From NCBI RefSeq assembly GCF_002858745.1, contig NZ_PJRO01000004.1, positions 1-64,000 on the forward strand: a stretch of DNA of 64,000 nt, given 5' to 3'. Position numbers and translations under genes: made by a program. The notes under the pieces are model-generated. The model saw only the letters and a program-made list of their open reading frames with translations. It made no database searches and was not told the origin of the DNA. Below are positions 1-64,000 of the stretch, piece after piece. This DNA is from Mesorhizobium loti (GTDB lineage: Bacteria; Pseudomonadota; Alphaproteobacteria; Rhizobiales; Rhizobiaceae). How positions within the stretch are numbered: the first letter of the stretch is position 1; each line of letters opens with the position of its first letter.

Positions 1-254
1 TCACCGATTTCGACCTCGGTGGCGGCATCGTCGGCGCCGATTTCATCCGGGAGGTGCGCAGGCAGGCAGGCCGCGACGTTCCCGCCATCGTCATGACCGG
101 CCACGACGAGAACCGGGTGCGCGAGGAACTTGGGCAACAGGACATCCCGATCCTGTCCAAGCCCGTGCGGCCTTCGGAACTGCGCTCGACGATGATCGCG
201 CTGTCGCTGGGACGCTCCCGGGAACGTAGCGCAACCGCGCAACAGCGCGCTTGA
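1..254 (+). CDS. Receiver-domain protein, C-terminal fragment (probably hybrid sensor kinase)
   Basis: The frame is open from base 3 to the stop at 252-254 and has no start in the window, so only the C-terminus is present. It encodes the second half of a CheY-like receiver domain: an Asp-rich stretch DFDLGGG that fits the phosphoacceptor loop, then IVMTGHDE (the conserved Thr after beta-4) and the switch Lys in ILSKPVRPSEL. A short basic tail follows. A terminal receiver with so little after it is typical of hybrid histidine kinases, and the neighbouring gene is a NarL-type response regulator, so a shared signalling pathway is plausible. The kinase portion is not visible, so a stand-alone receiver is equally possible. 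Confidence 0.75.
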   Translation, partial: TDFDLGGGIVGADFIREVRRQAGRDVPAIVMTGHDENRVREELGQQDIPILSKPVRPSELRSTMIALSLGRSRERSATAQQRA

Positions 255-263
255 CCGGGCTGT

Positions 264-902
264 TCAGATACGGTCGACCCAGCCTTCGTTGAGCGCCTTG
301 ACGGCTGCCGCCGAGCGTGAACCGACATTGAGCACGCGCAGAAGGGCCGAAACGTGAATGCGCACGGTGTAGTGCGAGATGTCGAGCGTGCGCCCGATCT
401 CCTTGTTGGATTTGCCGTCTGCCAGCAAACGCAGCACTTCGCGCTGGCGTTGGGTAAGGCTGTTCAGGATGTCGGCGTCTTCAGCAGGGTAGGGCACCCG
501 GTCCGACGACTTGAGTTTGATCACATATTCGCCGTCGCGGACGGCGGCGATGGCTTCCATTAGTTCGCTTGGCGGCACGGATTTGGAGACAAACCCATCG
601 ACGCCGCCGGCCATCACCATATCGACGGTGCGGCGATCGTCGACCATCGATACGACCATGATCGACGATCGCTGGAATTCCTGACGCAGTTCGGCAAGCG
701 AACGTTCCGCCACAAGTCCCGGAAACAGCAGGTCCATGATGAAGAGTTTGGGCTGGCGTCCTGTGCGCGCGGCAGCCAGGACTTCGTCCATCGTTTCGGC
801 TTCGACGATGTCGGCATCGGTTTCGACCGTCTGTACGACACGGCGCAGCCCTTCCCGAAAAACGGGATGGTCGTCGGCAACGATGATCAGATCTTTTGGC
901 AC
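264..902 (-). CDS. NarL/FixJ-family two-component response regulator
   Basis: A DNA-binding response regulator of about 212 residues. The receiver begins [16 protein letters not shown] (acidic pair), with the phosphoacceptor in FIMDLLFPG and the Lys in [12 protein letters not shown] LuxR-type helix-turn-helix ends the protein ([22 protein letters not shown], then the recognition helix around [10 protein letters not shown]). I chose the GTG at 902 because an AGGGGGA ribosome-binding site sits just upstream and the domain begins three residues later; the frame stays open to a TTG at 989, which falls inside a palindrome and is probably not translated. It converges on the receiver-domain gene with 9 bases between stops. 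The signal and targets are unknown. Confidence 0.88.
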
Positions 903-973
903 TGCTTCCCCCTGGCGGCGGTTGGCTATCGGGGGCAGGTCAAGCTCGGCTGTCGCATCGGCGCTATGTAGCA

Positions 974-989
974 TTGACCAAATGGTCAA
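974..989. promoter_or_regulatory. Inverted repeat upstream of the response regulator gene
   Basis: TTGACCA and TGGTCAA are perfect 7-base arms separated by AA. The element lies about 72 bases upstream of the preferred GTG start of the response regulator, where a promoter or operator would be expected. Response regulators of this class often bind such dyads, so autoregulation is possible, but this is inference from symmetry and position only. Confidence 0.4.
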
Positions 990-1112
990 ACAACACGGGT
1001 TACCCCAACGATACCCCCTCTTGGGCTAGTGCATTTGCACTATGGTGATGCCAGGTCGCGCGATTGGAATGTGTTGGGAGCCGAAAAAATGGCGCCTGCG
1101 GACGGTAGAATC

Positions 1113-2171
1113 TCAACGTAGCCTTGGTGAGGCCGTCGTCTCCCTCACGACGAGCGGGCCATCGATCTTCACGGTCATCGGACGGAATTGTTTGTGGTGC
1201 GCCACCATGTCGATCAGCATCTCGGTCGCGCGCTGTCCCATTTCATAGTTCGGCAGCACGAGCGTCGAAAGGCGCGGATGGGTGTAGCGGGCGAGTTCCT
1301 GATCGTCATAACCCATCACGCTGAGTTCAACCGGAACCTTGATCCCCATCTCGTTGGCTGCCTCGAGGGCACCGAGAGCCATCAGGTCGTTGCCGCAGAA
1401 TATGGCCGTTGGCTGGTTGTCGATCGACAGCAGGTCACGTGCATGGTGATAACCGGTCAACGGCAGCCAGTCGCCGCTGCGCACCAGCGTTTCGTCGAAG
1501 GCGATGTCGGCGGTGGCGAGTGCCTGCCGATAACCTTTGAGGCGGTCGATGGAAGCATCCATCCACGGTTCGCCGTTGATGAAGCCGATGCGACGATGGC
1601 CAAGGCTGGTGAGATGGGCTGTGGCGGTGAAACCGCCGGCAACTTCGCCCGGCAGGATCGAGATGTGGCGCCGCGCTTCGCCATAGCAATTCAGCAGGAT
1701 AGTCGGGAGTCCCTGAAGGGCTTGAGGCACGGTCACGCGCCTCGTGAAGATCGACGAGTAGATCACGCCGACGATCGATTTGTCGCGTTTGATCGCTTCG
1801 ATGGTCGCTGCTTCCAGTTGCGGATTGGAGCGCGTTACATAGGCGGCCACCAGAAAATCCTGCTCGAAAGCGAAGTCGCGTGCGCCATCGAAGCTGACCA
1901 CCGGATGCGGACTGGTGGAAATTTCGTCGACGATATAGGCGATCGTACGCCCCTCGGCATCGGGTGAGATCTCTCCTCTGATTCCCGGCAGCTGGTAGTT
2001 CACCTGCCGCGCAGCCTCCAGCACGCGTTGTCTCGTCTCCGGAGATATCCGCGCGCCTGTCATCTGGTTGAGTACAAGTGACACGCTTGACTGCGACACG
2101 CCGGCAATGCGGGCGACGTCCGTCATGGTCGGCCGTCCCTGGCGTTTCTCGCCGCCGTTGCTTTGACTCAC
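1113..2171 (-). CDS. LacI-family transcriptional regulator
   Basis: A 352-residue repressor-type protein. Residues 15-70 form the LacI helix-turn-helix (MTDVARIAGVSQSSVSLVLN, then a hinge ending RQVNYQLPG); the rest is a periplasmic-binding-protein-like effector domain that should bind a sugar (SIVGVIYSS, LGHRRIGFINGEP, AIFCGNDLMALGALEAANE, SVMGYDDQELARYTHPRLSTL). The start is GTG at 2171 with a weak GAGGA upstream; the ATG of MTDVARI lies 15 residues further in. It is divergent from the sugar importer at 2544-7119, and both promoters carry the same AT-rich motif, so it probably represses that operon and itself until the transported sugar binds. Confidence 0.93.
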   Translation of the reverse strand: MSQSNGGEKRQGRPTMTDVARIAGVSQSSVSLVLNQMTGARISPETRQRVLEAARQVNYQLPGIRGEISPDAEGRTIAYIVDEISTSPHPVVSFDGARDFAFEQDFLVAAYVTRSNPQLEAATIEAIKRDKSIVGVIYSSIFTRRVTVPQALQGLPTILLNCYGEARRHISILPGEVAGGFTATAHLTSLGHRRIGFINGEPWMDASIDRLKGYRQALATADIAFDETLVRSGDWLPLTGYHHARDLLSIDNQPTAIFCGNDLMALGALEAANEMGIKVPVELSVMGYDDQELARYTHPRLSTLVLPNYEMGQRATEMLIDMVAHHKQFRPMTVKIDGPLVVRETTASPRLR

Positions 2172-2234
2172 AGCGCTGGTCCTCGCCTTGAATTCACGAT
2201 TGTTCCCGCAATGGTTGCTCGACCCGCCGACGAC

Positions 2235-2264
2235 ATCATAGTCATTTGATCATAAAATTATCAA
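2235..2264 (-). promoter_or_regulatory. Putative promoter of the LacI-type regulator gene
   Basis: Read on the minus strand, TTGATA (2264-2259) and TATGAT (2240-2235) are 18 bases apart and resemble sigma-70 -35 and -10 boxes. The regulator's GTG start is about 63 bases downstream. The repeated motif ATAAAATTATC (2252-2262) overlaps the -35 box, which would suit negative autoregulation. Confidence 0.5.
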
Positions 2265-2275
2265 GCGGTGATCAG
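2252..2275. promoter_or_regulatory. Candidate LacI operator, copy 1
   Basis: ATAAAATTATC at 2252-2262 is followed by GGTGATCAG at 2267-2275. Both strings recur in the same order at 2458-2489. The copy sits in a wider imperfect dyad (TTGAT, 9 bases, ATCAA) and overlaps the regulator's own putative promoter. Confidence 0.45.
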
Positions 2276-2447
2276 GTGTTGAAATTGCAGGGTCTTGTAT
2301 GGCTGAATTTGAACGACTTTTCCATTGCCGATAGGTCGTAACTCACTGATTTAAGCAGGAATTGGTGGTATTTCTTAGTTGGTCTGGTGGGGGCCTTTCT
2401 CGTTCCGGTGTTGAAATTCGTCCGCGTCGTCGCGCAAATATCGCGCA

Positions 2448-2475
2448 TTGACTGCTAATAAAATTATCGTAGGAT
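2448..2475 (+). promoter_or_regulatory. Putative promoter of the sugar importer operon
   Basis: TTGACT (2448-2453) and TAGGAT (2470-2475) are 16 bases apart, a fair sigma-70 match, about 70 bases before the binding-protein ATG. The spacer holds ATAAAATTATC (2458-2468), the same string found in the regulator's promoter, which is a classical place for a repressor to block RNA polymerase. Confidence 0.45.
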
Positions 2476-2489
2476 CGAATGGTGATCAG
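2458..2489. promoter_or_regulatory. Candidate LacI operator, copy 2
   Basis: ATAAAATTATC at 2458-2468 and GGTGATCAG at 2481-2489 repeat the pair found about 206-214 bases upstream. The gap between the two strings is 12 bases here against 4 in copy 1. Apart from the two promoters and these repeats, I see nothing else in the 372-base gap 2172-2543. Confidence 0.45.
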
Positions 2490-2543
2490 CAGGCCTGTGT
2501 CTGCCCGGCTGGAGGAGCCGGTTGTCCATTTGGAGGAGCCCCG

Positions 2544-3527
2544 ATGTCACTGACCCGTCGTACTTTCTTGATGACCGTAAGCGCCTTGGGCGTGCTGGGC
2601 TCCGTGTCCAGCGTAGCCATGGCCGCAGATCTGCCGCCGCTGGCCAAGAAGGATACTTACAAGGTTGGCTTTGCCCAGACCGAGTCCAACAATCCATGGC
2701 GCATCGCACAGACCGAAAGCATGAAGGCTGAGGCTGCCAAACTCGGCTACCAGTTTGTCTACACCGATGCCGCCGGCTCGGCCGCGAAGCAGGTCGCGGA
2801 CGTCAATTCCATGATCGCCCAGGGCGTCGATCTGATCTTCCTGGCACCGCGCGAGGAAAAGCCGCTCATCCCGGCCGTTCTCGCTGCCAAGAAGGCCGGC
2901 ATCCCCGTCATCCTTCTCGATCGTAGTGTCGATCCGAAGCTGGCTGTCGCCGGCAAGGATTATGTCACCTTCATCGGCTCCGACTTCGTCGAGGAAGGCA
3001 AGCGTGTAGCCGAATGGCTGGTCAAGAACGCCAATGGCAAGACCAAGATCATCGAACTCGAAGGCACCACCGGTTCGTCGCCAGCCAATGATCGCAAGAA
3101 GGGCTTCGACGAAGCCATCAAGGCTGCCGGCGGTTTTGAGATCGTTGCCTCCCAGTCCGGCGATTTCGCCCGCGACAAGGGACGGCAAGTTGCCGAAGCG
3201 CTGCTGCAGGCCCATCCCGACGCCAATGTCATCTATGCCCATAATGACGAGATGGCGCTCGGCGCGATCGCGGCACTGGAGGCCGCCGGCAAGAAGCCGG
3301 GCACCGATGTGCTGGTCCTGTCCATCGATGGCGGCAAGGAAGCCGTCCAGGCAATCGTCGATGGCAAGATCGGTGCCGTGGTCGAGTGCAATCCGCGCTT
3401 CGGTCCGATCGCCTATGAGACGTTGAAGCGCTACGCCGGCGGCGACAAGATCGAAGCCTGGGTGAAGAACAAGGACAAGTTCTACGACACTTCCAACGCC
3501 GCAGCCGAGGTCTCCGGCGCCTACTGA
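2544..3527 (+). CDS. ytfQ: Sugar ABC transporter substrate-binding protein, YtfQ-like
   Basis: A 327-residue periplasmic binding protein of the ribose/galactofuranose type. The ATG at 2544 follows GGAGGAG (2532-2538). The N-terminus has a twin-arginine-like signal (TRRTFLM, hydrophobic core, cleavage near AMAAD). The body resembles E. coli YtfQ along its length: YKVGFAQTESNNPWR, DLIFLAPREEKP, VILLDRSVD, IELEGTTGSSPANDRKKGF, SQSGDFARDKG and YAHNDEMALGAI. YtfQ binds galactofuranose, so a furanose sugar is the best guess. It is the first gene of a four-gene importer operon, separated from the ATPase by a strong hairpin that could leave this gene more highly expressed. Confidence 0.9.
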   Translation: MSLTRRTFLMTVSALGVLGSVSSVAMAADLPPLAKKDTYKVGFAQTESNNPWRIAQTESMKAEAAKLGYQFVYTDAAGSAAKQVADVNSMIAQGVDLIFLAPREEKPLIPAVLAAKKAGIPVILLDRSVDPKLAVAGKDYVTFIGSDFVEEGKRVAEWLVKNANGKTKIIELEGTTGSSPANDRKKGFDEAIKAAGGFEIVASQSGDFARDKGRQVAEALLQAHPDANVIYAHNDEMALGAIAALEAAGKKPGTDVLVLSIDGGKEAVQAIVDGKIGAVVECNPRFGPIAYETLKRYAGGDKIEAWVKNKDKFYDTSNAAAEVSGAY

Positions 3528-3543
3528 TCGTTCTCCCCAGCCT

Positions 3544-3584
3544 GCGGTCGAAACGCTCTGGAGACGTTTCGACCGCTTTCTTTT
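3544..3584 (+). terminator. Intrinsic terminator/attenuator between ytfQ and ytfR
   Basis: GCGGTCGAAACG (3544-3555) and CGTTTCGACCGC (3565-3576) are perfect 12-base arms around a 9-base loop, followed at once by TTTCTTTT. It lies 16 bases after the binding-protein stop and within an otherwise co-directional operon, so it probably acts as a partial terminator. Confidence 0.8.
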
Positions 3585-3632
3585 GCGCCATTCAATGTTG
3601 TGTGTAGAAATCGCCGATAGGAGGATTTCGAG

Positions 3633-5129
3633 ATGCTGTTGTCGATGACGGGCATCAACAAGAGCTTTGGCGATGTCCGGGTTCTTGACGATGCTTCGCT
3701 TCAGGTCGAGCCCGGCGAAACCATGGCGCTGATCGGCCAGAACGGCGCCGGCAAATCGACACTCATCAAGATCCTGACCGGAGCCTATTCACACGACACC
3801 GGCAGGATAGAATTCCAGGGCAGGGAGGTCCGGTTCGGATCCACCGCTGAAAGTCAGGCCGGTGGCATCGCCACTATCTATCAGGAGATCAATCTCGCCC
3901 CCAACCGTACCGTGGCGGAGAACATCTTTCTCGGCCGCGAACCGCGTCGGTTCGGCCTGGTGGATCGTGCCAGGATGCAGGCCGATGCCAGAACTGTACT
4001 GCGGCGTTTCAAACTCGACATCGACGTGAACCGACCGTTGCAGGACTTCGAAGCCGCGACCCGGCAGATGGTGGCGATCGCGCGCGGTGTCACCCAGAAC
4101 GCGCGGCTCCTCATTCTCGACGAGCCGACATCCTCGCTCGACGAGCGCGAGGTCGCAGTGCTGTTCGAAACCATCCGGACCCTGAAGGCCGACGGTGTCG
4201 CGGCGATCTTCATCAGCCATCGGCTGGACGAGCTGTTCGCCATCTGCGATCGCGTCACCATCATGCGCGATGGCCGCACCGTGGCGGTCAGCCCGATGAA
4301 GGATATTTCCAAGGTCGACCTCGTCAGGACCATGCTCGGCAAGGAATTGGCGGCGTTCACGGCCAAGAAACGCGCGCACGGTGATGGCGAAGGGGCCGCA
4401 CTCGTCGATGTCGAGAACCTGGGCGCGGGCGTTCGGGTGCGTGATGTCTCCCTCAACATAGGCAAGGGCGAGATCGCCGGCCTTGCGGGATTGCTTGGCG
4501 CCGGCCGCACCGAAACCGCGCGGTTGATCTATGCCGCCGACCGCAAGGAACGGGGCGCTGTAAAGGTCGATGGACGCGAGACGAACTATTCCGCTCCTGC
4601 CGACGCCATCGCCGACGGCATGGGTTTCGTTTCCGAAGACCGAAAGATCGAAGGCATCGTGCCGGAGATGAGCGTGCGAGAGAACATGACGCTCGCCATC
4701 CTGCCGAAGCTGCAGAAGGCAGGCATCGTCGACAAGGCCGCCCAGCGCGCGATCGTCGAGAAATACATCGCGGCGCTTGGCATAAAATGTTCATCGCCGG
4801 AGCAGCCGATCCGCGAACTCTCCGGCGGCAACCAGCAGAAGGTCCTGCTCGCCCGCTGGCTTTGCATGAATCCGCGCCTGCTGATCGTCGACGAGCCGAC
4901 ACGCGGCATCGACGTCGGCGCCAAGGCCGAGATCCTGAAACTGCTGCGCAGCCTGGCGGATGAAGGCTTGAGCGTGCTGATGATCTCTTCCGAACTCGAG
5001 GAACTGATCGCCGCGGCCGATCACGTCACAGTCCTGAGCGACGGTCTCTCGGTACGCCGGCTCGCGTCCGAGGACATCACCGAGGCCAATCTGCTGTCAG
5101 CCATGGCACATCAGGAGGTGCCGGCATGA
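3633..5129 (+). CDS. ytfR: Sugar ABC transporter ATPase with two nucleotide-binding domains, YtfR-like
   Basis: A 498-residue RbsA/YtfR-type ATPase made of two fused ABC domains on the cytoplasmic face. The first has Walker A GQNGAGKST (residues 35-43) and Walker B LLILDEPTSSLDE. The second has a degenerate Walker A (GLLGAGRTE, no Lys), as is usual in this family, but an intact signature LSGGNQQK and Walker B LLIVDEPTRGID. The ATG at 3633 follows AGGAGG (3619-3624). Its end overlaps the next permease by 4 bases (ATGA), so translation is probably coupled. Confidence 0.94.
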   Translation: MLLSMTGINKSFGDVRVLDDASLQVEPGETMALIGQNGAGKSTLIKILTGAYSHDTGRIEFQGREVRFGSTAESQAGGIATIYQEINLAPNRTVAENIFLGREPRRFGLVDRARMQADARTVLRRFKLDIDVNRPLQDFEAATRQMVAIARGVTQNARLLILDEPTSSLDEREVAVLFETIRTLKADGVAAIFISHRLDELFAICDRVTIMRDGRTVAVSPMKDISKVDLVRTMLGKELAAFTAKKRAHGDGEGAALVDVENLGAGVRVRDVSLNIGKGEIAGLAGLLGAGRTETARLIYAADRKERGAVKVDGRETNYSAPADAIADGMGFVSEDRKIEGIVPEMSVRENMTLAILPKLQKAGIVDKAAQRAIVEKYIAALGIKCSSPEQPIRELSGGNQQKVLLARWLCMNPRLLIVDEPTRGIDVGAKAEILKLLRSLADEGLSVLMISSELEELIAAADHVTVLSDGLSVRRLASEDITEANLLSAMAHQEVPA

Positions 5130-6121
5130 TCGCTGCGGAAGACACTTCCGGCTCGAGCAGGCGCTTCAACCTCGCCGCATGGCTGAGTCGCTACGGCACC
5201 CTGCTGGCGTTTCTGCTTTTGATCGCATTCAATGTCATTGCGACGCCGAATTTCCTGTCGCTGCAGACCCTCAATGTGAACCTGACCCAGGTGGCGACCA
5301 TCGTCATCGTTGCGGTCGGCATGACGTTGGTGATCGCGACCGGTGGCATCGATCTCTCGGTCGGTTCGTTGATGGCGATCGCCGGTGCGCTGGCGCCGAT
5401 GATTCTGCTGGGTACGATAGCGTCGACCACCAACCCGCTGCTGGTTCTGCCGCTGGCGTTCATCGTGCCGCTCGTCGTGGCGGGCCTGCTCGGCTGGTTC
5501 AACGGCTTCCTTGTCACCCACTATTCGATCCAGCCGATCGTGGCGACTTTGGTTCTGTTCACCGCTGGCCGCGGCATCGCCCAGGTGATGACCAACGGCA
5601 ATCTGCAGGTGTTCAAGAACCCGCCTTTCCAGTTCGTGGCGCTCGGTCATGTGTTCGGCATACCGACGCAGGTGCTGATCATGATCGTGGTGGTGGCCGC
5701 GGCAGCTTTCCTGGTAAAGGGAACCGCGCTGGGCCGGCAGATCCTGGCTGTCGGCGGCAATGAAAAGGCGGCACGCCTTTCGGGTATTCCGGCGAAGCGC
5801 GTGAAGCGTTTCGTCTATGTCATCAGCGGCGTGCTGGCGGGCCTTGCCGGGCTTATCGTCGTGGCCAGGAATTCGGCGAGCGACGCCAATCTGGTCGGGC
5901 TCGGCATGGAGCTCGACGCCATTGCGGCGGTCGCCGTCGGCGGCACGCTGCTGACCGGCGGCAGGGCAAACATCATCGGCACACTGCTAGGGGCCTGCGT
6001 CATCCAGCTCGTCCGTTATACCTTGCTTGCCAATGGTGTGCCGGATGCTGCCGCCCTCGTCGTCAAGGCCGCGCTGATCGTGGTGGCCGTCTATATCCAG
6101 CAAAGCGCAGACCGGACATAA
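5126..6121 (+). CDS. ytfT: Sugar ABC transporter permease, YtfT-like
   Basis: A 331-residue inner-membrane permease of the RbsC-type family (BPD_transp_2). Many hydrophobic helices are visible, and the family signatures are present: VGMTLVIATGGIDLSVGSLMAIAG in the first half and AVGGNEKAARLSGI followed by AVAVGGTLLTGG in the second. The start overlaps the ATPase stop by 4 bases and the stop overlaps the next permease start by one (TAATG). With the following gene it should form a heterodimeric membrane channel, as YtfT and YjfF do. Confidence 0.92.
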   Translation: MIAAEDTSGSSRRFNLAAWLSRYGTLLAFLLLIAFNVIATPNFLSLQTLNVNLTQVATIVIVAVGMTLVIATGGIDLSVGSLMAIAGALAPMILLGTIASTTNPLLVLPLAFIVPLVVAGLLGWFNGFLVTHYSIQPIVATLVLFTAGRGIAQVMTNGNLQVFKNPPFQFVALGHVFGIPTQVLIMIVVVAAAAFLVKGTALGRQILAVGGNEKAARLSGIPAKRVKRFVYVISGVLAGLAGLIVVARNSASDANLVGLGMELDAIAAVAVGGTLLTGGRANIIGTLLGACVIQLVRYTLLANGVPDAAALVVKAALIVVAVYIQQSADRT

Positions 6122-7119
6122 TGCAGGAAAGCTCGCACTCGAACATCGTTGCGGCGTTGATACCGCGCTCCAACCTTCAGCTCGCACGACTGTGCGTGAT
6201 CACGGTGGTGTTCGCCTTGCTGATCTTCGGCGCGTTGCGTTACGACAACTTCCTGTCGAGCTACAACATCCTCTCTTTCCTGCGCTACAATTCCATGTTC
6301 ATGCTGATCGCGCTCGGCATGGCGCTGGTGATCATGACCGGCGGCATCGACCTGTCGGTCGGCGGCACGGCGGCGATGACCAGCGTGGTAGCCGCACTGT
6401 TGTCACCTTATGGCTGGCCGGCCGGGCTGCTCGGAGGCATGGCTGCGGGCCTCGTCGTCGGCATCGTCAACGGACTGGTCGTAACGCGGCTGCGCATCCA
6501 GCCCTTCATCGCCACCCTGGCTGCCATGCTGGCCACTTACGGCATGGCCCTGCTGCTCTCCGGCAACCAGTCCGTTTCCGCATCCTACGACACGGCCTTT
6601 GTTTCAATCGGCCAGGATGATTTCCTCGGTTTCCCAATCCCGGCCTGGATCGCCATCGCCTGCTATGTCGTCGGCTGGATTGCGCTGGAACGCCATCCGG
6701 TCGGCCGGCGTATCCTTGCAGTCGGTGATGGTGAGGCGACGGCAAAGCTGATGGGCTTGAAAGTCGGGCGAACGCTGCTCGGCGTTTATGCGACCTCCGG
6801 CCTGCTAGCCGGTTTGGCCGGCGTCATCCTCGCCGCGCAGTTCGGCGCAGGCCAGCCGACCGAAGGCGTCGGCTGGGAGCTGTTTGCGATCTCGTCCGTC
6901 GTCGTCGGCGGCACGCTGCTGTCCGGTGGGGTCGGCTCTATCGGTGCGACCCTGGCCGGCGCCATCCTGCTTGCCATGGTCTTCAACATCCTCAATTTCG
7001 AGAATGGCCTTGGCGTCATCTCGCTGTCCGCCTACTGGCAGTCGGTCATTCGCGGCGCTTTCCTGCTGGTCGTCGTCATTCTGCAGGCAAAGCTGATGAA
7101 TGGGCGCTCAACGCGATAA
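6121..7119 (+). CDS. yjfF: Sugar ABC transporter permease, YjfF-like
   Basis: A 332-residue paralogue of the preceding permease, with the same signatures (LGMALVIMTGGIDLSVGGTAA, AVGDGEATAKLMGLKVG, SVVVGGTLLSGGVG). Two different permease genes after a two-domain ATPase is the arrangement of the E. coli ytfQRT-yjfF galactofuranose system, which is why I prefer that assignment to ribose or xylose, whose systems usually have one permease. The gene ends the operon; the next gene is on the opposite strand 24 bases away. Confidence 0.92.
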   Translation: MQESSHSNIVAALIPRSNLQLARLCVITVVFALLIFGALRYDNFLSSYNILSFLRYNSMFMLIALGMALVIMTGGIDLSVGGTAAMTSVVAALLSPYGWPAGLLGGMAAGLVVGIVNGLVVTRLRIQPFIATLAAMLATYGMALLLSGNQSVSASYDTAFVSIGQDDFLGFPIPAWIAIACYVVGWIALERHPVGRRILAVGDGEATAKLMGLKVGRTLLGVYATSGLLAGLAGVILAAQFGAGQPTEGVGWELFAISSVVVGGTLLSGGVGSIGATLAGAILLAMVFNILNFENGLGVISLSAYWQSVIRGAFLLVVVILQAKLMNGRSTR

Positions 7120-7143
7120 GCGGCGTGATCGCGTCCTCTACCG

Positions 7144-8163
7144 TCAGCGCCAGCCGAGTGCCGGCGCGACATGTTTGACGATCGCCTCGATGACATGGGC
7201 GTTGTAGTCGACGCCAAGCTGATTGGGCACCGTCAACAGCAGCGTGTCGGCCTCAGTGATGGCGTCGTCCTGCTTCAACTGCTCGATGAGAACATCCGGC
7301 TCGGCGGCGTAGGTCCGACCGAAAACGGCACGCTTGTCCGCCTCGATATAGCCGAAATGGTCCTGGCTATCACTGCCGCCGAAATAGGCGCGGTCGCGAT
7401 CGTCGACCAGTGCGAAGATGCTGCGGCTGACCGAGACCCTCGGCTCACGCGTGTGGCCGGCCTCCTTCCAAGCGGCACGGTAGGCCCGGATCTGTTCCGC
7501 CTGCTGGACGTGCAGCGGTTTCCCGCTCTCGTCGAATTTCAGCGTCGAACTCTGCAGGTTCATGCCGAGCTTGGCCGCCCACTCGGCGGTGGCGTTGGTA
7601 GCTGCGCCCCACCAAATCCTGTCGCGGAGCCCTTCGGAGAACGGTTCCAGGCGCAACATGCCGGGTGGATTGGGGAACATCGGCCGCGGATTGGGCTGGG
7701 CGAAACCTTCGCCCTTGAGCACATCCAGGAAGACCTCCGCATGGCGCCTGGCCATGTCGGCGTCAGTTTGGCCTTCCGGCGGCACGTAGCCGAAATAGCG
7801 CCAGCCATCAATCACCTGCTCCGGCGACCCACGGCTGATGCCGAGCTGCAGGCGCCCGCCGGCGATCAGGTCGGCCGCACCGGCATCTTCCGCCATGTAA
7901 AGCGGGTTCTCGTAGCGCATGTCGATGACAGCGGTGCCGATTTCGATGCGGCTGGTCCTGGCGCCGACCGCAGCAAGCAGCGGAAACGGCGACCCCAGCT
8001 GGCGGGCAAAATGATGCACGCGGAAATAGGCGCCATCGGCGCCGAGTTCCTCGGCGGCGACGGCTAGGTCGATGGATTGCAAGAGCGCATCCGACGCCGA
8101 GCGTGTCTGCGATTGCGGCGAGGGCGACCAATGGCCGAAGGAGAGAAAGCCGATGTTTTTCAT
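7144..8163 (-). CDS. LLM-class flavin-dependent oxidoreductase (luciferase-like)
   Basis: A 339-residue flavin-dependent monooxygenase-like TIM barrel. Characteristic stretches are IGFLSFGHWSP at the N-terminus, ELGADGAYFRVHHFARQLGSPFPLLAAVGART, IEIGTAVIDMRYENPLYMAEDAGAADL and GRLQLGISRGSPEQV, which resemble bacterial luciferase-family proteins that use FMN or F420. I prefer the ATG at 8163; the frame extends two codons to a TTG. It is divergent from the cupin gene at 8322, and the palindrome at 8244-8261 lies between them, so it may belong to the MocR regulon. The substrate cannot be told from sequence. Confidence 0.9.
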   Translation of the reverse strand: MKNIGFLSFGHWSPSPQSQTRSASDALLQSIDLAVAAEELGADGAYFRVHHFARQLGSPFPLLAAVGARTSRIEIGTAVIDMRYENPLYMAEDAGAADLIAGGRLQLGISRGSPEQVIDGWRYFGYVPPEGQTDADMARRHAEVFLDVLKGEGFAQPNPRPMFPNPPGMLRLEPFSEGLRDRIWWGAATNATAEWAAKLGMNLQSSTLKFDESGKPLHVQQAEQIRAYRAAWKEAGHTREPRVSVSRSIFALVDDRDRAYFGGSDSQDHFGYIEADKRAVFGRTYAAEPDVLIEQLKQDDAITEADTLLLTVPNQLGVDYNAHVIEAIVKHVAPALGWR

Positions 8164-8243
8164 GGTCAAGGATGTAGCACATCGAAGTCAGGCTTCAATG
8201 TAAGGCCACGCAACGCACTGTCGCTGCTGCGGCGACAATCGGA

Positions 8244-8261
8244 CCACTTCCCGCAAAGTGG
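8244..8261. promoter_or_regulatory. Putative MocR operator, copy 1
   Basis: CCACTT, 6 bases, AAGTGG: perfect 6-base arms between the divergent oxidoreductase (start 8163) and cupin (start 8322) genes. The same arms and spacing recur at 10130-10147 directly upstream of the MocR gene. It could control either or both flanking genes. Confidence 0.6.
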
Positions 8262-8321
8262 AACTTGCAGACAGCGAGGTCGATCGGTTCCTTCGCGCTG
8301 CCAACAAGCAGGAGGAAAACC

Positions 8322-8693
8322 TTGGCTGAAGATCACAAGATCGTTGTCGCCAACAACATGGGCGAGTTCTGGACCGACGAGCGCTGCTACATCACCGAAT
8401 TGCACAACACGGAAGCGTCTCCGGAAGCCTCGCTGGCCGTTGCGCGTGTCGAAGTTGGCGTGACCACGCAATTGCACAGCCTCACGGGCGTGATCGAGCG
8501 CTATATCGTTCGCCAGGGCGAGGGGATACTCGAAGTTAATGGCGTGAAGCGCAAGCTGATGGTTGGCGATCAGGCTGTCATCCCGGCGCGGGCACCGCAG
8601 CGCATTGAAAATACCGGTTCGGTCGACCTGGAATTCTACTGCCTGTGCACGCCGCGCTTCTTCCCTGAATCCTACGTCAACCTCGAACAGTAG
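8322..8693 (+). CDS. Cupin-domain protein
   Basis: A single-domain cupin of about 123 residues. The metal-site region is partly recognisable: LHSLTGVIERYIVRQGEGILEVNG (cupin motif 1) and GDQAVIPARAPQRIENTG (motif 2). I chose the TTG at 8322 because GGAGGA (8311-8316) stands just before it; the frame is open upstream to 8265, but that part runs towards the palindrome. Small cupins of this type serve as isomerases, dioxygenases or sugar-binding proteins, so no reaction can be assigned. Its stop is 19 bases from the convergent MocR gene's stop, and the upstream palindrome links it to that regulator. Confidence 0.85.
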   Translation: MAEDHKIVVANNMGEFWTDERCYITELHNTEASPEASLAVARVEVGVTTQLHSLTGVIERYIVRQGEGILEVNGVKRKLMVGDQAVIPARAPQRIENTGSVDLEFYCLCTPRFFPESYVNLEQ

Positions 8694-8712
8694 GACAGTC
8701 TGGGCCTAGCCC

Positions 8713-10122
8713 CTAGGCTGCTGTCCTTCGCTGCGCCAGGTCGGAAATCGTTTCGATCGCGAACTGCATCGTCTCGGCCGGGCGCACGAAGGGCAGTCGA
8801 ATGAAGTCTCCGAAGTTCTCCTGCGCCGAATAGCCTGGCCCGGCAGACAGCAGGAGCCGGTGTCGTTGTGCTTCCTGGCACAGCGACACCGTGTCGACGC
8901 CGGGCATGTGGATCCACATGGCGGTGCCGCCGGCCGGTTGCGACCAATGCCAGCGGCCTTGAGCCCGTTCGGAAATCAGGTCTTCGGCGACCTTGAGATG
9001 GCTGCTGATTTCCTTGTGCCGATACGTCCGCGCCTCCTGGATGTTTTCGAGCAGGCCGACGGCAAGGTGCTGGTCGAACATCGAGCAACCGAGGTCGTTG
9101 ACCGCCTTGAAGCTGGCCAGCCGCTTTATCATCGGTGGGCTCGCGCGAATCCAGCCGATCCGGATGCCACCCCAGAACAGTTTGGAGAGCGTGCCGATGG
9201 TGGCGATATGGTCGGACTTTGTCTGGCCGGCAATCGGGCGGGGTGTTGCCCCGGCGATGGTGGAGAGTTCGTTCTGGGCGCCATCCTCGACGAGGAACGT
9301 CGGATAGCGGTCGAGCAGGCCGACCAGATCTCGACGGCTAACATCATCCAGCGATCGCCCGGTCGGATTGTGCACCTCCGGGAAAAGGTAGAGCAGTTTC
9401 GGCCGGTTCCTGAGGGCCTTTTCAAGCTGGTCCATGTCCAGGCCGCGAGCACTGATGCCGACCGGAACGATCCTGGCGTTGCGCCGGCGAAACACCTCCA
9501 GCGAGCCGCGATAGGCAGGATCTTCCACCACCACCGCATCTGAAGCGTCGAGCAAGGCATTCGCCAGCAGCCACACCGCCTGCTGCGCGCCGCTGGTGAT
9601 GAGGATGTTGTCGGAATGCGTGGGCAAGCCGAGGTCTGTATAATAGCGGGCGACAGCCCAGCGCAGGGCCGGCAGGCCGGATGCATCATAACCGAGCCCG
9701 GAGGCGACACTGGCCAGATCGGCGCCACGCAAGGCCGCCAGTGCATCGGTCAGGATGGGCGACGGCGGCAGGGCACCGCTGGTCATGTCGATGTCTTCCG
9801 GCAGCGCCTGCATCTCGCCGGCAAGACGTGTGTGGGCTACCCCCGGGGCATTCGCCGAGGCGATGATGCGGTGACCGCTGCCGTGACGGCTGTCGAGCAC
9901 GCCGGCTTCGCGCAGCGACGCATAGGCTGCAACCACGGACCCGCGACTGACCGCCAGGGCGGTTGCAAGCGTCCGCTCCGACGGCATCAAGGCGCCTGCC
10001 GGCAACTCCCTTGCCGTGATCAATCGGCCGATCGCCAGGCTGAGCTGCTGGGGAACCTTGCCTTCGGTCGTTTGCCAGCCACCGATGAGCCGGCTGATCC
10101 GCGCGGGTGAAATCCTGTTCAT
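8713..10122 (-). CDS. MocR-type regulator (GntR helix-turn-helix fused to aminotransferase fold)
   Basis: A 469-residue MocR-family protein. Residues 1-75 are a GntR-type winged helix (LSLAIGRLITARELPAGALMPSERTLATALAVSRGSVVAAY); the rest is an aspartate-aminotransferase-like fold that binds PLP. The likely Schiff-base Lys is in TIGTLSKLFWGGIRIGW, and VHNPTGRSLD and VEDPAYRGSLEVF are typical of fold type I. I use the ATG at 10122; a longer frame to 10314 would run through the palindrome at 10128-10149 and its promoter. It is divergent from the SDR/BMP-transporter operon, and matching palindromes stand before that operon and before the cupin gene. MocR proteins sense PLP-reactive amines or amino acids, which hints at the pathway's substrate class. 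Confidence 0.92.
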   Translation of the reverse strand: MNRISPARISRLIGGWQTTEGKVPQQLSLAIGRLITARELPAGALMPSERTLATALAVSRGSVVAAYASLREAGVLDSRHGSGHRIIASANAPGVAHTRLAGEMQALPEDIDMTSGALPPSPILTDALAALRGADLASVASGLGYDASGLPALRWAVARYYTDLGLPTHSDNILITSGAQQAVWLLANALLDASDAVVVEDPAYRGSLEVFRRRNARIVPVGISARGLDMDQLEKALRNRPKLLYLFPEVHNPTGRSLDDVSRRDLVGLLDRYPTFLVEDGAQNELSTIAGATPRPIAGQTKSDHIATIGTLSKLFWGGIRIGWIRASPPMIKRLASFKAVNDLGCSMFDQHLAVGLLENIQEARTYRHKEISSHLKVAEDLISERAQGRWHWSQPAGGTAMWIHMPGVDTVSLCQEAQRHRLLLSAGPGYSAQENFGDFIRLPFVRPAETMQFAIETISDLAQRRTAA

Positions 10123-10127
10123 TCGTG

Positions 10128-10149
10128 GTCCACTTCTCGACAAGTGGAC
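10128..10149. promoter_or_regulatory. Putative MocR operator, copy 2
   Basis: GTCCACTT (10128-10135), 6 bases, AAGTGGAC (10142-10149): perfect 8-base arms in the gap between mocR (start 10122, minus) and the SDR gene (start 10235, plus). It shares CCACTT-N6-AAGTGG with 8244-8261. The site abuts the mocR start codon, which suits autorepression. Confidence 0.65.
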
Positions 10150-10234
10150 TTTGTCAGATGCCGCCCAGTAGAGCAATTTCACTTTCGGGAAAACGGATAA
10201 GAGACCTCGGTCTGGAGGTCCAAGGGGAGGAGAT

Positions 10235-11074
10235 ATGGGCTCTTTTGCTACCAGGGGCGAACATCGCCCGCTGGCCGTGCGCCAGGTTGCGCCGACACGA
10301 TCGCATGCAAACAAACGCTATCTGGTTCTCGGCGGTGCAGGTGGTGCCGGCAAGGCCGCTGCTGCATTGCTGGCGGCGGAAGGCGCTTCGGTTGTCATCG
10401 GCGACGTGCGCGAACAGGCGCTGAACGAAGCGATTGCTGATCTCAACAAGGACGGTGGCAAGACAAGTACCGTCGTGGTCGATCTCGGCAATGCCGGCTC
10501 GATCGCGGCAGCCGTCGAACAGGCCGAGCAGCGCCTTGGCGGCATCGATGGTCTGGTCAACTGCGCAGCCATTGTCCGCCACGTTGATCCGCTTGAAACG
10601 CCCTGGACCGACTGGGAACGTGTCTTTGCGATCAACGTCTTCGGTGCGTTCGAGGCGTCGCGCCTCGTGGCCAAGGAGATGATCGCCAAAGGCATCAAGG
10701 GCGCGATCGTCAATGTCGCGTCGGAAGCCGGCAAGAAGGGCCATACCCAGTCGCTCGCCTATAGCGCGAGCAAGGCGGCGATGATCAATTTCACGAGGGT
10801 GCTTTCGGAAGTGCTGGCACCCAACGATATCAACGTGAACTGTGTCTGCCCCGGCGGCATGGCGACCGACATGCTGCGGGAGGTTGCCGTCGCTTATGGC
10901 GATCTGGTCAAGCAGGCCCCGGACGACGTGTTCGAACAACTCGTCAGCTCGCAACTGCGCCGGCATATCGATCCGATCGAGGTGGCCAGGACGATTTCGT
11001 TCCTGCTGAGCGACGATGCCATGATCATCCGTGGCCAGTCCATCAACACCGATGGTGGCGACACGCCGTATTGA
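10235..11074 (+). CDS. SDR-family oxidoreductase
   Basis: A 279-residue classical short-chain dehydrogenase/reductase. After a 27-residue extension the Rossmann fold begins YLVLGGAGGAGKAAA (glycine-rich cofactor site, with Gly in place of the usual first Thr). NCAAIV corresponds to the NAG motif, the catalytic Ser is in NVASEAGKKG and the Tyr-Lys pair is in YSASK. The C-terminus CVCPGGMATDM and FLLSDDAMIIRGQSINTDGG are standard. The ATG at 10235 follows GGGGAGG (10224-10230). It is the first gene of the MocR-divergent operon and should oxidise or reduce an intermediate of the imported compound; Asp in IGDVRE suggests NAD preference. Confidence 0.93.
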   Translation: MGSFATRGEHRPLAVRQVAPTRSHANKRYLVLGGAGGAGKAAAALLAAEGASVVIGDVREQALNEAIADLNKDGGKTSTVVVDLGNAGSIAAAVEQAEQRLGGIDGLVNCAAIVRHVDPLETPWTDWERVFAINVFGAFEASRLVAKEMIAKGIKGAIVNVASEAGKKGHTQSLAYSASKAAMINFTRVLSEVLAPNDINVNCVCPGGMATDMLREVAVAYGDLVKQAPDDVFEQLVSSQLRRHIDPIEVARTISFLLSDDAMIIRGQSINTDGGDTPY

Positions 11075-11153
11075 GGCTTTCTCCCTGGCGGACTACGCGG
11101 CCCGTCCGTGCATTCCGTTGCAACAGTTCATGCTTGCCTGTGGGGTTCAAAAA

Positions 11154-12173
11154 ATGACGACTGCCAGCAAATTCCTGCATATCTGCCTGGGTTCCGTGCT
11201 TGCCCTTTCTGCGGCTTCGGTTCCGGTCCGTGCCGAAGAAAACACGTTCGTTCTGGTCACGCCAAGCCGCATCGGCGTGAACAAGTTCCTCGGTCTCGGC
11301 AAGACCGGCATCGAAAAGGCTGCCACCGATCAGGGGGCAAAGGCCAAGGTATTCGAAGGCACCGATCCGTCGACGCGCCGGCAGCATGTGCAGGCGGCGA
11401 TCGACATGAAGGCTTCGATCGTCGCGGTCATGGGCTTCGAGTTCGGCGATATCATCGCCGATCTGGCGCCCGAAAACCCGGATACGAACTTCGTCATCGT
11501 CGACACCTGCATCCCTGACGCGCCGAAGAATGTCTATTGCGCTGTCTTCCGCGAACAGGAGGCCGCCTATCTGGCTGGAGCCGAAGCTGCGCTGACCTCG
11601 ACCAGCAAGACAGTCGGAGTGATCGGCGCGCTCGATATTCCGTTCCTGCACCGCTACACGGATTCCTTCGCGCTCGGTGCCAAGACGACCCGACCGGATA
11701 TCAATGTGCTGCCCACCTCGTGGATCGGCGGCGACAATCCGTTCCAGGACCCGGTGCGGGCGCAGACTCAGGCAACCCTGCAGCTGTCGAACGGCGCGGA
11801 CCGCATCTACGCGGTTGCTGCCGGCAGCAACGGTGGCGTCTTCAAGGCCGTCGCCGACAAATCAGGCGCGATGGCGATCGGACTGGATGTCAACCAATGC
11901 GGCGATGCGCCGGGAGCCATCCTCGACAGCACGTTGAAGAAGGTGGACGTCATTCTGCCGGCCACCATCGATGGCATCCTGAAGGGTTCGGCCAAGCCCG
12001 TGGTCAGCTTCGGTCTCGCCGAAGGCGGTCTCGAACTGGTCGCCACCACGGAAGCCGTCGCATCGTCGGGATGCAAGATCGCGGATAAGCCGGAAGTCAT
12101 CGGCCAGCTCAAGGACATCCAGGCGAAGATCGTTTCGGGCGCAATCACCGTGCCTGATCCGATGGCGCAATAA
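11154..12173 (+). CDS. BMP-family ABC transporter substrate-binding protein
   Basis: A 339-residue periplasmic binding protein of the BMP/PnrA/Med family. The first 28 residues are a Sec signal peptide (cleavage near VRAEE). Family segments include MGFEFGDIIADLAPENPDTNFVIVD, VFREQEAAYLAGAEAAL, VGVIGALDIPFLHRYTDSF and YAVAAGSNGGVFKAVADKS. Characterised BMP proteins bind purine nucleosides, and some homologues bind other small ligands, so nucleoside-like uptake is possible rather than certain. I use the ATG at 11154, which starts the signal peptide; the open frame begins at 11031, overlapping the SDR gene. It lies 79 bases after the SDR stop. Confidence 0.91.
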   Translation: MTTASKFLHICLGSVLALSAASVPVRAEENTFVLVTPSRIGVNKFLGLGKTGIEKAATDQGAKAKVFEGTDPSTRRQHVQAAIDMKASIVAVMGFEFGDIIADLAPENPDTNFVIVDTCIPDAPKNVYCAVFREQEAAYLAGAEAALTSTSKTVGVIGALDIPFLHRYTDSFALGAKTTRPDINVLPTSWIGGDNPFQDPVRAQTQATLQLSNGADRIYAVAAGSNGGVFKAVADKSGAMAIGLDVNQCGDAPGAILDSTLKKVDVILPATIDGILKGSAKPVVSFGLAEGGLELVATTEAVASSGCKIADKPEVIGQLKDIQAKIVSGAITVPDPMAQ

Positions 12174-12190
12174 CACGACCCCGGAGCGCG

Positions 12191-13699
12191 ATGATGACCT
12201 TGCTTGAGATGAAGGGCATCACCAAGCGATTTGACGGCGTCATTGCCAATGACGGGATCAGCCTTTCAGTCAACCGCGGCGAAATCCATGCGCTGATGGG
12301 GGAGAATGGGGCGGGTAAATCCACCCTGATGAACATCCTCTACGGGCTGCTGAAACCCGATGCCGGCGAAATCCTGGTTGACGGCAAGGCGATGGATTTC
12401 ACCAGTCCGCTGGGGGCGATTGCCGCCGGCATCGGCATGGTCCACCAGACCTTCAGGCAATTTCCCAACCTGACGGTCTGGGAAAACCTGGTGTTCCAGA
12501 ACGAGCCCAGGCAGGGGCCGTTTGTCTCCGCCGATGCCGCGCGCGATTTCGTTCGGCGGCTTGGCTCAAGGCACGGTCTGGAGATTGACCCCGACAGCCT
12601 GGTTCGCGACCTGGCGGTGGGTATACGTCAGCGCCTGGAAATCTTGAAGGCGCTGTCGCGCGAGGCCCGGATCCTGATCCTCGATGAGCCGACGGCCGTC
12701 CTCACGCCGCAGGAACGGGACGGCCTGTTTTCCGCCATGCGTGAGCTGGCCGGCAAGGGCATGGCCCTCATCCTTGTCACCCACAAGATCCCTGAGGTGA
12801 TTGCCATCACCGACAAGATTACCGTCATGCGTGACGGCCGAGTCTCCGGCACCCTGGTGACGAGGGGAACCAATGAGGCCGAGATCATCCGGGCAATGGT
12901 TGGCCGCAACGTGCCGCCGACGGTCGCGTCGAGGGTGACATCCGACGCCAGGCCGATGCTTTCGGTCAAGGACCTCTCGGTTCGCAAGGGGGCTGTCACG
13001 GTCGTGGACGACGTCTCCTTCGATGTCCGCCCGGGTGAGATCGTCGGCATTGCCGGCGTCTCGGGCAATGGACAGCCGCAGCTGATCTCGGCGGTCATGG
13101 GCCTCGAACCGGCGACAGGTGTCGTGAGCATCGACGGGCAGGACATTTCCAGGCTTCCGATCGCGCGCCGGCGTTCTGCCGGCATTTCCTATGTGCCGGA
13201 AGATCGCCATCTGACGGGTACGGCTCCGGCAGCCTCGATCGCCGAAAACATCGTCTTCGGAACGCATCGCAATGCTGCGGCCTCCAGCAAAGGGTTCCTG
13301 CGCAAGGATGCCATTCGCGCCCAGGCGCGCAAGCTGATCGAACGCTTTCGGGTCAAGGCCGCATCCGAGCAATTGCCGATCGGATCGCTGTCGGGCGGCA
13401 ACATGCAGAAAGTCGTCATCGCCCGCGAAGTCGAACACGGCTCGCCGCTGATCATCGTCGAAGAGCCAACCCGCGGCGTCGATGTCGGTGCCATAGAATT
13501 CATCCATCAGACCTTGATTGCCGAGCGCGACAAGGGGCGTGCGATCCTTGTGGTGTCGTCCGATCTGACCGAGTTGCTCGCCCTCTCGGACCGGATCCTC
13601 GTGATGTTCGAGGGGCGCATCAACGCCAGCCTCACCGGCAGCGACATGAATGAGGACACCGTCGGCCGCTGGATGATGGGGGGGGCGGAAAACAGATGA
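12191..13699 (+). CDS. ABC transporter ATPase with two nucleotide-binding domains (BMP-transporter type)
   Basis: A 502-residue double ABC ATPase. Walker A GENGAGKST is at residues 37-45 and Walker B is LILDEPTAVLTP; the stretch MVHQTFRQFPNLTVWENL is typical of nucleoside-type (YufO/NupO-like) ATPases. The second half has the degenerate site VSGNGQPQLI in place of Walker A and the signature LSGGNMQKVVIAREVE. Two ATGs are in tandem at 12191 and 12194 after a GGAGCG. It overlaps the following permease by 4 bases (ATGA). Two-domain ATPases of this kind partner a pair of permeases, as here. Confidence 0.93.
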   Translation: MMTLLEMKGITKRFDGVIANDGISLSVNRGEIHALMGENGAGKSTLMNILYGLLKPDAGEILVDGKAMDFTSPLGAIAAGIGMVHQTFRQFPNLTVWENLVFQNEPRQGPFVSADAARDFVRRLGSRHGLEIDPDSLVRDLAVGIRQRLEILKALSREARILILDEPTAVLTPQERDGLFSAMRELAGKGMALILVTHKIPEVIAITDKITVMRDGRVSGTLVTRGTNEAEIIRAMVGRNVPPTVASRVTSDARPMLSVKDLSVRKGAVTVVDDVSFDVRPGEIVGIAGVSGNGQPQLISAVMGLEPATGVVSIDGQDISRLPIARRRSAGISYVPEDRHLTGTAPAASIAENIVFGTHRNAAASSKGFLRKDAIRAQARKLIERFRVKAASEQLPIGSLSGGNMQKVVIAREVEHGSPLIIVEEPTRGVDVGAIEFIHQTLIAERDKGRAILVVSSDLTELLALSDRILVMFEGRINASLTGSDMNEDTVGRWMMGGAENR

Positions 13700-14721
13700 T
13701 CGCAGGGGCTCTCGACACGAAATCTCGCCTGGCGGCAATCCTGTTTTCCATCGCGGCTGCAGTCGTGCTGGGGGGACTTGTCGTCGGCCTGACTGGCGCC
13801 AACCCCGTTTCGGTCTATCTGGAGATCGCCAAGGGCGCGGTGCTGGGGCGGGGGCTGGATGAGACGCTGGCCCGCTCCGTGCCTCTGGTCGGCATGGCGC
13901 TGGCGGCGGCTATCGCGCTGCGGGCAGGGCTCGTCAATCTGGGTGGCGACGGGCAAATGCTGATCGGCGGGCTCGCTGCGGCACTCGTCGCGCTCTATCT
14001 ACCTGTTCCGGGTGCTGCCAGGGCGGTTCTTGCACTGGCTGCCGCCATCTGCGCCGGTGGGCTCTACGCCTGGCTCGCCGCGATCCTGCAGCTCAACCTC
14101 GGCATCCCGTTCCTGATCGCAAGCCTGCTGTTCAGCTACATCGCACGCGGCCTGACGTCTTATCTCGTGCGCTATCCGCTGCGCGATCCGGCCACGGGTA
14201 TGCCGGAGACCTATCGTGTCGCGTCGGGAGCGCGTCTTCCCGCTCACATATTCGATCTGCCGGTCAGCATGGCCATGGTCATCATGGTTGTCGTCGCGGT
14301 CGTGGTCGTGGTCAACGACAGGAGCGGCGTCAACGGTTTCGAATGGCGCATGACCGGCCTCAATGCGCGCTTCGCGCAGTATTCGGGCGTGGACCTGTCG
14401 CGGCAGACGCAACGGGTGGCATTCCTCAGCGGCGCGATGGCAGGTCTGGTCGGCGCCCTGCTGATCCTGGGCCAGCAATACCGTTTCACCGACGGTGCCT
14501 TGCTTGCCCCCGGCTACACATGGTCCGGGTTGATGGCGGCCGTCCTTGCCATGGCCAGCCCGATCGCGACGATCGTCACTTCGGTGTTCTTTGCCGCGCT
14601 CCAGGTTGGCGGCTTTTCCATGGAGCGAGCGCTCGGCCTGCCGGCCGTCCTGACATGGGTGCTGCAGGCGCTGATCATCCTGTGCCTCGCCGCGCGGCCG
14701 ATCTTGTTCAGGAAGCGATAA
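13696..14721 (+). CDS. BMP-type ABC transporter permease 1
   Basis: A 341-residue inner-membrane permease of the BPD_transp_2 family. The hydrophobic pattern fits about eight to ten helices, and ALRAGLVNLGGDGQMLIGGLAAAL carries the family's Gly-rich motif. The second half shows a cytoplasmic loop (GLNARFAQYSGVDLSRQTQRVAFLSGAMAGLVGALLI). It is YufP/NupP-like by gene order. The start overlaps the ATPase stop and only 3 bases separate it from the second permease. Confidence 0.92.
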   Translation: MIAGALDTKSRLAAILFSIAAAVVLGGLVVGLTGANPVSVYLEIAKGAVLGRGLDETLARSVPLVGMALAAAIALRAGLVNLGGDGQMLIGGLAAALVALYLPVPGAARAVLALAAAICAGGLYAWLAAILQLNLGIPFLIASLLFSYIARGLTSYLVRYPLRDPATGMPETYRVASGARLPAHIFDLPVSMAMVIMVVVAVVVVVNDRSGVNGFEWRMTGLNARFAQYSGVDLSRQTQRVAFLSGAMAGLVGALLILGQQYRFTDGALLAPGYTWSGLMAAVLAMASPIATIVTSVFFAALQVGGFSMERALGLPAVLTWVLQALIILCLAARPILFRKR

Positions 14722-14724
14722 GCC

Positions 14725-15618
14725 ATGCTCAACATGCTGCTTTCGCAAGTGCTTGATCTGATGACGCCAGTGCTGCTGGCCGCCATGGCTGGCGCATTGT
14801 GCGAGCGTGCCGGCGTGTTCAATATCGCGCTGGAAGGCAAGATGCTGGTCGGCGCCTTCGTGGCCGTCGCAACCAGCGTCGCGTTCGGGTCTCCAGTCCT
14901 GGCAGTTCTCTCGGCCGTCCTTTGCACGGCGATCTTTGCTTCGCCGCTGGCGCTTGGCGGCGCGCGTCTCGGCGGCGATCCGATCGTGATCGGCATCGGA
15001 TTGAACCTGCTTGCTTCCGGCCTGACGACCTATTTGCTGGGGGCGATTTTCGGTGTAACCGGTACCCTGGTCGACCCGTCGGTCACTGCGCTGCCCAGGT
15101 TCGGATTTGCTGCGCTGGCAGACGTGCCGGTGCTCGGCGCGATCCTTGGGCACAACGCGCTCGTCTATCTGTCCTGGCTGCTGGTGCTCGTCTTCAACAT
15201 TTACCTGTTCCGGACGCCGTGGGGGCTGCGCCTGCGCGGCATCGGCGAAGTGCCGTCAGCCGCTGCGGCGATGGGAGCGAATGTCAGCCGCTACCAGACG
15301 GCGATCGTGATCCTGGCCGGCGGCCTCTGTGGTCTCGCCGGAGCGCAACTGGCGCTGGGCTCGGTCGCGCTCTTCGCGGAAAACATGACGGCAGGGCGCG
15401 GCTGGATCGCCGTGGTCGCGGTGATGCTGGGGCGTGCCCATCCGTTGGGCATTGCCCTGGCCTGTCTCGGTTTCGGGCTCGCCGACGCTGTCGGGTTGCG
15501 GCTGCAGGGGCAGGGGCTGCCCAATCAGATCACCGACATCGCGCCTTACGCCATCACGCTGCTCGCGATGATCGGCCTTGGCCTGCGCGTCATGAAGAAA
15601 AAGACGAAAAGCGTTTGA
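14725..15618 (+). CDS. BMP-type ABC transporter permease 2
   Basis: A 297-residue partner permease, YufQ/NupQ-like. The motif [19 protein letters not shown] corresponds to the NxxxEG signature, and the transmembrane pattern continues to RVMKKKTKS. With the preceding gene it should form the channel for the BMP-type importer. An overlapping frame in the same stretch is shadow only. The Tm-1-like gene starts 10 bases later after GAGGAGGAAGAG, so one mRNA for transporter and enzymes is likely. Confidence 0.92.
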
Positions 15619-15628
15619 GGAGGAAGAG

Positions 15629-16837
15629 ATGAGCGTTCCAAAGACTGTCTATGTGGCTGGATCCTGCGACACCAAGGGCGATGAACTCCATTATGTGACC
15701 GGGATCATCCGGGCACAGGGCGTCGCGGCGGTGCTGGTCGATCTCTCCACCGACAAGCCGTCGGCCAGTGCCGATTTCGATGCCCGGACAGTCGCGGGTT
15801 TCCATCCCGGCGGTGTCGCCGCGGTCTTCACGGGAGATCGCGGCTCTGCGGTTTCGGCCATGGGGCTTGCCTTCGAGCGGTTCATCCTGTCGCGGGACGA
15901 TGTCGGTGGCGTCATCGGCCTTGGCGGTTCAGGCGGGACGGCGATGGTCACGCAGGCCATGCGCGTTCTGCCTGTCGGCACGCCCAGGGTGATGGTGTCC
16001 ACTGTCGCCGCCGGCAATGTGAGCGCCTATGTTGGTCCCAATGACATCGCCATGGTCAACTCGATCACCGACATTGCCGGCCTAAACCGCATATCGCGAA
16101 CCGTCCTGTCCAATGCCGCCAATTCGATCGCCGGCATGGTTCGCAACCGCCAGGAACTGGAGCAGGAAGACAAGCCGGCGCTCGGCCTGACCATGTTCGG
16201 CGTCACCACACCCTGTGTCACCCAGGTTGTCGAGCAACTGGGCGACGGCTTCGAATGCCTGGTCTTCCACGCCACCGGCATCGGTGGTCAGTCGATGGAA
16301 AAGCTGGCGTCTTCCGGCTTCCTCGCGGGCGTGCTCGACATCACCACCACGGAAGTCTGCGACCTGCTTTTCGGCGGCATCCTGCCGGCGACCGAAGACA
16401 GGTTCTCTTTCCTGGCGCAGTCGCCCCTGCCTTATGTCGGCTCGTGCGGTGCGCTCGACATGGTCAATTTCGCCGGCATCGACACGGTCCCGGAGAAGTA
16501 TCGCAATCGTAACCTCTACATCCACAATCCCCAGATCACGCTGATGCGTACGACGCTGGAGGAAAACGTGGCGATGGGCAAATGGATCGGCGAGCGCCTG
16601 AACCGCAGCATCGGCCCGGTGCGTTTCCTGCTGCCGCTCGGCGGCGTGTCGCTCCTCGATGCTCCCGGCCAGCCATTCCACGATCCGGCAGCCGATGAGG
16701 CGCTGTTCACCGCCATCGAGAGCACAGTCCAACAGACCGCCGAGCGCCAGGTCATCAGGGTGCCGTATGCGATCAACGCACCGGAATTCAGTTCCGAAGT
16801 CGTTCGCCACTTCAATGAAATCAGCAAAGGTCGGTAG
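15629..16837 (+). CDS. Tm-1-like ATP-binding-domain protein (UPF0261)
   Basis: A 402-residue protein of the UPF0261/Tm-1-like family. Recognisable segments are [17 protein letters not shown] at the N-terminus, [18 protein letters not shown] (a glycine-rich loop in the ATP-binding region), [49 protein letters not shown] and [15 protein letters not shown]. In tomato the virus-resistance protein Tm-1 has this domain as its N-terminal half and a TIM barrel as its C-terminal half; here the two halves are adjacent genes. The bacterial reaction is not established to my knowledge. The operon context suggests a catabolic enzyme acting on a BMP-transporter ligand. Confidence 0.93.
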
Positions 16838-16838
16838 T

Positions 16839-17672
16839 ATGAGATTTGAACGAAGCCAGTTGCTGGACAAGTTTCGCGCACAGATCAAGGCGAAGGTCCC
16901 CATCATCGGCGGTGGCGCCGGCACCGGCCTCTCAGCCAAATGCGAGGAAACCGGCGGCATCGACCTGATCGTCATCTACAATTCCGGCCGCTACCGCATG
17001 GCCGGCCGCGGTTCGCTGGCAGGGCTGCTCGCCTATGGCAATGCCAATGAGATCGTCGTCGATATGGCACGTGAAGTGCTGCCGGTGGTCAAGCACACGC
17101 CCGTGCTTGCCGGCGTCAACGGAACCGACCCGTTCTGCCAGTTCGATCCTTTCCTGGATCAACTCAAGGAGATCGGTTTTGCCGGCATCCAGAACTTCCC
17201 GACGGTCGGCCTGATCGACGGCAAGTTCAGGGCGAACCTGGAAGAGACCGGCATGGGTTATGCGATGGAGGTCGACCTTGTTCGCCTGGCGCGCAGCAAG
17301 GACATGCTGACCACTCCCTATGTCTTTTCGGTGGACGATGCCCGGGCGATGACGGAAGCCGGCGCCGACATCATCGTGGCGCATATGGGCCTGACCACCG
17401 GCGGCACGATCGGCGCCGACACGGCGCTGACGCTGCAGGATTGCGTCGGCGAGATCAACGCCATCTCAGCGGCCGCCCGCGCGATCAATCCCGACATCAT
17501 CATCCTTTGCCACGGCGGTCCGATCGCCGAGCCTGAGGATGCCCGCTACATCCTGCAGCAATGCCCCGGCTGTCATGGCTTCTATGGCGCATCGAGCATG
17601 GAGCGCCTGCCGGTGGAAAAGGCCCTCGTCGCACAGACGCAGGCCTTCAAGAACCTAGTCGTCCAACAATAG
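16839..17672 (+). CDS. PEP-hydrolase-like TIM-barrel protein (Tm-1 C-terminal-half homologue)
   Basis: A 277-residue TIM-barrel protein of the phosphoenolpyruvate hydrolase-like family. Segments supporting this are [93 protein letters not shown] and [17 protein letters not shown]. The ATG at 16839 comes one base after the Tm-1-like stop; the open frame extends upstream inside that gene, but the conserved start is here. Close coupling to UPF0261 matches the fused plant protein, implying that the two products act as a complex or on consecutive steps. The substrate is unknown. Confidence 0.92.
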
Positions 17673-17681
17673 GAGAGGAAT

Positions 17682-18119
17682 TTGGCCAAGGCTTATGCAA
17701 GCGCGGTGATCGACGCGCCGATCGAAACCGTGTGGAAGACCGTGCGTGACTTCAACGGGCTGCCGACCTGGCATCCCGCGATCGCCAAAAGCGAGATCGA
17801 GGGTGGGGCGAGCAGCGATTCCGTCGGTTCGATCCGTTCCTTCTATCTCCAGGACGGCGCTCATGTGCGCGAGCAGCTGCTTGCCCTCAGCGACAGCGAG
17901 CACTCGCTGTCTTACAGCTTCGTGAAGCCGGCATTCCCGGTGAAGAACTATGTCGCCTCCATCCGGTTGCTGCCGATCACGGACGGCAACCGCACCTTCG
18001 CCGAATGGATCGCCAATTTCGACGAGGAGCCGGAAGACGCCGGAAAATACGTGGAGATCGTTTCCGACCACGTGTTTGCGGCTGGCTGGAAAGCGCTGCA
18101 GGCACATCTGGCCAAATAG
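17682..18119 (+). CDS. SRPBCC-family protein (START-like lipid/small-molecule-binding fold)
   Basis: A 145-residue helix-grip protein of the SRPBCC superfamily, starting YASAVIDAPIETVWKTVRDFNGLPTWHP and ending DHVFAAGWKALQAHL. Proteins of this fold bind hydrophobic ligands or catalyse cyclase-like and dehydration reactions. The start is TTG at 17682 behind AGGAGAGGA, nine bases after the TIM-barrel stop. It is the last gene of the MocR-divergent operon, followed by a hairpin. A role as an accessory enzyme or intermediate carrier for the pathway is inference. Confidence 0.88.
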   Translation: MAKAYASAVIDAPIETVWKTVRDFNGLPTWHPAIAKSEIEGGASSDSVGSIRSFYLQDGAHVREQLLALSDSEHSLSYSFVKPAFPVKNYVASIRLLPITDGNRTFAEWIANFDEEPEDAGKYVEIVSDHVFAAGWKALQAHLAK

Positions 18120-18138
18120 TCATCTGTGCCTGAGGCGA

Positions 18139-18170
18139 GCTCCCGAGCGGTACGTTGGTCGCTCGGGAGC
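18139..18170. terminator. Hairpin between convergent transcription units
   Basis: GCTCCCGAGCG (18139-18149) and CGCTCGGGAGC (18160-18170) are perfect 11-base arms around a 10-base loop, between the SRPBCC gene and the convergent GMC gene. No T tract follows on either strand, so it may be a Rho-assisted terminator or mRNA 3'-end stabiliser rather than a canonical intrinsic terminator. Confidence 0.6.
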
Positions 18171-18182
18171 GATCCCTCTGGA

Positions 18183-19781
18183 TCAAGATTGCAGGATCAT
18201 GTCCGCCGCGCGCTGGCCGATCATCATGCTCGGCGCGTTGGTGTTGCCGGCAATCAGCTTCGGCATGATGGAAGCATCAGCGACGCGCAGCCCTTCCAGA
18301 CCACGCACCTTCAGGCTTCCCGGATCGACGACGGCCATGGCGTCGTCGCCCATCTTGCAGGTGCCGACCGGGTGATAGACGGTCAACGCCTCGGCGCGCA
18401 GATAGGCAAGGATCTCGTCGTCCGAACGAACGTCCTTTCCAGGCAACATCTCGACCCCACGCACAGGATCGAACACGGGTGATGCGAAGATCGCACGCGC
18501 GACCTTGATGCCTTCGACGAGAACCCGTGCGTCCCGTTCATCCGAGAAGAAGCGATGATCGATCCGGCCGGTTGTCGATGAGCCGTCGCGTGCAAGTGTG
18601 ATCTCGCCGACACTCTTCGGTCGCAGCACGCAGGTGTGGATGGCATAGCCGTGGCCGTATTCGACCAGCCTGCCACGATGGCTGCGATAGCCCGGCACGA
18701 AGTGGAACTGGATGTCGGGTTCTGCGCCCGCGTAACGGGTTCGCGCGAAGCCGCCCGCCTCGACATAGTTGGTGGTCAGCATGCCTTTGCGGTGCGCGAA
18801 GTAGCTGTAGGGTGCGGCGAGGATCCGAGGCAGGTTGGCGACGGAAAGCCCAAGCGTGCGCGGGCTCGACGAGCGCACAGTGATCATGCCGTCGACATGG
18901 TCCTGCAGGTTCTTGCCGACGCCCGGCAGCTCATGGACCGGCGTGACGCCGCCGCGCCGGAGTTCTTCTGTCGGGCCGATCCCGGATTCCAGCAGGATCT
19001 GCGGTGAGTTGATGGCGCCGGCCGAAAGCACCACTTCGCGAACGGCCGTCAGAAGTGTGTCGATACCTTTGTGGCGGATGCTCACGCCCGTCGCGCGCTT
19101 GTCCGAGACGACGACGTTCTTGACCGTGCATTCGCTCAATACGGTCAGGTTCGGACGGTCGAGAACCGGACGTACGAAAGCGGTGAAGGCGCTGAAGCGT
19201 TGCCCCCGGTCCTGTGTCACGTTGTAGATGCCGACGCCGAACTGCGATGCGGCATTGAAATCGCTGTTCTCCGGCAAGCCGACATCCTTGCCCGCCGCCA
19301 CGAACATGCGCGAAAGCTCGTTGGGATCGCGCGGGTTGTCGACCAGAAGGTCGCCGTCCGTGCCATGATACCGCCTGTCCTGACCGAGCAGGTTGCGCTC
19401 AAGCCTCTTGAAGACGGGCAGTACGTCGTCATAGGACCAGCCGGCACAGCCGAGGCCTGCCCACTCGTCGTAGTCGGCAGCAGCGCCGCGTATGTAGACC
19501 ATCGAATTGATCGAGGTCGATCCACCCAGCGCCTTGCCGCGATTGACCGGAATGCGGCGGCCATTCAGTTCGGGCTGCGGTACGCCGAAATAGCAATAGT
19601 CGTAGCTGGGGTTGCCGTAGAGCGAGAGGATTCCGGCCGGAACCTTCACCCGCAGGCTTTGATCGCTGCCGCCGGCTTCGATCAGGCAGACCTTTGTTGC
19701 CGGGTTGGCGCTGAGACGGTTCGCCAGCACGCAACCGGCTGAGCCGGAGCCGACGACGATGTAGTCGTATGTGTCATTCAT
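18183..19781 (-). CDS. GMC-family FAD oxidoreductase (choline/alcohol dehydrogenase-like)
   Basis: A 532-residue GMC oxidoreductase. FAD-binding GSGSAG is at residues 11-16, followed by LIEAGG; KALGGSTSINSMVYIRG is the GMC signature 1, and SAGAINSPQILLESGIG is signature 2. Near the C-terminus, the catalytic His is in YHPVGTCKMG and the second polar residue (Asn) in GNTNAPSMMIGQRAADMI. Such enzymes oxidise alcohols to aldehydes or ketones with FAD. It follows the polyamine-type binding-protein gene on the same strand, 67 bases away, so it probably oxidises a hydroxylated amine or similar compound brought in by that importer. The start ATG has no strong ribosome-binding site. Confidence 0.93.
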   Translation of the reverse strand: MNDTYDYIVVGSGSAGCVLANRLSANPATKVCLIEAGGSDQSLRVKVPAGILSLYGNPSYDYCYFGVPQPELNGRRIPVNRGKALGGSTSINSMVYIRGAAADYDEWAGLGCAGWSYDDVLPVFKRLERNLLGQDRRYHGTDGDLLVDNPRDPNELSRMFVAAGKDVGLPENSDFNAASQFGVGIYNVTQDRGQRFSAFTAFVRPVLDRPNLTVLSECTVKNVVVSDKRATGVSIRHKGIDTLLTAVREVVLSAGAINSPQILLESGIGPTEELRRGGVTPVHELPGVGKNLQDHVDGMITVRSSSPRTLGLSVANLPRILAAPYSYFAHRKGMLTTNYVEAGGFARTRYAGAEPDIQFHFVPGYRSHRGRLVEYGHGYAIHTCVLRPKSVGEITLARDGSSTTGRIDHRFFSDERDARVLVEGIKVARAIFASPVFDPVRGVEMLPGKDVRSDDEILAYLRAEALTVYHPVGTCKMGDDAMAVVDPGSLKVRGLEGLRVADASIMPKLIAGNTNAPSMMIGQRAADMILQS

Positions 19782-19807
19782 GATTTATGCCGCGATAGCA
19801 GGAGAGC

Positions 19808-19831
19808 CTCCCGCCCACGAATGGGCGGGAG
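19808..19831 (-). other. Intercistronic hairpin between binding-protein and GMC genes
   Basis: CTCCCGCCCA and TGGGCGGGAG are perfect 10-base arms around a CGAA tetraloop, 18 bases after the binding-protein stop on the minus strand. There is no T tract. It could stabilise the upstream mRNA or reduce read-through into the GMC gene. Confidence 0.6.
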
Positions 19832-19848
19832 TGATGTGGTCTGCGCTG

Positions 19849-20886
19849 CTATTGGAGAAGCTGCGTCCAAACCTTGGTGACCAGCTCCTGCGCGGCTGGC
19901 GAGCAGGCCTGGCCCATCTTGACCGGGGCGGTCGGGAAAAGCTCCGGCGCGTTTTCCTTGTTGTAGAGCGCCTTGCTCGCATCCACCTTCACCGGCGAGG
20001 AATGGCCGTAATAATTGTATTCGATGGTGGCGTTTTCTTCCTTGGCCATGAAGTCGATGAACTTCTTGGCGTTGTCGATATTGGTCGCGCCCTTGGGTAC
20101 GACATAGGAATCCAGCCAGCCGACCAGGCCTTCCTTGGGCATGGCGTATTCGACATTGGCCTTGTCGTTGCGGCGTACCCGCATGGTGTTGCCATCCCAC
20201 CAGAAGTGCATGGCGACTTCGCCGCCGCCGATGCGGTTTTCGATGTTGTCGCTCGAATAGGCGGCGACGAACGGCTTCTGCGCCTGCAGCAAGTCGAGCA
20301 CGCGCTTCATCTCCTTCGGATCCTCGCTGCAATAGGGGATGCCGAGATAGTTCTGCGCGGCAGGGATGACTTCGTCGGGCTGAGCCAGGCTGGCGATCTT
20401 GCCCTTCAACTCCTCGGACGGTTCGAAATAGACCTTCCAGCTGTCGACCGGTCCCTTGTAGAGGTTGCGGTTGACGGTGAAGCCGGCATTGCCATAGGCG
20501 AGGGGCACCGAATAATTGCCGGTCGGATCCCACCATTGCTTCTGCCATTCAGGCAGGATCTGCTGGAATGCCGGCATAGAGCTCGCGCCGATGTCCTCGA
20601 GCAGGCCGCTGTCGATCATGATCTTCACGAAGTGCTGCGAGGGCGTGACGATATCGTAGCCTGACGAGCCGGCCTGCAGTTTGGTCAGCAGGTCTTCATT
20701 CGAGGAAAAGGCGTCGACGGTGACCTTGATACCGGTCTCCTTCTCGAATTTCGCCACGGCGTCGGGGGCGATCGAGTCCGCCCATGCGTAGATGGAAAGC
20801 GAACCTTCCGCCCATGCCGATGCGCTGGCAACGAGGCTGAATGCGCTGGCTGCGGCCAGCATGGAAAGACGGGTTTTTACGGACAT
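19849..20886 (-). CDS. Spermidine/putrescine-type ABC transporter substrate-binding protein
   Basis: A 345-residue PotD-family periplasmic binding protein. A Sec signal peptide occupies residues 1-26 (cleavage near AWAEG). The mature part begins LSIYAWADSIAPDAVAKFEKETGIKVTVD and includes GYDIVTPSQHFVKIMIDSGLLEDI, VPLAYGNAGFTVNRNLY and MHFWWDGNTMRVRRND. Homologues bind polyamines or related amines. In transcription order the cluster is ATPase, permease, permease, binding protein, GMC oxidoreductase. The start ATG is preceded by AGGGGAGC; a 7-base inverted repeat lies just upstream. Confidence 0.92.
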   Translation of the reverse strand: MSVKTRLSMLAAASAFSLVASASAWAEGSLSIYAWADSIAPDAVAKFEKETGIKVTVDAFSSNEDLLTKLQAGSSGYDIVTPSQHFVKIMIDSGLLEDIGASSMPAFQQILPEWQKQWWDPTGNYSVPLAYGNAGFTVNRNLYKGPVDSWKVYFEPSEELKGKIASLAQPDEVIPAAQNYLGIPYCSEDPKEMKRVLDLLQAQKPFVAAYSSDNIENRIGGGEVAMHFWWDGNTMRVRRNDKANVEYAMPKEGLVGWLDSYVVPKGATNIDNAKKFIDFMAKEENATIEYNYYGHSSPVKVDASKALYNKENAPELFPTAPVKMGQACSPAAQELVTKVWTQLLQ

Positions 20887-20896
20887 GGAGCTCCCC

Positions 20897-20923
20897 TTAT
20901 CGTTGTGTTTCGGGGGACGATAA
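20897..20923. promoter_or_regulatory. Inverted repeat upstream of the binding-protein gene
   Basis: TTATCGT and ACGATAA are perfect 7-base arms 13 bases apart, immediately upstream of the ribosome-binding site in the 100-base gap between the second permease gene and the binding-protein gene. It could be an internal regulatory site or a 5' hairpin. Confidence 0.3.
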
Positions 20924-20986
20924 CAAACGGGCTCCGGCGATAAATTTCATTTGCCCGACGTGCTGCTTAGGAAAAAACTCGCTCTG

Positions 20987-21769
20987 TTACTGCCGGCGCT
21001 GCAGCAGGAAGGCGATTGTGGCGAGCACGACAGAAACGATCATGATCAAGGTCGAGATCGCGTTGAGCTGTGGCGACACGCCCTGCTTGATCAGCGAAAA
21101 GATGTAGACCGGCAAGGTCGTGGCGCCGCCCGAGTTCAGCAGGTTGCTGGTGATGAAGTCGTCCATGGAAATGACGAACGCAAGCATCGCGCCGGCGAAC
21201 ACACCCGGCAGGATCAGCGGCAGTGTCACGCGCCGGAAGGCGACCCAGGCGGAAGCGTAGAGGTCGCGCGCGGCTTCCTCCAGGTCGGCGTCCATGCCTT
21301 GCAGCCTCGCCCGTATCGGCAGGAAGGCGAAGGGGATGCAGAACGTCGTGTGTGCAATGGTCAGCTTGAGCAGGCCGTTGGTCAGGCCCACTTCGGAAAA
21401 CAGGATGAGAACCGCCACCGCGACGACGATCTCGGGCAGCAGCAGCGGCAGGTTGACCACTGTCTCGGAGACGCGCCGGAAGCGCACGTTCCTGCCGCGC
21501 ACCAGGACAAGCGCTGCCATCAGCGCGACGACGGTGGAAAGCACGGTGGCGATGGTGGCGACGAACAGCGACGTCTTCACCGCGCCGACGAGCGCGGCAT
21601 TCGACAGGGCCGTCGTATACCAGTGCAGCGAGAACCCGCCCCAGTTGGAGACGATGCGGTTGGCGTTGAAGGAATAGAAAACCACAACGGCAATCGGCAG
21701 ATAGAGGTAGACGAAGAAGATCAGGTTGAACAGGCCGAACCCCGGGTAGCGCCGCACATTGCTGGTCAT
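20987..21769 (-). CDS. Polyamine-type ABC transporter permease (PotC-like)
   Basis: A 260-residue inner-membrane permease. It has a first helix FGLFNLIFFVYLYLPIAVVVFYSF, a periplasmic segment NWGGFSLHWYTTAL typical of PotC/YdcV proteins, and the permease EAA loop near DLEEAARDLYASAWVAFRRVTLPLILPG. I chose the ATG at 21769, overlapping the upstream permease stop by 4 bases (ATGA); the open frame extends upstream to 21841 but only in the neighbour's coding sequence. Confidence 0.92.
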   Translation of the reverse strand: MTSNVRRYPGFGLFNLIFFVYLYLPIAVVVFYSFNANRIVSNWGGFSLHWYTTALSNAALVGAVKTSLFVATIATVLSTVVALMAALVLVRGRNVRFRRVSETVVNLPLLLPEIVVAVAVLILFSEVGLTNGLLKLTIAHTTFCIPFAFLPIRARLQGMDADLEEAARDLYASAWVAFRRVTLPLILPGVFAGAMLAFVISMDDFITSNLLNSGGATTLPVYIFSLIKQGVSPQLNAISTLIMIVSVVLATIAFLLQRRQ

Positions 21770-22665
21770 GCGCCTTCCTCCCGTCCTTCCTTTCGCATCG
21801 CCTGGATGCCGCGCCAGAGCAGGAAGATCATCACCGCGCACATCAGCACGATGGAAATGGCGGCACCCAGCGGCCAGTTGCGGGCGGCGCCGAACTGCAG
21901 CTGGATCAGGTTGCCCATCATCATCGTCTTGCCGCCACCGAGCAGGACGGGTTCCAGCACCGCACCGAGACAGGGAACGAAAACCAGGATGGCGCCCGCC
22001 GCCATGCCCGGACGACAGAGCGGCAGGATCACGCGGCGAAGCGTCGTCAGGCGACTGCCGTAGAGATCGTGTGAAGCCTCGACGAGAGCTGGATCGAGCT
22101 TCTCGATCGAGGCGAAGACCGGCAGGATCATCAGCGGGATGTAGCTGTAGACGAGGCCGATCAGCATCGCGGTGTCGGTGAAGAGCAGGCTGCCCATGTT
22201 TTCGCCGAGCCCGAGCGCCCGCAGCGTCTTGGCGATGACCCCGTCATTGCCGAGGATGATGATCCACGAATAGACGCGCACGATCATCGAGACCCAGAAG
22301 GGCAGCGTCACCAGATAGATCAGCAGCATTTTCGCCGACGTCTTCTGCAGCGAGATGAAATACGCGACCGGAAAACTCAGGGCGAGGCAGATGATCGTGG
22401 TGGCCAGCGACAGTATGACGGTTCTGGCAACGACGATCAGATATTGCGGATTGAATTCGAGTTCCCCGCTCCACCCTTCGTTGAACAGGATCTGCTTGTA
22501 AGGGGCGGTGGTGAATACATAGTCGAAGCCGCCATACGGGCCTCTGGTCGAGAACGAAACCAGGATGATGATCCCGACCGGAATGATCAACGTCAGCAGC
22601 ATGATCAGCTGCGCCGGGAGCAGCCCCAGCACATTCCAACTCGGGATTTTCGGGCGCTGGCTCAT
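21766..22665 (-). CDS. Polyamine-type ABC transporter permease (PotB-like)
   Basis: A 299-residue inner-membrane permease with about six hydrophobic helices ([73 protein letters not shown]). The EAA loop is [27 protein letters not shown]. PotB-type proteins pair with PotC-type proteins in the channel, and both are present here. Its ATG overlaps the ATPase stop by 4 bases. Confidence 0.92.
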
Positions 22666-23753
22666 GCGCCCAGGATCCGCGCCGATTCCGCTGCAAAGCT
22701 CAGTTTTACCGATTGGCCGACTTCCAGCGTGCGGTCGCGGCTCTGGCTGTTGCGTTTTGAGACGCGCAGCTGGGTGCCGTTGGCGTCCACCACGTAATGT
22801 GTGTAGCCGCCGAGGTAATTGGCGCCGACGATGGTGCCTTCGGTCGTGATCTGGCCGTCCTGCGAGGACAGGCTGATCTTTTCCGGGCGGATCGACATGA
22901 TGGCTCTGCTGCCCATTGCCGCCTGTTTCTGCGGTGCGTTCAGCGTGACGCCGAGAGGGATCGAAACCGTGGCGCGATCACCATCGAGCGAGATCACCTC
23001 GGCGTCGAGGAAATTGGTTTCGCCGATGAAGTCGGCGACGAAGCGGTTGGACGGTTCTTCATAGATGTCTGCCGGCGTTCCGAGCTGCTGGATCTCACCG
23101 TCGCCCAGCACGCAGATGCGGTCCGACATGTCGAGCGCTTCTTCCTGGTCGTGTGTGACAAAGACGAAGGTGATGCCGGTCTGGCGTTGCAGTGTCCGCA
23201 GTTCGTCGCGCATGGCTTGCCTGAGTTTCAGGTCAAGGGCCGAAAGCGGCTCGTCGAGCAGCAGCACCTCCGGCTCTGGCGCGAGCGCGCGGGCGAGCGC
23301 GATACGCTGCCGCTGGCCACCTGAAAGCTGCTGCGGCTTGCGACCGGCGAATTTCTCCATGTGCACGAGGCGCAGCATGTCGGCCACGCGCGCCGTGCGG
23401 CGCTCCTTTGGCCAGCCCAGGTTTTCGAGCCCGAAAGCGATGTTCTGTTCCAGCGTCATGTGCGGGAACAGCGCGTAGCTCTGGAACACCGTGTTCACCC
23501 GCCGCTTGTGCGGTGGCAACGCCTGGATATTGGTGCCACGCAGCGCGATCTCACCGGTCGAAGGCTGTTCGAAGCCGGCGATCATGCGCAACAGCGTGGT
23601 CTTGCCACAGCCTGAGGGGCCGAGCAGCGTGAAGAACTCGTTTTCGTAGATGTCGAAACTGACCGGCTTCAACGCCTGGAAGTTACCGAAGGCCTTTGAA
23701 ACATCCTTGATTTCGACGGCCTTCTTGTGCTGCGCGGGGCGGCTCATATCCAT
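22662..23753 (-). CDS. Polyamine-type ABC transporter ATPase (PotA-like)
   Basis: A 363-residue ABC ATPase. Walker A is GPSGCGKTT, the signature [15 protein letters not shown], Walker [12 protein letters not shown] and the switch His is in [10 protein letters not shown]. The C-terminal 100 residues ([38 protein letters not shown]) form the TOBE regulatory domain of the PotA/CysA group. I chose the ATG at 23753 ([11 protein letters not shown]); the frame continues upstream into the neighbouring gene's tail. It is the first gene of the pot-like part and follows the Liv-type binding-protein gene across an 88-base gap with a strong hairpin. Confidence 0.93.
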
Positions 23754-23801
23754 ATGGACGATCTCGACAGGAGGGGCGTGGCTTGTCGCGACGCGATCGG
23801 T

Positions 23802-23835
23802 GGCCGGCATTGCGCGGGATGCTGCAATGCCGGCC
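23802..23835 (-). other. Strong hairpin after the Liv-type binding-protein gene
   Basis: GGCCGGCATTGC (23802-23813) and GCAATGCCGGCC (23824-23835) are perfect 12-base arms around a 10-base loop, 6 bases beyond the binding-protein stop. No T tract follows on the minus strand. A partial terminator or 3' stabiliser would let the binding protein be made in excess over the downstream genes. Confidence 0.65.
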
Positions 23836-23841
23836 GGGGGA

Positions 23842-24972
23842 TCACATCTTGACCCACTTGCCGTCGTGAACCATGAAGCGGTCGATCTCAACAGGCATCT
23901 GCGTCTGACCGTCCTGGTCGAACGAAACCGTTCCCAGGATGCCTTCGTGCTTGATCGCGCGAATGGCTTGGCTCAGCGCCTCCTTATCCTCGATGCCCTT
24001 CTCCTTGATGACTTCGAGCAGGATCTGGGTGGCTTCATAGGCGTATTTCGCATAGGAGCCGGCCGGATCGGAGTAACCCTTGGCTTCATAGGCCTTGTAG
24101 AAGGCCTCCAGTTTCGGATTGGTCTGCACGGCGGGCGTGCCGACGATCGTGCCTTCGGCTGCCGCACCAGCGATCTCGATGAACTTCGGATCATAGATGC
24201 CAGAAATGCCGTACATAGGCAGCGAACCCATGCCGAGGTCGGCCATCTGGCTGCGCACGAGCGCCGCCTCGGTCACCACGCCGCCGAAATAGATCGCATC
24301 CGGAGCCGCAGCCTTCGCCGTCGTCAGCATGGCGCGGAAGTCGGTCGTTCCGACTGCGGCTGCATCCGAGAACACGATCTCGCCGCCGGCCGCCTTGAAG
24401 AACTCGCCGAACCATTTGGTGTTGGCCGCACCGTAGTCGGTGGTGTCGGAGATGATGGCGATCTTCTTGACCTTGCCTTCCTTGGCGATGGCCTCGGCAA
24501 GCGGTCTGTCTTCATTGACGAGGGTAGGCGTGACACGCGTGACGTTGGGCAGGTTCTGTTCGGTGATCTTCGGGCTGACTGCGCCCCAGACGATGAACGG
24601 CATTTGCGCACGATTGAAGACCGGGATGGTGGCAAGCGCGACCGAGCTGTTCCAGTGGCCGGTGGCGCCGACGACTGCCGGGTCGTTGATCAGCTTCTGG
24701 GCCGCGGAAACGCCGACGGCAGGATCGGAGGCATCGTCCAGGACGACGCCTTCCACCTGATGCGGGTAACCATTGGCATTGGCCTCGTCTATGGCTTGCA
24801 GAAAGCCGTTGCGGGCGCCTAGGCCTTGCTGGGCGTTGCCGCCGGAGAGAGGGCCGATAAAGCCGAGCTTGATCTGGTCGGCACTGGCTTCGGCCACCCC
24901 GAGGGAGAGCGCAAACACGGATCCGGTCAGCAAAGAAGATATGCGCGCGAACGCGCGGCGCCTGTTAAGCAT
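23842..24972 (-). CDS. Branched-chain amino-acid-type ABC transporter substrate-binding protein
   Basis: A 376-residue LivJ-type periplasmic binding protein (Peripla_BP_6). The signal peptide is residues 1-31 ([22 protein letters not shown], cleavage near ASADQ; possibly Tat-like). The mature part begins [35 protein letters not shown], followed by [23 protein letters not shown] and [17 protein letters not shown]. The ATG at 24972 follows GAGGTGG. It is divergent from livHMGF at 25272-28842, its likely partner, because no other Liv-type binding protein is in the window. The ligand may be an amino acid, amide, urea-like or aromatic compound. Confidence 0.92.
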
Positions 24973-25019
24973 GGTTCCACCTCTGTTTATCGTTTTCTGA
25001 CGCGATGGCCGCGTTCCTT

Positions 25020-25033
25020 TGGTCCGTGGACCA
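25020..25033. promoter_or_regulatory. Palindrome in the binding-protein/livH divergent promoter
   Basis: TGGTCC-GT-GGACCA is a perfect dyad about 48 bases upstream of the Liv-type binding-protein start. The TGGTC...GACCA form resembles operators of GntR/FadR-type regulators, but no such regulator is in the window other than MocR, whose own sites differ. Confidence 0.4.
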
Positions 25034-25159
25034 CCATCTGGACGCAACTATATTGCGCAGCGACCCACCTGCGAAATTCGGAAATTGCTATCCGCTACAT
25101 CGGAGATTCATTATGTGCGCATGGAGGAGGCGCTGCTAATCGTTCCGCCTCCAATCGAG

Positions 25160-25260
25160 CAATTCCAGGAAAAGTGTGTAACGGTTTTCCGTCCGGAGAT
25201 TGCATAAAAACTAAGAGCTGGAGCGTTTTCGCGTGTCCGTGAAAAACGGAAACGCTTCAG
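25160..25260. repeat. Intergenic palindromic repeat, family A, copy 1
   Basis: About 100 bases starting CAATTCCAGGAAAAGTGTG, containing ACGGTTTTCCGTCCGGA, TAAAAACTAAGAG and ending in the imperfect palindrome GCGTTTTCG...ACGGAAACGC. It aligns along its length with 59411-59508. It lies immediately upstream of the livH ribosome-binding site and so may form the 5' end of the livHMGF mRNA. Confidence 0.8.
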
Positions 25261-25271
25261 AGAGGGGCGAT

Positions 25272-26189
25272 ATGGCGGAGCTATTTGTCCAGCAACTGGT
25301 GAACTGGATAACCCTCGGGTGCATCTATGCTTTGCTGGCTATCGGGTTCAGTCTGATTTTCGGCGTCCTCAACGTCATTCATTTCTCGCATGGCGATGTC
25401 GCGATGACGTCGCCGTTCATTGCATTGGCGGCGGCCCAGGCCCTGGCTATTGCAATTGGCGTATCCAGTCCGGTTTGGTTGATCGTCGCGGTCTGCATTG
25501 CCGTTTTCGCCGTCGGCTTGATAGGCGTCATCCTGGACAAGGTGGTGATCCGCCGCTTCAGGGATGCACCGGCGATGATGGCGCTGGTGGCGACCGTTGC
25601 GCTCGGCATCGTCATTCGCGAACTGATCCGCCATCTCTATCCTCAAGGGTCCAATCCTCACGCGTTTCCACGCCTGGTGTCGGGCGTGGCGTTCGAGGTT
25701 GCCGGCGTCCAGGTTGGCTGGTTCACCGTGCTGGTGATCCTCCTTACGCTCAGTTTGGTGGCGTTGCTCTTCGCCTTCCTGCGCCTGACACCGCTCGGTC
25801 TGCGAATCCGGGCGGCATCTGAAGACCGTATCGTAGCGCGCATGATGGGCATCCGTGACACACGCGTCTTCCGCGCGACGTTCTTCGTCGCCTCCGCGAT
25901 CGGCGCGATCGCCGGGCTGCTCTTTGCCAGCTACGCCGGCGTGACGCGCTTCGACTTCGGCGTCATGGCCGGCCTGCTCGGCTTCTCCGCCGCAGTCATC
26001 GGTGGCCTGGGTTCGATGCCGGGCGCCATCCTCGGCGGTCTGATCATCGCCGGCATCGAGGTGCTCGCCCAGACCTTTGTGCCGGACGGAGCCTCCTACC
26101 GGCTCGTCTTCGTCTTCCTGCTTGTCATCGGCGTTCTGCTTTTCCGCCCGGAAGGGCTGCTCGGCCGCCCCGTCATGGTGAAGGTGTAG
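25272..26189 (+). CDS. livH: Branched-chain amino-acid-type ABC transporter permease, LivH-like
   Basis: A 305-residue inner-membrane permease. LivH signatures are the N-terminal VNWITLGCIYALLAIGFSLIFGVLNVIHFSHGDVAM, and the C-terminal GFSAAVIGGLGSMPGAILGGLIIAGIE and LFRPEGLLGRPV. I chose the ATG at 25272, behind GAGAGGGG; the frame begins 13 codons earlier inside the family A repeat, and that part shows no similarity to LivH. One base separates its stop from livM. Confidence 0.92.
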   Translation: MAELFVQQLVNWITLGCIYALLAIGFSLIFGVLNVIHFSHGDVAMTSPFIALAAAQALAIAIGVSSPVWLIVAVCIAVFAVGLIGVILDKVVIRRFRDAPAMMALVATVALGIVIRELIRHLYPQGSNPHAFPRLVSGVAFEVAGVQVGWFTVLVILLTLSLVALLFAFLRLTPLGLRIRAASEDRIVARMMGIRDTRVFRATFFVASAIGAIAGLLFASYAGVTRFDFGVMAGLLGFSAAVIGGLGSMPGAILGGLIIAGIEVLAQTFVPDGASYRLVFVFLLVIGVLLFRPEGLLGRPVMVKV

Positions 26190-26190
26190 C

Positions 26191-27366
26191 ATGGGCGCTC
26201 GCATGTCTTCCGAAATGCCGGGCTTTGGTCTGGCAACTGTCTTGGCAGTCGGCATCCAGATCCTGGGTGCCGCCTTCCTCTATCTCATCCTGAAAGCGGA
26301 AGGCGGCTGGCAGGTGATCGGCCTGCTGGCATTGCTGGCGGCAGGTTTCTACCTGATCGAGAAGCGGCCGCAGATCACCGAATACGTCACGGCCAGTTTT
26401 TCGCGGGTGCCGGTCGTCGCTCTGGTGACGGCTGTTATCGTCGTGGTACTGTTTCCGTTCGCTGTCGGCAACAACACCTATGTGTTGCACCTGCTCATCG
26501 TGGCGCAGCTTTATGCAGTGCTGGCGCTGGCGCTCAACTTCCAGCTCGGCAGTGCCAACATCCCCAATTTCGCGACAGGTGCCTCATACGGCATCGGCGC
26601 CTATGTCTCGGCTCTGTTGGCAATCAACTTTGGCCTCAGCTTCTGGCTGACCCTGCCGGCCGCAGCGATTGCTGCCACCCTGTTCGGCTTCCTCATAGGC
26701 ATCCCGTCGATGCGCACACGCGATACCTATCTCGCGCTGGTCACCATAGCCTTTGGCGTGGTGGTACAGCAGCTTCTGAACAATTTCGACTGGACGGGCG
26801 GCCCGAACGGATTGGTAGGCATTCCGGCGCCATCGCTGTTCGGTCATTCTTTCGCCGATCCATTGGTCGTGTTCGGCTGGAAACTGCCGAGCCAGGCCAA
26901 TTTCTACTATCTCTCGGCCTTGCTTGTGGTGGTGGCCATCATCACCGCACACCGCCTGCATTCCTCTCGCATCGGACTGGCCTGGAATGCGTTGCGCGCC
27001 GACGAGATCGCGGCACGGGCGCAAGGTATTAACGTTGCCTGGTTCAAGGTTCTGGCCTTCGCGGTGGACGCGTTCCTGGCAGCTTTCGCCGGCACCATCT
27101 ATGCCTTCTACGTTTCCTACATCTCGCCTGACAATTTCACCTTCCTGGTCTCCGTCACCATCATGACGATGGTGATCGTCGGCGGCATGGACAACATTTT
27201 CGGCGTCATCGTCGGCGCGTTCCTGCTCACCATCCTGCCTGAAAAACTGCGCGCCTTCTCCGACTACCGGCTGCTCTTTTTCGGCATCGTCATCATCGGT
27301 TTCCTGATGATCCGTCCGCAAGGTCTCTTTCCACAGCGTATTCGCAGCTATGGAGAGAGCCGGTGA
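26191..27366 (+). CDS. livM: Branched-chain amino-acid-type ABC transporter permease, LivM-like
   Basis: A 391-residue inner-membrane permease with an N-terminal extension of three helices before the LivM core (LHLLIVAQLYAVLALALNFQLGSANIPNFATGASYGIGAYVSALL). The EAA-like loop and C-terminal core are LAWNALRADEIAARAQGINVAWFKVLAFAVDAFLAAFAGTIYA and MVIVGGMDNIFGVIVGAFLLTILPE. The final LMIRPQGLFP matches LivM C-termini. The start is ATG at 26191, with AAGGTG upstream inside livH. The stop overlaps the livG GTG start. Confidence 0.92.
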   Translation: MGARMSSEMPGFGLATVLAVGIQILGAAFLYLILKAEGGWQVIGLLALLAAGFYLIEKRPQITEYVTASFSRVPVVALVTAVIVVVLFPFAVGNNTYVLHLLIVAQLYAVLALALNFQLGSANIPNFATGASYGIGAYVSALLAINFGLSFWLTLPAAAIAATLFGFLIGIPSMRTRDTYLALVTIAFGVVVQQLLNNFDWTGGPNGLVGIPAPSLFGHSFADPLVVFGWKLPSQANFYYLSALLVVVAIITAHRLHSSRIGLAWNALRADEIAARAQGINVAWFKVLAFAVDAFLAAFAGTIYAFYVSYISPDNFTFLVSVTIMTMVIVGGMDNIFGVIVGAFLLTILPEKLRAFSDYRLLFFGIVIIGFLMIRPQGLFPQRIRSYGESR

Positions 27367-28148
27367 GCGCGCTGCTGGAAGTAACGGATGCGACGATGCG
27401 CTTCGGCGGACTGGTTGCGCTGAACGCGGTCAGTTTCTCGATCGGTCGTGGCGAGGTGCTGGCCGTCATAGGGCCGAATGGCGCGGGGAAGTCCACGCTG
27501 TTCAACGTCGTCACCGGCGTCTACCGTCCGACGTCGGGACAAGTGCGCTTCGACGACGCCGACATTACCGGCCGCCCGTCGCATGAGGTGGTGGCGCGGG
27601 GCATCGGCCGCACGTTCCAGACGTCGCGACTGTTCTCGGACCTCAGCGTTCTCGACAACGTCATCATTGGTATGCACACGCGCACAAAAACCGGGGTGCT
27701 GGGCGCGTTGTTCCTGCCCGGTGCATCGCGGCGCGAAATGGCGGCTTGCGTGGAAACGGCCGAGATACTGCTGAAGGCAAGCTCCGGCGATCTCTTCGAA
27801 CAGCGCCACCGGCCGGCCGGCACGCTGGCGCAGGCCGACCGGCGTCGACTTGAAATCGCCCGCGCGCTCGCCTCCGAACCGAAGCTGCTGCTGCTTGACG
27901 AACCATCCGTCGGTATGGACGAGGTCGAGACCGATGCGCTGATCGCCGACATCAGCCGCCTGAGGACGGAGCGGCCCGAGCTTTCGGTGATCCTGATTGA
28001 GCACGACATGCGCGTGGTCGAGGCATTCCCCGATCAGGTCATGTGCGTGGACTACGGCAGCAAGATCGCCGAGGGAGATTTTGCGAGAGTGAAGTCCGAT
28101 CCGCGCGTGCAGGAAGCCTACCTTGGAAAGGCCGCCGTCCATGCTTGA
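27363..28148 (+). CDS. livG: Branched-chain amino-acid-type ABC transporter ATPase, LivG-like
   Basis: A 261-residue ABC ATPase starting with GTG at 27363 (overlapping TGA). Walker A is GPNGAGKST, followed by LivG-type GIGRTFQTSRLFSDLSVLDNVIIG. Walker B is LLLLDEPSVGMDEVE and the switch His is in LIEHDMRVV. The usual LSGGQ signature is weak: the corresponding stretch reads AGTLAQADRRRLEIARAL, so Gln-Ala replace the usual Gly-Gly. Partner to the LivF ATPase that overlaps its end. Confidence 0.92.
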   Translation: MSALLEVTDATMRFGGLVALNAVSFSIGRGEVLAVIGPNGAGKSTLFNVVTGVYRPTSGQVRFDDADITGRPSHEVVARGIGRTFQTSRLFSDLSVLDNVIIGMHTRTKTGVLGALFLPGASRREMAACVETAEILLKASSGDLFEQRHRPAGTLAQADRRRLEIARALASEPKLLLLDEPSVGMDEVETDALIADISRLRTERPELSVILIEHDMRVVEAFPDQVMCVDYGSKIAEGDFARVKSDPRVQEAYLGKAAVHA

Positions 28149-28842
28149 ACTGAAGGATGTCGACACTGCCTACGGCCCGGTGCCGATGCTGCGCGGCCTG
28201 AGCATCAAGGTGCAGCCAGGTGAACTGGTCTGCCTGCTCGGTCCGAATGGCGCCGGCAAGACAACCACCTTCATGACCGTCTGCGGCGTCGTCCGGGCAT
28301 TGCGCGGCAAAGTCGACGTCATGGGCCGCGATATGGCCTCGCTCGGAACCGAGAACCTGGCCGCGCTGGGCGTCGGACTGGTGCCGGAAGGGAGGCGGCT
28401 CTTTCCGAGCCTGACCGTGCAGGAAAACCTGCGCCTCGGTTATGACGCCGTTTCCGGGCGCGGACCGAATTTCCAGCCGCAGCTCAACAAGATGTGTGAC
28501 CTGTTTCCACGCATCCGCGAGCGGTTGCGCCAGGCGGCAGGCACTTTGTCTGGTGGCGAGCAGGCCATGGTGGCGTTGGCGCGCGCCCTTATCGGCGAGC
28601 CGAAGCTGGTCATCATGGACGAGCCGTCGCTCGGGCTGTCGCCGAAGCTGATCGACGAATATTTCGAGATCACCCGCGAAGTGCACCAGCGCGGCACGAC
28701 CATCCTGCTCATCGAGCAGAATGCTGAAATGGGTCTCGGCATCGCCGACCGTGGTTATGTGCTGGTCAAGGGCCGCGTCGCGCAGGAAGGCCCGGCTCGC
28801 GAACTGCTGTCGTCGAAGGCTGCCAAGAGCCTTTATCTTTGA
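28141..28842 (+). CDS. livF: Branched-chain amino-acid-type ABC transporter ATPase, LivF-like
   Basis: A 233-residue ABC ATPase. Walker A is GPNGAGKTT, the LivF-specific VPEGRRLFPSLTVQENLRLG follows, the signature LSGGEQAMVALARALI is intact, Walker B is LVIMDEPSLGLSPKL and the switch residue region is LIEQNAEMGLGIADRGYVL. The ATG at 28141 overlaps the livG stop by 8 bases and follows GGAAAGG. It closes the livHMGF operon; 190 bases with no clear terminator separate it from the flavoprotein gene. Confidence 0.93.
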   Translation: MLELKDVDTAYGPVPMLRGLSIKVQPGELVCLLGPNGAGKTTTFMTVCGVVRALRGKVDVMGRDMASLGTENLAALGVGLVPEGRRLFPSLTVQENLRLGYDAVSGRGPNFQPQLNKMCDLFPRIRERLRQAAGTLSGGEQAMVALARALIGEPKLVIMDEPSLGLSPKLIDEYFEITREVHQRGTTILLIEQNAEMGLGIADRGYVLVKGRVAQEGPARELLSSKAAKSLYL

Positions 28843-29032
28843 TTTCGACGTCGTGATTTCGAAGTCGGCTCGGTTCCGGGCCAAAGCGGTTCGTTCCGAT
28901 CCGGTATTTAGGGACAGGCTAACCACTGCCACATGAAATCGTAATTTTCGTCATCCGACCCCTCCAGTAAACCGGCAGTCAGACCTCCGCTGCGGTTGCA
29001 GGAATGCCGGAGGCCCAGAGAAGGGCGCTGAA

Positions 29033-30307
29033 ATGTCGGTCGAAAAAATAGACACGCTTGTCGTTGGCGCTGGCCAGGCCGGGGTGGCCATGAGCGAAAA
29101 CCTGAGCAATTGCGGCGTGCCTCATCTCGTGCTCGAGCGGCACCGTATTGCCGAACGCTGGCGCTCCGAACGGTGGGATTCACTGGTCGCCAATGGCCCG
29201 GCCTGGCATGACCGTTTTCCGGGCATGGAGTTTCCGGACATCGGTCCGGATGGCTTTGTCGGTAAGGAGCAGGTCGCCGACTATTTCGTCGCCTATGCCA
29301 GGATGATCGGTGCGCCGATCCGCTGCGGCGTCGAGGTCAGGGAAGTGCGGCGGCTTGTCGGACGCCCGGGTTTCCATGTCGAGACCTCGGCCGGTGTGAT
29401 CGAGGCCAACAGCGTGGTTGCGGCCACCGGGGCTTTCCAGCATCCGATCATCCCCACGATCGTTCCGGACAATGCCGGTTTGGTGCAGATACATTCCAAC
29501 AGCTACCACAATCCCGGACAACTGCCGGAAGGCGCTGTGCTCGTGGTCGGTGCGGGATCTTCAGGCGTGCAGATCGCCGATGAACTCTCGCGCACGGGAA
29601 AACAGGTCTATCTCTCGGTCGGGCCGCATGACCGCCCTTTCCGCAGCTACCGTGGCTATGACTTCTGCTGGTGGCTGGGGGTCCTGAACAAATGGGACGC
29701 TGAAACCCCTGGACCGGGAACGGAACATGTAACCATCGCGGTGAGTGGCGCCCGTGGCGGTGAGACGATCGATTTCCGGCGTCTCGCCGCACAAGGAATG
29801 ACGCTGGTCGGTCGCACCGAAAGCTATGCAAACGGCATCATGCGTTTCGCCCCGGACCTCACTCAGAACATCGCACGCGGCGATGCCAATCATCACGCGC
29901 TGATGGACGAGGCCGACGCCTACGCCCTTGCCAACGGTCTCGACCTTCCGGAAGAGCCCGAAGCACGCAGAATCGACCCCGATCCGGTCTGCATGACCGA
30001 TCCCATTCTGGAGCTGAACCTGGCCGAGGCCGGCATCACCTCGATCATCTGGGCCACCGGCTATTCCGTCGACTACAACTGGCTGAAGGTGGATGCGTTC
30101 GACGAGAAGGGCAGGCCGAGGCACCAGCGCGGCGTGTCGAGCGAACCTGACATCTATTTCCTCGGCTTGCCCTGGCAGTCACGCCGGGGGTCGAGCTTCA
30201 TCTGGGGTGTCTGGCACGACGCCAAGCATCTGGCCGACCGCATCTCGACGCGACGGAAATATCTGGCCTATCACGCCGCCGCCAAACGCCAGACCGAGGA
30301 CGCCTAG
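29033..30307 (+). CDS. Flavin-containing monooxygenase-like NAD(P)/FAD oxidoreductase
   Basis: A 424-residue two-dinucleotide-binding flavoprotein. FAD-binding GAGQAG lies at residues 13-18 (LVVGAGQAGVAMSENL), the NADPH-binding motif is VVGAGSSGVQIADEL and the Asp/ATG motif is IIWATGYSVDYNWLK. LPWQSRRGSSFIWGVWHDAKHLADRI near the end is found in CzcO/YUCCA-like proteins. Such enzymes insert oxygen at N, S or carbonyl carbon. The ATG at 29033 follows GAAGGGCGC. The gap upstream (28843-29032) holds a near-direct repeat of GATTTCGA but no clear promoter. It lies between the Liv transporter and RidA/aldehyde dehydrogenase genes, suggesting oxygenation of the imported compound. Confidence 0.88.
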   Translation: MSVEKIDTLVVGAGQAGVAMSENLSNCGVPHLVLERHRIAERWRSERWDSLVANGPAWHDRFPGMEFPDIGPDGFVGKEQVADYFVAYARMIGAPIRCGVEVREVRRLVGRPGFHVETSAGVIEANSVVAATGAFQHPIIPTIVPDNAGLVQIHSNSYHNPGQLPEGAVLVVGAGSSGVQIADELSRTGKQVYLSVGPHDRPFRSYRGYDFCWWLGVLNKWDAETPGPGTEHVTIAVSGARGGETIDFRRLAAQGMTLVGRTESYANGIMRFAPDLTQNIARGDANHHALMDEADAYALANGLDLPEEPEARRIDPDPVCMTDPILELNLAEAGITSIIWATGYSVDYNWLKVDAFDEKGRPRHQRGVSSEPDIYFLGLPWQSRRGSSFIWGVWHDAKHLADRISTRRKYLAYHAAAKRQTEDA

Positions 30308-30341
30308 CCTTATCTCTGCCGCCTGGCTCGCTGCAATTCTC

Positions 30342-30370
30342 TTGCTGATTAGGCGGGTCCTTATCAGCAA
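30342..30370. promoter_or_regulatory. Long inverted repeat upstream of the ridA-like operon
   Basis: TTGCTGATTAGG (30342-30353) and CCTTATCAGCAA (30359-30370) pair as 12-base arms with one mismatch around CGGGT. It lies between the flavoprotein stop and the RidA start (118 bases before it), with no T tract, so an operator is more likely than a terminator. Confidence 0.5.
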
Positions 30371-30487
30371 TGAGAAAGACTGTTCTTTCGGCGCTTAACG
30401 CGCCTGACGAATATCCGAACGACAAATGCGGGCACGGGCCGACAGTCGCATGACGCAAGCCTTCAGTCCGATCTGATGGAGACCAGC

Positions 30488-30901
30488 ATGGCGCATACCC
30501 GGGTTCGCAAATTCAACACCAAGGATACCTATCCCGAGCAGAAGCTCGACAATGATCTCTGTCAGGCGGTGGTAGCGCGCGGCACCATGATCTTCCTGCG
30601 TGGCCAGTGCCCGCAGGATCTGGATACGGCCAAAAATCTCGACAGCCACGATCCGGTCGAGCAGACCCACAAGGTCATGCAGAACATCAGGCAGCTCATC
30701 GAAGAGTGCGGCGGCAAGATGGAGCACCTGGTGAAGGTGGTGGTCTACATCACCGATGTCCGCCATCGCGAAGCGGTCTATCGGACCATGGGCGAGTACA
30801 TCAAGGGCGTGCATCCGGTTTCGACCGGACTGGTGGTGACGGCACTCGCCCGCCCCGAATGGCTGGTCGAGATCGACGGCACCGCCGTCATTCCAGACTG
30901 A
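30488..30901 (+). CDS. RidA-family protein
   Basis: A 137-residue member of the YjgF/YER057c/UK114 family, which hydrolyses reactive enamines and imines to ketones plus ammonia, or acts as a pathway-specific deaminase. It has the long form's features: FLRGQCPQDLDT, VEQTHKVMQNIRQLIEECGGKMEHLVKVVVYITD and VTALARPEWLVEIDGTAVIP. In canonical RidA the key Arg lies in the region IDR/VEV; here RPEWLVEIDGTA occupies the site and retains an Arg. I chose the ATG at 30488, 6 bases after GGAG; an ATG four codons upstream is possible. The next gene starts 10 bases later. Confidence 0.9.
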   Translation: MAHTRVRKFNTKDTYPEQKLDNDLCQAVVARGTMIFLRGQCPQDLDTAKNLDSHDPVEQTHKVMQNIRQLIEECGGKMEHLVKVVVYITDVRHREAVYRTMGEYIKGVHPVSTGLVVTALARPEWLVEIDGTAVIPD

Positions 30902-30911
30902 GGGGCGGGCT

Positions 30912-31586
30912 ATGACCTTCTCCATCGTCGCGCGCTGCAGCCGCAAAGGCATGTTCGGCGTTGCCGTCTCGTCGTCCTCGCCGGCGGTAGCCGCACGCTG
31001 CGCCTACGCGCAGGCGGGTGTCGGCGCGGTCGCCAGCCAGAACATCACCGACCCGACGCTGGGGACACGAGCGCTTGAACTGATGATGCGCGGCGCTTCC
31101 GCCACGGAGGCTGTAGCGGTTCTCAAGCGCACGGGCGGCTACATGGAATATCGCCAGCTTCTAGCCGTGGATGGTGCGGGTGTCAGTGCTATCCATTCAG
31201 GCCCGAAAGCTCTTGGCATCTGGGCCGAGGCACGCGGCGAGAACGTCGCCTGCGGTGGCAATCTGCTCGCCAATGACGGTGTGCCGCAGGCAATGGTCGA
31301 TGCCTTCCTGGGCTCGGAAGGGGATCTCGGCGACCGCATCATCGCGACGATGCGGGCCGCGTTGAAGGCAGGCGGCGAGGCCGGGCCTGTCCGTTCCGCC
31401 GGCATGAAGCTTGTCCGGGAGGTGGCCTGGCCGGTGGCGGATCTGCGCTGCGACTGGACGGAAGAATGCCCGATCGAAGAACTGGCGAAACTCTGGGACA
31501 TCTACAAGCCCCAGCTCGACGCCTATGTCACTCGCGCCATCAATCCCTCCGAGGCGCCGAGCTACGGCGTGCCGGGCGACGAATAA
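30912..31586 (+). CDS. DUF1028-domain protein (Ntn-hydrolase-like)
   Basis: A 224-residue DUF1028 protein. Family features are the N-terminal MTFSIVARCSRKGMFGVAVSSSSPAVAARCAYAQAGVGAVASQN, then ITDPTLGTRALELMMRGASATEAV, GPKALGIWAEARGENVACGGNLLA and DLRCDWTEECPIEELAKLWDIYKPQLDAYVTRAINP. The fold is thought to be Ntn-hydrolase-like, but the reaction is not established. DUF1028 genes often neighbour RidA and M20-peptidase genes in amine or amide catabolic loci, as here; hydrolysis of an amide or imide in that pathway is an inference. It lies in the same operon as RidA and the aldehyde dehydrogenase. Confidence 0.9.
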   Translation: MTFSIVARCSRKGMFGVAVSSSSPAVAARCAYAQAGVGAVASQNITDPTLGTRALELMMRGASATEAVAVLKRTGGYMEYRQLLAVDGAGVSAIHSGPKALGIWAEARGENVACGGNLLANDGVPQAMVDAFLGSEGDLGDRIIATMRAALKAGGEAGPVRSAGMKLVREVAWPVADLRCDWTEECPIEELAKLWDIYKPQLDAYVTRAINPSEAPSYGVPGDE

Positions 31587-31613
31587 CAGCACACAGGGCA
31601 AGCAGGAGTCTGC

Positions 31614-33104
31614 ATGAGCGAACTTAGCCACAAGGGCTGGATCGACAAGGCGGCTGCCATCCGCTTTCGCGACAAGGCCTTCATCGACGGCAAGTTCGTT
31701 GCCGCGCGCTCCGGCCGCACCTTCGCCAGCATCAACCCGGCGACAGGAGAGAGCCTGGCCGAGGTGGCATCCTGCGGCGAAGAAGATGTCGACCGCGCCG
31801 TTGCATCGGCTCGCCGTGCCTTCGTCTCGGGGAGCTGGTCTCGATCGACGCCTGCACATCGCAAGGAAGTGCTGCTGCGTCTGGCGCAATTGCTGCGCGA
31901 GAATCTGCAGGAGCTTGCGCTGCTGGAATCGCTCGACATGGGCAAGCTGGTCGCCGATGCCGCCACCATCGACGTGCCGGGTTCGGCCGGCATTTTCCAG
32001 TGGTATGCGGAGGCGATCGACAAGCTCTATGATGAAGTTGCCCCGACGGGATCCGGCGATCTCGTTCTGGTCCGGCGCGAACCGCTCGGCGTCGTCGGTG
32101 CGGTTGTGCCCTGGAATTTCCCGCTCGACATGGCGACCTGGAAATGCGCGCCGGCATTGGCTGCCGGAAACTCGGTCGTGCTGAAGCCTGCCGAACAGTC
32201 GCCGTTTTCGGCGCTTCGGCTGGCTGAACTCGCCATGGAAGCAGGCTTGCCAGCCGGCGTGCTCAACGTTGTTCCGGGTCTCGGCGAGACCGCTGGCCAG
32301 GCGCTCGGCAGGCACATGGACGTCGACTGTCTCGCCTTCACCGGCTCGACGGCGGTGGGCAAGATGTTCCTGCAGTATTCCGGCCAGTCCAACATGAAGC
32401 AGGTGTGGCTGGAAACAGGCGGCAAGAGCCCGAACCTGGTCTTCGCCGACTGCGGCAATCTCGATGCGGCGGCCGACATGGCGGCCTTCGGCATCTTCTT
32501 CAATCAGGGCGAGGTCTGCTCGGCGAATTCGCGCCTGCTGGTGCAGCGCAGCGTCAAGGACGCCATGGTCGAGAAGCTGGCAGCGCGCGCCGCGGCAACC
32601 CAGCCCGGCGACCCGTTGGACCCGGCTTCCAAGATGGGGGCTTTGGTGGACGCCCGCCACGCGGCCAATGTCATGCGGTTCGTCGAGGCCGGCAAGAAGA
32701 CGGCGCGTCTGGTGACCGGCGGCGATCAGGTCACCGTCAATGGTCGTGGCAGTTTCGTTCAACCCACCATCTTCGACAACGTATCGCCGCAGGACACAAT
32801 TGCCCGCGAGGAGATCTTCGGGCCGGTGCTGTCGGTCATCGCCTTCGATGACGAGGACGAAGCGCTCCGGATTGCCAATGACAGCGTCTACGGCCTGGCA
32901 GCCTCGCTGTGGACGGACAGCCTTTCGCGCGCGCACCGGATCGCAGAACGCCTGCATGCCGGGACGGTTTCGGTCAACACGGTCGACGCGCTGAGCCCAA
33001 TGACGCCATTCGGCGGTTTCAAGCAGTCGGGATTCGGTCGCGACCTGTCGTTGCATGCGCTGGACAAATACACCGCGCTCAAGACAACCTGGATCAAATA
33101 TTGA
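31614..33104 (+). CDS. Aldehyde dehydrogenase (ALDH superfamily, PuuC-like)
   Basis: A 496-residue NAD(P)-dependent aldehyde dehydrogenase. The oxyanion-hole region is VVPWNFPLDMATWKCAPALAAGN, the nucleotide site FTGSTAVGK, the catalytic Glu is E267 (VWLETGGKSPN) and the nucleophile C302 (FFNQGEVCSA). It ends PFGGFKQSGFGRDLSLHALDKYTALKTTWIKY, which resembles gamma-glutamyl-gamma-aminobutyraldehyde dehydrogenase PuuC and related amine-catabolic enzymes. It sits 27 bases after DUF1028 and is followed by a LysR gene, and probably oxidises the aldehyde left after amine removal. Confidence 0.94.
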   Translation: MSELSHKGWIDKAAAIRFRDKAFIDGKFVAARSGRTFASINPATGESLAEVASCGEEDVDRAVASARRAFVSGSWSRSTPAHRKEVLLRLAQLLRENLQELALLESLDMGKLVADAATIDVPGSAGIFQWYAEAIDKLYDEVAPTGSGDLVLVRREPLGVVGAVVPWNFPLDMATWKCAPALAAGNSVVLKPAEQSPFSALRLAELAMEAGLPAGVLNVVPGLGETAGQALGRHMDVDCLAFTGSTAVGKMFLQYSGQSNMKQVWLETGGKSPNLVFADCGNLDAAADMAAFGIFFNQGEVCSANSRLLVQRSVKDAMVEKLAARAAATQPGDPLDPASKMGALVDARHAANVMRFVEAGKKTARLVTGGDQVTVNGRGSFVQPTIFDNVSPQDTIAREEIFGPVLSVIAFDDEDEALRIANDSVYGLAASLWTDSLSRAHRIAERLHAGTVSVNTVDALSPMTPFGGFKQSGFGRDLSLHALDKYTALKTTWIKY

Positions 33105-33154
33105 AAAGCGCGGACGTCTTGATCAGCGCACCGAAACTGGCAACATAGCCGGCC

Positions 33155-34090
33155 ATGCCACTCCGCTTTACGCTCAGACAGCTGGAATATTTCGTTGCCG
33201 TCGGCGAGGCGGGGTCTATCGCCAAGGCTGCGGAACAGGTGAACGTCTCGCCGCCGTCCATTTCAGCATCGATCGCCCAGTTGGAAACGGAATTCGGCGT
33301 CCAGCTCTTTGTCCGCAAACATTCCCACGGCCTGTCGCTGACCGCCGGCGGTCGTGTGTTCCTGAAGGAGGCGGCACGTCTCCTCGCCGATGCCGATGCC
33401 TTGCACGATGTGGCGGGTGACATCGCCGAAAAGGTAAGGGGCCCGCTGGCGATCGGCTGCCTGCTGACCTTCGCCCAGATCATCCTGCCCGCTTTGCGTC
33501 GCAGATTCGAAGAAAGTTATCCTGATGTTCGCGTCCGGCAGTTCGAGCGCAATCAGGGGCAGTTGCTCGAGATGCTGCAGCGAGGCGAGATCGATGCCGC
33601 GCTGACCTACGATCTCGAATTGTCGCAGGACGTGGCCTTCGAGCCGGTGATGCAACTGCCGGCCTACGTCATGCTGCCGCCCGGACATGCGCTCGCCGGC
33701 AGGGAGTCGATAGCGCCCGAGGAACTGGTCGACCAGCCAATGGTGCTGCTCGACCTGCCGTTCAGCCGCGAGTATTTCCTGTCCGCCTTCCAGCAAAAAG
33801 GGCTCAGGCCCTATATCGCCGAGCGCACCGGCGACATCGCCGTCATGCGCTCTATGGTGGCCAACGGTTTCGGCTACGGCATCGCCAACATGCGGCCGCT
33901 CAACACGCTATCGCCAGACGGCAAGCCTCTGGTCTTCGTGCCGTTGGGGGGCGACGTCCGTCCGCTGACGATGGGCATCGCCATGCCCAATGCCGAGCAT
34001 CGCACACAGACTGTGCAGGCGTTCATCCAGCATTGCCGTCGTTTCGTCGTCGAACAGGGCGTGTTCGGAACCGAGCGGGTGGTGGGATAG
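33155..34090 (+). CDS. LysR-family transcriptional regulator
   Basis: A 311-residue LysR-type regulator. The winged helix covers residues 1-65 (FTLRQLEYFVAVGEAGSIAKAAEQVNVSPPSISASIAQLETEFGVQLFVRKHSHGLSLT), and the rest is the effector-binding domain. It lies 50 bases downstream of the aldehyde dehydrogenase on the same strand, so it may be the last gene of the operon or regulate it from a separate promoter. The stop is 4 bases from the convergent ArgE-like gene. Confidence 0.93.
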   Translation: MPLRFTLRQLEYFVAVGEAGSIAKAAEQVNVSPPSISASIAQLETEFGVQLFVRKHSHGLSLTAGGRVFLKEAARLLADADALHDVAGDIAEKVRGPLAIGCLLTFAQIILPALRRRFEESYPDVRVRQFERNQGQLLEMLQRGEIDAALTYDLELSQDVAFEPVMQLPAYVMLPPGHALAGRESIAPEELVDQPMVLLDLPFSREYFLSAFQQKGLRPYIAERTGDIAVMRSMVANGFGYGIANMRPLNTLSPDGKPLVFVPLGGDVRPLTMGIAMPNAEHRTQTVQAFIQHCRRFVVEQGVFGTERVVG

Positions 34091-34094
34091 CTGT

Positions 34095-35264
34095 TCAGCG
34101 ACCGGCCGCCGCCGCACCTTCGACCAACCGGTCCAGAAGCTTTTCCAACATATCGTCGCAGCGGTGCATCTGCTCGACCGTGACGAATTCGTCCGGCTTG
34201 TGGCCTTGTGCCATAGAGCCGGGGCCGCAGACCACCGTCGGCGTGCCGACATCGCGGCTGAACAGGCCGCCCTCCGTTCCGAAGGCCACCTTGATGGTGC
34301 CGTTGGCCCCGGTCAGCGATTTCACGAAGGCCACGGCTTCCGAATTCGCCGGCGTGTCGAGCCCGGGATAGGTGTTGGTGATTTCGATGTCGATCGCCGC
34401 TTCGGGAGCGATATGGGAAGCAGCGGCGGCGATACGGTCAGCTTCGCCCCGCAGCCGCTCGAGGATGATGTCGGGATTGTCGGCGGCGATGTTGCGGATT
34501 TCGAAATCGACCTGGCAGAGGTTCGGCACGATGTTCAGTGCCACACCGCCATTGATCTTGCCGGCGTGGACGGTGGTGTAGGGGATGTCGTAGTCACCAT
34601 CCCGGGCGCCGTCTTGCGCCAACCGGTCCTGCTCGCCGCGAAGAGCGTTGATGAAATCGCATCCGAGATGGATGGCGTTGAGCGCCAGCGGCGCCAGCGC
34701 CGAGTGGCCTTCGCGCCCCCTGCAAAGCGCACGTGCCGCTACCTTGCCCTTGTGGCCAGTGGCAACCTGCATGGAGGTCGGCTCGCCGACAATGCACAGC
34801 AACGGCTTGTGCGGTGCGGCTGCGAGCATCTCGACAAGGCTGCGAACGCCGAGGCAGCCGATCTCCTCGTCATAGGACAAGGCCAGATGCAATGGCGTGC
34901 GCAACGGCTGTTCGGTGGCCTTCAGCGCCGCGGCAACGGCGCAGGCGACAAAACCTTTCATGTCGGCGGCACCGCGCCCGAACAGCTTGCCGTCCCGTTT
35001 CGACATTTCGAAGGGCGGCAGTGTCCAGTCCTGACTATCAATCGGCACGACGTCGGTGTGGCCCGAGAGCATGACGCCAGGCCGATCGGCGGGACCGATG
35101 GTCACGAAAAGATTGGCCTTGTGCCCGTCAGGGCTAGGAATGAGCTGGCATTGGATGCCTTTCGCTTCGAACAGATCGGCGACATAGCGGATCAAAGCCA
35201 GGTTGGAATCGCGGCTCACCGTCGGGAAGGCGATCAGTCTTTCGAGGATTTCAATGCTGGTCAT
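34095..35264 (-). CDS. argE: Acetylornithine deacetylase-like M20 metallopeptidase (ArgE family)
   Basis: A 389-residue M20-family zinc hydrolase of the ArgE/DapE type. Metal-site segments are MLSGHTDVVP (His, Asp), FGRGAADMKGFVACAVAAAL (bridging Asp) and ALSYDEEIGCLGVRSL (catalytic and bridging Glu). LCIVGEPTSMQ supplies the next Glu and PNLCQVDFEIRNIAADN leads into the dimerisation lid. ArgE removes an acetyl group from N2-acetylornithine; rhizobial chromosomes often carry several paralogues used for other N-acyl amino acids, and location beside RidA/DUF1028 genes favours that. The start is ATG at 35264; an upstream in-frame start would lie in non-conserved sequence. Confidence 0.9.
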   Translation of the reverse strand: MTSIEILERLIAFPTVSRDSNLALIRYVADLFEAKGIQCQLIPSPDGHKANLFVTIGPADRPGVMLSGHTDVVPIDSQDWTLPPFEMSKRDGKLFGRGAADMKGFVACAVAAALKATEQPLRTPLHLALSYDEEIGCLGVRSLVEMLAAAPHKPLLCIVGEPTSMQVATGHKGKVAARALCRGREGHSALAPLALNAIHLGCDFINALRGEQDRLAQDGARDGDYDIPYTTVHAGKINGGVALNIVPNLCQVDFEIRNIAADNPDIILERLRGEADRIAAAASHIAPEAAIDIEITNTYPGLDTPANSEAVAFVKSLTGANGTIKVAFGTEGGLFSRDVGTPTVVCGPGSMAQGHKPDEFVTVEQMHRCDDMLEKLLDRLVEGAAAAGR

Positions 35265-35383
35265 ATGCACATCTCGCGGTTCGTGGAGATTTTCTAGCAC
35301 TGGCAGGCTGGATCGTTGAATTCGCATTTGCTTCTGCCTTGCATCGGCTTTGCCGTTCCAGCGGCGACAACGGCTCCCATCCG

Positions 35384-35452
35384 TTAGGCGGCTCCTAAGC
35401 GGTACGGAAGAAAACTCTAGTTTTGTGCCGCCGCCGCCCTCCTATGAATAGG
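35384..35452. promoter_or_regulatory. Two short dyads upstream of the amine-dehydrogenase-family gene
   Basis: TTAGG-5-CCTAA at 35384-35398 and CCTAT-GA-ATAGG at 35441-35452 stand 46-114 bases before the flavoprotein ATG in the 233-base gap 35265-35497. Both have CCTA half-sites, so they may be sites for one regulator. This is weak evidence. Confidence 0.3.
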
Positions 35453-35497
35453 CGGCAACATTGCCAGCGCCCGATGCCAGCCACCGGAGGAGAGTTC

Positions 35498-37567
35498 ATG
35501 CGCGATCCCCGCTACGACATTCTGTTCGAGCCGATGAACATCGGCCCGGTCATCGCGAAGAACCGGTTCTATCAGGTTCCGCATTGCAACGGCGGCGGCT
35601 ATCGCGATCCGTCGGCAGCGGCCGAGATGCGGCGCACGAAATCGGAAGGCGGCTGGGGCGTCATCTTCACCGAACAGACCGAGATGCATCACACCTCGGA
35701 GATCACGCCTTTCATCGAGCTGAGGCTGTGGGAAGATCAGGACATCCCGGCGCTGGCGAAAATGGCCGCCGCCATGCGCTCGCACGGCGCGCTGGCTGGC
35801 ATCCAGCTTGCCTATTCCGGCATCAACGGACCGAACCTCTACACGCGCGAAGTGCCGCGCGGACCGACGGCCCTGCCGATCCGCACCTTCACAAATGATC
35901 CGGTGCAGGCGCGTGCCATGGACAAACAGGACATTCGCGACCTGCGGCGCTGGCATCGCAATGCCTTCAAGCGTGCCAAGCTGGCGGGCTTCGATCTTGT
36001 CTGCCTCTACGGCGCGCATGGCTTCGGCATCATCCAGCATTTCCTCTCCACCGCCACCAACCAGCGCAACGACGAATATGGCGGCTCGCTGGAAAACCGT
36101 TCGCGCCTGATGCGCGAACTGATCGAGGAAGGGCGCGACGCCATCGGCGACACCTGTGGGCTGACGCTGCGTCTTTCGCTGGACGAGATGATCGGCGAAC
36201 TCGGTTTCGCCAATTCCGAAGTCCGCGACATGATCGAGATGCATGCTGACCTGCCCGATCTCTGGGATCTTGCCCATGGCGCCTGGGAGGATTGTTCCGG
36301 CCCCTCGCGCTTCAAGGACGAAGCCGCACAGGAAAGCCTGGTAACCGGCATAAAGAAACTCACCTCCAGGCCCGTCGTTGGGGTCGGGCGTTTCACTTCG
36401 CCCGACGTCATGGTCAAGATGATCAAGTCCGGCACGCTCGATTTCATCGGCTGCGCGAGACCTTCGATCGCCGATCCCTTCCTGCCGAAGAAGGTGGAGG
36501 AAGGCCGTATCGAAGACATTCGCGAATGCATCGGCTGCAACATCTGCATCACCGGCGACATGACCATGTCGATCTCGCGCTGCACGCAGAACCCGACCTT
36601 CATGGAGGAATGGCGCAAGGGGTGGCATCCGGAGCGCATGCAGGCGAAGGGCGCCAGCGAAACGGTGCTGATCGTCGGTGCCGGACCCGCCGGGCTGGAG
36701 GCAGCCCGTGCACTTGGAGCCCGCGGTTATCAGGTGGCGCTCGCAGAAGCCGGCAAGGAACTCGGCGGCCGCGTCGCACGCGAATGCCGCCTACCGGGTC
36801 TCTCTGCCTGGGGCCGCGTGCGCGATTATCGCCAGTATCAGCTCGGACAGATGCCCAATGTCGATGTCTATTTCGACAGCCGGCTCTCGGCCTACGACAT
36901 CCTTGCCTTCGGCTTCGAGAATGTCGCCATCGCCACCGGTGCCGCCTGGCGGCGCGACGGCGTGGCTCGCGCCCATGTCGTGCCGATGCCGATGGATGCG
37001 GCCATGTCCGTCTACACGCCGGACGATCTGATGGACGGCAACGTGCCCGGCGGCAACGTCGTGCTGTTCGATGACGACCACTATTACATGGGCGGCGTGC
37101 TCGCGGAGCTGATGGCGAGGCAGGGAGCGAAGGTCACGCTGGTCACGCCATCGGCCTATGTCTCGGACTGGACCCGCAACACGCTGGAGCAGGGCGCGAT
37201 CCACAGGCGCCTCGCCGAGCTCGGTGTCGAGATCGTTCTCAACCGCGTCGTGACGCGGGTGATGGCTGGCGGCGTCGCCACGGCCTGCGCCTATACCGGG
37301 GCGGAGCGCGAGTTTGTTGCCGACGCGGTGGTGCTGGTGACCTCGCGCTTGCAGAACGATGGGCTCTGGACCGAGCTCAAGGAGCGTCGGGGAGAATGGG
37401 CGGATAACGGCATCCGTTTGATCAAGGTGATCGGCGATGCCGAGGCACCCGGGCCAATCGCCTGGGCAACCTATGCCGGCCACCGCTTCGCCCGCGAACT
37501 GGACGAGCCGGATATCGGCGACGCGCTGCCGTTCCGGCGTGAGGTCACAGCGCTGGCGGTCGACTAG
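35498..37567 (+). CDS. Trimethylamine/dimethylamine dehydrogenase-family FMN/4Fe-4S flavoprotein
   Basis: A 689-residue protein matching trimethylamine dehydrogenase along its length. The N-terminal old-yellow-enzyme-type barrel has NRFYQVPHC, where C30 matches the Cys that carries 6-S-cysteinyl-FMN in TMADH. Four Cys (344, 347, 350, 362; ECIGCNICI...SRC) should hold the 4Fe-4S cluster. After 385 an FAD/ADP-binding half begins VLIVGAGPAGLEAARALGARG. Residue 60 is Gln (FTEQTE), where TMADH has Tyr and dimethylamine dehydrogenase has Gln, so a secondary or primary amine is more likely than trimethylamine. GGAGGA precedes the ATG. Related enzymes also include histamine dehydrogenase. Confidence 0.92.
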   Translation: MRDPRYDILFEPMNIGPVIAKNRFYQVPHCNGGGYRDPSAAAEMRRTKSEGGWGVIFTEQTEMHHTSEITPFIELRLWEDQDIPALAKMAAAMRSHGALAGIQLAYSGINGPNLYTREVPRGPTALPIRTFTNDPVQARAMDKQDIRDLRRWHRNAFKRAKLAGFDLVCLYGAHGFGIIQHFLSTATNQRNDEYGGSLENRSRLMRELIEEGRDAIGDTCGLTLRLSLDEMIGELGFANSEVRDMIEMHADLPDLWDLAHGAWEDCSGPSRFKDEAAQESLVTGIKKLTSRPVVGVGRFTSPDVMVKMIKSGTLDFIGCARPSIADPFLPKKVEEGRIEDIRECIGCNICITGDMTMSISRCTQNPTFMEEWRKGWHPERMQAKGASETVLIVGAGPAGLEAARALGARGYQVALAEAGKELGGRVARECRLPGLSAWGRVRDYRQYQLGQMPNVDVYFDSRLSAYDILAFGFENVAIATGAAWRRDGVARAHVVPMPMDAAMSVYTPDDLMDGNVPGGNVVLFDDDHYYMGGVLAELMARQGAKVTLVTPSAYVSDWTRNTLEQGAIHRRLAELGVEIVLNRVVTRVMAGGVATACAYTGAEREFVADAVVLVTSRLQNDGLWTELKERRGEWADNGIRLIKVIGDAEAPGPIAWATYAGHRFARELDEPDIGDALPFRREVTALAVD

Positions 37568-37578
37568 GTCTCACTTCA

Positions 37579-37607
37579 GAAGCCGCCCGCCATTACCGGG
37601 CGGCTTC
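37579..37607. terminator. Bidirectional terminator between convergent genes
   Basis: GAAGCCGCCCG and CGGGCGGCTTC are perfect 11-base arms around CCATTAC, between the flavoprotein stop (37567) and the convergent aminotransferase stop (37622). On the plus strand it is followed by TTAAAT; on the minus strand it is followed by TGAAGTGAG. It probably ends both transcripts. Confidence 0.75.
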
Positions 37608-37621
37608 TTAAATATCGGTCG

Positions 37622-38968
37622 TCAGTCGATCTGCCCGGTGTGGATGTTGACCCGCGCCAACACATCGCCTACCGCATCTGAAACCCGGCTGACTTCCTGC
37701 GGCGTAATCACCAGCGGCGGGGTCAATGCCACGGCGCCGCCATGGATAGCCGTGATGACGCCATGCTTCTTGCGCGTGAAGAGCGGGATCTCTTTCTTCA
37801 GCCTGGGGAACCTGTCGAACAGCGACTGACGGGTCGCCTTGTCGGACACCAGCTCGACGCCGATCATCAGGCCGCGGCCGCGCACATCGCCGACGATCGG
37901 CAGGTTGATCAGCTCGCCGAGTTCGTCGAGGAACTGCTTGCCACGCAGGCGGGAGGCTTCAAGCAGGTTCTCGCGCTCGATGATGTCGATGTTGGCCGAA
38001 CCGATGGCCGAAGCCATCAGATGGCCGGCATAGGAGCCGCCACCGCCCGCACCGTCGAGCGCGTCAGCGACATTGCCGTCGAGCAGGAGCGCACCCAGCG
38101 GCACGTAGCCACTCGCAATGCCCTTGGCGAGAACGATGATGTCGGGCGTGAGATTGTAGTCGAGCGAGGTGTACCAGGCGCCGGCGCGGCCGAAGGCGGT
38201 CACCACCTCGTCCGCGACGAAAAGGATGCCGTGTGATTTCAGCACGGCGACCATACGTGGCCAGTAGTCGTCCGGAACCGGGATCATGCCCGCCGGTCCC
38301 ATCACCAGTTCGCCGAACATGGCGGCGATGTTGTCGGCGCCGACACGCGCGATCATCTGTTCCAGTTCGCGAACGCAGAAGTCGGTCACGTCCTCACCGC
38401 CGAAAAGCTCGCTATGGTAGGACAGAGGCGGCGTCAGCATGATTGCGTTGTTGGGGACATCGCCGATGCCCGGGCGTCCGCCGGCAAGTTCGGCGCCACC
38501 ATAGGTGCGGCCATGGAACGAACCGCGCAACACCAGGATCTTGGTGCGTTGCGGCTGGCCGCGTTTGTGGTGATAGAGCCGCACGAGCTGCAGCGCTTCG
38601 TCATCCGCTTCCGAGCCGCTGCTCATCAGTCGGACCTTGGCCATGTTCTTGGGCGCGCGCGCGATCAGCCTTTCGCAGAATTCGATGGTCGGGATGTTGG
38701 CGTAGTCGCCCATGATCGTGAAATGGGCAAGCGTCGACATCTGCTCGGCTGCGATCTTTGCCAGTTCCTCGCGTCCATGGCCGACCTGCGTCAGCCATGC
38801 GCCGGCATGGGCGTCGATATAGTCGCGCCCTTCCGCGTCCCACAGCGTCGATCCCTTGCCCCGCACCAGCACGAAGCGCTCAGGATCGGTTGCATCGCCA
38901 TGCGGGTGATGGACGACGCGGGCGTCCCGTTCTGCCCAGTCGATCATCGTGTCGGTCTTGATGTTCAT
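37622..38968 (-). CDS. Class III aminotransferase (aspartate aminotransferase family)
   Basis: A 448-residue PLP-dependent class III aminotransferase. Landmarks are GKGSTLWDAEGRDYIDAHAGAW, MSSGSEADDEALQLVRLYHHKRGQP (phosphate-binding Gly-Ser), FVADEVVTAFGRAGAW (Asp contacting the ring nitrogen) and the Schiff-base Lys in IIVLAKGIASGYVPLGALL. These enzymes move amino groups between an omega-amine or amino acid and pyruvate or 2-oxoglutarate. It is divergent from nothing and precedes a small NTF2-like gene on the same strand (upstream by 54 bases). With the neighbouring amine dehydrogenase it fits amine catabolism. I use the ATG at 38968. Confidence 0.92.
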   Translation of the reverse strand: MNIKTDTMIDWAERDARVVHHPHGDATDPERFVLVRGKGSTLWDAEGRDYIDAHAGAWLTQVGHGREELAKIAAEQMSTLAHFTIMGDYANIPTIEFCERLIARAPKNMAKVRLMSSGSEADDEALQLVRLYHHKRGQPQRTKILVLRGSFHGRTYGGAELAGGRPGIGDVPNNAIMLTPPLSYHSELFGGEDVTDFCVRELEQMIARVGADNIAAMFGELVMGPAGMIPVPDDYWPRMVAVLKSHGILFVADEVVTAFGRAGAWYTSLDYNLTPDIIVLAKGIASGYVPLGALLLDGNVADALDGAGGGGSYAGHLMASAIGSANIDIIERENLLEASRLRGKQFLDELGELINLPIVGDVRGRGLMIGVELVSDKATRQSLFDRFPRLKKEIPLFTRKKHGVITAIHGGAVALTPPLVITPQEVSRVSDAVGDVLARVNIHTGQID

Positions 38969-39022
38969 GTGTGGTTCCTGAGCTGATTGAAGTGACTGCG
39001 ATCGACTGGGCGGACGGCCGGT

Positions 39023-39382
39023 TCAAAGCGTGGTGAAGAGCTTGCTGACGATGCTCCAGCGGCCGTCTTCTTCGATGAGATGCATGAAATCATTGAAGTT
39101 GAGCCCGGCAAGGCCAGTCATGACAACGGTGGCGCTGGCGACGGAGCCCTGGATGGTCAGGCCTTCGAAATGGGCCTGATAACCTTCTTTCGAAACGCCC
39201 TGCGTCGCCATTCTCTCGATGTCGTCGAGGTAGAGTTCGGGGGTGCCGATGACGGGTTTGCCGAGCAGATAACCCATCATGATCGCCTTGGGATGGAAGC
39301 ACCCGGCCAACTTAGTGCGATTGAGCTCTCCCGAACCGTCGATATAGGCCTGGAGTACGGCGCTGGGGCTGTTGTTCTGCAT
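39023..39382 (-). CDS. NTF2-like (putative lumazine-binding) small protein
   Basis: A 119-residue protein with an NTF2-like alpha/beta-barrel pattern: SAVLQAYIDGSGELNRTKLAGCFHPKAIMMGYLLGKPVIG, then GVSKEGYQAHFEGLTIQGSVASATVVM and NDFMHLIEEDGRWSIVSKLFTTL. Such proteins bind small ligands or act as isomerases; none can be assigned. The ATG at 39382 follows GGAGC; the frame is open 24 codons further but that part overlaps the promoter region. It is divergent from a LysR gene at 39478, its probable regulator, and lies upstream of the class III aminotransferase on the same strand. Confidence 0.85.
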   Translation of the reverse strand: MQNNSPSAVLQAYIDGSGELNRTKLAGCFHPKAIMMGYLLGKPVIGTPELYLDDIERMATQGVSKEGYQAHFEGLTIQGSVASATVVMTGLAGLNFNDFMHLIEEDGRWSIVSKLFTTL

Positions 39383-39477
39383 GGTTGCTCCGATCGTGAT
39401 GGCGTCGAACAATATGGTCGCCGTAGAAGCGATAAAAGTCGTGACGCTTCGCACTTAGTGTTCTACCAAAGCGAACG

Positions 39478-40395
39478 ATGACGGACGTCCGCAACATCAA
39501 TCTCAACCGCCTTTCGATCTTCGTTTCGGTGATCGAGGCAGGGTCGTTGTCGGAGGCCGCACGCCGTACCGGGTTGGCGAAATCCGTCATCAGCACGCAT
39601 CTGACGCGGCTTGAAGCCGAGGTGGGGGCGGCGCTTCTGCTGCGCAATCCGCGTCATCTCGGCCTGACGGTGGCGGGACGGCAGTTCTTCGAAGCGTGCA
39701 CGGCAATTCTGCGCCAGGTTGACGACGCCGTGACGGCACTGGACCGGGAAAACCTCGACATTAGCGGGTTGCTGCGCGTGACCACCTCGGTGGATTTCGG
39801 CGCAACCGTGGTGACCCCGGTCCTGGTCTCGCTGATCAATCAGTTTCCTGGCCTCAAGGTCGACCTGATCGCATCGGATCAGATCGTCGACCTGGTGGGC
39901 GAGGGGATAGACGTCGCCATTCGCCTGGGTTGGCCACGCGACAGCAGCCACACGGCAGCGTTGCTTGGTTCTTTCTCGCAGTGGCTGGTGGCGCCGCCGT
40001 CATGGTCGGATCGCCTGGCCCGCGTCCAGCGCCCCCAGCATCTGGCGGATTGGCCTTTCATCGAACTGTCGATCCTGGAGCGGCCGGAGAACTGGTCCTT
40101 CACCAGCCCCGACCAGAAGGTCCAGCAGATACGCTTCGATCACCGTCTGTCGATATCGACGACCAGCGCCGTGCGCACGGCTGTCATGGCTGGTGGTGGT
40201 CTGGCGGTGCTTCCAGACTATCAGGTTGCCGAGGATGTCGCGCTCGGTCGCCTCATGCATGTCCTGCCCGACTGGGTGCTGCCGACCGGAGGCATCTACG
40301 CGGTGTTCCCGCAGAAGCGCCATCGTTCCCGGAAGGTCGAACTGTTCCTGGATGTGATCAGGACCAAGCTCCGCTACCTCCAGAACAGGGGCTAG
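39478..40395 (+). CDS. LysR-family transcriptional regulator
   Basis: A 305-residue LysR-type regulator. The winged helix is NLNRLSIFVSVIEAGSLSEAARRTGLAKSVISTHLTRLEAEVGAALLLRN; the effector domain includes VTTSVDFGATVVTPVLVSLINQFPGLKVDLIASDQ. The group resembles regulators of aromatic or amine catabolism of the AaeR/PecT kind, without a firm assignment. Divergent orientation with a 95-base gap to the NTF2-like/aminotransferase unit suggests it controls that unit. It converges on the alpha/beta hydrolase gene. Confidence 0.92.
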   Translation: MTDVRNINLNRLSIFVSVIEAGSLSEAARRTGLAKSVISTHLTRLEAEVGAALLLRNPRHLGLTVAGRQFFEACTAILRQVDDAVTALDRENLDISGLLRVTTSVDFGATVVTPVLVSLINQFPGLKVDLIASDQIVDLVGEGIDVAIRLGWPRDSSHTAALLGSFSQWLVAPPSWSDRLARVQRPQHLADWPFIELSILERPENWSFTSPDQKVQQIRFDHRLSISTTSAVRTAVMAGGGLAVLPDYQVAEDVALGRLMHVLPDWVLPTGGIYAVFPQKRHRSRKVELFLDVIRTKLRYLQNRG

Positions 40396-40439
40396 TGGCC
40401 CGCGGTTTGGCAGGGACGGTCATGAACTTCGATCGGAAC

Positions 40440-40464
40440 GCGCGGCCGGGATCGTTGGCCGCGC
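40440..40464. terminator. Hairpin between convergent genes
   Basis: GCGCGGCC (40440-40447) and GGCCGCGC (40457-40464) are perfect 8-base arms around a 9-base loop in the gap between a LysR stop and the convergent hydrolase stop. There is no T tract. Confidence 0.5.
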
Positions 40465-40481
40465 CATTCCATGGGCATTGA

Positions 40482-41324
40482 TCAAGCCCGATCCGACTTC
40501 AGAAACGCCAGCACCTCTTCGACGAACTCTTTCGGAAATTCGACGTTGGTCAGGTGCACCGCGGGAAAGCTTTTCAGCCGTGCCCCAGGAATGCCGGCTG
40601 CGATGGCCTCGCTCATGGCATAGGAAGTCACCGTATCGAACTCACCACCGATGACCAGGGTAGGGCTTTGGATGAGAGCGATGGTGCGGCGAAGGTCGGC
40701 GTCGCGCACGGCCGCAAAAAGACCGGCCAGCCCTTGGCGGGGCGTATCCAGCAGATCTTGACGGAATTTCCGGATGACCGGCCCGTTGGCTTCCATCATC
40801 GCCAGGGGGAACCAGTTGTGGAGGAAACCTTCAGCAGTCTCCGTCATGTCCTGGGCCGCGAGAACCTTGCGGATGGCGCTGTCGAAATAATCGGCCGGCC
40901 CGAGGTGGGAGGCGGTGTTGGCGAGCACCAGTCGGTCGATGCGCTCAGGCGCGTGGATAGCCAGCCATTGGCCAATGAAGCCGCCGAGTGAAAGTCCCAT
41001 GAAATGCGCGCGCTCGATGCAGAGGTGGTCCATCAGCTCCAGCACGTCGCGGCCGAGGCGGCCATCCGAATAGGCGCCGACGGGCACGTCCGAGCCGCCA
41101 TGGCCGCGGTAATCGTAGCGGATGACCCGGAAGTGTTTCGACAGTTCGGCGATCTCGCCATCCCACATGTGCAGGGTGGTGGCGATGGAATTGGCGAGGA
41201 TCAGGGCGGGAAGGTCGGCGGAGCCATCGATCCTGTAGGCGATCTTCACGCCGTCGCCGGTCGTGAAGAACGAAAGGCTGCTCGGTTCTTCCTGGTTCAG
41301 ATTGGCTCGGAGAGCATAGGTCAT
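40482..41324 (-). CDS. Alpha/beta hydrolase (3-oxoadipate enol-lactonase-like)
   Basis: A 280-residue alpha/beta-fold hydrolase. The nucleophile elbow is MGLSLGGFIGQWLA, the acid lies in IGGEFDTVTSYAMS and the His in FPAVHLTNVEFPKEF. The oxyanion region ILANSIATTLHMWDGEI and YDYRGHGGSDVPVGAY resemble PcaD-type enol-lactonases. The ATG at 41324 follows AAAGGTG; a longer frame reaches 41735, which lies inside the divergent LysR gene. PcaD-like relatives also serve as haloperoxidases or esterases, so the substrate is open. The divergent LysR at 41451 is the likely regulator. Confidence 0.88.
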   Translation of the reverse strand: MTYALRANLNQEEPSSLSFFTTGDGVKIAYRIDGSADLPALILANSIATTLHMWDGEIAELSKHFRVIRYDYRGHGGSDVPVGAYSDGRLGRDVLELMDHLCIERAHFMGLSLGGFIGQWLAIHAPERIDRLVLANTASHLGPADYFDSAIRKVLAAQDMTETAEGFLHNWFPLAMMEANGPVIRKFRQDLLDTPRQGLAGLFAAVRDADLRRTIALIQSPTLVIGGEFDTVTSYAMSEAIAAGIPGARLKSFPAVHLTNVEFPKEFVEEVLAFLKSDRA

Positions 41325-41427
41325 GACGGCACCTTTCTGTGCATGGGGCGGCATCCTTGCCGGCCTCAATCGGGAATGATGCGAAGGTAGGGCGAACCTA
41401 TTTTGATAAATATTGAAAAGAACCGGA

Positions 41428-41441
41428 TATCTTTGTAGATA
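41428..41441. promoter_or_regulatory. Putative LysR-binding dyad
   Basis: TATCT-TTGT-AGATA is a perfect dyad in the 126-base gap between the divergent alpha/beta hydrolase and LysR genes, 10 bases before the LysR ATG. It sits in an AT-rich patch (41399-41445) where the promoters probably are. T-N11-A-like dyads in this place are typical LysR targets. Confidence 0.5.
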
Positions 41442-41450
41442 AATCCTACA

Positions 41451-42374
41451 ATGAATCCATTCACTCTCCAGGAAGTCCAATGCTTCGACGCCGTGGTCCG
41501 CGAAGGCGGATTCCAGGGAGCAGCCTTGGTGTTGAACCGTTCGCATGCCGCGGTGTTCGCTGCCGTCGCCAAGCTGGAGGACAATCTCCAGGTCGCTCTG
41601 CTCGATCGCAGCGGTTACCGGGTGACACTCACCGATGCCGGCCGTTCGTTTCATCGCAAGGCGCAGTCGCTGCTTTCCGAGATGGAAACGCTGAAGCTGC
41701 ATGCACGGCAGCTGGCGATGGGGGAAGAGACGCATCTGCGTGTCGTCATCGGCGACACCTGTCCGTTGAATGACGGACTGGAGCTGCTAAGCGCTTTTTT
41801 TTTCGCAAGCCGCCCGAACACGCGGCTGGACCTGCATTTCGAAACCATCAGCGGGCCATGGGAACGGCTTTTCGAAGACGACGCGGACCTCATCCTGCAC
41901 TGGGTCGAAAAAACCGATGCCCGGCTGGAATGGATCGATCTCGGCAAGGTGTCATTCGTGCCGGTGGTCGCTCCGGATTTTCTGCCGTTTGCACTTTCGG
42001 GCTCGGTCACCCCGGAACAGATGCGTGGGCTCACCCAATGCATTATCCGCGACACCGGCCGCACCACGCAGAAGGCGAATTATTATGTCGTCGAAGGCGC
42101 ACCACAATGCACGGTGGGCGATCATCTGATGAAGAAGGAGATCATCCTGCGCGGCATGGCATGGGGACATCTGCCGCGCTTCATGATCGAGGGGGAATTG
42201 CGCAGCGGGCATCTCCTGTCGGTTGCTGGAGAGCACTTTCCAGGCGTCGATATCGAGCTTGTTGCCGCGCGTCGCCGCGATCGCCCACATGGGCCCGTGG
42301 CAGCCCGCCTCTGGCAACATATTCAGGCTTGTGCACCGGATTTTGGTGGCGACCCGTGGCGGACGCCTGTCTGA
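41451..42374 (+). CDS. LysR-family transcriptional regulator
   Basis: A 307-residue LysR-type regulator. The winged helix reads PFTLQEVQCFDAVVREGGFQGAALVLNRSHAAVFAAVAKLEDNLQVALLDRSGYRVTLT; the effector domain follows (LRVVIGDTCPLNDGLELLSAFFFASRPNTRLDLHFE). It is divergent from the alpha/beta hydrolase and probably regulates it. A run of nine T residues in codons 113-116 (FFFA region) is present, a spot prone to frameshift in sequencing, but the frame is intact. Confidence 0.92.
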   Translation: MNPFTLQEVQCFDAVVREGGFQGAALVLNRSHAAVFAAVAKLEDNLQVALLDRSGYRVTLTDAGRSFHRKAQSLLSEMETLKLHARQLAMGEETHLRVVIGDTCPLNDGLELLSAFFFASRPNTRLDLHFETISGPWERLFEDDADLILHWVEKTDARLEWIDLGKVSFVPVVAPDFLPFALSGSVTPEQMRGLTQCIIRDTGRTTQKANYYVVEGAPQCTVGDHLMKKEIILRGMAWGHLPRFMIEGELRSGHLLSVAGEHFPGVDIELVAARRRDRPHGPVAARLWQHIQACAPDFGGDPWRTPV

Positions 42375-42391
42375 GGGCGGCGGAAGTCTTG

Positions 42392-43273
42392 TCAGTTCTT
42401 GTCGGGCTCGAACGCACCCATTCCCTGTGCGATCAGATTCACGGCTATGACCAGCGAGATGATCGCACCGGAATTGAAGACGACGATCCACCATTTACCG
42501 CCGGTGAGGAACCCATATCCATCGGCGATCGCCAGCCCCCAATCCGCCGACGGGGGCTGGATGCCGAGCCCCAGGAAACTCAAGGTGGCGATGGAAAAGA
42601 AAGCATAGCCCAGCCTCGTGATGAGTTCGACAAGGATCGTCTCGCGCACATTCGGCAGGATTTCGAACAGCATGATGCCGATGGAGCTTTCTCCCGCCAG
42701 CCGCGCGGCGCTGACATAGTCGCGTTCACGCTCCTGCCGCACCGCGGTTCGCACCGTTCGCGCAACCAAGGGCGCGTAGGCGATGCCGATCACCAGGATA
42801 ACCGTCAGGTTGGACGGGCCGAGCGCAACCAGCGTCATGGTAACCAGTACAATGAAGGGAAAGGCCATCAACGCGTCGAGTAGCCTGGCACCGATGGCAT
42901 CCACCCAACCGCCGAAATATCCCAGCACCAGGCCGATGAAACTGCCCGCCGCGACGCCGACCAGGGTGGCGAGCGGCGCGACCAGCAGGATGTCGCGCGA
43001 ACCAACCACGATGCGGGAGAGGATGTCACGGCCCAGCGAGTCGGTTCCGAACCAGTGAACGGCATCTGGGGGCGCCAGCATGGCAAGGAAGTCTTCCGCA
43101 TAGGGGTCGAACGGCACGAACAGGTGACCAAAGACCGCGCACACGATCCAGAACAGCAGGATGGCACCGCCGATCAGCATCGACGGTGCCGGAAGTCCGT
43201 TGCGAAGCCTGGCCCGGCGGCTTGTCTTGAGCACGGCAGCATCCGGGGCCGGAGCGTGGGCGAGATCGGTCAT
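42392..43273 (-). CDS. Peptide/nickel-type ABC transporter permease (DppC-like)
   Basis: A 293-residue inner-membrane permease. A cytoplasmic N-terminus is followed by a first helix (LIGGAILLFWIVCAVFGHLF), then DSLGRDILSRIVVGSRDILLVAPLATLVGVAAGSFIGLVLGYFGGWVDAIGARLLDALMAFPFIVL, which is characteristic of DppC. The EAA-type loop is ERERDYVSAARLAGESSIGIMLFEILPN and the C-terminus ends SLVIAVNLIAQGMGAFEPDKN. It overlaps the DppB-like gene by 4 bases and is the last gene of the minus-strand operon. Confidence 0.92.
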   Translation of the reverse strand: MTDLAHAPAPDAAVLKTSRRARLRNGLPAPSMLIGGAILLFWIVCAVFGHLFVPFDPYAEDFLAMLAPPDAVHWFGTDSLGRDILSRIVVGSRDILLVAPLATLVGVAAGSFIGLVLGYFGGWVDAIGARLLDALMAFPFIVLVTMTLVALGPSNLTVILVIGIAYAPLVARTVRTAVRQERERDYVSAARLAGESSIGIMLFEILPNVRETILVELITRLGYAFFSIATLSFLGLGIQPPSADWGLAIADGYGFLTGGKWWIVVFNSGAIISLVIAVNLIAQGMGAFEPDKN

Positions 43274-44229
43274 GCTGCCGCCCTGCGCCGCTGTCGAGGA
43301 TCAAGCAGCATCTGGATCAGATCGCCGAGGGTGGCCGACACCACGAAAATGGCGGCGATCGCCAGGACACCGGCTTCCAGGGTCGGGAAGTCCCGCGCCT
43401 TGGCGGCGGTGAGGACAAGATTGCCGAGGCCCTGGATGCCGAAAAGGGCTTCGACGACGACAAGGCCGCCGAGCAGGAAGCCGCTCTGCGTTGCAATCAC
43501 GGCGACCGTCGGCGTCAGCGCATTGCGCAGCACGTGACGGAAGACGATCTCGTGCCGGGTGAGCCCCTTCAGGACTGCCGAGCGTGTATAGTCGGCATTG
43601 ACGGCCTCGATGACACCGGCGCGGGTCATGCGCGCTATATAGCCGAGAAGATTGAGCACGAGCGGCAGCGCCGGCAGGATCAGGTAGTAGCTGCTGGTCC
43701 AGAAGCCTGAACCGTCCGGAGCGACGCCCGATATCGGAAACCAGTTCAGCCACAGGCCGAACACGATCAGCAGCAGAAGACCGGAAACGAAGTCCGGCAC
43801 GATCCCGAGGGAAACGCCGGAAAGCACGATTGCCCGGTCGACGAAACTTCCGGCTTTCAGGCCGGCGACGATACCGGCGCCGATACCGAGCGGAATCAGC
43901 AGGATGAAGGAAACACCGGCCAGGGCTGCGGAGTTGCGAAGACTTTCCAGAACCAGCGGCGCGACCGGCTGGCGCAGCGACAACGACATACCGAAGTCGC
44001 CCCGGATCGCCTTCTCGAACCAGCTCCAATATTGCACGAGCACCGGCTGGTCGGTGCCGAGCTTCCGGTTGAGCGCCGCGACCGCCTCGGCGTCGGCGAA
44101 AGGCCCGAGCATGACGCGCCCGACATCGCCGGGCAGGATCTGCCCGGCGAAGAAGACCAGCACGCTGACCAGCCACAGCGTTAACAGCAGCGAACCGATG
44201 CGCGTGGCGATGGTTCGGCTGAGCGTCAT
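43270..44229 (-). CDS. Peptide/nickel-type ABC transporter permease (DppB-like)
   Basis: A 319-residue inner-membrane permease. The first helix (IGSLLLTLWLVSVLVFFAGQILPGDVGRVMLGP) and the DppB signature LNRKLGTDQPVLVQYWSWFEKAIRGDFGMSLSLRQPVAPLVLE are clear. The EAA loop is IEAVNADYTRSAVLKGLTRHEIVFRHVLRNALTPTVAVIATQSGFLLGGLVVVEALFG. The ATG is 13 bases after the binding-protein stop. Partner to the DppC-like permease that overlaps its end. Confidence 0.93.
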   Translation of the reverse strand: MTLSRTIATRIGSLLLTLWLVSVLVFFAGQILPGDVGRVMLGPFADAEAVAALNRKLGTDQPVLVQYWSWFEKAIRGDFGMSLSLRQPVAPLVLESLRNSAALAGVSFILLIPLGIGAGIVAGLKAGSFVDRAIVLSGVSLGIVPDFVSGLLLLIVFGLWLNWFPISGVAPDGSGFWTSSYYLILPALPLVLNLLGYIARMTRAGVIEAVNADYTRSAVLKGLTRHEIVFRHVLRNALTPTVAVIATQSGFLLGGLVVVEALFGIQGLGNLVLTAAKARDFPTLEAGVLAIAAIFVVSATLGDLIQMLLDPRQRRRAAA

Positions 44230-44242
44230 CGGTCGTCCTCGC

Positions 44243-45886
44243 TCATGCGAAGGAAGCGCGATCGAGCAGGAGATGCGAGATCGCTGTGAAGCGCACGCCT
44301 TCGATCTTCGCGCTGGTGATACGGCTGTATTGCGAGAAGTAGCTGATGATCAGCGGTGTTTCATCCAGCAGCAGGTTCTGGATGTTGCCGGCGACCAGCC
44401 TTTGCGCCTGGAGGTCGCGGGCCTTGCTGTAATCCAGCAGCAGCCCGTCATAGGTGGGGTTGTTGAAATGCGCCGCGTTCCAGGTGCCGCTGCTCTTCAG
44501 CGTCGCGTTGAGGAAGATATCAGGTGTGCCGCGATGGCCGAAATCGGTAATGCCGAGCACCGAATCCAGCCAGGGCGAGCTGCCGAAGGTGGCCGACCCG
44601 TAATAGGTGTCCTGCGGCAGTACGTTGAGCTTGATGTTGATGCCGGCCTTCTTCGCGAAGTTCTGGATCAGCACGGCGTAGTCAGGAATGTCGTAGGCGC
44701 GCTCGGTGGTCAGCGTGACGTCGAAGCCGTTGGCGAAGCCAGCCTCCCCAAGCAGGCGCTTCGCCTCGGCGAGATCCTGCTTGCGCTGCGGAACCGACGG
44801 ATCCGATGACGGGAAGATCGGTGCGAAAGGTGTGTCGTTGCCGACGATCGCCCTTCCTTTGAGCAGGCCCTTCACCACGGCTTCCCGATCGATCGTCAAC
44901 GCAAGTGCGCGGCGTACGCGTTTGTCGGTGAACGGCGCCTGATCGGTGCGCAGATGGACCTCGTCATGCGAGCTTGCCTGCACACTGATGATCCTGAAGG
45001 CGGAATTGCCTTCGATCGCCAGCGAGGATCGCGTGGTCTCGGGGATCACGTCCAACTGGCCGGCCTGCAGCGCCAGCAGTTGCGCCTGCGAGTCGTCGAA
45101 GAACTTGATTTCGACCTTGTCGGGCAGAGCCTGCTCACCCCAGTAGTCAGGATTGCGCACGAAAGTCGCGCCTTGCTTGGGACGGAAGGATTCCAGCTTG
45201 AACGGGCCGGTGCCGATGAAGGTCTTTTCGAAGTCGCCGCTGTAGTCCGCGGGCAGGATGATGGCGTTGACGACGTCGGACGAGACATAGAACGGAAAAT
45301 TGCTGTTCGGCGCATCGAGTTCGAAGGCAACCGTCTGCTCATCGACCTGCCGGATGCCACCCTTGGACAGGATGCCTTTATAGGCGGAGAGCGCGGATGA
45401 CCCGCTCTTGGGGTCGACCAGTCGTTCGAAGGAGGCGACGACATCCTTCGCGCTGACGGCTCGGCCGTCGTTGAATTTGACACCTTGCCTGAGCTTGAAG
45501 GTCCAGCGCTGGGCGGTCTCGTCGGCTTCCCAGGAAATGGCGAGCCGCGGCAACAGGCCATCCTTCGGGTCGTCGAGCAGCAGATACTCGCCGACCTGGC
45601 TGATCAGCGCGATGCTGGCTGGGTCGGTCACCAGGATAGGGTCGATGGCCGCGGTCGGCTGGTCGAGTCCGACCCGGACCGTGCCGCCGGGTTTGCCGGC
45701 GGCAGCGCGCGCCGGGCTGGAAAAGCCGAGCCCTTGCGATGTCGCAAACCCGGTCAGGCCAATCAGCATCGCATATTTGAGCAGATCACGGCGTTTAAGG
45801 AATCCGGCGGCATGTTCGTCGACGGCGACATTCCAGAGGTCGCCGGACAGGCCGCGCAAGGCATCGATATCAGAACGTTTGGTCAT
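44243..45886 (-). CDS. Peptide/nickel-type ABC transporter substrate-binding protein (SBP family 5)
   Basis: A 547-residue family 5 binding protein. The N-terminus is unusual: about 30 residues before a twin-arginine motif (KRRDLLKYAM, residues 31-40) and hydrophobic core, with the mature part starting near GGTVRVGLDQPTAAIDPILV. Core features are LAISWEADETAQRWTFKLRQGVKFNDGRAVSAKDVVASFERL, GTGPFKLESFRPKQGATFVRNPDYWGE and RRALALTIDREAVVKGLL. Family members bind peptides, opines, nickel or other solutes. It lies between the DUF427 and permease genes in one operon, so the ligand is probably the LLM monooxygenase substrate. Confidence 0.92.
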   Translation of the reverse strand: MTKRSDIDALRGLSGDLWNVAVDEHAAGFLKRRDLLKYAMLIGLTGFATSQGLGFSSPARAAAGKPGGTVRVGLDQPTAAIDPILVTDPASIALISQVGEYLLLDDPKDGLLPRLAISWEADETAQRWTFKLRQGVKFNDGRAVSAKDVVASFERLVDPKSGSSALSAYKGILSKGGIRQVDEQTVAFELDAPNSNFPFYVSSDVVNAIILPADYSGDFEKTFIGTGPFKLESFRPKQGATFVRNPDYWGEQALPDKVEIKFFDDSQAQLLALQAGQLDVIPETTRSSLAIEGNSAFRIISVQASSHDEVHLRTDQAPFTDKRVRRALALTIDREAVVKGLLKGRAIVGNDTPFAPIFPSSDPSVPQRKQDLAEAKRLLGEAGFANGFDVTLTTERAYDIPDYAVLIQNFAKKAGINIKLNVLPQDTYYGSATFGSSPWLDSVLGITDFGHRGTPDIFLNATLKSSGTWNAAHFNNPTYDGLLLDYSKARDLQAQRLVAGNIQNLLLDETPLIISYFSQYSRITSAKIEGVRFTAISHLLLDRASFA

Positions 45887-45922
45887 GGCTTTTCCGATGA
45901 ATGGAGGAAGTGTCAGGAACGG

Positions 45923-46708
45923 CTAGGAGACGATTTCGTCGTCGAGTTCGATGCGATCCACGGCTTGCGGATAGAAGGCGATCAGCCCCTTGATCTTCGG
46001 GATCTCGTCAATCGGATCGCGGTAACTCCAGGCGATATCCGTGGCGATCGAGCCGTCCTTCAGCCTCCCTGACCAATACGAGGCGATGCCTTTGTACGGA
46101 CAGCGCGTGGTGCTGTCGGAGGCAACCAGGCGGTCGAGCCGCACATCGTCTGGATGGAGATAGTAGCGGGTCGGCAGATGGGTCTCGAACAACAGCACCG
46201 GACGCTTGCTGTCGGCGATCAACTCGCTGTCGAACCAGACGCGGACGTGACTTGAACTGCGCAGGACATCGATGCGGGCGTAAGGGTCGCGCGCATGGAC
46301 GAAGACCTCTTCCTCCTCTTCGAGCCATTGGTCGACCGCGTTCCAGACGAAGGCGACACGGCCGGCAAGCGGATGCAGCTCTTCATCCGGTGGCGACACG
46401 AAGGTCCAGGCGGCATTCGCTACTTTCCGTCCGCCACTATCCAGGTCCCAGTACTGGCGTTCGCCGCCGACCTCGTGCGGATCGCGATGTCCCGAAGGCT
46501 TGAGCACCGACGGCAGCACCGAGTCAGCCGGGAAGAAATAGATCGGCAGGAAGTGGTTCGAGCGCAGCACGAGCACGTCGCGGCTGTCGGCGATGGTCTG
46601 GCCGTCGAAACGCACGCGGATGCGCTTCGGGCTGGAGAGCACATTGATGAGCCGGGGCGTGGTAGCTTCACGCGGCTGCAGCTTCGTGTTGATGACGGGG
46701 GCATTCAT
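45923..46708 (-). CDS. Tandem DUF427-domain protein
   Basis: A 261-residue protein with two DUF427 domains. Domain 1 (about 28-140) has RVRFDGQTIADSRDVLVLRSNHFLPIYFFPADSV and domain 2 (about 150-250) has VRVWFDSELIADSKRPVLLFETHLPTRYYLHPDDV, then TRCPYKGIASYWSGRL. DUF427 is a beta-rich domain of unknown function. The ATG at 46708 follows GGAG; a longer frame is open to 47590 but overlaps the monooxygenase gene in another frame and shows no DUF427-like sequence. It lies 20 bases after the monooxygenase and 37 before the binding-protein gene, so the three are co-transcribed. Confidence 0.9.
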   Translation of the reverse strand: MNAPVINTKLQPREATTPRLINVLSSPKRIRVRFDGQTIADSRDVLVLRSNHFLPIYFFPADSVLPSVLKPSGHRDPHEVGGERQYWDLDSGGRKVANAAWTFVSPPDEELHPLAGRVAFVWNAVDQWLEEEEEVFVHARDPYARIDVLRSSSHVRVWFDSELIADSKRPVLLFETHLPTRYYLHPDDVRLDRLVASDSTTRCPYKGIASYWSGRLKDGSIATDIAWSYRDPIDEIPKIKGLIAFYPQAVDRIELDDEIVS

Positions 46709-46728
46709 TGTTGCATCTCCATCTGCGA

Positions 46729-48087
46729 TCAGGACACCGCGCGTGCATTGTCGCGCTGCTCGGCGAACCGGTTGGCCGGGCGGGCAAGGCCAAGGCGGTC
46801 GCGCAGCGTGCCGGGCTCGTACTCGGTCCGGAAAAGGCCGCGGCGCTGCAGTTCCGGCACCACTTTCTCCGCAAAGGCGTGCCAGTCCTCCGGCAGCAGC
46901 GGGAACATCAGATTGAAGCCGTCGGCGGCGCCGGCAACGAACCAGTCTTCCAACTGGTCGGCGATCTCGACAGGCGTTCCGGCGACTGTCGGGACCGAGC
47001 CGCTGTTGGAAAGGCGGCGCGCCACTTCGCGCAGGGTCAGGTTCTGCTTGGCCCATTGCCGAACGCGATTGAGCGAGGTGTGGCCACCATTGAACGTGCT
47101 TTCGTCCGGCAGCGGCGGCACCGGGCCATCCGGCGGATAGGCGGAAAGGTCGAGCCCGCTCCAGCTCGACAGAAGGTCGATGCCGACCTGATCGGGAAGC
47201 AGGGTCTGCAGATAGTCCTGACGCTCGAGCGCCTCGTCCTTCGAACCAGCAACGATCGGCAGGATACCCGGCAGGATCTTGAAGCTCTCCGGCTGCCTGC
47301 CGTGGCGGGCAAGGCGCGCGTTGATGTCCTCGCGATAGCGGACACCATCTTCCTTGGTGCTGAAGATGGCGAAGTGCGCATCGGCGTGGGCCGTCGCGAA
47401 ATTCTTGCCGTCCTCCGAGGAGCCGGCCTGTACGATCAGCGGGTGGCCTTGCGGCGGCCGTGAGACGTTGAGTGGGCCGCGTACCCTGAAATGTGGTCCC
47501 TTGTGATTGATGGCGTGGACCTTGGCCGGATCGGCGAAATAGCCGGTCTCCTTGTCGATCAGCAGCGCCTCGTCTTCCCAACTGTCCCACAGCGCCTTGA
47601 CGATATCGAGATACTCGCCGGCCCTCTCATAACGCAGCGCATGGTCGATGTTGCCGTCTCGCCCGAAGTTCCTGGCTTCTTCTTCCATGGCGGAGGTCAC
47701 GACATTCCAGGAGGCGCGGCCCTTGCTGATATGGTCGAGCGAGGCAAAGAAGCGCGCTACGTTGTAGGGCTCGCTGTAAGAACTCGAGGCCGTGGTGATC
47801 AGGCCGATGTGCTGGGTCACGCCGGCCAGCGCAGCCAGAAGCGTCAATGGTTCCAGGCGGGCATTGGCGTAGTGGGCGACGCCGCTCTTGACCGAATCCC
47901 AGATCGATACGTGATCGGCGACGAAGATCGTGTCGATCTTGGCGCGTTCTGCGGTCTGCACGAGATCGCGATAATAATCGAAGTCGAGGATTTCGCGGCC
48001 CGGAGCACGCGGATGCCGCCACGACATGCGGTGATCGCCCTGCGGGTTGAAGAAGAACGCGCTGAGGATGATGTGACCATGCGCCAT
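46729..48087 (-). CDS. NtaA/SnaA/DszA-family FMN-dependent monooxygenase
   Basis: A 452-residue luciferase-like monooxygenase of the NtaA/SnaA/DszA group, which use reduced FMN from a partner reductase to cleave C-N or C-S bonds (nitrilotriacetate, sulfones, pristinamycin). Landmarks are ILSAFFFNPQGDHRMSWRHP, DTIFVADHVSIWDSVKSG, GLITTASSSYSEPYNVARFFASLDHISKGRASWNVVTS, NFGRDGNIDHALRYERAGEYLDIVKALWDSWED and HPLIVQAGSSEDGKNFA. The ATG at 48087 follows AAGGGAAG. It is the first gene of the minus-strand operon. No flavin reductase is seen nearby. Use of an organosulfur or aminopolycarboxylate compound is an inference. Confidence 0.93.
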   Translation of the reverse strand: MAHGHIILSAFFFNPQGDHRMSWRHPRAPGREILDFDYYRDLVQTAERAKIDTIFVADHVSIWDSVKSGVAHYANARLEPLTLLAALAGVTQHIGLITTASSSYSEPYNVARFFASLDHISKGRASWNVVTSAMEEEARNFGRDGNIDHALRYERAGEYLDIVKALWDSWEDEALLIDKETGYFADPAKVHAINHKGPHFRVRGPLNVSRPPQGHPLIVQAGSSEDGKNFATAHADAHFAIFSTKEDGVRYREDINARLARHGRQPESFKILPGILPIVAGSKDEALERQDYLQTLLPDQVGIDLLSSWSGLDLSAYPPDGPVPPLPDESTFNGGHTSLNRVRQWAKQNLTLREVARRLSNSGSVPTVAGTPVEIADQLEDWFVAGAADGFNLMFPLLPEDWHAFAEKVVPELQRRGLFRTEYEPGTLRDRLGLARPANRFAEQRDNARAVS

Positions 48088-48212
48088 GGCTGTTGCTTCC
48101 CTTCTGCAGTCAAAAACTTCGCCGCATCGGCGGAGTTGGCGGCTGGAAAATCTCCAAACCGGCAAAAGGTTAGATTGCGCGCATATTCAATACGAGTAAT
48201 TTTATAGACATT

Positions 48213-50102
48213 ATGGATCTCACATCCGGAAGCCGTTGCCCCGGACGGCAAAGCGAGAAGAATGTGGTTCCGAAACAGACGTCATCGCCATCCGTTCTGA
48301 ACATCGAACGCCTCAGCGTCAGCTATCGGTCAGGCAGTTCACTGCAGCGCGCAGTCAGCAATGTCTCGCTGACCGTTCGGCCGGGCGAGGCATTGGGCCT
48401 TGTTGGAGAGTCCGGTTCGGGCAAGAGCTCGGTGGCACTGGCGGCGTTGCGCTATCTGCCGAAACACACACAAGTGGAAGCGTCCGCACTGCAATTCCTG
48501 GGGCGCGACCTGCGAACGCTGTCGACAGAGGAGCTTCGCCGTTTACGAGGAGACCGCATCGCAGCCGTCTATCAGCACCCTGGTTCGGCACTCAATCCCA
48601 GCCTGACGATCGGCAGGCAGATCACCGAGACGATCGTGCGGCATCGCGATGCCAGCGAAAGGGATGCGAGGTTGCAGGCGACAGACCTGCTGCGTCGCGT
48701 GCGTGTCGCTGATGCGGAGCGCGTGCTCCGGCTCTATCCGCATGAACTGTCGGGTGGCATGCAGCAGCGCGCCAACATCGCGATTGCCATCGCGCTCGAT
48801 CCCGCACTGCTGATCCTGGACGAGCCGACCACCGCGCTCGACGCCAGCGTGCAGTCCGAGATCATCGCGATACTGGACGATCTCCGCAGAAGCCACCAGA
48901 CCAGCATCCTTCTGATCAGCCACGACATAGACCTGGTCAAACGCTGCTGTGAGCGCGTCGCGGTGATGCAGGCGGGAGCCGTCGTCGACAGCGGCAACGC
49001 CAGCACGCTGTTCGACGATCCGAGGCACTCCTATACGCAGATTCTGGTCCGCAGCATTCCGACACTGGCTTACACCAAACGCGATGGCCGTCTTGCCGAA
49101 ACGGAACCATCTTCCTTCGACGTTGTCAGAGCCGTTGAAGGGCCTTCGGGTTCGGAAACCTCGAGCAACAGCCGCCAGCGTGAGGCGGTGCTCGTCTGCA
49201 AGGATATTCGCCAATCGTTCGGCGGGCAGACGGTCCTGCACGGGATCGACCTACGGATCGCCGCCGGCGAGACGTATGGGCTGATCGGTGAATCCGGTTC
49301 GGGAAAGTCGACGCTCGCAAGGATTGTCACCGGTCTGCAGCCGCCTGTCACAGGTATCGTCGAACTCTCCGGACAGGTGGCAGCCACGCGCGTGGAACGG
49401 CGCAGGCCCAGCCAGCGCCGTGACGTTCAGATGGTTTTCCAGTCACCGGACCGCACGTTGAATCCACGTCAGCGGATCAGCACAATCCTTGGTCGATCGT
49501 TGCGGCGTCTGGCCGCGCTGCCACGATCAGCCAGGGCAGAGAGAATACCGGAACTGCTTCGATCCGTGCGGCTTTCGCCTGCATTCGCCGTGCGCAGGCC
49601 GGGTGCGCTTTCCGGTGGCCAGCGCCAGCGCGCGGCGATCGCGCGTGCTTTTTCGGGCACGCCGAAGCTGGTTGTCCTGGACGAGCCGACTTCTGCCCTC
49701 GACGTCTCGGTGCAGGCGACCGTTCTCAATCTGCTCAACGACCTGCAACGCCGCGACGATACGGCATATCTGTTCATCAGCCACGATCTCAGGGTCGTGC
49801 GCTATATGGCCGACAGGATCGGTGTGCTCTACCGCGGCCGCCTTGTCGAAGAAGGGTCATCCGAGCAGATCTTCGCGGGTCCCAATCATCCATATACGCA
49901 GATGCTGCTCGCAGCCGGCGATACGGAGCCAGGTCTCGCTGAGCCTGCCCGCTTTGCTTCGGAAATCGAAACCCAGGGAGGGCAGGGCTGTGCTTTCGCT
50001 GGCCGCTGTCCGCAGGCGCAGCCCGCCTGTATGGAGGCTGAGCCGCCGGGCAGGACAGTCGCGGAAGGTCACACGATCCATTGCTGGCAGCGTGGAAGCT
50101 GA
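48213..50102 (+). CDS. Peptide/nickel-type ABC transporter ATPase, fused DppD-DppF
   Basis: A 629-residue protein made of two oligopeptide-type ATPases in one chain. Domain 1 has GESGSGKSS, LSGGMQQRANIAIAI and LLILDEPTTALD; domain 2 has [24 protein letters not shown] and LVVLDEPTSALD. The C-terminus GCAFAGRCPQAQPACMEAEPPGR carries the family's Cys-rich tail. It is divergent from the monooxygenase operon across 125 bases, and the operon that lies opposite lacks an ATPase, so the two transcripts together encode one importer. A GTG start after the first 18 codons is possible. Confidence 0.92.
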   Translation: MDLTSGSRCPGRQSEKNVVPKQTSSPSVLNIERLSVSYRSGSSLQRAVSNVSLTVRPGEALGLVGESGSGKSSVALAALRYLPKHTQVEASALQFLGRDLRTLSTEELRRLRGDRIAAVYQHPGSALNPSLTIGRQITETIVRHRDASERDARLQATDLLRRVRVADAERVLRLYPHELSGGMQQRANIAIAIALDPALLILDEPTTALDASVQSEIIAILDDLRRSHQTSILLISHDIDLVKRCCERVAVMQAGAVVDSGNASTLFDDPRHSYTQILVRSIPTLAYTKRDGRLAETEPSSFDVVRAVEGPSGSETSSNSRQREAVLVCKDIRQSFGGQTVLHGIDLRIAAGETYGLIGESGSGKSTLARIVTGLQPPVTGIVELSGQVAATRVERRRPSQRRDVQMVFQSPDRTLNPRQRISTILGRSLRRLAALPRSARAERIPELLRSVRLSPAFAVRRPGALSGGQRQRAAIARAFSGTPKLVVLDEPTSALDVSVQATVLNLLNDLQRRDDTAYLFISHDLRVVRYMADRIGVLYRGRLVEEGSSEQIFAGPNHPYTQMLLAAGDTEPGLAEPARFASEIETQGGQGCAFAGRCPQAQPACMEAEPPGRTVAEGHTIHCWQRGS

Positions 50103-50123
50103 CCCCAGCGTCGAGATCGCTCG

Positions 50124-51026
50124 CTAGTCGATCGCCATGGCTCTCTTGTGTTCAGCGACCTGTTCAAGCAGCCAGCTCTGGAACAGCGCGGCGCCCTGTT
50201 TGCTGCCTATGCTGCGGCGTTGATACAGATAGATGCCTGCCGGATAGGTGTGACGTGCCTTGAAGGGAGCGACGAGCTTGCCCTGATGCAACAGGTCTTG
50301 GGCCATCATCGTGTCGGCGAGCGCTATTCCGCCACCGTTCATCGCCTCGCGCATGATCAGCACGCAGTCGTCGAGCACGGTGCTGGATTTCGGCATCGCG
50401 TCAAAGACATCTTCCTGTTCCAGCCAGCGCTTCCACCTGTTGGTTTCGCACTCATGGATCAGGTGATGGTTGATCAGGTCGGCGGGTGATCGCAGCGGCA
50501 TGGGTCCGTCGAGCAGCGCAGGCGCACAGACTGGGGTCAGCAGCAGCGGGATGAGCAGTGTCAACGCCGGGCCGGCCTTGTAGTCGAACTCGTCGACGAT
50601 GGCCAAATCGAAATTGGTGCGCTTGCCCGACGTCAGGATCTCCAGGTCGACCGATGGATGCTGGCGTCGAAATCCTGGCAGTCTGTCGGCAAGCCAGAGG
50701 TTCAGCACGGCGGGTACGCATAGAACCCGAAGACGCTGGGCCTTGTCGCGGCGTGTGCCGTCATGAAAGGTGACATCCTCCGTGGCGCGCCAGATGGCCT
50801 CGAAGGCTTCCGAGAGATTGCGCGCGTAGTAGGATCCCCTGGTCGTCAACGTCACCTGGCGAAACCCGCGCTCGAACAGATCCTGGCCGAGGTTTTTCTC
50901 AAGCGTGCGGATATGGCGGCTGACCGCCGATGCCGTCAGATGCAGTTCTTCCGCCGCGTCCTTGATGCTGCCGAGGCGTGCGGCAGCTTCGAAAGCACGC
51001 ATGCCATTGAGTGAGGGTAGGGCCAT
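50124..51026 (-). CDS. LysR-family transcriptional regulator (GcvA-like)
   Basis: A 300-residue LysR-type regulator. The helix-turn-helix is LPSLNGMRAFEAAARLGSIKDAAEELHLTASAVSRHIRTLEKNLGQDLFERGFRQVTLT, with the GcvA-type spacing; the effector domain includes LRVLCVPAVLNLWLADRLPGFRRQHPSVDLEIL. I take the ATG at 51026 (MALPSLNG); a TTG 12 codons upstream keeps the frame open. It is divergent from the peptidase-importer operon (51299), which it probably controls. It converges on the fused ATPase gene with 21 bases between stops. Confidence 0.9.
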   Translation of the reverse strand: MALPSLNGMRAFEAAARLGSIKDAAEELHLTASAVSRHIRTLEKNLGQDLFERGFRQVTLTTRGSYYARNLSEAFEAIWRATEDVTFHDGTRRDKAQRLRVLCVPAVLNLWLADRLPGFRRQHPSVDLEILTSGKRTNFDLAIVDEFDYKAGPALTLLIPLLLTPVCAPALLDGPMPLRSPADLINHHLIHECETNRWKRWLEQEDVFDAMPKSSTVLDDCVLIMREAMNGGGIALADTMMAQDLLHQGKLVAPFKARHTYPAGIYLYQRRSIGSKQGAALFQSWLLEQVAEHKRAMAID

Positions 51027-51298
51027 TACCCGATCATGGGTTCTCAGCTGAGTTTTTGTCAATCGATAAGGACAAAATTGGCGTTTGAACGGCTGCGTTG
51101 TCAGCGATACCGAAGGAGCAAGAACAACTAAGTCGTCAAGTGAAAACGACTATTCGGGGCTCCGGAACTACCGTCACCATCCGGCGGACGCGGCTTCGCG
51201 CATGAACACTTCGGATCGGCGGCATCGCAGATTCCGGAGCATGTCGCGGTGGCCGCATTTTCTCTGGGCACCGACAATTTGGAGGAGATAGCCGCCTG

Positions 51299-52807
51299 AT
51301 GCCGCAGTCGCCAGTGCCGGTCTTTGAAACGACAGAGAAGCTCCCAGCGGATGCCTCCGTCATTGTCATCCTGCAAACAGCCCGGAACGAACTGGGTTCT
51401 GCAGCAGCAGCATTGGATGCCGGGATGGGTGGGATCGTATCCCGGGCCTGTTCAGCTCCGAACGCCTTGACCGAGAGCGGCACCTGCATCGATCTTGTTC
51501 CGCCCCAAGGGGTGAGCGCGCGGCGTGTGATCGTGCTGGCGCTCGGCAAGGCGGAAACAGTGAGCGCCCTGTCGCTGACGCGCGCCGGCGGCGCCCTCGC
51601 TGCCCATCTGGAAGGCAAGGGCGAGAACGAAGCCACGCTGGTTTTCGATACCGTCGCCGGTGTTCGACTGACCGAGGCCGAGGTGCTGTCGCGCGTTGCC
51701 CTCGGCGTGCGGCTTCGCCGTTATCGGTTCGATATGCGCAACAAGCGGCCGAAAGCCGGTACTGATCAAGCCTGGCGTGTTCATCTCGTCGCAGCCAGGC
51801 AGGCTGAGTTGAAGGCGGAACTCACCCGCACGGTCGCCATCGCCGACGGCGTCGAATATGCGCGGACGCTGGTCAACCTGCCGCCGAACCATCTCCACCC
51901 CGACAATTTTGCCGATCATCTGGAGCCTTTGCATCAGGCCGGGATCGAGGTTGAGGTCCTGGACACCGCACAGCTCAAGAAACTTGGCATGAACGCGCTT
52001 CTGGCCGTTGGCGCCGGTTCGGTCCGGGCACCCAAGGTGGTGGTGCTGCAGTATCGCGGCAAGAACGCGAATGCGCAGCCGCTCGCCTTTGTCGGCAAGG
52101 GTGTTTGCTTCGATTCCGGCGGCCTTTGCATCAAGGGCGGCGCCCAGATGTTCGACATGAAGGCCGACATGGCCGGCGCTGCAGCGGTCTGCGGCCTGAT
52201 GTTGGCGCTCGCCCGGCAGGACAGCCCGGTGCATGCCGTCGGCGTGCTGGGCATTGCCGAAAACCTGCCTTCGGGCACTGCGCTGAAACCCCGCGAGATC
52301 ATCACCACGGCTTCCGGACAAACCGTTGAAGTGTTCGACACTGACGCGGAAGGGCGCCTGCTTTTGGCCGACTGCCTCTATTACACGGCGACGCGCTTCA
52401 AGCCGGCGGCAATGGTCGACCTCGCAACCTTGACCTACTCGGTGATGCGTGGTCTCGGCTCGATCTTCGCCGGCCTGTTCAGCACCGACGATGCCATTGC
52501 CTCGCAGATGATCGCCGCCGGTGAAACGGTGGGTGAGCGCTTCTGGCGCCTGCCGCTCGACCGCGCTTATGACGAGGGACTGCAGTCGCCTTTCGCCGAT
52601 CTCAGGCACCATGCCAAGGACATGGAGGATGGCGATGCGCCGTACGCGGCGGCTTTCCTGCGCCATTTCACCGAAGAGTGCGCCTGGGTGCACCTCGATA
52701 TCGCCGGCAAGGAATTGGCCGAGGAAGACGGTCCACTCGGCCGTCAGGGTGGCACCGCATTCGGTGTCCAGATGCTGGAGGAATGGGTTCGCGCTGGCAG
52801 GGCTTGA
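51299..52807 (+). CDS. Leucyl aminopeptidase (peptidase M17)
   Basis: A 502-residue M17 metallo-aminopeptidase, which removes N-terminal residues from peptides using two metal ions. The catalytic region is VGKGVCFDSGGLCIKGGAQMFDMKADMAGAAAVCG (Lys and metal-ligand Asp), then FDTDAEGRLLLADCLYY. The usual signature is NTDAEGRL; here Asp replaces Asn in position 1, while the Asp, Glu and Arg that act in catalysis remain. Residues 1-170 are the variable N-terminal domain. GGAGGAG lies 11 bases before the ATG, and the ATG overlaps TGA of a short upstream frame. It is the first gene of the peptidase-importer operon. Confidence 0.93.
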   Translation: MPQSPVPVFETTEKLPADASVIVILQTARNELGSAAAALDAGMGGIVSRACSAPNALTESGTCIDLVPPQGVSARRVIVLALGKAETVSALSLTRAGGALAAHLEGKGENEATLVFDTVAGVRLTEAEVLSRVALGVRLRRYRFDMRNKRPKAGTDQAWRVHLVAARQAELKAELTRTVAIADGVEYARTLVNLPPNHLHPDNFADHLEPLHQAGIEVEVLDTAQLKKLGMNALLAVGAGSVRAPKVVVLQYRGKNANAQPLAFVGKGVCFDSGGLCIKGGAQMFDMKADMAGAAAVCGLMLALARQDSPVHAVGVLGIAENLPSGTALKPREIITTASGQTVEVFDTDAEGRLLLADCLYYTATRFKPAAMVDLATLTYSVMRGLGSIFAGLFSTDDAIASQMIAAGETVGERFWRLPLDRAYDEGLQSPFADLRHHAKDMEDGDAPYAAAFLRHFTEECAWVHLDIAGKELAEEDGPLGRQGGTAFGVQMLEEWVRAGRA

Positions 52808-52850
52808 CGGCCGGACGCGCGGGCTGGTGTCAAAAGGGTGGGAATACGGA

Positions 52851-53756
52851 ATGTCGGTTGAGATCGTCGGCAAAGAAGGGCGTGCTGGTTTCAGGGGCTA
52901 TGAGACCTGGTACCGGATTAGCGGCGAACTCGACGGCAACAAACCTCCAGTGGTGATCCTGCATGGCGGTCCAGGCGTCGCGCACAACTATGTCGACGCC
53001 TATAAACTGCTCGCGCGCGATGGGCGCGCTGTCGTCCATTACGACCAGCTTGGCTGCGGCAACTCGACGTTGCTGCCCGAGAAAGGCGCCGACTTCTGGA
53101 CGCCGCAGCTTTTCATCGACGAACTTGAAAACCTCATCGACCATCTCGGCATCCGGGCGGGCTTCCACGTGTTGGGCCAGAGCTGGGGCGGCATGCTGGG
53201 CGCTGAATATGCGGTGCTCCAGCCGAAAGGTCTGAAATCGCTGACGATCGCCAATTCGCCGGCGTCGATGAAACTGTGGGTCGAGGAAGCCAATCGCCTG
53301 CGCGCCGACCTGCCTAGGGATGTGCAGGAAACGCTGACCCGACATGAGAAAGCCGGCACGACCGACGATCCCGAGTACCAGCAGGCGACGATGGTCTTCT
53401 ACGAGCGGCATGTCTGCCGCGTGGTGCCTTTCCCGCCGGAAGTGACCGAAAGTTTTGCCCAGGTGGCGCGCAATCCCACCGTCTACAATGTGATGAACGG
53501 TCCGAACGAGTTCCACGTCATCGGCACGCTGAAGACCTGGAGCGTCATCGATCGTCTGCCTCGTGTCGACGTTCCGACGCTGATCATCTCCGGGCGGCAT
53601 GACGAGGCGACGCCAGCGACCGTGCAGCCCTACAAGGACGGCATCAAGGGATCGCACTGGCAGATATTCGAACACTCCAGCCACATGCCGCATGTGGAAG
53701 AACAAGAAGAATGCATGCGGGTGGTTGGCGCATTCCTGCATCAAAACGACAACTGA
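52851..53756 (+). CDS. Proline iminopeptidase-family hydrolase (alpha/beta, S33)
   Basis: A 301-residue S33-type alpha/beta hydrolase. VVILHGGPGVAHNYVDA carries the HGGPG oxyanion motif of proline iminopeptidases, the nucleophile elbow is GQSWGGMLGAEYA, and the acid and His lie in IISGRHDEATPATVQPYKD and FEHSSHMPHVEE. Such enzymes cleave N-terminal proline or amino-acid amides and p-nitroanilides. The ATG at 52851 is 43 bases after the M17 stop, behind GGGTGGG. Between an M17 peptidase and a peptide importer, it should help degrade imported peptides. Confidence 0.92.
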   Translation: MSVEIVGKEGRAGFRGYETWYRISGELDGNKPPVVILHGGPGVAHNYVDAYKLLARDGRAVVHYDQLGCGNSTLLPEKGADFWTPQLFIDELENLIDHLGIRAGFHVLGQSWGGMLGAEYAVLQPKGLKSLTIANSPASMKLWVEEANRLRADLPRDVQETLTRHEKAGTTDDPEYQQATMVFYERHVCRVVPFPPEVTESFAQVARNPTVYNVMNGPNEFHVIGTLKTWSVIDRLPRVDVPTLIISGRHDEATPATVQPYKDGIKGSHWQIFEHSSHMPHVEEQEECMRVVGAFLHQNDN

Positions 53757-53770
53757 AAAGGGGAATAAGA

Positions 53771-55432
53771 ATGAAGAAATTGCTCCTGGCCGCGTCTGCG
53801 GCGACATTGCTGGCCGGTATAGGGCTTGCCCCGGCACAGGCTGAATATATCAAGGAACATCGCGGCGGCACCATTCGCCTGCTGGCTCGCTCTGCAGCGG
53901 GCACGCTTGATCCGCACATCAACTACACGGATCAGGGCTGGCAGATGTATCAGCCGGTCTATGACGGCCTCGTCGCCTTCCGCAAGGCAGAGGGCATGGA
54001 CGGCTTCACCATCGTTCCCGATCTGGCCGAAGCGCTGCCGGAAGTCAGCAATGATGGCAAGACCTTCACCTTCAAGCTGCGCAAGGGCATCAAGTTTTCG
54101 AACGGCCAGGACCTGACCGTCAAGGATGTGGTCGCCTCGTTCCAACGCATCTTCAAGGTCTCCGGGCCGACCTCGGGCACTTTCTATGCCGGTATCGTCG
54201 GCGCCGACAAATGCCTGGCCGATACCAAAAGCTGCACGCTGGAGGGTGGCGTCGTTGTCGACGAAGCAGCCAGCACGGTGACCCTCAATATTGCCAAGCC
54301 CGATGCGGAATTCCTCTACAAGCTGGCACTGCCGCATGCGGTTACCCTGCCGGCTGATACACCTGCGGAAGACATGGGTTCCAAGCCCATTCCGAGCACC
54401 GGCGCTTACATGATCTCGGCCTTCGATCCGAACAAGGGCATGACCGTCTCGCGTAACCCCCATTTCAAGCAGTGGAGTGAAGAGGCCCAGCCGGACGGTT
54501 ATCCTGATGTCGTGCAGTACGACTACGGCCTGTCCGAAGAGGCCGGCGTGACGGCGATCCAGAACGGCGAAGCGGACTGGATGTTCGATGCGTTGCCAAG
54601 TGACCGCCTTGTCGAGCTGGGCACGAAATTCAAGGACCAGCTCCATATCTCGCCGCTGTCGGCCTGGTGGTATGCGCCGCTCAACACTCGCCTTGCTCCC
54701 TTCGACAATGAAAAGGCTCGCCAGGCCGTGGCCTTTGCGGTCGACCGCAGCACACTGGTGAAACTCTTCGGCGGCAAGGTATTGGCGTCTCCAGTCTGCC
54801 AGGTGCTGCCGCCGGACTTCCCCGGTCATGAGGACTATTGCCCCTTCACCAAGAACCCAGGTGCGAAGTGGTCGGCTCCCGATCTCGACAAGGCCAAACA
54901 ACTGGTCGAGGAATCCGGTACCAAGGGCCAGAAGGTCACCATCATCGTGGAAGACACCGCCGTGTCCCGGTCGATCGGCGTCTATCTGCAAAGCGTGCTG
55001 ACCAGCATCGGTTACGTTGCCGACGTCAAGCCGATCTCGACCAACATCCAGTTCACCTACATCCAGAACACCAACAACAAGGTGCAGATGTCGGTCAGCC
55101 AGTGGTACAAGGACTATCCTGCGGCTTCTGACTTCCTCAACATCCTGTTCGGCTGCGCTTCCTTCCGCGAAGGGTCCGACGCGTCGATCAACATCTCCGG
55201 TTTCTGCGACAAGGACATCGACGCCAAGATGCAGAAGGCACTGGACCTCGGCGTGACTGACCAGGTGGCCGCGGACAAGATGTGGGCCGAGATCGACAAG
55301 CAGATCACCGACAAGGCGCCGGCCGTCGGCCTCTTCACGCCGAAGCGGCTCGACTTCGTCTCCAAGCGGGTCGGTAACTTCAAGTTCAACCGGCAGTTCA
55401 ACTGGATGATCACCCAGTCCTGGGTGCAGTGA
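53771..55432 (+). CDS. Peptide-type ABC transporter substrate-binding protein (SBP family 5)
   Basis: A 553-residue family 5 binding protein. The Sec signal peptide is residues 1-23 (KKLLLAASAATLLAGIGLAPAQAE). Core stretches are GGTIRLLARSAAGTLDPHINYTDQGWQMYQPVYDGLVAF, KTFTFKLRKGIKFSNGQDLTVKDVVASFQRIF, GAYMISAFDPNKGMTVSRNPHFKQW and FDNEKARQAVAFAVDRSTLVKLFGG. The ATG at 53771 follows AAAAGGGG. The stop overlaps the next gene's GTG (GTGA). The ligand is most likely a peptide because two peptidase genes precede it. Confidence 0.93.
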   Translation: MKKLLLAASAATLLAGIGLAPAQAEYIKEHRGGTIRLLARSAAGTLDPHINYTDQGWQMYQPVYDGLVAFRKAEGMDGFTIVPDLAEALPEVSNDGKTFTFKLRKGIKFSNGQDLTVKDVVASFQRIFKVSGPTSGTFYAGIVGADKCLADTKSCTLEGGVVVDEAASTVTLNIAKPDAEFLYKLALPHAVTLPADTPAEDMGSKPIPSTGAYMISAFDPNKGMTVSRNPHFKQWSEEAQPDGYPDVVQYDYGLSEEAGVTAIQNGEADWMFDALPSDRLVELGTKFKDQLHISPLSAWWYAPLNTRLAPFDNEKARQAVAFAVDRSTLVKLFGGKVLASPVCQVLPPDFPGHEDYCPFTKNPGAKWSAPDLDKAKQLVEESGTKGQKVTIIVEDTAVSRSIGVYLQSVLTSIGYVADVKPISTNIQFTYIQNTNNKVQMSVSQWYKDYPAASDFLNILFGCASFREGSDASINISGFCDKDIDAKMQKALDLGVTDQVAADKMWAEIDKQITDKAPAVGLFTPKRLDFVSKRVGNFKFNRQFNWMITQSWVQ

Positions 55433-56469
55433 CGATCAGCAGGGGCGCCGCCGTGTCGAACGAAGCCGTTGCCATGCCGCGCAAGTCGCGAGGACCCTGG
55501 GCCCTCGCTTTTGCAAAGCTGAAACGCAATCGCGCTGCGATGGCGTCCCTGGCCATTTTCCTGCTTATCCTGATCGCCTGCCTCAGTGCGCCCTTGTACG
55601 CGCGCTGGGCAGGTGTCGATCCGTTTTCCTCGACGCTCGACGCCGTCATCCAGATCGACGGCGCCGAGGTCCCGGTGATGGAACAATCGACGGAAGGGCT
55701 GGGCCTCGGCTACACGCCGCTCGGCCCGACCTGGCGGCTCGGCAACTACTTCCTCGGCGCCGACAGCCAGGGGCGTGACGTCATGGCGAGGCTGCTCTAC
55801 GGCGGCCTCAACTCGCTGTTCATCGCGGGCGCCGCCACCATCTTCACCCTGATCTTCGGCACCTCCGCAGGATTGGTGGCGGGTTACTTCGGCGGCGTGA
55901 CCGACACTATTCTGTCGCGCTTCCTCGATGTGCTGTGGGCGTTCCCGATCTATCTGCTGGCGATTTCGCTTTCTATCGTCATGATCGCGCAAGGCATCAC
56001 AATCGGGCCGATCACCATCGAATCCGGCAGCCTTTGGCTGCCCGTCATCATCATCGGCATTGTTTACGTGCCCTACGTGGCGCGCCCCATTCGCGGCCAG
56101 GTCCTGTCGCTCCGCAACAGCGAGTTCGTGCTGGCAGCCATCAATCTCGGCGTGCCGGGTTCGCGCATCCTGTGGCGCGATATCCTGCCCAACATCACCA
56201 CTACTCTGATCGTCTTCGTGCCGCTGATGATGGCACTCAACATGCTGACGGAATCGGCGCTTTCCTTCCTGTCGATCGGCGTGCAGCCACCGGACGCCAG
56301 CTGGGGCACCATCATCCAGGACGGACAGGCTCTGCTCTATACGCGCCCGATCGTCGCCCTGGCGCCCGGTATCGCAATTGCCATTTCCGTCATGGCACTC
56401 AATGTCTTCGGCGATGGCCTGCGCGACGCGCTCGACCCGCGCTCCAAAGTTCAACTGGGGCGCGACTGA
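55429..56469 (+). CDS. Peptide-type ABC transporter permease (DppC-like)
   Basis: A 346-residue inner-membrane permease. Helix 1 (MASLAIFLLILIACLSAPLYARW) is followed by a longer periplasmic loop than in the first Dpp-like set, then the DppC motif LGADSQGRDVMARLLYGGLNSLFIAGAATIFTLIFGTSAGLVAGYFGGVTDTILSRFLDVLWAFPIYLLAI. The EAA loop is SEFVLAAINLGVPGSRILWRDILPNI. The start is GTG at 55429, overlapping the upstream stop; a second GTG eight codons in is the alternative. Confidence 0.91.
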   Translation: MTISRGAAVSNEAVAMPRKSRGPWALAFAKLKRNRAAMASLAIFLLILIACLSAPLYARWAGVDPFSSTLDAVIQIDGAEVPVMEQSTEGLGLGYTPLGPTWRLGNYFLGADSQGRDVMARLLYGGLNSLFIAGAATIFTLIFGTSAGLVAGYFGGVTDTILSRFLDVLWAFPIYLLAISLSIVMIAQGITIGPITIESGSLWLPVIIIGIVYVPYVARPIRGQVLSLRNSEFVLAAINLGVPGSRILWRDILPNITTTLIVFVPLMMALNMLTESALSFLSIGVQPPDASWGTIIQDGQALLYTRPIVALAPGIAIAISVMALNVFGDGLRDALDPRSKVQLGRD

Positions 56470-57440
56470 TGATCTACGCGATCCTGCGCCGCTTTGGTCA
56501 GATGCTGTTCGTGATGTTCGGCATCTCGGTCATCGTCTTCTTGATCTTCTTTGCAACGCCGGGCTCTGATCCGGCGGCTCGCATCGCCGGCCGCAACGCC
56601 TCGCCGGAAGTGCTGGAAGCGGTCCGCCACAATTTCGGTTTCGACCGCCCGCTCTATGTGCAGTACGGGCTGATGATGAAGAAGATCTTCGTCACCGGCG
56701 ATCTGACCTCGTTCGTCAACCGCGGCTGGAAAGTTGTGCCGGCCGTGCTGGATTCGATCCCGGTGACACTCTCGCTTGTCTTCGGGGCGGCGGTGCTGTG
56801 GGTGGTGGTCTCGATCGTCATCGGCATCGTTGCCGCCGCCACGCGCGACAGCTGGGTGGACAAGCTTTTGATGGCGCTGGGGCTGCTCGGCATTTCCATG
56901 CCCGTCTACTGGCTTGGCGAGGTCATGAACCTCATGACCCAGAGCCGCTATCACGATACCTGGCTGTTTTCCTGGGTGCCGCCGCTTGGCTACAAGAACT
57001 TCTCCGATGATCCAAAGGGCTGGTTCCTGACCCTGGTGATCCCGTGGATCACGCTCGCCATCCTCTACATCGGCATCTACGGCCGCGTGCTGCGGGCGGC
57101 GATCATCGAGTCGATGCAGGAAGACTACATCCGCACCGCCCGAGCCAAGGGCCTGTCCGAAACGCGCATTATGCTGCGCCATGCGCTGCGCACCTCGCTG
57201 ATCGCCTTCGTCACTTTGTTCGGCCTGGATTTCGGCGCGCTGGTCGGAGGCTCCGCCTTGTTGACGGAGGTTGTTTTCGGCCTGCACGGCATCGGCAAGC
57301 TCACCTATGACGCGCTGCAGAACCTGGATCTGCCGATGATCATGGCCACGGTCATGTACGCGTCGATGTTCGTTGTCGTGGCCAATGCGGTAGTAGATTT
57401 CATCTACATCCTTCTCGACCCGCGCGTGAGGACATCATGA
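56469..57440 (+). CDS. Peptide-type ABC transporter permease (DppB-like)
   Basis: A 323-residue inner-membrane permease starting MIYAILRRFGQMLFVMFGISVIVFLIFFATPGSDPAARIAGR, with the DppB segment VLEAVRHNFGFDRPLYVQYGLMMKKIFVTGDL and EAA loop IESMQEDYIRTARAKGLSETRIMLRHALRTSLIAFVTLFGLDFGALVGGSALLTEVVFG. The ATG overlaps the upstream stop; the 1.5-kb open frame that starts at 55935 is spurious before this ATG. The stop overlaps the ATPase start by 4 bases. Confidence 0.93.
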   Translation: MIYAILRRFGQMLFVMFGISVIVFLIFFATPGSDPAARIAGRNASPEVLEAVRHNFGFDRPLYVQYGLMMKKIFVTGDLTSFVNRGWKVVPAVLDSIPVTLSLVFGAAVLWVVVSIVIGIVAAATRDSWVDKLLMALGLLGISMPVYWLGEVMNLMTQSRYHDTWLFSWVPPLGYKNFSDDPKGWFLTLVIPWITLAILYIGIYGRVLRAAIIESMQEDYIRTARAKGLSETRIMLRHALRTSLIAFVTLFGLDFGALVGGSALLTEVVFGLHGIGKLTYDALQNLDLPMIMATVMYASMFVVVANAVVDFIYILLDPRVRTS

Positions 57441-58393
57441 TGCTGTCGGTACGCGACCTCAGGGTTTCCTTCCGCACGCATGAGGGGCTGGTGCGGGCCA
57501 TCGACGGCGTCTCCTTCGATCTCAACGAGGGCGAGATCCTCGGTGTCGTCGGTGAATCCGGCTCGGGCAAGACCGTTTCGCTGCTCGCCGTCATGGGCCT
57601 GATCACCGACCCCAATGCGGTCATCGAGGGTTCGATCCGCTACAAGGAACGCGAGCTGGTGGGATTGCCGGCGAAGGAACTCCGCCGCCTGCGCGGCAAC
57701 GAGATCGCCATGATCTTCCAGGATCCGATGACGGCGCTGACACCGGTCTATACGATCGGCTGGCAGATCGCCGAGCAGATCCGCGCCCACAAGCGCGTCA
57801 GCAAATCCCAGGCGCTGGAGCGGGTGGAAGAACTGCTGGCGGAGGTCAACTTCCCCAATCCGCGCGAAGCGATGTCGCGTTATCCGCACCAGCTTTCGGG
57901 CGGCATGCGGCAGCGCGCCGTGATCGCGATGGCCTTGTCGTGCAACCCGGCGCTGCTGGTGGCGGACGAACCGACCACCGCTCTCGACGTGACGGTGCAG
58001 GCGGGCATTCTCGACCTCGTGCGCAAGCTGCGCACGACCCACAATTCGGCTGTCGTCTTCATCACGCACGACATGGGCGTGGTTTCGGAACTCGCCGACA
58101 GGGTGATGGTCATGTATGCGGGGCGTGTGGTCGAGCGCGGCAGCCGCACCGAGCTCTTTTCCGCTCCACAGCACCCCTATACGCGCGCGCTGCTGGGGTC
58201 TATCCCACCACTCACGGGAGAGAAGCCGCGTCGCCTGCCGGCAATTCCCGGCTCTCCGCCATCGCTGTTGCGCCTGCCCGAGGGGTGCGCCTTCGGTCCG
58301 CGCTGTCCTGTTAACTACGAACCTTGCAGGACCGGCAAGCCCACTCTAGGCGACGGCGGCCATGCCGCCGCGTGTTTCCGGGTGCAGGCATGA
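57437..58393 (+). CDS. Peptide-type ABC transporter ATPase (DppD-like)
   Basis: A 318-residue ABC ATPase with Walker A GESGSGKT, signature LSGGMRQRAVIAMAL, Walker B LLVADEPTTALD and switch His FITHDMGVV. The C-terminal oligopeptide-type tail (CAFGPRCPVNYEPCRTG) is a Cys-rich motif. Two ATGs at 57437 and 57440 are available; the first overlaps the permease stop by 4 bases. The stop overlaps the next ATPase start. Confidence 0.93.
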   Translation: MMLSVRDLRVSFRTHEGLVRAIDGVSFDLNEGEILGVVGESGSGKTVSLLAVMGLITDPNAVIEGSIRYKERELVGLPAKELRRLRGNEIAMIFQDPMTALTPVYTIGWQIAEQIRAHKRVSKSQALERVEELLAEVNFPNPREAMSRYPHQLSGGMRQRAVIAMALSCNPALLVADEPTTALDVTVQAGILDLVRKLRTTHNSAVVFITHDMGVVSELADRVMVMYAGRVVERGSRTELFSAPQHPYTRALLGSIPPLTGEKPRRLPAIPGSPPSLLRLPEGCAFGPRCPVNYEPCRTGKPTLGDGGHAAACFRVQA

Positions 58394-59403
58394 GCGGACA
58401 GATGATCGACAAAGACCAGCCAATCCTCGAGACGCGCGAGCTCAGCAAACGCTTCTCGATCGGCACGCGCTTTTCATCGCAAGGTAAACGAACCGTCCAT
58501 GCCGTCGACAATGTCTCGCTGACGGTTCGGCGCGGCGAAACCGTCGGCCTGGTCGGGGAGTCCGGATGCGGCAAGTCCACCTTGGCGCGCTGCCTTGTCC
58601 GGCTCTACGACATCACCGATGGCCGCTTGCTTTTCGAAGGGGACGACATCACCGGCAAATCGCTGACTGAATTGAGACCGTTCCGGCGCCGCTTGCAGAT
58701 GGTGTTTCAGGATCCGTCGGCCTCGCTCAATCCTCGGCGTCGGGTCGGGGATCTTGTTGCGGAGCCGCTGCGCATCCACACCGACCTGTCTTCTCGGGAA
58801 ATCTCCAAACGGGTCGCGGAACTGTTCGACCTCGTCGGGCTGCTGCCGGATCACGTCATGCGCTACCCGCACGAATTCTCCGGCGGCCAGCGCCAGCGTG
58901 TCGGTATCGCGCGCGCCATCGCGCTCAATCCCGACCTCGTCGTGCTGGACGAACCGGTTTCGGCGCTCGATGTGTCGGTGCAGGCGCAGATCGTCAACCT
59001 GTTGGCCGACCTCCAGGAGAAACTCAAACTCACCTACATCTTCATTGCCCACGATCTGTCGATCGTACGCCAGGTCTCGACCCGTATCGCCGTCATGTAT
59101 CTGGGGTCGATCGTGGAGGAAGGGCCGGCGGAAGAGCTGTTTGCAACGCCTGCTCATCCCTACAGCCAGGCACTGATCTCGGCCGTACCCGTTGTCGAAA
59201 CGACACCAGCTGGAACACGCAAGCGCATCATTCTGACCGGCGACGTGCCAAGCCCGCTCAAGCCGCCATCCGGGTGCCGCTTCCACCCTAGATGTCCGAT
59301 CGCGGCGGACCGTTGTCGTACGGAACGACCGCAACTCACCGAACATCGTTCCGGCCGAAAGGTCGCCTGCCATTTCCCGACGCTCGCCGCCTCGGACGGA
59401 TAG
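58390..59403 (+). CDS. Peptide-type ABC transporter ATPase (DppF-like)
   Basis: A 337-residue ABC ATPase with Walker A GESGCGKST, Q-loop QMVFQDPSASLNPRRRV, signature FSGGQRQRVGIARAI, Walker B LVVLDEPVSALD, switch His FIAHDLSIV, and the C-terminal RFHPRCPIAADRCRTERP Cys-rich tail. The ATG at 58390 overlaps the DppD-like stop. It is the last gene of the peptidase-importer operon; a family A repeat starts 7 bases after its stop codon. Confidence 0.93.
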   Translation: MSGQMIDKDQPILETRELSKRFSIGTRFSSQGKRTVHAVDNVSLTVRRGETVGLVGESGCGKSTLARCLVRLYDITDGRLLFEGDDITGKSLTELRPFRRRLQMVFQDPSASLNPRRRVGDLVAEPLRIHTDLSSREISKRVAELFDLVGLLPDHVMRYPHEFSGGQRQRVGIARAIALNPDLVVLDEPVSALDVSVQAQIVNLLADLQEKLKLTYIFIAHDLSIVRQVSTRIAVMYLGSIVEEGPAEELFATPAHPYSQALISAVPVVETTPAGTRKRIILTGDVPSPLKPPSGCRFHPRCPIAADRCRTERPQLTEHRSGRKVACHFPTLAASDG

Positions 59404-59410
59404 CGCCGGG

Positions 59411-59508
59411 CAATTCCAGGAAAAGTGCGTAGCGGTTTTCGTCCGGGATTGCGCAAAAACAAAGAGTTAGAGCGTTTCCGCGTTTCCGGAAAACCGGAAA
59501 CTCTCTAG
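59411..59508. repeat. Intergenic palindromic repeat, family A, copy 2
   Basis: A 98-base element starting CAATTCCAGGAAAAGTGCG and ending GGAAACTCTCTAG. It matches 25160-25260 over its whole length with scattered differences. It fills the gap between the convergent ATPase (stop 59403) and M50 gene, and its last bases (CTAG) contain the M50 gene's stop codon on the minus strand. Confidence 0.8.
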
Positions 59509-61619
59509 GCTCCTGCCTCGCGCACCAGCACTCTAAGGACCTGCCGCCAAGCGCGGGCCAGCAGGCTTTCCGCTTGCCCGTTGAGGATCAGAACCCCACG
59601 CCAGGTCTGGCTCGGTCCCTGCTTGAAGTCAGCCACTCGTGCTGTCACGGCATATTCCGCCGAGGTCGGCGCCAGTCGCTTGTTGTCGGTCTGATGTACG
59701 GCAATGGGCCCGCCGAACTGAGAGGTCAGTTGCGGTATATCGAGCTCTTGCGCTCCGGCAATCGCAACGGACACCAGCACGACCTTCGCCTTCGGCTGGG
59801 TCAAGTCGTCGGGGATGAACCAGCCCGTCGCTCCGTTCTCGATACGGGCGCGGTCATTGCCGGACACATAGCCGCGGACGATCGCTCCAGTGTCGGATGA
59901 GAGGAAGGCAAGCTGCTCCTTGCGCGACACCCATTGTCCGACGGCGATTTCAGCGTTCAGATCGGCGATCCGGCCGTCGAAAGGCGCCCGAACGACCAGC
60001 CTGTCCTCGCGCTGCTGCAGTCCGTCACGCTTGGCGATCAGGCTGCTCAACTGTGTCATGATCACGCCGCGGGCGGCCAGGTCCTCTGCTTCTGAACCGA
60101 TGCGGGCGATACGCTGTTCGGCGAGGTCGATTCCCTTCTCCGCGAGTTTGCGTTCCTGAGCCAGGGCGGGTGCGGAAATCACAAAGAGCACATCGCCCTT
60201 GCGCACCAGGTCGCCGCGCCTGACATTGATTGCATCGATGTGCCCGGCTTCCTGCGAAAAAAGGCGAACGAAGGCCTCCGGCAGGATCAGTGCCGGTGCA
60301 CTGATCCGGGTGGAAAGCGGCATGGCCGCAAGTGCTATCAGCGCGAGGACGATCGCAAAGGTGACATAGGTTCGACGGCCCGCCAGTATCGTTCGGCGCA
60401 TGCCCCACCACTCCCTGACTTCGGCCCACACCGGGCGGATCATGAAGAAGCCGATTTCAACGGCAAACAGCATCACGCCGACCAGCTTGATCGTGAAATG
60501 ATAGACCAGCAGCGCGATGCCCAGATAAAGACTGATGCGGTAGATCACCGTGCAGAGCGCATAGATCGTGACGATCGCATCGAAGCGTGGCGGAAACGGC
60601 TCCGGCGCGGGATTTCCGAACCCGAACAGGAATTCACGCAAGCGCCAGCGCAGATGCCGGAACGCGCGCGGCTGCAGGTTCTCGATCCCCAGCAGATCCG
60701 CCAGCATGTAATAGCCGTCGAAACGCATGAACGGGTTGATGTTGACGAGGAGGCTCAGGATCCAGCCCGTCGCGGAAAGGACGAAAACGGCGCTGCGCAG
60801 CGGACCGTCCGGCAGGAATACCCAGAAGAACAGCGCGAGTGCCGCGACGCAAAGTTCAGTGATGACGCCGGCGGAATCGATCATCATGCGCTGGCGCCGC
60901 GACCTGAGTTTCCAGGCCTCGGTCACATCCGTGTAGAGTAGGGGCATCATCACCATGAAGGCGATGCCCATCGTGGGCACGCGGCAGCCATGCCGATGCG
61001 CGACATAGGCGTGGCCAAGTTCGTGCAGCGATTTGATCAGGACGATCGAGACAAGCGAGACTGCGGCCCCTTCGAAGGAAAAGACGTAGGAAAACGTGCC
61101 GACGAATTCCTCCCACTGCCGGGAGACCAGGTAGAGGCCGGCAAGGCCGATGATCGTCACGAACAGCAGGAAGCCGCGACTGAAGAGCGGCGCGACATAG
61201 CGCCATGTTGCCTGGATGAATTTCTCGGGCCGTACCAGCGGGATCTTGAAGAACAGGTAGTTGTGGATCAGTTGCATGAACCACGAATGGTGTCGGCGCG
61301 ACGCTTCATAGAGCCCGCGCCAGGAACCCACGGGTTGTGCGAGAAAGAAGTTGGCTTCCAGCAGGCGCAGCACCATGCCGACTTCCTCGGTGTCGGTATG
61401 TCGGCCAAATCGGGCACCGAGCGTCTTGTTTAGAGAACCGATCGTCGGGCTGCGGTTCCAGACCGAAAGCAGCTGGAACATCTCATAGGTGACGCGGAAG
61501 AAACGGTTGCGCAACGGGTCGAGCACGATCCAGACCGGTTCGCCGGAATAGCTGGTGCCGCCGCGCATGACCTGCAGGTCCTCGCGCAGCCTGGGCAAGG
61601 GGATGTCGGATGGGTTCAT
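59505..61619 (-). CDS. Membrane M50-type protease fused to HlyD-like adaptor domain
   Basis: A 704-residue membrane protein. Residues 1-95 look PqqD-like (winged-helix pattern around LRNRFFRVTYEMFQLLSVW). From about 145 to 410 it is an M50/site-2-protease-like membrane domain: zinc motif HELGH at 199-203 and third ligand D301 in NPFMRFDGYY, with several helices around it. From about 440 to the end it is HlyD-like (biotinyl-lipoyl hairpin: APALILPEAFVRLFSQEAGHIDAINVRRGDLVRKGDVL, a coiled-coil hairpin, then VRAPFDGRIADLNAEIAVGQWV). All catalytic residues are present. The stop codon lies in the neighbouring family A repeat. The next gene overlaps its start by 4 bases. Confidence 0.88.
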   Translation of the reverse strand: MNPSDIPLPRLREDLQVMRGGTSYSGEPVWIVLDPLRNRFFRVTYEMFQLLSVWNRSPTIGSLNKTLGARFGRHTDTEEVGMVLRLLEANFFLAQPVGSWRGLYEASRRHHSWFMQLIHNYLFFKIPLVRPEKFIQATWRYVAPLFSRGFLLFVTIIGLAGLYLVSRQWEEFVGTFSYVFSFEGAAVSLVSIVLIKSLHELGHAYVAHRHGCRVPTMGIAFMVMMPLLYTDVTEAWKLRSRRQRMMIDSAGVITELCVAALALFFWVFLPDGPLRSAVFVLSATGWILSLLVNINPFMRFDGYYMLADLLGIENLQPRAFRHLRWRLREFLFGFGNPAPEPFPPRFDAIVTIYALCTVIYRISLYLGIALLVYHFTIKLVGVMLFAVEIGFFMIRPVWAEVREWWGMRRTILAGRRTYVTFAIVLALIALAAMPLSTRISAPALILPEAFVRLFSQEAGHIDAINVRRGDLVRKGDVLFVISAPALAQERKLAEKGIDLAEQRIARIGSEAEDLAARGVIMTQLSSLIAKRDGLQQREDRLVVRAPFDGRIADLNAEIAVGQWVSRKEQLAFLSSDTGAIVRGYVSGNDRARIENGATGWFIPDDLTQPKAKVVLVSVAIAGAQELDIPQLTSQFGGPIAVHQTDNKRLAPTSAEYAVTARVADFKQGPSQTWRGVLILNGQAESLLARAWRQVLRVLVREAGA

Positions 61620-63016
61620 AGGCCCAGCCGTTGCCTGATCGCGGCGATGGGGCGGCGGAACAGGTAATAGGCGAGTGGCACCTTGTCGCCGGAAACCTGC
61701 GCAGTGCCGCGAATGCCAAGCCGGAGCTTGTCTGGCTTTTCCTCAATTGTCGCATAGATCCGGTAGGCAAGCACATTGCCTTCGATCAACTGCGCTTCAT
61801 AGGACGCCGTGCGCACATGCGCGGTCAAGGGCCGTAGCGGATCGGAATCCAGAAATGCACGCACTTTTGCGCCCGGCGTGACCGCGACCGCATCGGCGAC
61901 CGGCACGTCGATACGGATCTGGACGTTGTCGGGATTGGCGATCTCCATGATACGCTCTCCCGTCGTTACCGGGCGGCCGATCCAATCGCGTTTGTCCGTG
62001 AAAATGGCCACGCCCGGGATGGGGGCTGTCACCAGGCTGCGCTGGAGAAGGTCCGACGCATAGTCCCTCTTGGCCGTGGCGAGCGACAGCTCGGTACGCG
62101 TCACGGCCAGGTCGCCACGCGATTTGGGATCGGCGATGGCGGCCTGGGAAACCTGCTTGAGTTTGGCCTCCGCAACCATCACGTCCTGTTCGGCAACAGC
62201 GAGCTCGTTGCGCAGGGCGGTATCCGACATGCGAAAAAGCAGCTGGCCTTGCTGGACGCTGGCGTTGGGGTCGACCGTGATCGCCTCGACGACACCGTCG
62301 ATCGGGGCCGCCACGACCCGCGGCTCGACAGGCGCGACTTCCGCTGGTGCGAGAACCGTCAGCGGTACCGGAATGAACCCCGCAGCGACGAGCATCAAGG
62401 CTGCTGCTGCAAGCCATGGCTTGATCGAGACGCGCCGGCGGAGCCGGCGTTCACCGGTCAGTGCCGTCCATGCGTGGGCATAGGTGTCGGCCAACCGGGC
62501 GGCCACCACCAGATCGCCTTCGTTCCAAGGCACTTCGCGCGCCAGCAGCATGCCACCGAACACGCGGCCGGTTCGCAACCTGAACGGCAACCAGAGTAGG
62601 AAACGATAGGGATAGGCCTTGTGCTCTTCGTCGCCGGGCGGACAATAGGCCGGCAGGACGAATTCGCGCTTGCCATCGAGACCGGCATCGGCTTCCAGAG
62701 CCAGGGTAACGGTTTCGATCCAGCGGATGCGCGGTGAATCCCGTTCGACTTTTCCGATCGAGGAAACGGCCTCGACACGGTGCCGCGTTCCTTTGGCCCT
62801 AAAAACAAAGATTTGCCGTGCCCGCGTGAGCCTGAGCGTGTCGTTGGCGATCAGAAAGACCAGCTCGCCGACCGTTTCGCAGCGCCTGGCGTCGGCTTCG
62901 ATCTTCAAAAGCAGGTCAAATGCCTGCTGGTTCTGCGGTTGCGGCGGGTTTGATGCGGCCTTGGTCTGGATCAAGGCCGGTCCGGTCAGATTGCGCTGGA
63001 CGTTTTTCTCAGCCAT
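61616..63016 (-). CDS. GAF-like/HlyD periplasmic-adaptor protein
   Basis: A 466-residue membrane adaptor. Residues about 32-190 are GAF-like (AFDLLLKIEADARRCETVGELVFLIANDTLRLTRARQIFVF), followed by a basic stretch, a single transmembrane helix (201-219) and an HlyD-like domain (APIDGVVEAITVDPNASVQQGQLLF, coiled-coil hairpin, VTTGERIMEIANPDNVQIRIDVPVADAVAVTPG). HlyD proteins link inner-membrane and outer-membrane export components. A cytoplasmic sensory-type domain on an adaptor is uncommon. It overlaps the M50 gene's start and the upstream HlyD gene's end by a few bases, so the three genes are translationally coupled. Confidence 0.85.
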   Translation of the reverse strand: MAEKNVQRNLTGPALIQTKAASNPPQPQNQQAFDLLLKIEADARRCETVGELVFLIANDTLRLTRARQIFVFRAKGTRHRVEAVSSIGKVERDSPRIRWIETVTLALEADAGLDGKREFVLPAYCPPGDEEHKAYPYRFLLWLPFRLRTGRVFGGMLLAREVPWNEGDLVVAARLADTYAHAWTALTGERRLRRRVSIKPWLAAAALMLVAAGFIPVPLTVLAPAEVAPVEPRVVAAPIDGVVEAITVDPNASVQQGQLLFRMSDTALRNELAVAEQDVMVAEAKLKQVSQAAIADPKSRGDLAVTRTELSLATAKRDYASDLLQRSLVTAPIPGVAIFTDKRDWIGRPVTTGERIMEIANPDNVQIRIDVPVADAVAVTPGAKVRAFLDSDPLRPLTAHVRTASYEAQLIEGNVLAYRIYATIEEKPDKLRLGIRGTAQVSGDKVPLAYYLFRRPIAAIRQRLGL

Positions 63017-63755
63017 CGGGAGCCTTGAAGCTTGCCGGGCCGCTCATTCCGGGCAAAACACCAGCCGGCTCGCCGGTAAAACGGCCGATGACTTTCACTG
63101 TCTGGCTGACGGGATCGACCACCGCCGAAACCCGCTGGACCTCGGCCGGCAGAACCTGACCTGTTTCCTCGATCTTGAGTTCGAAACCGACGCCCGGCTT
63201 CAGCCATTTGAGCCATTGTGACGGCAGCAGGATCTCGATTTCCAACTGTGACTGACCGACGATCTGCATGATGGGCTGGGTGCGGTCGGGTATTTCGTAG
63301 GCATGCGCCCGCATGACGGCGACGCGGCCATCGAATGGCGCCTTGATGGTGCAGCGGGAGAACTTGCTCCGATAGGCTTCCAGTGCGGCAGAGGCCTGAT
63401 CCGCCTTGGCCTTCGACAGCGCCACTTCGAACTTGCCGGCAGCATTCAGCTTGGCCAGCCGGGCGTTGTTTTCATAGGTGATCTGTTCGGCCCTGAGTTG
63501 CGCTTCGGCTGATTTCATTTCGGCGGCGAGGTCGCCGCAGTCGAAGGTGGCGAGGATGTCACCGCGCTTGAAGGCCTGCCCTTCGCGAAACGGCAACGTC
63601 TCGACCCGAAAACCAAGATCCGTGGATATCCAGGCTTCATCGATCGAACGCACGATCCCGCGAGACGAGGTTTCTTCGCCCTGGGAAAGGGTCGGCAGGG
63701 CAAGCATAAAACCTGCAACCAGCGTTAGGATGCGGGCGCAACGTGATGCAAGCAT
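63009..63755 (-). CDS. HlyD-like periplasmic protein
   Basis: A 248-residue secreted protein of the HlyD/RND-adaptor type. The signal peptide is residues 1-26 (CARILTLVAGFMLALPTLSQGEE). It has the lipoyl-like motif TLPFREGQAFKRGDILATFDCGDLAAEMKSAEAQLRAEQITY, a coiled-coil hairpin about 65-120, and CTIKAPFDGRVAVMRAHAYEI, but it is shorter than full adaptors. I use the ATG at 63755, 9 bases after GGAGGAGG; a TTG two codons upstream is possible. It is the first gene of the three-gene unit, with an 8-base overlap with the next, and is separated from the edge gene by a repeat. Confidence 0.85.
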   Translation of the reverse strand: MLASRCARILTLVAGFMLALPTLSQGEETSSRGIVRSIDEAWISTDLGFRVETLPFREGQAFKRGDILATFDCGDLAAEMKSAEAQLRAEQITYENNARLAKLNAAGKFEVALSKAKADQASAALEAYRSKFSRCTIKAPFDGRVAVMRAHAYEIPDRTQPIMQIVGQSQLEIEILLPSQWLKWLKPGVGFELKIEETGQVLPAEVQRVSAVVDPVSQTVKVIGRFTGEPAGVLPGMSGPASFKAPDG

Positions 63756-63796
63756 CGACAAGCTCCTCCTCCGGTTCTTGCCATCCGGCGCTACCA

Positions 63797-63897
63797 GCGC
63801 ATCGGCCCGAAAATCGGAATCGATTTTCGGAAAAGCACGAAGCGTCGATTCAACGTGTTAGCGCGTCCTTGCGCATCCATTCGGACGCGCGGTGCTA
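63797..63897. repeat. Intergenic palindromic repeat, family B
   Basis: A roughly 100-base element that contains two dyads: CCGAAAATCG-4-CGATTTTCGG (63807-63830) and GCGCGTCC-14-GGACGCGC (63861-63890). It ends GGTGCTAC, whose CTA is the stop codon of the partial minus-strand gene at the window edge. The form (two stacked dyads, ending CTAG-like) resembles the intergenic repeats common in rhizobial genomes; it is unrelated to family A in sequence. Confidence 0.75.
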
Positions 63898-64000
63898 CTG
63901 CAGGCCGGCGACCTCCAGCCTGGCCTTGGTTCCCTCCTGGGTCCACATGCCTTTGAGTTTTTCCGCTATGACGGCAACGCTTGCATTGGTGTTCAAATCC
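63895..64000 (-). CDS. Unidentified protein, C-terminal fragment
   Basis: An open minus-strand frame enters from the right edge and stops at 63895-63897. About 34 residues are visible, ending AEKLKGMWTQEGTKARLEVAGLQ, amphipathic and without a motif I recognise. It is upstream of the HlyD-HlyD-M50 genes on the same strand and may belong to the same locus, although a 140-base gap filled by a family B repeat separates them. Coding is supported by the codon bias and the absence of stops. Confidence 0.55.
   Translation of the reverse strand, partial: DLNTNASVAVIAEKLKGMWTQEGTKARLEVAGLQ

Follow-up and report, generated by a model that had tools for sequence, protein, structure and literature searches.

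What is the function of the Tm-1-like (UPF0261) protein and the PEP-hydrolase-like TIM barrel whose genes lie side by side in an operon of Mesorhizobium loti? We addressed this question from a window of 64,000 nucleotides (the whole stretch of DNA analysed, whose positions are used throughout). A sequence-only reading had described a possible catabolic operon around this pair, with an SDR, a BMP-type importer and an SRPBCC protein. All these genes are found at 10235-18119 on the forward strand and are tightly packed, with 79 bases between the SDR and BMP genes and then 17, -4 (an overlap), 3, 10, 1 and 9 bases. The unit reaches further than this, as a cupin gene and two operator-like sites also belong to it:

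8242-8263, no strand: inverted repeat GACCACTT-N6-AAGTGGAA in front of the cupin gene, the second operator-like site, with two mismatches to the main one
8322-8693, forward: small cupin protein, probably in the same regulon (Pfam Cupin_2, 35.1 bits)
8713-10119, reverse: MocR-type regulator, GntR helix-turn-helix and PLP aminotransferase fold (Pfam)
10128-10149, no strand: inverted repeat GTCCACTT-N6-AAGTGGAC in front of the operon, likely the operator of MocR
10235-11074, forward: SDR, short-chain dehydrogenase/reductase (Pfam adh_short, 176.3 bits)
11154-12173, forward: BMP/PnrA-type periplasmic binding protein (Pfam Bmp, 123.8 bits; gathering score 24.1)
12191-13699, forward: ABC importer ATPase with two ABC domains (Pfam ABC_tran, two stretches)
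13696-14721, forward: ABC importer permease 1 (Pfam BPD_transp_2)
14725-15618, forward: ABC importer permease 2 (Pfam BPD_transp_2)
15629-16837, forward: UPF0261/Tm-1-like protein, predicted ATP-dependent small-molecule kinase (Pfam UPF0261 and UPF0261_C)
16839-17672, forward: PEP-hydrolase-like TIM barrel, predicted to use the kinase product (Pfam PEP_hydrolase, 445.9 bits)
17682-18119, forward: SRPBCC (polyketide cyclase-like) protein (Pfam Polyketide_cyc2, 84.4 bits)

The operon and its importer

The ten genes (cupin, MocR, SDR, the four-gene BMP importer, UPF0261, barrel and SRPBCC) are syntenic in four other genomes. Protein identity per gene is 93-98% in two congeneric genomes and 79-90% in Ensifer sp. 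PDNC004 and E. adhaerens ST2. As this arrangement is shared by congeneric and Ensifer genomes alike, the grouping is not due to chance. Gene content and conserved synteny support the view that the Tm-1-like/TIM-barrel pair is embedded in an operon that is probably catabolic, has an importer of its own and is under a MocR-type regulator. A promoter and terminator scan gave nothing above chance, and among the best 25 of the 226 NCBIfam models matched by the SDR, none reached its cut-off.

The ligand had been suggested to be an amine or nucleoside-like compound. This is not established by the binding protein, whose nearest solved relatives are lipoproteins of BMP/PnrA type (Lbp, 7x0r, at 1e-25; TmpC, 2fqw, at 8e-16) and, at 1e-25 or weaker, do not fix the ligand. 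Members of the BMP/PnrA family bind nucleosides, and these relatives would fit a nucleoside salvage system in which the importer serves a common nucleoside and the pair has nothing to do with its use. We regard this as quite unlikely: by Pfam, none of the operon products is a nucleoside hydrolase, phosphorylase or deaminase, the importer is found together with the pair and the regulator in five loci (that of the window and the four compared with it at 79-98% identity), and no gap after the binding protein gene exceeds 17 bases.

A vitamin B6-related pathway may also come to mind. All four importer parts have putative B6 transporter models as their best NCBIfam matches, the regulator is from a PLP-binding family, a pyridoxal 4-dehydrogenase model is one of the many that match the SDR, and PdxS barrels are among the fold matches of the TIM barrel. 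However, the importer parts score far under the cut-offs of these models (62.7 against 400, 462.4 against 670, 150.2 against 400 and 129.2 against 465 bits) and are not assigned to the families, and the SDR is equally far from its model (140.4 against 325 bits), so that hardly any weight can be given to this pathway.

The regulator and its putative operators

The presence of GntR (38.9 bits, threshold 27) and class I/II aminotransferase domains (Aminotran_1_2, 80.8 bits, threshold 19.7) confirms the PLP-type regulator of the earlier description and places it in the MocR type. Its best NCBIfam match is MocR_like_YczR, at 397.7 bits under a cut-off of 487.4, and it differs from known MocR regulators in being below the cut-off of every MocR model among the best 25 of 61 matched. 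In known MocR-regulated catabolic operons (EhuR, GabR, rhizopine MocR), the regulator likewise combines GntR and aminotransferase domains and is divergent from its operon. On an Acidovorax contig, a related MocR (59%) directly adjoins the pair, and no SDR, importer or SRPBCC match lies beside them in the 20.8 kb examined. Judging from this contig, the regulator appears to track the pair and not the importer.

The operator pattern is matched twice in the window, against 0.12 expected. In the genome (6.4 Mb), only the sites at 10128-10149 and upstream of the cupin gene match it at zero or one mismatch; at two mismatches, it is no commoner than a reversed control (6+6 against 7+9). The cupin-upstream site has a counterpart in 5/5 operons of the window type, all of which carry the cupin gene, and its arms are paired at 8/8 positions in both Ensifer copies. 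Moreover, relatives show compensated changes in the repeat, as in the arms of the site in an Acidovorax locus (L019). The two repeats are therefore likely to be the MocR operator, which the regulator would bind. For the cupin gene, we prefer the start at 8322, as the longer reading frame would start at 8265, only 2 bases past the operator-like site.

The Tm-1-like/TIM-barrel pair is a conserved unit

Among 299 sampled Pseudomonadota genomes, the barrel is found in 19, eight of which are the window's genome and others of its genus, and UPF0261 is present in all 19. Conversely, 9 of 28 genomes with UPF0261 lack the barrel (one of these nine is below the family cut-off). Of 130 barrel genes compared, 118 adjoin a UPF0261 gene, whereas those of L027 and L087 have none within three genes. 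The distances of UPF0261 proteins and of their barrel partners are also correlated (r = 0.82 over 121 pairs), a value reached in 0/500 permutations.

The surroundings of the pair vary. The chemistry does not hinge on the importer, as the same pair is found with CUT1, LIV, MFS or sodium-symporter genes, or without an importer. Neighbourhoods were counted over 91 of 92 loci (L090, which lacks the motif, was left out): an SRPBCC-type gene is near the pair in 45/91, and other pair loci contain amidohydrolases, an alpha/beta hydrolase, an FAA hydrolase, a Mo-hydroxylase, zinc- and iron-type alcohol dehydrogenases and importers. On sequence grounds, the pair is the conserved unit and the importer an exchangeable part. 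In Labrys, loci with close pairs have upstream genes for an amino-acid permease, an isochorismatase-like and a glutamine-synthetase-like protein; these were set aside as context, an opposite-strand gene lying between them and the pair.

Could the pair dispose of a reactive metabolite or xenobiotic rather than support growth? In enterobacteria and Achromobacter, it often has no importer and follows a divergent TetR gene; over all loci counted, 29/91 have a TetR gene nearby. In Gluconobacter and Komagataeibacter, ABM-type monooxygenase and MFS genes are close by, with a nitroreductase in Gluconobacter. Detoxification is nonetheless unlikely for the window-type operon, equipped as it is with an ABC importer and an SDR, and fuller catabolic sets accompany the pair in other types.

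Among the literature matches listed for these families, no paper assigns the pair a function. Homologues are mentioned without function in passages on brown-rot expression (PMC6867892, a table), a maize hydroxycinnamate GWAS (PMC6882159, a table), the proteome of Yersinia (PMC8508112, a table) and the comparison of Brucella (PMC2364660), from which we conclude nothing. In plant Tm-1 and Tm-1L, the same two domains are fused, whereas here they are two operon genes; Tm-1-like proteins are reported in nearly all sequenced land plants, tomato Tm-1 binds a viral replication protein, and an interaction of the pair's two proteins was proposed from co-evolution (PMC5028733).

The UPF0261 protein is best read as a small-molecule kinase

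The window protein belongs to the UPF0261 family over its full length (PF06792, 195.8 bits, and UPF0261_C, PF23189, 289.1 bits, against a threshold of 27). The two proteins had been described as having no established bacterial substrate. This does not hold for UPF0261, since a relative, Saro_1862, was solved with acetovanillone bound (PDB 9mpy). In the Novosphingobium from which Saro_1862 comes, the single-component kinase MarK starts acetovanillone catabolism, according to a 2026 paper. Saro_1862 and MarK are thus from the same organism, and we presume them to be the same protein. The MarK and Hpe/Acv acetovanillone pathways are both opened by ATP-dependent phosphorylation.

The window protein is 30.8% identical to Saro_1862 over 390 columns. 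Its predicted fold matches tomato Tm-1 with a Z of 48.5 (rmsd 1.8 over 384) and acetovanillone-bound Saro_1862 with a Z of 35.2 (rmsd 7.0 over 387). Of 143 aligned rows, 105 remained after thinning at 80% identity, and 37 positions are shared by at least 95% of these UPF0261 rows, though not by every one: the window protein has R at 120, and Saro_1862 has F at 114 and D at 224. Considering this relative and the shared residues, the window protein is best read as a small-molecule kinase.

Its substrate is probably not that of Saro_1862, given 31% identity and a position outside that protein's clade: in the tree of the 105 rows, the window protein lies in the barrel-paired part, and Saro_1862 lies outside it with L120-L122 (tomato Tm-1 was labelled as paired on account of its fusion to the barrel in the plant). 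The surroundings differ as well. In relatives of Saro_1862 (54-67% identical, from Sphingobium, Sphingomonas and Pseudomonas), the gene is followed by three genes that carry the annotation of biotin carboxylase/carrier components, and by a HAD hydrolase-like one, whereas the window kinase is followed by the TIM barrel. By Pfam, the window operon encodes no biotin carboxylase, HAD phosphatase or CoA ligase and is not a cluster of the Hpe/Acv type. Lacking biotin carboxylase and HAD phosphatase, it cannot follow the Hpe pathway in its downstream chemistry.

The TIM barrel and its regulatory copies

The barrel is a member of the PEP_hydrolase family (PF09370, 445.9 bits against 33.8, positions 2-267 of 267). 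The top match of its predicted fold, in which the loop 253-255 is low in confidence, is 2p10 (Z 33.4, rmsd 2.2 over 243). This is Mll9387, a Mesorhizobium structural-genomics protein of the same barrel family (66% identical over 243 aligned residues), named in the entry's title as a putative phosphonopyruvate hydrolase. The next matches are TrpC, TrpA, TIM and PdxS barrels, common folds whose Z of 18-19 is no proof of phosphate binding; methylisocitrate lyase, of the PEP/pyruvate (isocitrate lyase-like) superfamily, is at rank 26 of the Foldseek matches. By their resemblance to the PanB motif, the stretches HMGLTTGG and NGTDPF might mark a PanB-like enzyme, an early idea that was not retained.

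The family also occurs as the N-terminal domain of 15 long regulator-type proteins, sigma-54 activators (Pfam-checked in L066). These copies keep R51, R53, N119, D127, R131, G226, G227, S252 and R256, while K34, H182 and H225 are changed. His182, Thr186, His225 and Glu255, which are kept in at least 97% of 122 standalone barrels, are altered in them, indicating that standalone and regulator barrels are under different constraint. The barrel thus appears to have been recruited as a sensor of sigma-54 regulators, with pocket residues kept and the candidate catalytic His and Lys lost. The changed residues need not be catalytic, since the 15 sensors may share one origin event.

These sensors, together with the old name "TIM-barrel signal transduction protein", raise the idea that the pair itself is a signalling or regulatory unit and not a pair of enzymes. 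The different constraint on the two kinds of barrel and the binding of a catabolic substrate by Saro_1862 argue against this, and we judge it highly improbable.

Discussion

In our favoured reading, which we hold to be reasonably probable, the operon serves the uptake and breakdown of a small organic compound, along an ATP-spending route in which the barrel acts on the phosphorylated product of the kinase. The compound would be taken up by the BMP-type ABC importer, and the SDR would oxidise or reduce its alcohol or ketone. The UPF0261 kinase would then phosphorylate a hydroxyl, which in the studied relative's pathway is a phenolic one, and the barrel may cleave or rearrange the phosphorylated intermediate, for which Lys34, His182, His225 and Glu255 are candidate catalytic residues. 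This intermediate may be handled with the help of the SRPBCC protein. MocR would sense the compound or an intermediate and switch the operon and the cupin gene through GTCCACTT-N6-AAGTGGAC. A hydroxylated aromatic or an enolisable ketone is the leading substrate class, with low confidence.

More broadly, we tentatively propose, with the case for and against nearly balanced, that the pair forms a module of two enzymes that has yet to be described in these terms, in which a small-molecule kinase passes its phosphorylated product to a TIM-barrel lyase or hydrolase. This module would be common to bacteria, haloarchaea, fungi and land plants, where it is fused, with exchangeable importers and with the barrel copied as the sigma-54 sensor of the pathway. 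The link of UPF0261 to a kinase, the candidate barrel residues, the exchangeable importer and the likely operator make the role of the pair directly testable. If the pair is indeed such a module, the native role of plant Tm-1 would be the same metabolic step.

Gene content and conservation of the operon

The sequence-only reading had claimed an operon in this region, and eight closely packed, co-directional genes were indeed found there, with a MocR regulator gene divergent from them. The features discussed here are the following:

1113-7119, LacI-like regulator gene (-), recognised by reading only, and a separate putative sugar-type ABC importer (binding protein, ATPase, two permeases)
7144-8163 (-), gene for a luciferase-like monooxygenase, transcribed away from the cupin gene
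8242-8263, second operator-like site, upstream of the cupin gene, with two mismatches to the main repeat
8713-10119, MocR regulator gene
10128-10149, perfect inverted repeat GTCCACTT-N6-AAGTGGAC, between mocR and the SDR gene
10235-18119, eight-gene operon
15629-16837 (+), UPF0261 (Tm-1-like) gene
16839-17672 (+), PEP-hydrolase-like TIM-barrel gene
18183-23810 (-), GMC oxidoreductase gene, then ABC importer binding-protein, two permease and ATPase genes

All operon and regulator products exceed their Pfam family cut-offs. Outside the host genome (6.4 Mb, 35 contigs), the ten-gene set (cupin, MocR, SDR, BMP protein, ABC ATPase, two permeases, UPF0261, barrel and SRPBCC) also occurs in two other genomes of the genus (L097, 94-98% protein identity; L098, 93-97%), in Ensifer sp. 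PDNC004 (L004, 80-90%) and in E. adhaerens ST2 (L015, 79-90%). In an Acidovorax locus (L019), MocR (59%) directly adjoins UPF0261 (74%) and the barrel (84%), and the 20.8 kb examined gave no match to the SDR, the importer or SRPBCC; the regulator thus goes with the pair.

The GMC oxidoreductase/importer block adjoins the operon in L097 and L098 (92-98%) and not in Ensifer L004, and it shows no operator-like repeat at up to 4 mismatches. The start of the luciferase-like monooxygenase gene adjoins the cupin gene in L097 too; neither L098 nor Ensifer L004 showed this arrangement. Since the second repeat lies between these two genes, the monooxygenase gene may belong to the regulon.

Operator-like repeats

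Scanning the window with up to 3 mismatches gave two repeat matches against 0.12 expected. Across the whole genome, with a slightly relaxed pattern, only these two sites had 0-1 mismatch, while two mismatches added five more places and a reversed control was as frequent (7+9 versus 6+6). In 2.4 Mb of other loci, there was 1 match with up to 3 mismatches and 34 with up to 4. Both sites were found in all five operons of this type. Moreover, the arms change together, since the Ensifer cupin sites (GACCACTT...AAGTGGTC) and the Acidovorax L019 site (GTCCAGTT...AACTGGAC) differ in both. MocR is predicted to bind the repeats.

UPF0261 and the barrel as a unit

Among 299 sampled Pseudomonadota genomes, the barrel is present in 19 and UPF0261 in 28 (27 above cut-off); eight of the 19 are the window's own genome and others of its genus. 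All 19 barrel genomes carry UPF0261; nine UPF0261 genomes have no barrel. In the loci compared, 118 of 130 single-domain barrel genes directly adjoin a UPF0261 gene or fusion. Of the remaining 12, five have UPF0261 at most three genes away, another five are shortened or of regulator type, and L027 and L087 have none near. As these loci were chosen mostly by the barrel and some, including L120-L124, by UPF0261, only adjacency, and not partner presence, counts as a test.

Pairwise distances in one family track those in the other (r = 0.82, 121 pairs; none of 500 permutations as high, the largest 0.30), and still do at 0.69 once divergent pairs are removed (116 pairs). Co-evolution of the two was reported earlier by Yang et al. 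2016 (PMC5028733). In a UPF0261 tree of 105 rows, made by a quick method and with several long branches flagged, including tomato Tm-1, the window protein and tomato Tm-1 fall among barrel-paired proteins, and the barrel-paired label changes twice versus 16 times expected from shuffles. By domain position, we counted 18 barrel-adjacent ABC-ATPase-UPF0261 fusions; at L091:7819-10008, such a fusion is one 730-residue chain (Pfam) beside a barrel.

The UPF0261 protein

The UPF0261 protein is best read as a kinase. Its structure model (mean pLDDT 93.4) resembles tomato Tm-1 (Z 48.5) as well as 9mpy (Z 35.2, rmsd 7.0 over 387 residues, 29% identity), which is titled as Saro_1862, a UPF0261 domain protein of Novosphingobium aromaticivorans with acetovanillone bound. 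Judging by their common organism, ligand and role, MarK, the single-component kinase reported to open acetovanillone catabolism there, would be Saro_1862. The sequence-only reading could name no established bacterial substrate for Tm-1-like proteins; the kinase half of the pair now has a precedent. Independent support comes from Saro_1862 relatives (Sphingobium yanoikuyae, Sphingomonas bisphenolicum, Pseudomonas putida), which are followed by three biotin carboxylase/carrier-annotated genes and one for a HAD hydrolase-like protein. These are also the components of the Hpe/Acv pathway, where a two-component kinase of another family takes the first step (PMC9618137; PMC12167813).

At 37 positions, at least 95% of the 105 UPF0261 rows agree; among the exceptions are R at 120 in the window protein and, in Saro_1862, F at 114 and D at 224. 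The host genome holds two more copies, L095 (G000:C7) and L096 (G000:C31), 29-31% identical to the window protein, with no barrel partner in the stretches examined around them. They form a second UPF0261 subfamily. Both lie beside genes for amino-acid permeases and class III aminotransferases, and one has HAD and HpaB-type hydroxylase genes close by as well. At L140:5029-6381, a dikinase-like protein (PPDK_N and PEP-utilizers domains) is encoded directly ahead of a barrel-less UPF0261 gene.

The TIM barrel

The barrel model (mean pLDDT 83.5; below 50 in segments 53-56, 123-125 and 253-255) best matches 2p10, a Mesorhizobium structural-genomics barrel (Z 33.4), followed by TrpC, TrpA, TIM and PdxS barrels (Z 18-19), which are enzymes acting on phosphorylated substrates. 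Foldseek matches also include methylisocitrate lyases. Conserved HGGP and GASSMER stretches, which follow strands 7 and 8 respectively, would be compatible with a phosphate site.

The barrel domain also makes up the N-terminus of a sigma-54 activator (L066, Pfam 245.5 bits) and of 14 more long proteins. Relative to 122 standalone barrels, no fewer than 80% of the 15 retain R51, R53, N70, E79, N119, D127, R131, E144, D177, G226, G227, P228, S252 and R256. Replacements occur at K34 (mostly by Q, E or R), H182 (by N in 10 and by D in 4), T186 (by N, 15/15), H225 (by E, 14/15) and E255 (by D, 14/15). This pattern suggests a pocket kept for sensing with the catalytic set lost; alternatively, common descent of the 15 proteins may account for the changed residues. 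Short standalone part-barrels, such as L066:15281-15841 (31.5 bits, just below cut-off), adjoin sigma-54/barrel regulators.

Exchangeable neighbours and substrate

The importer beside the pair is exchangeable across loci. In Bosea, Qingshengfaniella and NGR234, the pair occurs with a CUT1 sugar-type importer, Gfo/Idh/MocA, cupin, a sigma-54 regulator and, in part, ThuA. In Variovorax, Pseudorhodoferax and others, it occurs with a LIV-type importer, amidohydrolases, an alpha/beta hydrolase and flotillin, and such clusters also carry an SRPBCC-zinc-dehydrogenase fusion and the ABC-ATPase-UPF0261 fusion. At L091:13033-14490, a zinc-type alcohol dehydrogenase is fused to an SRPBCC domain within pair clusters. 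In L108, Mo-hydroxylase, AAA and CoxE-like genes lie near the pair; in Komagataeibacter, MFS and ABM monooxygenase genes; and in Rubrobacter, a sodium symporter gene. In Vibrio and many enterobacteria, the pair is found with TetR and without importer. A survey of 91 loci showed UPF0261 close to the barrel in 75 as a single gene and in 14 as an ABC fusion cluster; SRPBCC genes were nearby in 45 and TetR genes in 29. Among the Klebsiella plasmid matches listed (13 of 57 records), only about 43 barrel residues match (query 10-53, 73-74% identity), and no gene is annotated at that place; this looks like a gene remnant.

The best solved relatives of the BMP protein are distant, and the importer components all fell far short of the NCBIfam importer-model cut-offs. 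Ring-hydroxylating dioxygenase genes lie downstream in Variovorax L012. Because of such aromatic-type neighbours and the acetovanillone precedent, we tentatively favour a hydroxylated aromatic or an enolisable ketone as the operon's substrate class; the sugar-type importers of other pair clusters argue for a wider range. Altogether, the operon is uncharacterised and probably catabolic, and at its core stands a conserved pair of a putative kinase and a TIM barrel.
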